From positions 1 through 20,991 of IMG/VR virus record IMGVR_UViG_3300049222_000070: a DNA stretch of 20,991 nucleotides; one strand, given 5' to 3'. Made by a program: the position numbers and the translations under genes. The notes beneath the pieces are model-generated. The model was not told where the DNA came from. It was given only the letters and a program-made list of their open reading frames with translations, and did no database searches. Of the stretch, positions 1 through 20,991 are shown one piece after another; positions within the stretch are counted from its first letter, which is position 1, and each line of letters begins with the position of its first letter. Source of the DNA: a virus.

Positions 1-3000
1 GCCTAGAAAACCTAGCAGCATAGTCGCCATCAGCAGTCCCTCTGACCTCTCCATTAGATCGTAAGGCAATACCTGCTGTACCTGTTGCTATGGTAGTCTT
101 ACCCACCAGCAAGTTACCGCTGCTGTCAATGCGCATGCGTGTCGCTGACGCACTGTAGTCATGAAACCTTAGTTCTGAACCACCGTTCTGTATGCCGTAT
201 ATTTTAGACGTATTTGTGTTGTTAAAAACTACCCCAATATTACTACTGGCTCCAGAACCTTGGATGTTTAACATGTTTGCGTCAGTAACTGTAGTGCCGC
301 CAATCGCTACCCGACCGCTGCTGTCGATGCGCATGGCTTCTGACCAAGAGATTGCAGCATTAGCAGAACCAGAGGCAGCATATCTCCAAATATGTTCACC
401 ATTTGCTTGTATATATTGAGTGGCTTCGTCTGTATTAATGTACTCCCAACGACTGTTTCCACTGTCTCTATAGACATTGTTGCCCACGTAGACACCAGCG
501 CCCACACCTGTGCTATCTACATTAAGTGTAAGATTTCCACCAATTTGTAATGTATCAAAGCCAGACTGTATTGAATTAGGAACACAACCAATCCCTACAT
601 TACCGATGCTGTCGATGCGCATGCGTTCTGAGCCGTTAGTTCCAATACTCATACTGTTGTCAGCGTGGTTATAAGTTATGCTTCCTGCATAAGTAGAGGC
701 TCCAGAAGTGCCATCTGCAAAGTACATTGCACCAGAGTTAGATGAGCCACTGTAGACTGTGATACCTTTCGTGCCAGAGCCAGAACCCACGACTAAGTTA
801 CGTGCATTAACATTAAGAGAACTAGGCGAAGTCGTCCCAATACCAACATTGCCTCCGTCAGCTTGTATGCCTATGTCATAAGCATTGTTGTTATTTGCAT
901 TTGCTCCTTGGATGTTAAGAGCACCACCTGTTGTTGTGCCTATTTTTAGCTCAAGGCTGTCTGCGGTATTTTGAAATGTGGCAACATACTGAGAAGTTGT
1001 CCCGTGGGAAACGTCTAGCTTTAAGTCAGGCGAACTCGTGCCAATACCAACCGATCCTGACGATGTGATGCGCATATGTTCCTGATATGCAGCACCATTC
1101 CAACGACTAAAGCCAAGAGATGCGTCTGTATTAGCGTGGATCATCTGCGTATCTGTAACAGTGCCATCGGCCTGTAGTTTCAATTGTGCTTGACTTCCAG
1201 ATGGAGCATTAATGCGAATTGTTGGAGTGCCTGATGACTTTTCAACTACGAATGTTTCACCACCTGTTGAGGTTGTGCCAATCCCCAGCGCCTCAGCACT
1301 ACTGTCCCAGAAAAACTTTGGCGTGGTGCCTGTGTCCTCAAAAAAGCTGATATCGCCGTTTGTAGCTATGGTTAATTTTTTAGTTCCTTGTGCAGAGTTA
1401 TAATGGTTTCTAAAAACTAAGTCACCTACACCACCACTTGAACGAACTGCACCTAAAGAAAACCCATAATTTGTATTATCACTTGTTGCAAAACTCATTC
1501 CCACAAAACCAGTAGTGTCTACTGAGTTAGTTGCCTTTAGAGCAAGATGTGGGTCAGTAAATGCGGCTGACGAACCATTGGTCATATTCTTAGATACAGA
1601 TGAATTGCCTTCCACAGTCAGCCCATCGCTGGTCAAAGTCCCAGTGATATCCAGATTACCCGTCATGCTGTCGCCAGCTACTTCAACGTAACGAGCATCT
1701 GACTGCAGTTTAGTATAGTGATCTGAGACTACAAATGTACCATAAGCTACAATGTCTACTACGTCACTGACTGCAGCCCCTGTGGTAAGCGTAATGCTTG
1801 TACCATTGGTAGCAGTAAAGTCTGTACCAGAGATAAGTTTAACACCATTAAGATATACATCTACATAGCCTGTATCATAGGTAGCAGCAAAGACTGTCTG
1901 ACCTGCAGTGGCAGTGTAAGTAATACGATCAGATGTACCATTGACAGCAGAACCAGCAGACTGCCACCCACTAGAACCATATACGTTCATAATGTTAGTT
2001 GTACTATTGAAGTACAAAGCACCAATAACAAGTGCATCACCATCATTATCTACTGTAGGTGCAGAACTCTTAGCACCAAGGTAGCGGTCATCAAAGTCAT
2101 CATATGATGCTGCAGCACTGCTGGCACTTGATGCGGCGGCTGTAGCAGAGTTACCTGCGTTAGTCTCGCTTGTAGCTGCGTTAGATGCAGATGTAGCAGC
2201 GGCTGCGGCACTGGCAGCGGCAGATGTACTGCTACCTGTAATTGTATCTACATACGTTTTAGTAACGGCATCGTTAGCATCAGTAGGAGCAGCTAAGCCA
2301 GTTACTTTGTTGGAACCCATTGCAAGGTTACCGGACATAGTATCACCAGATTTGGCTACACGAGTATCCCGCTGAGTATCTGTGTAAGCTTTAGTTGCTA
2401 CGTCTTGTGCCGCTGTAGGATCACCTGCACCAGTGATCTTATTAGTGGACATGGCAATAGCACCTGTCATTGTACCACCAGCAAGAGGTAGCTTAGTGGC
2501 AATGCTGTTAGTTACTGTAGTAGCAAAGTCAGGGTCATCACCCAAAGCTGCAGCAAGTTCGTTAAGAGTATCAAGTGTACCCGGTGCTGAGTCTACAAGG
2601 TTAGATACCTGTGTGTCTACATAGCCCTTAGTAGCTGCATCATTTGTATTGGTAGGTGAGGTAAGGTTGGTGATGGTAGCAGTTGTGCCAGCATTCATGT
2701 TCAGTGTGCCATCAATGGTCACGTTGTTGAATGTGGATGTACCAGCGGAAGTTACATTACCTGTGAGATCACCAGTGACATTGCCTGTTACTGCACCTGT
2801 CACGTTCCCTGTGACATTACCTGTTACGTTACCTGTCAGGTTAGCTGTAACACCACCAGAGGCAGTTACTGTAGTAAAGGCACCAGTAGTTGCAGAGCTT
2901 GCACCGATAGTGGTTCCGTCAATAGTACCGCCATTAATATCCGCTGTAGCTAGTGTAGCTTGGCCAGAGGTAGACAGTGTAGTGAAGCTACCAGCGGCAG

Positions 3001-3865
3001 TACCTACAGCGCCGATTACAGTACCGTCAATGTTACCACCGTTGATGTCTACAGTATTAAGTGTAGCTTGGCCTGTGGACTGCAGTGTCGTGAACTTACC
3101 AGTAGTGTGGCTAGTAGCACCAATAGTAGTACCATCAATAGTACCACCGTTAATATCTGCAGTAGTTGCAGTCAGGCTGGTGTTAGCGTTAAGGGTAGTG
3201 AATGTACCAGCAACAGGTGTAGCTGAACCAATGACTGAGTTATCAATAGTACCAGAGTTAATGTCACCAGATGTAATAACTGTTGTACCTGTGGCAGAAA
3301 GGTCAACTGCATCAAGATCAGAGAAGGTAGAAGTACCAGTTGATGTAACATCACCAGTCAAGTTACCTGTAACATTACCCGTTACGTTACCTGTCAAGTT
3401 ACCTGTAATATTAGCTACGACACCAGCAGGAGCAGTAATAACACCAGTTACGTTAAGTGTACCAGCTACTGTAGCATTTTCATGTACAGCTAATGTGTCA
3501 ATATAACCTACACCGTCAATGTACAAGTCTTTAAACTCAGCACCTGTAGCACCAAGGTCAATGTCGTTATCTGTGATAGGGCGGATAACACCATCACGTA
3601 CACTGATCTGTTCTACAGGCACACCAGATACTTCAACGTAGAAGTCTACAGTGTTTGTACCTGTATTTACCTGTACCTTATTCTTAGCATCTAGGTCAGC
3701 GATCAGAGGTACATATTCACCTTCACCTGTTGTACCGTCATGCTTGTGACCACCTGTCGCAGCAAAGGCATCACGCAGAGCGTTATACTCAGCGTTAATT
3801 GGGGCAGCACGTACCGTTGCTGTAGGGATGATGTCTGCTGTAGATTGTCTTGTGTAACCTGCCAC
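1..3865 (-). CDS. Long repeat-rich tail fibre protein (C-terminus cut by window edge)
   Basis: The frame is open from a GTG at 3865 to the left edge, at least 1288 codons. The GTG has a GGAG ribosome site 7 nt upstream, embedded in the end of the preceding gene, and no better ATG exists. The N-terminus (AGYTRQSTADIIPTATVRA, then INAEYNALRDAF) looks like a virion-attachment domain. It is followed by a four-unit 36-residue repeat, two blocks of 4-residue (N/D)(L/V)TG repeats, three ATKxYVDT segments typical of trimeric fibres, an Ala/Ser-rich stretch resembling lambda Stf-type fibre repeats (about 2095-2235), a DRYLG-to-GVKL module, and a distal half with repeated GNVGIGT-like and MRIDSSG motifs. 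It directly follows the nozzle-like gene, which fits a host-recognition fibre. The receptor-binding tip and any chaperone domain lie outside the window. Function is inferred from composition and context. Confidence 0.88.
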   Translation of the reverse strand, partial: MAGYTRQSTADIIPTATVRAAPINAEYNALRDAFAATGGHKHDGTTGEGEYVPLIADLDAKNKVQVNTGTNTVDFYVEVSGVPVEQISVRDGVIRPITDNDIDLGATGAEFKDLYIDGVGYIDTLAVHENATVAGTLNVTGVITAPAGVVANITGNLTGNVTGNVTGNLTGDVTSTGTSTFSDLDAVDLSATGTTVITSGDINSGTIDNSVIGSATPVAGTFTTLNANTSLTATTADINGGTIDGTTIGATSHTTGKFTTLQSTGQATLNTVDINGGNIDGTVIGAVGTAAGSFTTLSTSGQATLATADINGGTIDGTTIGASSATTGAFTTVTASGGVTANLTGNVTGNVTGNVTGAVTGNVTGDLTGNVTSAGTSTFNNVTIDGTLNMNAGTTATITNLTSPTNTNDAATKGYVDTQVSNLVDSAPGTLDTLNELAAALGDDPDFATTVTNSIATKLPLAGGTMTGAIAMSTNKITGAGDPTAAQDVATKAYTDTQRDTRVAKSGDTMSGNLAMGSNKVTGLAAPTDANDAVTKTYVDTITGSSTSAAASAAAAATSASNAATSETNAGNSATAAASSASSAAASYDDFDDRYLGAKSSAPTVDNDGDALVIGALYFNSTTNIMNVYGSSGWQSAGSAVNGTSDRITYTATAGQTVFAATYDTGYVDVYLNGVKLISGTDFTATNGTSITLTTGAAVSDVVDIVAYGTFVVSDHYTKLQSDARYVEVAGDSMTGNLDITGTLTSDGLTVEGNSSVSKNMTNGSSAAFTDPHLALKATNSVDTTGFVGMSFATSDNTNYGFSLGAVRSSGGVGDLVFRNHYNSAQGTKKLTIATNGDISFFEDTGTTPKFFWDSSAEALGIGTTSTGGETFVVEKSSGTPTIRINAPSGSQAQLKLQADGTVTDTQMIHANTDASLGFSRWNGAAYQEHMRITSSGSVGIGTSSPDLKLDVSHGTTSQYVATFQNTADSLELKIGTTTGGALNIQGANANNNNAYDIGIQADGGNVGIGTTSPSSLNVNARNLVVGSGSGTKGITVYSGSSNSGAMYFADGTSGASTYAGSITYNHADNSMSIGTNGSERMRIDSIGNVGIGCVPNSIQSGFDTLQIGGNLTLNVDSTGVGAGVYVGNNVYRDSGNSRWEYINTDEATQYIQANGEHIWRYAASGSANAAISWSEAMRIDSSGRVAIGGTTVTDANMLNIQGSGASSNIGVVFNNTNTSKIYGIQNGGSELRFHDYSASATRMRIDSSGNLLVGKTTIATGTAGIALRSNGEVRGTADGDYAARFSR
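2759..2842 (-). repeat. Seven 12-nt units coding (N/A/D)(L/V)TG in the tail fibre
   Basis: Seven four-residue units run without interruption (NLTG, three NVTG, AVTG, NVTG, DLTG), followed by NVT. Compared with the five-unit block at 3353-3412, the copy number differs by two, as expected from slippage or unequal recombination. Confidence 0.8.
2852..3265 (-). repeat. Four 108-nt (36-residue) tandem units in the tail fibre
   Basis: The motif DIN(S/G)G(T/N)ID recurs with its Asp codon starting at 3265, 3157, 3049 and 2941, an exact 108-nt period. Each unit continues with a xIGA..xxxG.FTTL segment. Such units probably form successive turns of a trimeric beta shaft. The units have diverged in sequence but not in length, so insertions and deletions seem to be selected against. 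Confidence 0.85.
3353..3412 (-). repeat. Five 12-nt units coding (N)(I/L/V)TG in the tail fibre
   Basis: Five successive four-residue units (NITG, NLTG, NVTG, NVTG, NLTG) are followed by DVT and the phrase STGTSTF. The same phrase (SAGTSTF) follows the second block at about 2759-2842, so the two blocks look like copies of one module. Confidence 0.8.
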
Positions 3866-3868
3866 GGT

Positions 3869-5407
3869 TTATCTCCTGTCTGCTATGCCATACGTAATGG
3901 TAATAGCTTGAATAGTATGGCTTGCACTTTGATTATTAGTAACGTAGCTAATAGAAACAGAGTTGCCAGAACCAGATACATTAGTTAGTTTTTTAGGTGA
4001 AGGGTTACCGTCATAAATATCACCAGCGCCATAAATAGCTGTACCATATAATGCCGCTGCCCCTTCAGTAGAAAAATCATAAGTTGATGGGTTGTTAGTG
4101 TTTACGTCATCATAGTCGTATGATACACCTACAAAGACTTCCGTTGTACCTTCTGAACGTAGATATGTATGTAACGACAAAATACTTTTGCGTACTTCTG
4201 GGTCTTCCATGTAGTAGTAAGGAGTTTGATACAAGCTAAAAATATCTTCGTTATTAAAAGACTGACCTTTTTCTTGACGAAATACTTTACCGGAACCATC
4301 TCCGTGAATAACGTGTTCAAACTGACCTATGTACCCAGACGCAACACAGTTAGCTTCAATACCAATAAGCTGACTGTATTCAAAAATACTTTGTTTGTTT
4401 GCTGATTTACGAATAGCTCCAATTAGGGATAGAGAACTTTCGTTCTTAAAGAAAAATCTAAACTGTGATTTCTTTCTAATAACTACAATACTAACATCTA
4501 CAATGTCTTCTGACAAGTAATAGTTATCAAAGATGTCTTGTATTTCTTTAGATACTGGAGCAAGCTCAACGTCACCAATCCTGTCAGTACCAGAAATAGG
4601 ACGAATACCGTCCGGCCCTAAAAACAAAAGATCACCACCAAATTCTACTACAGAGTCAGGGGCAACACAACCTAAGTTAGATGTAACACTTTGTAGTTGA
4701 AAGTTTGCTAGATTATTACCTACAAGTTTTTTAATATTGTTTGGCCCAAAAACATACAGTTCATTACGAAACTTTTTAATGGCTGTAATATTATAACCTA
4801 CATTTATAACACCTGCACCATTAGCGGGACTAAAATCTACAGCATTTAAAGGAGCACTAAAGTGTAAGTTGTATGGGTCACTAGAATCACCTGCTAAAAA
4901 TATATGAGAAGCAAACTCTTCTGCAAACTTAGGATTATTAGGAGCATTTGCGTGGGTAATCTGAGTGTAGGTAGTACCATTGTAAGTAGATGCAGGATTT
5001 TGTCCGTCTGTAAGAAGCATAACCTCACCAGACCAGTTGTAATTAACAAACCGCACACGACTTACGTTTGTCATGTTAGGTGAACCCGAAGTAGTTACAG
5101 TATCCCAACTATCTGTACTGTCATTCCATTTGTGTAGATAGTTGTTTCCAGATGAAGGTTTTCTACAAGCAAAAATACCATCACTAATGTTACCATTTAC
5201 ATTTACACCTAAGACAGCACCTGCACCGGGAACAGTTCCATAGTCGTTTTGAAACCCACTAATACGCCTGTATCCACCAGAAAGCGCAGGTTCGTAATTA
5301 ATCATACGAATTGCACTACCACTCAATGCGGATGCCTGTGTGATAGGGTCTACATTAGTAACCAAACCACCAGCGCAAACAGTAATGTTCGTTCTGAGAT
5401 TATCCAT
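3869..5407 (-). CDS. Tail nozzle-like structural protein
   Basis: A 512-residue protein beginning MDNLRTNITVCAGGLVTNVDP. It is rich in Gly, Asn, Ser and Tyr, with many short beta-strand-like segments (for example FRNELYVFGPNNIKKL and GGDLLFLGPDGIRPISG) that look like propeller blades. There is no membrane segment and no signal peptide. Its size and its place after the adaptor gene and before the fibre gene match the nozzle of short-tailed phages, such as P22 gp10-like or tail tubular protein B-like proteins. Its ATG follows the adaptor stop directly (TAGATG). Its own stop overlaps the ribosome site of the fibre gene, so the three genes are probably translated together. The nozzle role is inferred from context and fold type, not from a catalytic motif. 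Confidence 0.72.
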   Translation of the reverse strand: MDNLRTNITVCAGGLVTNVDPITQASALSGSAIRMINYEPALSGGYRRISGFQNDYGTVPGAGAVLGVNVNGNISDGIFACRKPSSGNNYLHKWNDSTDSWDTVTTSGSPNMTNVSRVRFVNYNWSGEVMLLTDGQNPASTYNGTTYTQITHANAPNNPKFAEEFASHIFLAGDSSDPYNLHFSAPLNAVDFSPANGAGVINVGYNITAIKKFRNELYVFGPNNIKKLVGNNLANFQLQSVTSNLGCVAPDSVVEFGGDLLFLGPDGIRPISGTDRIGDVELAPVSKEIQDIFDNYYLSEDIVDVSIVVIRKKSQFRFFFKNESSLSLIGAIRKSANKQSIFEYSQLIGIEANCVASGYIGQFEHVIHGDGSGKVFRQEKGQSFNNEDIFSLYQTPYYYMEDPEVRKSILSLHTYLRSEGTTEVFVGVSYDYDDVNTNNPSTYDFSTEGAAALYGTAIYGAGDIYDGNPSPKKLTNVSGSGNSVSISYVTNNQSASHTIQAITITYGIADRR

Positions 5408-6127
5408 CTAGAATGTACTTTTAATAGAACCACCAAAGCCAATGCTTTGTGTAATTGCAGTAGAGTATAGTTGTGAACTTGGGCTATCTACAATAAGACG
5501 CCGCATAGACTTAATACCAGTATTAAACTTTTGTTGATGCAAAGCTGCAGACTGTTCATTAGAACGGAAACGCATCATATACATCATAGCACCATCAATA
5601 ATTACATGTTTAAAACGTGCGGGAATAACACAAACATCCTCTGCCAGTACTAAGTCTTCTGGGTATTTCCAGTAACGATATTCTACCGTGTAAGCTTTAT
5701 CTGGTACTGGCGTTACACCAAACTTTTCTTCTTGTGTTTTGTACGTATGTGTAGGAATACCGTAACCACCTGCGCCACTAGTATCATCCGTAGCACGGTA
5801 TGCACGTAAGTATATTTCATAAGTAACGGCAGGAAGTACAGTAGGGTCACTACCCTCCAAAGGTTTAAGATAAAAAGTTTCCCAGTCAGCTTTAGAATAA
5901 TCACTTGGAAAATCATAGACACCTACACCAGCAGTTAGTTGCTGATTGTACGTAACTAATGTAAAAGGCCACTCTTGTGCCTCTTGCAATATCTCACGTA
6001 CTGAAGAATTAATTGCATCTTTAGCTATAGATTGTACATTACGAACACTATCAAAGTCAGTAGCATTGATAGTTACTTCGTTTAATCTACGAAGCAGTTC
6101 ATTTACAAGAGTAATGTATGTAGCCAT
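5408..6127 (-). CDS. Head-tail adaptor (tail tubular protein A-like)
   Basis: A 239-residue protein starting MATYITLVNELLRRLNEV. The N-terminal half is helical (LVNELLRRLNE, then VQSIAKDAINSSVREILQEAQEW), followed by beta segments (TLVTYNQQLTAGVGVYDFP and YTVEYRYWKYPEDLVL) and a final helical stretch (FKHVIIDGAMMYMMRFRSNEQSA). This order is usual for adaptor proteins that sit beneath the portal in podoviruses. The reading frame extends upstream to 6361, but that part overlaps the capsid gene and reads as shadow. The ATG at 6127 gives the expected family N-terminus. Unusually, it is preceded by ACACACACA instead of a clear Shine-Dalgarno sequence. The gene lies between the major capsid and nozzle-like genes, consistent with tail assembly. 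Confidence 0.72.
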   Translation of the reverse strand: MATYITLVNELLRRLNEVTINATDFDSVRNVQSIAKDAINSSVREILQEAQEWPFTLVTYNQQLTAGVGVYDFPSDYSKADWETFYLKPLEGSDPTVLPAVTYEIYLRAYRATDDTSGAGGYGIPTHTYKTQEEKFGVTPVPDKAYTVEYRYWKYPEDLVLAEDVCVIPARFKHVIIDGAMMYMMRFRSNEQSAALHQQKFNTGIKSMRRLIVDSPSSQLYSTAITQSIGFGGSIKSTF

Positions 6128-6160
6128 TGTGTGTGTTTGCCAATCTATAAATACAGGTAA

Positions 6161-6183
6161 GGGGCCAGCATGTAGCCAGCCCC
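6161..6183 (-). terminator. GC-rich hairpin after the capsid gene (leaky terminator or RNA stabiliser)
   Basis: Nine paired positions (two of them G-U in the RNA) enclose a 5-nt loop: arms GGGGCTGGC and GCTGGCCCC. It starts 11 nt after the capsid stop. No run of T follows, so it is not a classical intrinsic terminator. It could protect the capsid mRNA 3' end or lower expression of the tail genes. Confidence 0.5.
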
Positions 6184-6194
6184 ACCTATTTTGT

Positions 6195-7265
6195 TTAAGC
6201 CAAGTTGTACTTAGCTGTGACAAGACCTTCTGGGCGCAAAATCTTGCGACCATATAGGTGCATACCACGAACAATATCAGCAAAGCTGTCTGGATCACGG
6301 TATGTTTCGGTTTTGTTGATCTGCTCTGCAGTTGCAACAGATGAATCATGTCCAGCAACAATCACACCGTAGTTAGTGTTTTGGTTTGCTGTACCTGTTG
6401 TTGATGCACCAGTTCCTACGGAAGGCAAGTTGTTTGAAACGTGTACACGGAAACCGTGGAAGTTATTCAACACCATACCATTCTGGAGACCTGCACCACC
6501 AAAGTCTGCGTTCAAAAGACGTGAATCTTCGTCACGGAGAACTTCCATCATTACAGGATCAACTACAATCCACCGCCCTTGTGTCGGTACGTTTTGCGCA
6601 TCCAACAAACGTGCCATACGTGCAACAAGCATTGCAGGTGAGACATAAGCAGTTGGAAGTGCAGTTGCACCGGGAAGACGTGCAGCAACTGGGATAGAGT
6701 GATCCGCAGCTGATGTAGTAGTAATGTTACCAAAAGAACTTTTGATCAGCTTGTTAGCCGCCAGCAATTCGTCAGAACCTGCAGCAGAGTCTGCTTTAGT
6801 ACCGTTCACTTGGTCATTTACTGCCCCTGCATTTGCGTGTAGTGCGGTCTGTTTGTAGCCAGACAAGTAACCAAGAACTTCTTGGTCATGCTGGTCAGCC
6901 AAACGGAAAGCTGCACGATCAGATGCAAGTGTTTGGAAATTGACATGAGAATGCGCTTCTTCGATGTCATCGACTTTAAAAGCAAAATAGTTAGCTTTAT
7001 CAACAACTAACGAGAAATCGTTATCTGTCAAGTCTTGCTGAGTGATAGTTGTACCACGAAGATACGCAGAGACCGAAATCTCAGGTTCTTTGATAATTTT
7101 TACAGTGTCACCCATGTTGGCGATTTCGCCAAAATAGTCGTTGTTAGTGATTGCGTCACAAACAGAGGCCTTGCGAAATGCAAGTTGCACCTGTTTGCTG
7201 TAAATAACAGGCGAGAAGTTGCCTGAGTTCAGGTTGGTATAACCCGAAGCTTTTCCGAATGCCAT
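6195..7265 (-). CDS. Major capsid protein
   Basis: A 356-residue protein beginning MAFGKASGYTNLNSGNFSPV. It contains segments typical of podovirus coat proteins: SPVIYSKQVQLAFRKASV near the start, then GDTVKIIKEPEISVSAYLRG, a helix-rich DRAAFRLADQHDQEVLGYL, a PTQGRWIVVDPVMMEVLRDE segment near the middle and a C-terminal YRDPDSFADIVRGMHLYGRK. An HK97-like fold is expected but cannot be proven here. The ATG is preceded by an excellent GGAG ribosome site. The gene has its own 262-nt leader with promoter and hairpins and is followed by a GC-rich hairpin, both consistent with very high expression. It lies next to the scaffold gene, the normal order in tailed phages. Confidence 0.9.
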   Translation of the reverse strand: MAFGKASGYTNLNSGNFSPVIYSKQVQLAFRKASVCDAITNNDYFGEIANMGDTVKIIKEPEISVSAYLRGTTITQQDLTDNDFSLVVDKANYFAFKVDDIEEAHSHVNFQTLASDRAAFRLADQHDQEVLGYLSGYKQTALHANAGAVNDQVNGTKADSAAGSDELLAANKLIKSSFGNITTTSAADHSIPVAARLPGATALPTAYVSPAMLVARMARLLDAQNVPTQGRWIVVDPVMMEVLRDEDSRLLNADFGGAGLQNGMVLNNFHGFRVHVSNNLPSVGTGASTTGTANQNTNYGVIVAGHDSSVATAEQINKTETYRDPDSFADIVRGMHLYGRKILRPEGLVTAKYNLA

Positions 7266-7350
7266 AATAATTCTCCTTTAGCATTTAGATTACAGATGCA
7301 AACTATTAATTACGTATGCGAAGGCTATGTGCTACTAGGGTGCGTTCTTT

Positions 7351-7370
7351 AGAAAGTTGGCCGACCTTCT
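7351..7370 (-). other. Hairpin in the capsid gene leader
   Basis: The leader RNA can form a 7-bp stem AGAAGGT/ACTTTCT (one G-U pair) around a CGGCCA loop. It lies about 85 nt upstream of the capsid start codon, between the larger 12-bp hairpin and the ribosome site. Its role is unknown. Confidence 0.4.
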
Positions 7371-7431
7371 ATTAAACGGGCCATGAGACATTAGGTTGTC
7401 CGATAGATGTTATTATTGTTTGCTGAGTTGT

Positions 7432-7481
7432 TAATAGTGTTGGGTAACCGTAGTTGATACCTAGCGGGGCCAACACTATTA
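7432..7481 (-). other. 12-bp perfect hairpin at the 5' end of the capsid leader
   Basis: The arms TAATAGTGTTGG and CCAACACTATTA are perfectly complementary over 12 bp with a 26-nt loop (7444-7469). The loop itself can form a short GGTA/TACC stem. The hairpin begins only a few nucleotides after the transcription start expected for the promoter at 7495-7522. No T tract follows, so it is more likely a 5' stabiliser or processing signal than a terminator. The 262-nt gap (7266-7527) has no convincing reading frame. Confidence 0.7.
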
Positions 7482-7494
7482 CATTGTACATATA

Positions 7495-7522
7495 GTTATA
7501 TCATAAATAACTAAGATGTCAA
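7495..7522 (-). promoter_or_regulatory. Sigma-70-like promoter for the major capsid gene
   Basis: A perfect -35 TTGACA (7517-7522) is separated by 16 nt from a -10 TATAAC (7495-7500, five of six consensus bases), reading toward the capsid gene. The -35 begins 5 nt after the scaffold stop codon. The -10 is embedded in a 13-mer, TATGATATAACTA, that also occurs in the promoter-like gap at 18307-18319. Confidence 0.65.
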
Positions 7523-7527
7523 TAGGT

Positions 7528-8409
7528 TTATCGGGCATTTCCCGACATATCGTACACAAATTTACCAGTACGAATAGATTCCATAATTTCTTCTGAAACT
7601 TTTTCGTATTCTTGTGCAGACATTTTATTTACTTGTGATTCAGAAAATACACCAACTTTACTTTCGGTTTCTGGTGCATTGTTTCCGCTGCGACTATTTA
7701 CAGAACGAGCGGCATCACGATTACTAGATGGCTTTTTAGCCTTAATACCCATGTCAGCTTTGTACAAGTCAATTGCACGTGCCGCTGAACGTGAGTCACT
7801 ATCATTTTCGTACAAGGCATCTTGTACCCATTTAGGCTGTTCTTCTACCCATTCATGGAACTGGTCGCTGTCTCTAATTTCACCAAAGTCAGGATGTGCC
7901 TGTAGTAATTCAACCTCTGCTTTTTTACGATTAGCATCAGCTTTCATTTCATCAATTTCTTTTACACGGCTTTCTAAACTTTCAGCTTGCTCCCGTGCCT
8001 TTTTAATTGCAATAGTTTCTACAATAGCGGCTACATCTGGGTACTGTTCTGCCCAAGCTTCAATGTCACTATCTGACTTAGGTAGTTTAATTTCTTGTTT
8101 AGTAGACTGTTCAAGCTGGCGTTCAAGTTGTTTAAACTTATCATCCCACGTTTTTTCTTTTTCTTGCATGTGGCGGCGAAGGTCACCGTAACGCTTCTTA
8201 AAACTTTTATCTTCTGCGTTTACAGGTTTTTCATCTTCTTCTTTGACTTCTTCCTGTTCACCGTTTTGTTCCGCAATAAGTTGGTCAAGCTCTTCTTGTT
8301 CTTGTTTACGGCGATCTTCATTAGAGTATTTACGATTTGCAAACGCTGCAACTTTAGGTGTTTCTACTTCACCTGTAATAGTAGTATCATTCATTTTTAG
8401 TTCTTTCAT
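7528..8409 (-). CDS. Capsid scaffold protein
   Basis: A 293-residue, highly charged protein (Glu, Lys, Gln, Asp rich) with no hydrophobic core, predicted mostly helical. A long coiled-coil-like stretch runs from about residue 60 to 165 (for example MQEKEKTWDDKFKQLERQLE, then AREQAESLESRVKEIDEM). A short conserved-looking C-terminal helix (SESQVNKMSAQEYEKVSEEI, then RTGKFVYD) resembles the coat-binding tail of scaffolding proteins. Position just before the major capsid gene strongly supports the role. The start could be ATG at 8409 or the in-frame ATG at 8394 (MNDTT). Neither has a strong ribosome site, so the first is kept. No protease domain is visible, so this is not a protease-scaffold fusion. 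Confidence 0.8.
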   Translation of the reverse strand: MKELKMNDTTITGEVETPKVAAFANRKYSNEDRRKQEQEELDQLIAEQNGEQEEVKEEDEKPVNAEDKSFKKRYGDLRRHMQEKEKTWDDKFKQLERQLEQSTKQEIKLPKSDSDIEAWAEQYPDVAAIVETIAIKKAREQAESLESRVKEIDEMKADANRKKAEVELLQAHPDFGEIRDSDQFHEWVEEQPKWVQDALYENDSDSRSAARAIDLYKADMGIKAKKPSSNRDAARSVNSRSGNNAPETESKVGVFSESQVNKMSAQEYEKVSEEIMESIRTGKFVYDMSGNAR

Positions 8410-8467
8410 ACTGGGGCCACCGTAGCCTGTGTTGGCAGGGGGATGAGTAGCCAGTCAAATTAGCGAA

Positions 8468-8680
8468 TTAAGTACGTGCCGCTAAACCACGTTTCTTGGG
8501 TGTAGGTTCTAACATTGAACTAAGCATAGTTAAATCTGGTCCTAGTACTTTTGCCAATACCTCACCTTGAGGTGATGTTTTTAAGGAGTTTAAAATAGAT
8601 TTTTCTTCATCAGAAAGTGCGCTAGTACGACTCTGTACTTCACTGTAGTAATCTCCAAATGTGTATGTTTCTTCTTCCAT
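8468..8680 (-). CDS. Small acidic protein of unknown function
   Basis: A 70-residue protein beginning MEEETYTFGDYYSEVQSR. It has an acidic, helical N-terminal two thirds (including SDEEKSILNSLKT) and a basic C-terminus (PTPKKRGLAART). No known motif is recognised. Its ATG has a GGAT ribosome site that lies within the last codons of the 1055-residue gene, one nucleotide before it, so translation is probably coupled. Location between a virion-associated protein and the scaffold suggests a role in head assembly, but this is only inference. The following 58 nt (8410-8467) hold no gene. Confidence 0.65.
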   Translation of the reverse strand: MEEETYTFGDYYSEVQSRTSALSDEEKSILNSLKTSPQGEVLAKVLGPDLTMLSSMLEPTPKKRGLAART

Positions 8681-8681
8681 G

Positions 8682-11600
8682 CTATTTATCCTTAAACATT
8701 TTATACTTACCTACAATATAACATGTAGGCTCTAGTATAGCACGATATATACGACCTAACGTATTACGTTTTTTGCCCTGCATTTCTGCACGTAAGTCTG
8801 CAGTACGATTTCTCGCAATGTTTTCTAGTATTGCACGTACTATCTTATTATTTTTCTTATACCCTAGTTTTACTAGTGGTTTAAATAATGTATGGTAACC
8901 TACTTCGTGAGCCTTTGTCAAGTTCTTTTCTGAATAAGATAACCAAATAGCTTGGCGATAACTACCAAATCCATAAGATGTATTCATTGCAGTACAAACA
9001 ATCTTACTATCACTACTTGAAGAGGCGCTAGAAGTGTCGTTGCTTCCCGTAGCGTTTTCATTTACGCCCGTGTAAGTTCTGGTTAAGTAGTTACCATTGT
9101 CTGCTTTTTTCCACTCAAAGCCATCTCCAGCGTACTGACCACCTGCACTAACGGCACCTTCAGTTTTATTACTAGACGGTTTAGTCTGTACCGTAACCTT
9201 TTTACCCGAAGATGCAGTCACTATATTTTTATCTGAAGATTTACTTTTAGAAGCCTCTCGCTCCTTAACTAGGGAATTTGCACGAGAAGTCCAAACTTTA
9301 CCATTTTTAGTTTCTTTGTTAATGTCTGCTTGAATTTCTGCAGTAGTTCTTCCAGAAGATGGTGTAGTTTTTTTAGTAGTAACTAGTTTACCCCCTACAT
9401 ACTCTTTGTTATCAAAGGGCGTAAGTATATTTTTAGCACTTTGAATAAGTGTATTAGTACCTGCAGGTGCAGCTTCTTCAGCAGTTTGGGTTGTGTATTC
9501 TTTACCTCTAAAAGTAAATGTTTCTTTACCTGCAAGGCGATTACGATTAAAAGCATCTTTAAATGAATCTTGTCGAGGTTTACCTAAGTACTGCTCTCTA
9601 GCATCCATAGCAGTATCAACAACTGGTTGTGTAGGTGTTGGTGTAAGTCCTTTAGTGTCTAACATTTTTGTAGGAACACCTAGATCGTTAGTAGTAGAAG
9701 TTTGCACTTGACTTCTGGTAGGTGTAAGCCCCTTAGTATCTAACACTTTTGTAGGAACACCTACTTTAGGAAGTATGTTACTAGGCTGTGTATACAAATT
9801 TGTATTAAATGCTTGCTGTGTCTGTGTGCTTATAGGTGTGCTTATAGGTAAAGTCCCACCGGGTACTTCTGGCCCAGCTTGCGCCGCACGTTGCGCATCT
9901 ACTTGATCTTGAGTTACTGTTAAAATAGGTGCATCTTTTACTTCCTTTGGTCTAAGGTCTGTTCCCGTAATAGGACTTGGTGGTACTGGAAATCTTTCAA
10001 CAGTAACAGGGCTAGGCGGTACAGGAAACTTTTCTGACTCGAGCTGTTCAGCAGTAGGTAAAATTCCTCGTGGGTCATACTTATCCTCATTGCTCTGACT
10101 TGTAGAAGTACTATAAGCTACCTGTTGTGGTGTTACAGCATAGTTACCATAAGAAGGGTCAAAAGCACTAGTCATCTGTTTTTGCAGGGGCTGAGGTCCG
10201 TAACCTGCAGCGCCCATATCTATATCTTGATTATAAAAAACATTAGGATCAATCTGACGATTGTATCCCGTAGCTTCCTCTTGTTTTCTAGGGTCTCTTA
10301 TGTTTGCAACATTAGTCTGGAAGGCATCTTGAATTAATTCCTGTTTTGCGGAAAGAATTTGATCAGCACGAGAAGGTTCCGCAGTAACTGGCTGATCAAA
10401 AACAGGTTGTTGATTTGCATCAGATGCATACAATTGTTCCCTAGAAACTACCGGTTGTTGCATTACAATATCTTCACCACTAGGCGCAACAGTCTGTTGC
10501 ATGATTGCATCTTCGTCTTGCATAAAGTCAAGAGTCGAAGCTATTTCGGTAGCTTTTGCTATAATGTCCATTTGAGTTCGTCTAGGCGCTGGCAAAGGAG
10601 TGCCAGCAGGTGAAGTTGAATACTGACCCTCAACATCTCCTAAATCAAATACTTGGGTAGTTTGCGTAGTAGGATCGGCAGGAAGGGCAGAGTCTTGCAC
10701 AGGTTCTTCTAAAGAAGTCTCTATCTTAGCTGTATTTTTCTTAGCTGCCTCTACATCATCACCTGTTAGCCCAAGAGCACCACCTACAAACTCAATTACT
10801 TTTCCAAAAAGTGTAGTAACTTTAGCGGGTGCTAATTTTTCTTGAGTCTCAGTCAAACTTTTTCTTTGCGCCGCAGTTAAACCGCCCTTAGCCAAACGAG
10901 TAGCGATTTCTGCTGCAACTTTCTTTTCTTGGTGCCGCATCATGGCGTAACCAATAGCGCCAAATGGTCCAAGGAATGCCATAGCACCTTTAGCAATTGT
11001 ACTACCTGTACCTGTCAGTTCTGCAGAACGCTCTATTAATTCTTTAGTAGATAAACCTGACCAGTTAATAGCTTCCGCTGTAGGCATTGGAGGGGGAGTA
11101 TCATTATCACCACCCATAGAAGCTGCCCTAACTTCTGCAGTAGCAGTATTTGCTGCACGTACAATTGCACCTGCAGTAGTATTAGTATTGACTACCGCAT
11201 CTGTACCTGAGTATAGTGTATAGCCATCTGGAACAGGGAACTGAGCAACCCCACCTACAAACGGAATCATCACGCTCTCACCTGCAGCATTACGGTATTC
11301 TTTATACTCAATAGCTGCATCACCCATTAACTGTTTAAAGTCTATAGGTATAGAACTTGTAGCTACAGGCTCTGGTGTAAGTCTTCGTGTTGCGGTAGGT
11401 TGTGTTGTTACAGGCGTAGTAGGTTCTTCTACGGTAGGTTGAGCAACAGTTCGTGTAGAGCCTGTAGCGGTAGTAGTTAAACCACCTTCCGCCATGTTTA
11501 ACTCTTCTTCACCTTCTGGCATACCACCTACAATAATAAGATCAGCCATACCAAAGGGTAAGTCATCTTCCATAGTAGCTTCGTCAGAGTTACCCATTTG

Positions 11601-11849
11601 ACCCATTGCTTCCATGCGCTTGAGACCCATCTTAGCGTCTTGACGTAACTGCATAAGCTTGTCTAAACCGATGTAACGGGTAACGTCTTCTGGAAAAATA
11701 AACTCACCTTCACTAATGTTAGCGGGAATATCGTCACGAACACCTTTACGTGTACCGCCTACAGGAACTTCATTGCCAGATTCTTCGTCTACCATACCGC
11801 CTTCGTCTTTGAGACCACCATCCTCAAAAAGTTCCATCTGCTTTTCCAT
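8682..11849 (-). CDS. Large mosaic virion-associated protein
   Basis: A 1055-residue protein. The first ~110 residues are acidic and carry the segment DDIPANISEGEFIFPEDVTR and then GLDKLMQLRQDAKMGLKRME, which I recall as conserved in marine phage proteins encoded near the portal. A single hydrophobic, glycine-rich helix (AMAFLGPFGAIGYAMM) lies near residue 295. The middle, to about residue 930, is low-complexity, rich in Thr, Pro, Gln, Ser and Ala, with internal duplications. The last ~110 residues form a distinct domain (IVCTAMNTSYGFGSYRQAIW, then AHEVGYHTLFKPLVKLG), which I have seen at the C-terminus of other marine phage proteins. No enzyme motif is visible. It could be an ejection or inner-core protein, given the membrane-like helix and lack of other candidates. 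The ATG at 11849 follows AAAAGGA. Confidence 0.75.
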   Translation of the reverse strand: MEKQMELFEDGGLKDEGGMVDEESGNEVPVGGTRKGVRDDIPANISEGEFIFPEDVTRYIGLDKLMQLRQDAKMGLKRMEAMGQMGNSDEATMEDDLPFGMADLIIVGGMPEGEEELNMAEGGLTTTATGSTRTVAQPTVEEPTTPVTTQPTATRRLTPEPVATSSIPIDFKQLMGDAAIEYKEYRNAAGESVMIPFVGGVAQFPVPDGYTLYSGTDAVVNTNTTAGAIVRAANTATAEVRAASMGGDNDTPPPMPTAEAINWSGLSTKELIERSAELTGTGSTIAKGAMAFLGPFGAIGYAMMRHQEKKVAAEIATRLAKGGLTAAQRKSLTETQEKLAPAKVTTLFGKVIEFVGGALGLTGDDVEAAKKNTAKIETSLEEPVQDSALPADPTTQTTQVFDLGDVEGQYSTSPAGTPLPAPRRTQMDIIAKATEIASTLDFMQDEDAIMQQTVAPSGEDIVMQQPVVSREQLYASDANQQPVFDQPVTAEPSRADQILSAKQELIQDAFQTNVANIRDPRKQEEATGYNRQIDPNVFYNQDIDMGAAGYGPQPLQKQMTSAFDPSYGNYAVTPQQVAYSTSTSQSNEDKYDPRGILPTAEQLESEKFPVPPSPVTVERFPVPPSPITGTDLRPKEVKDAPILTVTQDQVDAQRAAQAGPEVPGGTLPISTPISTQTQQAFNTNLYTQPSNILPKVGVPTKVLDTKGLTPTRSQVQTSTTNDLGVPTKMLDTKGLTPTPTQPVVDTAMDAREQYLGKPRQDSFKDAFNRNRLAGKETFTFRGKEYTTQTAEEAAPAGTNTLIQSAKNILTPFDNKEYVGGKLVTTKKTTPSSGRTTAEIQADINKETKNGKVWTSRANSLVKEREASKSKSSDKNIVTASSGKKVTVQTKPSSNKTEGAVSAGGQYAGDGFEWKKADNGNYLTRTYTGVNENATGSNDTSSASSSSDSKIVCTAMNTSYGFGSYRQAIWLSYSEKNLTKAHEVGYHTLFKPLVKLGYKKNNKIVRAILENIARNRTADLRAEMQGKKRNTLGRIYRAILEPTCYIVGKYKMFKDK
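9640..9764 (-). repeat. Duplicated 81-nt-period segment inside the 1055-residue protein
   Basis: The phrase GVPTK(V/M)LDTKGLTPT occurs twice, 27 residues apart, and the DNA of the two copies is still closely similar (starts at about 9640 and 9721 on the plus strand). Nearby FPVPPSP also occurs twice (about 9968-10030). The duplications sit in the flexible middle of the protein. Confidence 0.75.
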
Positions 11850-11856
11850 TACTGCA

Positions 11857-12072
11857 TTATCCTTTTAATACTTCATCTCTAAGTAGTTTTAGTCTACGTA
11901 GTTGATAAATAGCGCCTTGCGCCCTGTGTACGGTTATTATATTATCTGACTGTTCCATTGCACGGTGCTGTTGTGCAATTACAAAATCAATATAGTCACT
12001 AAAGTCATTCCATTGCTGGTGGTTGTTGACCAGTGGCTTGAGCCTGTTGAGGTGCTCCCTGTCCTTCTGCAT
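11857..12072 (-). CDS. Small helical protein overlapping the portal gene
   Basis: A 71-residue charged protein (MQKDREHLNRLKPL at the start, then a helical TVHRAQGAIYQLRRLKLLRD near the end). It resembles small proteins with a YRAQG...LxxLKxLRD pattern that are often encoded after the portal in marine phages. Function is unknown. The ATG at 12072 lies inside the portal gene, giving a 68-nt overlap in another frame. An AGGA ribosome site lies about 9 nt upstream, and no usable start exists after the portal stop, so the overlap seems genuine. It may help portal or DNA-packaging assembly, but nothing in the sequence proves that. Confidence 0.65.
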   Translation of the reverse strand: MQKDREHLNRLKPLVNNHQQWNDFSDYIDFVIAQQHRAMEQSDNIITVHRAQGAIYQLRRLKLLRDEVLKG

Positions 12073-14122
12073 TTCCGCTAAATCCTTGTTCTTGTGGGGT
12101 AGGTACTTGGCCTGTGCCTATATTACCACCACCTGCGCCTGTAGGGTCCATCTGTGCTTCTGGTCCTGCGGCGGGTTGCTGAAAACCCTTCATGAGTTCA
12201 GCTTGAATTGCAGCTTCATCCATGTTGTTTGTAACTTTATCTGGGTCTAGTTCAAGAGACTTTGCAATCTCACGAATAATATACTGGAATTTAGCAAAAG
12301 GTGCAAGTGCTGGGCTAGAAGAAATTTGCATAAATTGCATAAGTCGTTGACTGCGTACTTCGTTAGCCATAAGGCTTTCAGTACCACGTGCCTTAACTTC
12401 CAAGTCACCTTTAATCTTGGGGTCATAGTCAAACTGCATGTTAAATCTAAACAGACCCTCACCCAACGGACGGAGCAAGTAATCGTCTACATTCTTAATA
12501 ACATTTTTAATGCCACCTTGTGCTGCGCCCATAAGCATAGATATACCGGAAGCTGTACGACCTACACCACTAACACCTGTTTGACCATGTGCAAAGCTAG
12601 GAAAGCCAGTACTTTCATCCGCAAGTACACGGGCTTTGTCAAATAGCTGCAAGTTTTCTCCAGATACGTTAGGAAACTTGGTGCCAAAAATAGCTTGTCC
12701 GGGTGCGCCACCCTGCCGCCTAAATACCTTACCGGGATATACAGACATATCTTGTCCCGGTACTAGATTAGTTTCGTCTACTTCTAAAATAAGATTACCG
12801 GATAGTACAGCATTATCTACCGCCATACGCATAAACCCATTCATAAGTGTTTGGGTATCGTCCATGTTTTCTGCAATGCCCACACCAAAAAATGAATAAG
12901 GATTTAATTCATAAGGGGAAGCCATATAAGGAATACGTGCAGGTTTAAACGGATTCAAAACCATACGAAGTAGTTTGCCATTACAAATCCAAACATTAGC
13001 TTGTAGTTCGTCTACTTCAGACAGTTCACTTGGAATATCTACACCTTGTTCAAGAAGCATTTCTACATCTACCATACCCCAGTACTCAAGAACTTCAAAG
13101 CGTTCTACACCGTGGTCAGGTGAGTAATCGGAAAGATCATCTTCCCAGTATTCTTTGGTATAGTTTTCACCAAATTGAATAGCTTCATCAATAACATTGT
13201 TACGGAAGAATGGTCTACGTTTAAGTCCACGCAATTGACTACGTGACATTTTGTGGCGCTCAATTACATACTGAGCTTCGTCCATATTAGTTGCATCTGG
13301 GTCTGGGTAAAAATTCCATACAGATACATGCGAAACTTGTGGGATAGTTTTAATAGTGGGTGAGTATTCACCTTCATCATTCCAGCTTGGGTATTCTTTG
13401 TCAACTGCAAATGGACCCTTCATTACACCTGTACCAAAAAGAGCCATCTCAAACGCTGTGCTACGCAAGTGTTTACTTGCACCGGACTCTTCTAGCTGGT
13501 CATGAATTTTCTTTTGCATCATCTTAGCTGCTATCATAGCGGGGCTAAATGTAATGGCTGTAGGTGTTTTACCTACACCTTCACGTACTCCCTCTACGTT
13601 TTCAAATTTATCTTTGAGTGGGCCTAAGCTTTCAGCTAATGTCTTAGCAGTGGCACCTGCAGGTAAATCACGATTGTCTCCTGCGTACCCGTAAGGACTT
13701 ACCAACTCATCTAAATTAGATTCACGTAATTGCTCTGGTTCTTTTGGATCAAAGTTTACATCTGCAACTACACCCTCTGGTAATTCTGTAGGGTCAACAG
13801 ATAAAGGAAAACGCTGTGCGGCAAATAAAACATCAACAATTTGGCTATAGGCAGCGAGTGTTTTTGTTTTAGTTACTTTAATAAATACACGAGACTTTTC
13901 TGCCTCTGTAAACTGAACATCTGGACTATATAAACCACGATAGTTACGATAGGCCCGTAGCCAACGCTGTTCATCTTGCTGACGATAATCATCGGCACGA
14001 TTATACTTTTCCATAATAAATGGAATAATTTTAGAGGAGTCTACATCGTCAATAGATGAGTCTTCGCTATCTGCTAATGCAATTGCGTCATCTTCGATGA
14101 AGCCTTCGTTCTCTTCTGCCAT
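12005..14122 (-). CDS. Portal protein
   Basis: A 705-residue protein starting with an acidic tail (MAEENEGFIEDDAIALADSE). It has the overall layout of podovirus portals: an early helical segment with EKYNRADDYRQQDEQRWLRA, then FIKVTKTKTLAAYSQIVDVL, a wing or stem region (VSVWNFYPDPDATNMDEAQY), a FGVGIAENMDDTQTLMNGFM segment and a Gln/Pro/Gly-rich C-terminal tail. It lies 10 nt after the large terminase gene, the classic position. A GGA-containing ribosome site (AAGGAAAG) precedes the ATG. The portal forms the dodecameric channel for DNA entry and exit. Family assignment rests on length, composition, motifs such as PDPDAT and gene order. Confidence 0.86.
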   Translation of the reverse strand: MAEENEGFIEDDAIALADSEDSSIDDVDSSKIIPFIMEKYNRADDYRQQDEQRWLRAYRNYRGLYSPDVQFTEAEKSRVFIKVTKTKTLAAYSQIVDVLFAAQRFPLSVDPTELPEGVVADVNFDPKEPEQLRESNLDELVSPYGYAGDNRDLPAGATAKTLAESLGPLKDKFENVEGVREGVGKTPTAITFSPAMIAAKMMQKKIHDQLEESGASKHLRSTAFEMALFGTGVMKGPFAVDKEYPSWNDEGEYSPTIKTIPQVSHVSVWNFYPDPDATNMDEAQYVIERHKMSRSQLRGLKRRPFFRNNVIDEAIQFGENYTKEYWEDDLSDYSPDHGVERFEVLEYWGMVDVEMLLEQGVDIPSELSEVDELQANVWICNGKLLRMVLNPFKPARIPYMASPYELNPYSFFGVGIAENMDDTQTLMNGFMRMAVDNAVLSGNLILEVDETNLVPGQDMSVYPGKVFRRQGGAPGQAIFGTKFPNVSGENLQLFDKARVLADESTGFPSFAHGQTGVSGVGRTASGISMLMGAAQGGIKNVIKNVDDYLLRPLGEGLFRFNMQFDYDPKIKGDLEVKARGTESLMANEVRSQRLMQFMQISSSPALAPFAKFQYIIREIAKSLELDPDKVTNNMDEAAIQAELMKGFQQPAAGPEAQMDPTGAGGGNIGTGQVPTPQEQGFSGNAEGQGAPQQAQATGQQPPAME

Positions 14123-14132
14123 CTATCTTTCC

Positions 14133-15713
14133 TTAATAACCAAACGTAGAATCCGCTACCTGCATTCTACCATACTGCGTGTTACTTGAATCAAAGTCAA
14201 ATACACTAAACCGTGGTCTCGACATAATACCATATCTTAGTGCATCGTACAAGTGGTCTTCTGCGTGTGTGTCAATATCTTCTGGATTTCTTTTATCAAT
14301 AGGTAAAGCAGGTAGTTGTGAAATAATATTAGTACAGTTATTAAAAAATACTAACCTTGCTTCCTCTGTATATTCGTCTACTTGTAGCCTACGGTGTATT
14401 TCGTTTTTACCTGCTACACGAGACCCTTTAGAACGGTCAGACGGACGCCAGCGACACCCTCTATGTATCATTTGTTCTGCAAGGCTTGGGCCTGTATCAC
14501 CACGTCTATGCCACAAAGAGCTATCAAGTACGCCGTACTTAATGTTACCGTCACCTGCTTCAAGTTCCATAACCATGTCGGCAAGATCAACTGCAAGTAC
14601 TTTACTTACGTATAGCTCCCGATAAACAATAAGCTGTTCACTAGGAGACACTGCAAACCATACAACACCGGAGTAGCTTCCGTACCCATAGTCACAAGCT
14701 CTAAACTTTACCCAGTTACTTGGAATATCAAATGGCTCAACTACGTGTACATTTCTGTCAAACTCTGTAAAAGCTGCGCCTTCTTTAATATCCCAATCAC
14801 CTTCAAGCAATTGCTTACGCTGTTGCTCTGGCAATGACAAAAGCATTGCTTCGTAGTCACCTTGTTCTGACAGATAAGGATTGTCAGAAAGTCTAGCTGG
14901 AATAAACCTGCGTTTAAATAAAGGCTTTCCAGCTTTCTCGTGTCCTGCAGGATACTTTAGTTGCTCACCTGTATCAATGTCTGTAGCTATAAACGATTTA
15001 CCTGCAGGGGCAGGATCAATAAACATTTTCTTTACCCAGTGATGTCCTCTGCCGCCGGGGTTAGTAGTAGCCCTCATAGACAACGGAAGCGCAGGGTCTG
15101 CAGTACGTAACCGTGAGCGCATGTAGTTCCATGCGTAAGGTGTAGCCCACTGTGTAAGTTCGTCAAAGCCAATCCAACTAAATGCGAGACCTTGATAACG
15201 AGTAACGTCTTGGTCTTTATCTAGGTAGCTCAACCACAGTGTAGCTCCCGATGGTGCAGTCCATGTCATCTTGCGTTCTGACCACTTGATACCGGGCCAA
15301 ATCTTTGGGTACATTTCTTGTGACTTAGTTATAAGCTCACGAAGTTCTTCCGTAGTATGTCGGAGGAGAACACCAGCGAAGGCTGGAACGCCCATGTAAC
15401 GTAACGGGTCGGCCAACATAGCGTAACTTTTACCGCCCCCTGCAGAGCCTCCATACAGCACCTCACGTTCACTTGATGCAAGGAAGTCAGTCTGTGGGCC
15501 TACGTTAGGTTTAAAAATTACATTATGGTCTTCTTCAACCTTAGTGGTAAAGTCATCTAATAGTACTGTAGGACTAGGCTGCTTCGCCTTCGCTGTCGTT
15601 TTCTTTTGCCCCGATGCGGTTGTTTTCGATTTCTTCCGCTTTGGCGATTGCCTTTTTCGCATAGTCTGCCCATTTGCGTAGGCTTCCAGCTTTGTTTTTT
15701 CTTTGTCGCTCAT
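14133..15713 (-). CDS. terL: Terminase large subunit (ATPase and nuclease)
   Basis: A 526-residue packaging motor. A Lys-rich tail occupies residues 1-48. The ATPase domain has Walker A GGSAGGGKS at 88-96, Walker B with acidic pair IGFDEL at 181-186 and the coupling segment MRATTNPGG at 213-221. The nuclease domain has candidate metal-binding acids D341 (RACDYGYG), D397 (YGVLDSS) and D486/D490 (EDHLYDALRYG). All expected elements are present, so it should be active. It translocates DNA into the prohead through the portal and cuts concatemers. The start at 15713 overlaps the previous gene by 140 nt. An internal ATG at 15662 is an alternative, but neither has a strong ribosome site. No start codon lies close to the end of the previous gene. 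Confidence 0.95.
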   Translation of the reverse strand: MSDKEKTKLEAYANGQTMRKRQSPKRKKSKTTASGQKKTTAKAKQPSPTVLLDDFTTKVEEDHNVIFKPNVGPQTDFLASSEREVLYGGSAGGGKSYAMLADPLRYMGVPAFAGVLLRHTTEELRELITKSQEMYPKIWPGIKWSERKMTWTAPSGATLWLSYLDKDQDVTRYQGLAFSWIGFDELTQWATPYAWNYMRSRLRTADPALPLSMRATTNPGGRGHHWVKKMFIDPAPAGKSFIATDIDTGEQLKYPAGHEKAGKPLFKRRFIPARLSDNPYLSEQGDYEAMLLSLPEQQRKQLLEGDWDIKEGAAFTEFDRNVHVVEPFDIPSNWVKFRACDYGYGSYSGVVWFAVSPSEQLIVYRELYVSKVLAVDLADMVMELEAGDGNIKYGVLDSSLWHRRGDTGPSLAEQMIHRGCRWRPSDRSKGSRVAGKNEIHRRLQVDEYTEEARLVFFNNCTNIISQLPALPIDKRNPEDIDTHAEDHLYDALRYGIMSRPRFSVFDFDSSNTQYGRMQVADSTFGY

Positions 15714-15993
15714 TGTCCAACCGTTTCTTTAATCCTACGTGCGATATTGACCTACCTGTATTTCTGGTAAGCCAGTTCGCCACTTCCCGATATGAATACT
15801 GTTTAATGTATTTCTTTGCTTGCTCAAGCATATCAAGTTCGTGGGTAATTGGCAAGAGGATTCCACTGTCGTTTGGGTCAAGTTCGTACCCAAAAGGAAT
15901 TGTTCTTGCTACACGTGGGATAGATACCCATACATTATCTTCTTTGAGGTCGGTTGGTTGTGGTAATTTCCACGTACCTACTTTTTTAGTCAT
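15574..15993 (-). CDS. Terminase-linked helix-turn-helix protein
   Basis: A 139-residue protein starting MTKKVGTWKLPQPTD. A central segment (IKQYSYREVANWLTRNTGRS, then ISHVGLKKRLDNER) has the form of a helix-turn-helix like those in resolvases and site-specific DNA binders. The end is a charged helix (RKWADYAKKAIAKAEEIENN). The frame is open upstream to 16116, but that part overlaps the small terminase and reads as shadow. ATG 15993 overlaps the small terminase stop by 8 nt and is preceded by AGGA. It lies between the two terminase genes, so it may help recognise the packaging site or link the subunits. I recall similar proteins before terL in other marine phages, without a proven role. Confidence 0.7.
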   Translation of the reverse strand: MTKKVGTWKLPQPTDLKEDNVWVSIPRVARTIPFGYELDPNDSGILLPITHELDMLEQAKKYIKQYSYREVANWLTRNTGRSISHVGLKKRLDNERQRKNKAGSLRKWADYAKKAIAKAEEIENNRIGAKENDSEGEAA

Positions 15994-16360
15994 CATCATC
16001 CTGTGGGTTTTTAGCTGGCATAAGCATGACGCCACCCTTTGCTTCCACTTGCATCTTCTCAGTCTTAACCAAACCAGTACGATCAAGTAGTTCTTTTGCA
16101 GCTTGCATCTTATCACGAATACCTAGCTCTGTAGGATCATACAATGCACCTACCATAGCCATCGCAGCTTTTGGCGCATTACGTGCAAGAAAAGTATGTG
16201 TTACTTCGATAATCTCTTCTTTAATACCTTTAGTAACTTCTGCATTAGAAGTATTTGCGGAGTAACCAGCCAACATCTTAGCGGCGGTAATGTCACCACC
16301 TGCTTCATCCATAAGGACTGCTAGAAACTTTTGTTGACGTTCCGTTAACTCACGAGCCAT
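15986..16360 (-). CDS. terS: Terminase small subunit
   Basis: A 124-residue protein beginning MARELTERQQKFLAVLMDEA. The N-terminal half has the helix-turn-helix pattern of terminase small subunits (LTERQQKFLAVLMDEAGGDI, then TAAKMLAGYS). Next come AKELLDRTGLV, usual for oligomerisation helices in this family, and an acidic tail (NPQDDDD). It binds DNA and starts packaging with TerL. The ATG is preceded by AAAGGAAG and follows the endolysin gene by 10 nt. Its position before the large terminase gene, separated only by the helix-turn-helix gene, supports the call. Confidence 0.85.
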   Translation of the reverse strand: MARELTERQQKFLAVLMDEAGGDITAAKMLAGYSANTSNAEVTKGIKEEIIEVTHTFLARNAPKAAMAMVGALYDPTELGIRDKMQAAKELLDRTGLVKTEKMQVEAKGGVMLMPAKNPQDDDD

Positions 16361-16370
16361 AGTACTTCCT

Positions 16371-16823
16371 TTACATCAATTCAAAATGAGGACCGTCGAT
16401 AAAGGGTCTACGGCCTTGTGACCTACGTAAATCTACGTATGCCATCATTGCATCTTCCGCTGTACCTTCATATGTACAGATGTCACCCTCTGACCAAGCT
16501 GCACCCCACTTGATTGCTACACCAAGTTCCTTAGCTGCCTCTTTCATTGCGTCACAAAGGTCATCGTAGACATTTAGTTCCCATACGCCTTTGCCATCCA
16601 CATAGGCCATGAGGTCTACGGCACGGCCCTCTAGGTGTTTAGACTTCATAGTTTGTGACTTACCTGCAGCTACAAGCTTTTCTTGCTCTTCTACAGTACG
16701 GAGGCCGTAGATTACACCAAAGTCTACTTTAGTAAGTTCAATAGCACGTTTTACTACCGCTACTAAGTTTTCGTCTACACCTTCCATCTTGGCAAGACTA
16801 CGATTAGATAATTTAAATGTCAT
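16371..16823 (-). CDS. Endolysin, M15-type peptidase (VanY/L-alanyl-D-glutamate peptidase family)
   Basis: A 150-residue protein with the zinc-binding pattern of M15 peptidases: SKHLEGRAVDL (H63, D70) and DGPHFEL (H146). It also has the YGLRTVEEQEKLVAAGKSQT segment, typical of the family. It should cleave the peptide stem of peptidoglycan at lysis. No signal peptide or transmembrane segment is visible, so release depends on a holin. An insertion of about 30 residues (roughly 111-140) separates the WG.AW motif from the final His, longer than in the T5 endolysin but seen in marine phage relatives as I recall them. The gene overlaps the preceding membrane protein by TAATG, forming a lysis cassette. 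Confidence 0.88.
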   Translation of the reverse strand: MTFKLSNRSLAKMEGVDENLVAVVKRAIELTKVDFGVIYGLRTVEEQEKLVAAGKSQTMKSKHLEGRAVDLMAYVDGKGVWELNVYDDLCDAMKEAAKELGVAIKWGAAWSEGDICTYEGTAEDAMMAYVDLRRSQGRRPFIDGPHFELM

Positions 16824-17026
16824 TACTCTTTTCCTTTTCCACTGACATAGCCAGCAACAACTCCAATAATGCCTGTAATAGACATCTGAAGTAACTCTAC
16901 AATGTTTTGGTCGAGTTCGGCATTATGTTCAGCGGCTATCATAAACTCATCTACTACAATAAGTCCAAGAAGGCCCATAAGACCTCCTGCCATAATCAAT
17001 ACTACTAAGTCTTTAGTGTACTTCAT
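16823..17026 (-). CDS. Small two-helix membrane protein (holin or accessory lysis candidate)
   Basis: A 67-residue protein with two hydrophobic helices (LVVLIMAGGLMGLLGLIVV and MSITGIIGVVAGYVSG) around a short charged loop (AAEHNAELDQN). It ends in the basic KGKE tail. It overlaps the upstream holin by ATGA and the endolysin by TAATG, so all three are probably translated together. Two helices with a short loop are compatible with a second holin or antiholin, but no family was recognised. Confidence 0.72.
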   Translation of the reverse strand: MKYTKDLVVLIMAGGLMGLLGLIVVDEFMIAAEHNAELDQNIVELLQMSITGIIGVVAGYVSGKGKE

Positions 17027-17379
17027 TTCTTACCTGTAAAGAATTTAGATACTGATCGCATACCTATGCTGGCACTGACGATACCGCCTAACGAATATTG
17101 ATACCAAGTAGGCATAGCTTCCAGTGAAGTAAAACCTGCCTGTACAATCTGGTTACCCCAGTCACCACAAAATGCAAGAATGAGTGGAATACTAAACAGT
17201 AAAGTAATCCACTCGTCCTTCCAGCTATTTTGGGTAGCTTTGATAGCTTCAATGTCCCAGTCAATCTCACCAGTAGCTTGCTTGACTTTAATCTCCGCAT
17301 TGGCTTTCTGTACCGCAACCTTACCGTCAAGATAAGTTGTAGCTAGTCCACCTACTGCACCTAAGATTTGACCAATCAT
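17023..17379 (-). CDS. Holin of the three-helix GTA type
   Basis: A 118-residue protein. A helical amphipathic N-terminus (ILGAVGGLATTYLDGKVAVQ, then KANAEIKVKQATG) is followed by the conserved SWKDEWITLLFSIPLILAF membrane segment and a second hydrophobic region (WYQYSLGGIVSASIGMRSV) before a basic tail. The WKDEW and PTWYQY...GMR pattern matches the holin_3TM family known from gene transfer agents of Alphaproteobacteria. It should form the membrane lesion that lets the endolysin out. It overlaps both neighbours by ATGA. Confidence 0.85.
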   Translation of the reverse strand: MIGQILGAVGGLATTYLDGKVAVQKANAEIKVKQATGEIDWDIEAIKATQNSWKDEWITLLFSIPLILAFCGDWGNQIVQAGFTSLEAMPTWYQYSLGGIVSASIGMRSVSKFFTGKK

Positions 17380-17675
17380 TTTTTAGCACCCATTGCGTTA
17401 AAGCCAAAGTACGCACCAACAAGGGCAGATACAGACACTACATAGATATTTGCAATGTCGGCAATCAATCCAGCGGCGGTATCTAAACCTACTACAGAAG
17501 ATACAACAATAGCTGCCGGGTACATAACCATACCGGACAGCGCAAACCATGTCATGTTACGTTGTGCATCACGCTTGGCGTCTTCATCTTCCATACGCCG
17601 CCTACGATCTTCGAGCATAATCTCCCGTTCTTCAGGGTCAAGTACACCGTTTTGATTTAGATCGTACTCAGTCAT
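17376..17675 (-). CDS. Membrane protein with a single EF-hand-like N-terminal loop
   Basis: A 99-residue protein. The N-terminus MTEYDLNQNGVLDPEERE reads as a calcium-binding EF-hand loop (D-x-N-x-N-G-x-L-D-x-x-E). A strongly charged helix follows (LEDRRRRMEDEDAKRDAQRN), then two hydrophobic segments (MTWFALSGMVMYPAAIVVSS and ANIYVVSVSALVGAYFGF). The ATG at 17675 follows AGGA. It is the first of three overlapping membrane-protein genes before the endolysin, so a role in lysis timing is likely. It could also be a structural membrane protein. The calcium-binding ability is inferred from the loop alone. Confidence 0.75.
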   Translation of the reverse strand: MTEYDLNQNGVLDPEEREIMLEDRRRRMEDEDAKRDAQRNMTWFALSGMVMYPAAIVVSSVVGLDTAAGLIADIANIYVVSVSALVGAYFGFNAMGAKK

Positions 17676-17677
17676 CT

Positions 17678-17935
17678 TTACGTCCTACGAAAACGCTTAG
17701 ACGTTTTAGCTGCAGCTTTAGGTTGCTTAGAGAATTGTTTACCAGCTTTTGTATCTTTTCTTTTTTTAGCTGTACTTGCTGAATACTCTCCACTAGACAT
17801 AGCTTTAATAGCTCCAGCTGGAAGGTAACGCTCCCCAGTAGCTTTTGGGCCTTGCGTAGAAGGTTTACCACTTTTGGTTCTCCAGTCTTGCTTTGTCCAC
17901 TTGTTAAGACTTTTCTGTGATTTGGAGAGGGCCAT
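17678..17935 (-). CDS. Basic protein, C-terminal half of a DUF5872-like architecture
   Basis: An 85-residue Lys/Ser-rich protein. The core is KSLNKWTKQDWRTKSGKPST then QGPKATGERYLP, followed by a basic tail ending KRFRRT. I remember this block as the C-terminal part of DUF5872 proteins of algal and giant viruses and as a stand-alone protein in marine phages. No catalytic motif is visible. It is predicted to be basic enough to bind nucleic acid. Its ATG overlaps the preceding gene by TAATG, with a GGGGG ribosome-like stretch 9 nt upstream. Function is unknown. Confidence 0.78.
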   Translation of the reverse strand: MALSKSQKSLNKWTKQDWRTKSGKPSTQGPKATGERYLPAGAIKAMSSGEYSASTAKKRKDTKAGKQFSKQPKAAAKTSKRFRRT

Positions 17936-18135
17936 TATTTATAGCCCCCACCCTTTGCTTTGTATTGCTTTGCGACCATTTGGGCCTTCCTTGCGCTCCA
18001 CTGTCCGGGCTTTCCACCTTTGCCACCTGCCTTAACGGAGGCAACAAGACGCTTACGCATAGTAGGCTTAGTATAATTACCAGCCGCATTAACCGTTGAA
18101 GATTTTTTGGTTGATTTCACCACGTGCAATTCCAA
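17935..18135 (-). CDS. Basic protein, N-terminal half of a DUF5872-like architecture
   Basis: A 66-residue protein (from ATG 18135) with core STVNAAGNYTKPTMRKRLVA, then GGKGGKPGQWSARKAQMVAK and the ending GGGYK. The GQWSARKAQ...KxxGGGYK block is what I recall as the N-terminal part of DUF5872 proteins. The start is uncertain: ATG 18135 has no good ribosome site, whereas GTG at 18123 or 18120 has GGA 5-9 nt upstream and would fit the usual short N-terminus. It overlaps the DUF1127 gene by up to 47 nt in another frame and abuts the companion gene by TAATG. Its role is unknown. Confidence 0.75.
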   Translation of the reverse strand: MELHVVKSTKKSSTVNAAGNYTKPTMRKRLVASVKAGGKGGKPGQWSARKAQMVAKQYKAKGGGYK

Positions 18136-18238
18136 TATCTTTTAGTTCTTTGTCCGTCATATTCTGAAGTAACCAAAAGTCTGCACGGCGTTGCTGTGCT
18201 ACTGCGATTGCTTCAAACCAATTAACTAACCATTTCAT
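18089..18238 (-). CDS. DUF1127-domain small protein
   Basis: A 49-residue protein, MKWLVNWFEAIAVAQQRRAD then FWLLQNMTDKELKDIGIARG. The NMTDKELKDIGIARGEI end is the signature of DUF1127, a domain common in Alphaproteobacteria and Proteobacteria generally. From established work, a DUF1127 protein of Rhodobacter (CcaF1) binds RNA and affects RNA turnover. Whether this one does is unknown. ATG 18238 was chosen over the upstream start at 18289 because it has a GGAG ribosome site 8 nt away and matches the usual domain length. It is the first gene after the promoter-like region 18239-18370, so it and the genes behind it may be expressed as a separate unit. Confidence 0.78.
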   Translation of the reverse strand: MKWLVNWFEAIAVAQQRRADFWLLQNMTDKELKDIGIARGEINQKIFNG

Positions 18239-18263
18239 GTTTATAACTCCTTGTTCCATGAAT

Positions 18264-18287
18264 GTATACTTACATATCAAAGTATAC
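18264..18287 (-). other. Hairpin in the leader of the DUF1127 unit
   Basis: Perfect 8-bp arms GTATACTT and AAGTATAC surround an 8-nt loop. It lies about 26 nt upstream of the DUF1127 start codon and starts about where a transcript from the -10-like box at 18294-18299 would begin. Confidence 0.6.
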
Positions 18288-18308
18288 AAGGAAGTTATAC
18301 CATACTTA

Positions 18309-18337
18309 GTTATATCATACTACGGACAATATTGCAA
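18309..18337 (-). promoter_or_regulatory. Promoter-like region before the DUF1127 gene
   Basis: A -35-like TTGCAA (18332-18337) and a -10 TATAAC (18309-18314) are separated by 17 nt. A second TATAAC (18294-18299) lies 15 nt further downstream within a near-repeat of GTATGATATAACT. The 13-mer TATGATATAACTA is shared with the capsid promoter. No T-rich terminator is seen before it. Confidence 0.5.
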
Positions 18338-18370
18338 CCCCGCTATTACCCTACCGGGATGATACACAGT

Positions 18371-18736
18371 TTATCTGTTGGGATTATAGTATTCTTTTGC
18401 AGACATAAACACTTCTAAAGAACCACTAGAGCCATCAAAAGCCAATATCTTATCACCTGCATGTAAGAATAGTCTATCAGAAGTTATGACGTTATACACA
18501 TCTTTACCAGCTACACTTTTATCATTCAGTATATGGTGATATGTATTTGTATCTGCGTGATACCATTGCAAACTTATATTGTGATTAGCCGTATCGCCAT
18601 TAGTAATATGTAGAAATACTATCTCTGCATCAAAGTTAGCAGGGCATACATACACAAGATCGGCACTAGCACCGCCAGATGTAGCGGTAGTCGTTAAACC
18701 TTTTGTTACAGTATTGTATGCACGAATTTCAACCAT
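18371..18736 (-). CDS. Probable beta-rich virion protein
   Basis: A 121-residue protein beginning MVEIRAYNTVTKGLTTTATS. It alternates short beta-like strands and loops (ADLVYVCPANFDAEIVFLHI, then ANHNISLQWYHADTNTYHHI), ending SLEVFMSAKEYY. This is the composition of small decoration or fibre-like proteins of marine phages. No enzyme motif or membrane segment is visible. The ATG overlaps the stop of the acidic 84-residue gene by TAATG. Being the last gene before a promoter-like gap, it probably ends the first leftward transcription unit. Role inferred only. Confidence 0.62.
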   Translation of the reverse strand: MVEIRAYNTVTKGLTTTATSGGASADLVYVCPANFDAEIVFLHITNGDTANHNISLQWYHADTNTYHHILNDKSVAGKDVYNVITSDRLFLHAGDKILAFDGSSGSLEVFMSAKEYYNPNR

Positions 18737-18990
18737 TAAGCATCAACCCATGCTTCATCTTCAGGTGTAGTAGGATCATCCTTTACAAAATGACCCTTAT
18801 CTGTACGAGCACGAACCTTAGTACTTTTAGGTTTAGTACTTAGTAGCTCTTGAACTTTACCGTCACAACACCAATAATCTCCGTATGGGTCAAAAGCTGC
18901 AAGTACATCACCTAAGCGTGTAGTCACAGCCTCTGCCGTTACAAGATACCCATGCTCCTCCAAGACATCCTTATAGTCTAGGAATTTCAT
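18736..18990 (-). CDS. Acidic 84-residue protein with a KGHFVKDDP-type tail
   Basis: The protein (MKFLDYKDVLEEHGYLVTAE at the start) has a helical N-terminal half, then a GDYWCCDGKVQELL segment and a tail, KVRARTDKGHFVKDDPTTPE then DEAWV. I recall KG.F..DDPSTP..NEAW tails on unrelated marine phage proteins. The start at 18990 overlaps the stop of the cysteine mini-protein (ATGA), with GGGGAAG upstream. An alternative upstream start at 19011 (MYGEEEE) would lie inside the mini-protein gene and is less likely. Function unknown. Confidence 0.68.
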   Translation of the reverse strand: MKFLDYKDVLEEHGYLVTAEAVTTRLGDVLAAFDPYGDYWCCDGKVQELLSTKPKSTKVRARTDKGHFVKDDPTTPEDEAWVDA

Positions 18991-19076
18991 TTCTTCTTCT
19001 TCCCCATACATTTTCCCACTGCCTTACACTTTGTAGGGGTAGGACACCCCTTACATGTTTTAAATTTAACTGCCAT
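18987..19076 (-). CDS. 29-residue four-cysteine mini-protein
   Basis: A complete small frame, MAVKFKTCKGCPTPTKCKAV then GKCMGKKKK and a stop. The four cysteines (C8, C11, C17, C23) follow a C-x2-C-x5-C-x5-C pattern that could bind one zinc or iron ion, and 9 of 29 residues are Lys. The ATG overlaps the stop of the 216-residue gene (TAATG) and the stop overlaps the start of the next gene (ATGA), which strongly suggests a real, translationally coupled gene. I recall similar Cys/Lys peptides in other marine phages. Function unknown. Confidence 0.7.
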   Translation of the reverse strand: MAVKFKTCKGCPTPTKCKAVGKCMGKKKK

Positions 19077-19726
19077 TATTTTTTACCTTGTGTTCCGGGC
19101 ATAGATGCACCACAGTTAACATAGCCACCTGCTTTGTACGCCATGCGTTTCTTAGACATACCACCTTTAGAAAAAGGTGACCTAGGTGTGTAGCCTTTAA
19201 ACTCTTTACGATCACGTGCAGATTGAGTTTGCTTACGTGTCATTGTATCTAGCTCTGCACCTTGTTCCGCCTTAAACTTTTTTTCTTGTGCAGTTAATAG
19301 GTCGGACATCATTTTTTTACGCATACCATCCGGCATTGCATCAATACGCTTTTGCATATCACGGAACATAGCGGCAGTATTTGCAGCCATAACATCCGCT
19401 TTAGATACATTACGACTTTTATTAATACTACTCTTAGATTCAGAGGTACGTATATTCTCTTGACGCTTTAGCTCTTTAACACGTTTGTTTGCTTCAGCTG
19501 AAGGCAATGCAGTTTTGGTTGAGGCACTTGCCGATTTCATTTCCGCAATACGCTTATTTGCCATAGCATTAATTTCTGCCAAAGCATCTTTTTCTGTAGC
19601 ACCAGTAAGTCTAGGATTATCTAGTACCTTCTGACGAATTTGACTCTTTACAGAGCGTACTTCTGTAGGTGTATTAGGTTTTAATAACCTGTCTAATAAA
19701 CCTTTAATTCCAGTTGCCTTACCCAT
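19076..19726 (-). CDS. Lys-rich helical protein with a GGYVNCGASM C-terminus
   Basis: A 216-residue basic protein that is mostly helical, with coiled-coil-like stretches (ALAEINAMANKRIAEMKSAS and SEANKRVKELKRQENIR-type segments, then MFRDMQKRIDAM). The end, MSKKRMAYKAGGYVNCGASM followed by PGTQGKK, is a short tail I recall from several marine phage proteins. No membrane segment or enzyme motif is visible. The ATG follows AAAGGAAT. Together with the neighbouring basic proteins it may bind DNA or sit in the virion. Function unknown. Confidence 0.68.
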   Translation of the reverse strand: MGKATGIKGLLDRLLKPNTPTEVRSVKSQIRQKVLDNPRLTGATEKDALAEINAMANKRIAEMKSASASTKTALPSAEANKRVKELKRQENIRTSESKSSINKSRNVSKADVMAANTAAMFRDMQKRIDAMPDGMRKKMMSDLLTAQEKKFKAEQGAELDTMTRKQTQSARDRKEFKGYTPRSPFSKGGMSKKRMAYKAGGYVNCGASMPGTQGKK

Positions 19727-19738
19727 TTTATTATTCCT

Positions 19739-20017
19739 TTACCATTTTACTTTATCTGCCCAGTAAGCTGCACTCAACTTACCACGCTTAATGTTCTTTG
19801 CATGACGTGCCTTAAAACTTGCACGTTTCTTTTTCATCTTATCTGATTCACCGGACTTTGGCTTACCTGCAGTGCTTGCACCTTGCTCACCAAATCGTAT
19901 CATCTTAATGGTAGTACCTTCCTTTGCAAGTACTACGTGAGATTTGGTAGGGTGTTTAGGTGTACGCTTGGGTTTATTGTACCCACTGAATGTTTCACCT
20001 CTATATTCAACCGTCAT
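19739..20017 (-). CDS. Small basic protein with a KARHAKNI...SAAYWADKVKW C-terminus
   Basis: A 92-residue protein, MTVEYRGETFSGYNKPKRTP at the start and KKKRASFKARHAKNIKRGK then LSAAYWADKVKW at the end. I recall this protein as widespread in marine phages and its C-terminal block as present in algal and giant virus proteins too. It is very basic and probably binds nucleic acid or enters the virion. The start at 20017 overlaps the previous gene by 11 nt and has GGA 5 nt upstream. Function unknown. Confidence 0.75.
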   Translation of the reverse strand: MTVEYRGETFSGYNKPKRTPKHPTKSHVVLAKEGTTIKMIRFGEQGASTAGKPKSGESDKMKKKRASFKARHAKNIKRGKLSAAYWADKVKW

Positions 20018-20222
20018 GTCCGTCCGTCCAACCTTCCATACGCATAGCCCACTCTACGTGCTCTAACGCAAATGATTTACCGTAGTGGGCATCCACTGCA
20101 GTCTTTACATAAAATACATCACTATGAGGAATGTGCAACTTATCTAAGTTACCATCTAATACATGTTTATAGAACTCTTCTAAAACATTATCTGTATATA
20201 GTTTTACTGATTTCTTTGCCAT
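20007..20222 (-). CDS. First gene of the leftward late block, small acidic protein
   Basis: A 71-residue protein from ATG 20222 (MAKKSVKLYTDNVLEEFYKH). A TTG start 6 nt upstream is possible but unneeded. The middle (HIPHSDVFYVKTAVDAHYGK) and the end (LEHVEWAMRMEGWTDGHDG) read as a small helical domain seen in other phage early or late leader genes; no enzymatic motif is recognised. No strong ribosome site precedes it. It follows the long AT-rich control region and so is probably the first gene transcribed from the promoter at 20411-20438. Confidence 0.65.
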   Translation of the reverse strand: MAKKSVKLYTDNVLEEFYKHVLDGNLDKLHIPHSDVFYVKTAVDAHYGKSFALEHVEWAMRMEGWTDGHDG

Positions 20223-20355
20223 TGTCAATACTTATTTGTACAAAGTCCTCGCCTAAAGGCAGATTTCACTTGTTAGTGTATACATTGTACGTGTTTTACT
20301 TACATGTTTATATAGTTAAGTATAATATATAGATAAGTATATAATCATTTAACTG

Positions 20356-20380
20356 TTACAGTGTACGTGTATCACTGTAA
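20356..20380 (-). other. Hairpin in the late-block leader
   Basis: Perfect 8-bp arms TTACAGTG and CACTGTAA with a 9-nt loop. It lies about 24 nt downstream of the start expected for the promoter at 20411-20438, with some 130 nt between it and the first start codon. No T tract follows. Confidence 0.6.
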
Positions 20381-20410
20381 GTGACCCTACCCTAACACCT
20401 AACATATATA

Positions 20411-20438
20411 GTTTTACACATTCTACAAAACATGTCAA
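20411..20438 (-). promoter_or_regulatory. Promoter-like site for the leftward late block
   Basis: A perfect -35 TTGACA (20433-20438) is 16 nt from a -10 TAAAAC (20411-20416; four of six). It aligns with the capsid promoter: same spacer, TTGACAT in common and TATAT directly after the -10. It reads toward the first late gene at 20222, which would give a leader of about 180 nt. Confidence 0.5.
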
Positions 20439-20473
20439 CCCCAAATCGTATTAGTGTCCAATAATAGGGAGAT

Positions 20474-20511
20474 TATCCCACTTATCGTGATTATACGGAA
20501 CAATATCCCAC
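20474..20511 (-). repeat. Pair of direct repeats (GTGGGATA) 30 bp apart, operator candidate
   Basis: TATCCCAC occurs at 20474-20481 and at 20504-20511 on the plus strand. The longer contexts, ATTATCCCACTTAT and AATATCCCACATAT, differ at only three positions. The 30-bp spacing puts both on the same helix face. They lie just upstream of the late promoter, where an activator or repressor could bind. Confidence 0.45.
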
Positions 20512-20598
20512 ATATAATAGGTCCACATCGGCCCTATATACATGTAAAGCACTATGTTTGTAATGTGGTTAACAGTGATATTTCCTGATCTGTGTATT

Positions 20599-20610
20599 TA
20601 TACATGTATA
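20599..20610. promoter_or_regulatory. 12-bp palindrome TATACATGTATA, operator candidate
   Basis: A perfect palindrome 19 nt before the possible plus-strand start at 20629. A related TATACATGTA lies at 20537-20546. It overlaps a TATACT box (20607-20612) that could act as a rightward -10, though no good -35 is visible. Confidence 0.35.
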
Positions 20611-20628
20611 CTAACGCACTACCCCCCT

Positions 20629-20805
20629 ATGGCCCCTGCCCACCCCAACCTCATGGGCGCAATTGCCCGCATAATGCAAGGTCATGACGCAGGTGAGAAC
20701 CGATTGTGCCTCACATTCCACCGACATACCGAAGGTATACATAGTTTCAAGCACTTACTTGTCTACGACAACTGTTATGCAATCAGTTGCCACCATTTAT
20801 GGTGA
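20629..20805 (+). CDS. Possible small rightward gene of unknown function
   Basis: A 58-residue frame beginning MAPAHPNLMGAIARIMQGHD and containing the phrase LLVYDNCYAISCHHLW at its end. Its frame is open from 20554, but ATG 20629 gives a more usual N-terminus, though without a clear ribosome site. A VYDN(C)YA motif recurs in the same reading frame at the right edge with only synonymous third-base differences, which suggests coding pressure. No family was recognised. A competing reading frame overlaps it. Confidence 0.33.
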   Translation: MAPAHPNLMGAIARIMQGHDAGENRLCLTFHRHTEGIHSFKHLLVYDNCYAISCHHLW

Positions 20806-20823
20806 AATAATAGGGGGAGTTTT

Positions 20824-20838
20824 CACACCAAAGGTGTG
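20824..20838 (+). other. Small hairpin over a possible GTG start
   Basis: CACACC and GGTGTG form a perfect 6-bp stem with an AAA loop. It lies just after the GGGGGAG site and covers the candidate GTG start at 20834, so it could limit translation. No T tract follows. Confidence 0.4.
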
Positions 20839-20991
20839 TTACAAAGCCGATGCTCATTTATACCACCCCCCCATCGAAGATGGTCATGTCACATACTCAC
20901 AAGCCGTGTACAGCTCTGCCAATGGTCAATTGAGGTGTCCAACATTGGACGATACATATACAAAGTATATGACAATTATGCAACACAAATG
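20834..20991 (+). CDS. Possible rightward gene, cut by the window edge
   Basis: An open frame that runs off the right edge, reading as KADAHLYHPPIEDGHVTYSQ then AVYSSANGQLRCPTLDD, which has protein-like composition. The GTG at 20834 is 14 nt after a GGGGGAG ribosome-like site (20813-20819). The same frame is open back to an ATG at 20684, where it would overlap the previous candidate. A second frame is also open to the edge, so the identity is uncertain. No function recognised. Confidence 0.3.
   Translation, partial: MCYKADAHLYHPPIEDGHVTYSQAVYSSANGQLRCPTLDDTYTKYMTIMQHK

Follow-up and report, generated by a model that had tools for sequence, protein, structure and literature searches.

In phages, stable structured 5' leaders are known from strongly expressed genes, T7 gene 10 and T4 gene 32 among them. 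Cis-regulatory leader RNAs catalogued in Rfam also include motifs from marine phages, among them manA and wcaG (PMC2864571). With regard to promoters, more than 60% of alphaproteobacterial housekeeping sigma-70 promoters lack a T at position -7 (Myers et al., 2021; PMC8407463), a position at which the bases are about equally frequent on average in host promoters, and CarD has been proposed to compensate for the missing T in Alphaproteobacteria (PMC8407463). Small DUF1127 genes have been linked to RNA in two bacteria: the Rhodobacter DUF1127 protein CcaF1 binds RNA and alters mRNA half-lives (PMC10253847), and a DUF1127 gene of Sinorhizobium meliloti is under leader attenuation (PMC12218461). 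HMO-2011-type phages are presented in one report as a dominant marine viral group with wide distribution (PMC9038755), and the word 'promoter' is absent from the main text of a paper on seven new isolates of this type.

In the present analysis, we examined a viral window (the whole stretch of DNA that was analyzed, 20,991 bases), which is the late arm of a marine podovirus of the HMO-2011 type; Roseobacter phage CRP-1 is a close relative. Its capsid protein showed 71.6% identity to the capsid of Puniceispirillum phage HMO-2011 and a higher identity to the coat protein of CRP-1 (88.5%). Leftward genes begin at about position 20,230 and comprise small proteins, the DUF1127 gene, terminase, portal, a scaffold-position gene, capsid and tail genes. 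A scan of genome contigs for the capsid matched only phage contigs assigned to marine MAG bins, a single Pelagibacteraceae contig and actinobacteria. The genes and promoter sites discussed below are as follows.

6195-7265, minus strand: major capsid protein gene (PHROG 267 major head protein; 88.5% identity to CRP-1 coat protein)
18089-18238, minus strand: gene for a small DUF1127 protein of 49 aa (Pfam PF06568, E 6.6e-7, above cut-off)
20411-20438, minus strand: site 1, head of the leftward late arm, GGGG-TTGACA-N16-TAAAAC-TA (counterparts in relatives; 41 of 41 viral loci)
20199-20228, minus strand: fourth site, TTGACA-N16-TAAAACTA, which overlaps the first late ORF at its start codon (41 of 41 loci)
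18309-18337, minus strand: site 2, DUF1127 gene promoter, GGGG-TTGCAA-N17-TATAAC-TA (conserved in close relatives and CRP-345)
7495-7522, minus strand: site 3, capsid promoter, TTGACA-N16-TATAAC-TA (81 of 81 loci with enough DNA)

The first-pass annotation had proposed sites 1, 2 and 3 as leftward promoters, and direct reading of the sequence reproduced their coordinates, boxes, spacers and the TA after the -10 box exactly, as well as the TATGATATAACTA common to the capsid and DUF1127 sites. Each of the three was kept in dozens of relatives. The fourth site (TTGACAATG...TAAAACTA), which overlaps the opening codons of the first late ORF, was missing from that list and is recovered by the strict pattern TTGACA-N16/17-TANAACTA. 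This pattern matched three times in the window, always on the minus strand, compared with 0.00 expected from 100 shuffles (largest count 0). Site 2 falls outside the strict pattern because its -35 box is TTGCAA. Site 3 lies 5 nt past the stop codon of the upstream scaffold-position gene. A generic sigma-70 scan of the window revealed no enrichment (34 sites found vs 43.8 expected); such a scan is blind to these sites because it demands T at the last -10 base, which is C here.

A search of twelve stretches gave 20 matches vs 0.05 expected; the set includes six isolates and one circular genome of an environmental phage besides the window. The motif was present upstream of the capsid gene in all 81 loci, viral and isolate, whose upstream DNA is long enough (65 distinct sequences). 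Its -35 box is close to TTGACA, as in sigma-70 promoters, with TTGAC invariant across the distinct sequences, and its spacer (16 nt in 71 loci and 17 nt in 10) lies within the 16-18 nt of that class in every case. TATAA was likewise invariant, in agreement with the alphaproteobacterial -10 form TANAA, which often has a base other than T at -7; this base was C in 60 of the 61 distinct sequences over which single bases after the -10 were counted, and was followed by T in 60 and A in 56. A pyrimidine-purine step 7-8 nt past the -10 box is also conserved and, judged by sequence only, is the predicted start; in promoters of this class, transcription would begin 6-8 nt past the -10 box. In CRP-3 and CRP-212, which are more distant isolates, the capsid promoter sites are weaker. 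Site 1 and the fourth site were present in 41 of 41 inspected viral loci, with counterparts of site 1 in CRP-1, CRP-345, HMO-2011, CRP-13, CRP-2 and the Manatee Spring phage. Similar copies of the fourth site are present in CRP-9 (TTGACT..TACAACTA), whose first gene is annotated differently, and in CRP-13, in which the annotated gene does not include the site. Site 2 was conserved in close relatives and CRP-345, the -35 box of the relatives containing TTGCA, and was absent in the remote relatives CRP-2, CRP-603, CRP-207 and L198. One very uniform promoter signature is common to a large group of abundant ocean phages, and this uniformity makes the transcription units of HMO-2011-type phages mappable from sequence alone.

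With respect to promoter class, the layout of the sites reads as that of an alphaproteobacterial housekeeping sigma-70 (-35/-10) promoter with C at -7. Two other classes did not fit. The motif is bipartite with a free spacer, not a contiguous element of about 20 bp as in T7-type promoters for single-subunit polymerases, and a T4-type late promoter (-10 TATAAATA, no -35) is ruled out by the invariant -35 and a -10 of TATAACTA. No phage RNA polymerase was found in the CRP-1 annotation or among the CRP-1 proteins scanned.

The suggestion that the motif is specific to phages held up in the form of a lineage signature: relatives keep it, whereas 96 sampled alphaproteobacterial genomes (share of Roseobacter relatives not given) rarely contain it, the full motif with C at -7 having 8 matches there, about the same as a reversed-pattern control, and variants with T or G at -7 having 18 and 7, close to the controls. 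Since bases at -7 are about equally frequent in hosts, the near-invariant C-T-A, which outnumbers other bases after TTGACA..TANAA in phage genomes, exceeds what host averages explain and could mean that an added factor acts beyond plain host recognition. The uniform TATAACTA might then mark promoters for a host polymerase altered by a phage-encoded activator, a phage-specific and perhaps late class for which the rarity of the motif in the sampled genomes and the dominance of C-T-A in phages would both speak. We consider this unlikely, however, given that an alternative factor would have no need of the -35 present here, an ordinary TTGACA, and that no sigma factor, polymerase or known activator was recognized among the CRP-1 early and middle proteins scanned, most of which lack known function. 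Copies of the motif also adjoin the rightward DNA-polymerase gene. A perfect TTGACA-N17-TATAACTA lies at the end of this gene in CRP-1 and CRP-345 (L083:12503-12533 and L098:13358-13388, respectively), overlapping the stop codon in CRP-1, where the TGA directly precedes the -10 box, and HMO-2011 has the same motif with one mismatch (L096:10304). Thus, the motif is not confined to late genes; the label of a late promoter, which the first-pass annotation had used, is doubtful, and late-only use is not supported. Whether phages exploit host CarD-type activation could be put to a natural test through the uniform C at -7.

The sequences that follow these promoters contain three predicted structured elements.

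7433-7480, minus strand: capsid leader hairpin 1, with an 11-bp outer stem, internal loop CC/TTAC and inner stem CCG/CGG (z -4.35 in the window)
7297-7428, minus strand: capsid leader domain 2, with helices P1 (7402-7399/7322-7319), P2, P2b and P3 (7378-7343)
18242-18299, minus strand: DUF1127 leader hairpin, in which the TATAACTTCCTTG arm pairs with CAAGGAGTTATA, which contains the Shine-Dalgarno sequence

Folding and covariation indicate that the capsid leader is a structured RNA of about 190 nt, consisting of a hairpin at the predicted start and a second, covarying domain. The first 70 nt of 71 distinct capsid leaders had a mean folding z of -2.17, with 49% below -2, and the next 70 nt of the same leaders had a mean of -0.90, with 15% below -2. 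The outer stem of hairpin 1 differs in sequence between phages with its pairing kept: a simple search pattern finds it in 48 of 59 distinct relatives, the other 11 lying outside the pattern, and outer pairs 5-8, which took no part in selecting the 48 sequences, were paired in 38, 40, 40 and 32 of them vs about 19, 18, 21 and 19 when partners were shuffled. Its internal loop is asymmetric: the 5' strand contributes CC and the 3' strand NNAC, which is mostly CUAC. In domain 2, RNAalifold applied to an alignment of 53 relatives gave 19 pairs, 15 of them with two-sided changes. With helix P1 added, the covariation score was 0.461, compared with 0.056-0.104 when partners were slid by 1-3 columns, and 87.6% of cells paired vs 70.1% in shuffles, none of the 500 shuffles reaching the observed value. 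These data bear out the proposal that structure rather than sequence is conserved, as far as the capsid leader is concerned: the stems of hairpin 1 are rewritten and re-paired, and domain 2 covaries far above its slid controls (0.461 vs at most 0.104). The CC/NNAC loop occurs twice more in domain 2, one copy having its strands swapped (CUAC/CC) and the other reading CC/CAC (CAAC/CC and CC/CAC in the window), giving three copies per leader. The capsid Shine-Dalgarno sequence is predicted to be moderately open, with a mean unpaired probability of 0.47 and a value of 0.79 in the window.

A further helix, P0, was considered as the closing element of domain 2 (CTAAAC/GTTTAG or GCAAAC/GTTTGC, two clade types); cross-phage controls pair equally well, and it is kept as tentative at most. 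The apical loops of P3 (7343-7378 and relatives) switch among the self-complementary GGCC, GCGC and GATC, with GGCA or GGCG in some relatives. A 4-nt palindrome such as these is held by 43 of the 56 short loops in the P3 segment, and such loops could permit loop-loop dimers.

A covariance model built from domain 2 (R1), which gives the window 67.7 bits (E 4.8e-13; the window itself is among the model's sequences), found a single copy in each phage, in every case directly upstream of the capsid gene. The matches include CRP-2, CRP-3, CRP-9, CRP-13, CRP-207, CRP-212 and CRP-603, none of which was used in building R1, with weak scores for CRP-3 and CRP-212 and with close kin of CRP-9 and CRP-13 in the alignment. 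The core sequence led to 108 further contigs, with a promoter upstream of it; 105 of them continue into the capsid start, and the other three end too early to tell. In a Manatee Spring phage (L088), a gene for an HNH-type nuclease lies at 19315-19884 between the capsid promoter and the capsid gene, and domain 2 remains on the capsid side of it. In one marine contig, a group I intron (L224:8903-10888; RF00028, 50.5 bits) containing a 234-aa ORF, probably a homing endonuclease, splits the capsid gene after about codon 61, and the structured leader directly precedes the capsid start codon.

Outside this group, two oppositely oriented CC/NNAC loops are nested in the pre-capsid leader of Sinorhizobium phage phiM6, and the leader of a Rhizobium phage resembles this nested double loop, both judged by eye and by minimum-energy fold (L091:7880-7960 and L092:7840-7930, approximate positions). 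No promoter of the TTGACA..TATAACTA type was seen upstream of the capsid gene in these rhizobial phages, and R1 gives their leaders no score, so the likeness in fold is a lead only. A search of 190 alphaproteobacterial genomes with R1 gave no match, which is a weak result for a set holding no positive control. The capsid leader matches no catalogued RNA family: Rfam 15 had no match in the window at the gathering score, and no credible match to three leaders at E up to 5, the S15 leader and plant miRNA families that appeared at the relaxed E-value being judged chance. A literature search, which reached few subscription journals, found no publication describing this leader. We place slightly below even odds the view that it is a new structured-RNA class across an abundant ocean phage group, possibly older in view of the nested rhizobial version, whose repeated CC/NNAC module, perhaps recognized by a protein or self-associating through apical loops, sets capsid synthesis. 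That an intricately folded leader always follows the capsid promoter suggests that these phages probably use RNA-level control in making their main structural protein. A covarying, capsid-linked leader outside Rfam makes such control of a phage structural protein open to testing, and structural work would have a compact target in its repeated internal loop.

The capsid leader could be an operator bound by a phage protein (capsid, scaffold or DUF1127) that feeds back on synthesis, as in ribosomal-protein leaders. The CC/NNAC loop is kept three times while the flanking stems drift, the element stays beside the capsid gene despite intruding genes, as in L088, and the DUF1127 protein CcaF1 of Rhodobacter is known to bind RNA and alter mRNA half-lives (PMC10253847); however, the ribosome-binding site lies outside the conserved helices, so that direct occlusion by a bound protein is not obvious, and we hold this explanation to be a minority possibility.

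The DUF1127 leader is different in kind. From the predicted start to the start codon it forms a single hairpin, with a z of -3.22 in the window and a mean of -3.97 over 21 leaders, 20 of which were below -2. Pairs between its 5' arm and the Shine-Dalgarno sequence co-vary in different phages (AACTCC/GGAGTT, ACTTCC/GGAAGT, CTATCTC/GGAGATAG), so the Shine-Dalgarno sequence at site 2 is paired and its pairing survives two-sided changes, as in a sequestering hairpin; its unpaired probability in the window was 0.003 vs 0.79 for that of the capsid gene. Weaker Shine-Dalgarno pairing is retained in CRP-2, CRP-603, CRP-207 and L198, in which the promoter is absent. A hairpin of this predicted form fits low or conditional translation of the small DUF1127 protein, whose host relative CcaF1 binds RNA. 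We also considered whether the leader hairpins act as attenuators or terminators that halt a fraction of transcripts, as leader attenuation of the S. meliloti DUF1127 gene might suggest (PMC12218461). No U run follows the capsid or DUF1127 hairpins, so they do not have the form of an intrinsic terminator (GC-rich hairpin plus U run), and a terminator scan lists nothing at the leader positions, which makes this quite improbable.

On the other hand, the leader of site 1 contains no conserved hairpin, its z being -0.47 in the window and -0.60 on average over 55 distinct leaders, no better than shuffled DNA, and a conserved RNA at this position was rejected. The hairpin that the first-pass annotation had drawn after each site is therefore conserved and above chance at the capsid and DUF1127 sites and merely drawable at site 1, and the single leader design that it inferred gives way to a large structured RNA at the capsid gene, a hairpin burying the Shine-Dalgarno sequence at the DUF1127 gene and no conserved hairpin at site 1. 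The divergent region downstream of site 1 (20229-20405) has short repeats (CACTTACAGTG, ACACGTACA) that are conserved in relatives and may be sites of a regulator or a replication origin. Short repeats of the site-1 region (CACTTAAAGTG, CACGTACA) look more like DNA-binding sites. That promoter look-alikes and hairpins are simply expected in AT-rich DNA would account for the site-1 hairpin, but conservation in relatives, motif counts, covariation, R1 placement and folding z refute it for the promoters and for the capsid and DUF1127 leaders, and it can practically be set aside.

The reading that we prefer, with a probability of roughly 0.7, is that these are phage promoters read by host sigma-70, followed by gene-specific leaders, of which the capsid leader acts in cis on the capsid mRNA. 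Host RNA polymerase with its housekeeping sigma factor would read the sites through one strongly constrained common sequence, TTGACA-N16/17-TA(T/A)AACTA. The leftward late arm would start at sites 1 and 4, the small DUF1127 gene at site 2 and a separate capsid transcript at site 3, with a gene-specific sequence after each promoter. The 5' end of the capsid transcript is predicted to form a fold of about 190 nt, in which a hairpin is followed by a long irregular stem, with the CC/NNAC loop present three times and the ribosome-binding site just outside. This leader may protect the 5' end of the capsid mRNA and set its translation in cis, and some partner probably recognizes the repeated loop. 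The DUF1127 hairpin would hide its own ribosome-binding site and hold translation low until it opens.

Compared with known systems, the capsid locus resembles T7 gene 10 and T4 gene 32 in combining a strong promoter and a 5' hairpin on the mRNA of an abundant protein, but those leaders are simple hairpins, whereas the capsid leader appears to have several helices, contains a repeated internal loop and covaries strongly. As in the leaders collected in Rfam, including manA and wcaG (PMC2864571), some of which come from marine phages, a conserved structured 5' leader is present; however, the capsid leader is unmatched in Rfam and precedes a capsid gene rather than a metabolic one. The DUF1127 gene shares with that of S. 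meliloti a predicted control through the mRNA leader involving pairing to the ribosome-binding site, but attenuation in S. meliloti is driven by a translated upstream ORF (PMC12218461), whereas none was seen in the phage, where the gene's own Shine-Dalgarno sequence is buried. Finally, the promoters agree with alphaproteobacterial sigma-70 promoters in their TTG-type -35, 16-18 nt spacer, TANAA, non-T base at -7 and, as predicted, a start a few nt downstream (PMC8407463), and differ from host promoters in that the C at -7 and the T-A after it are nearly invariant and the -35 is the full consensus.
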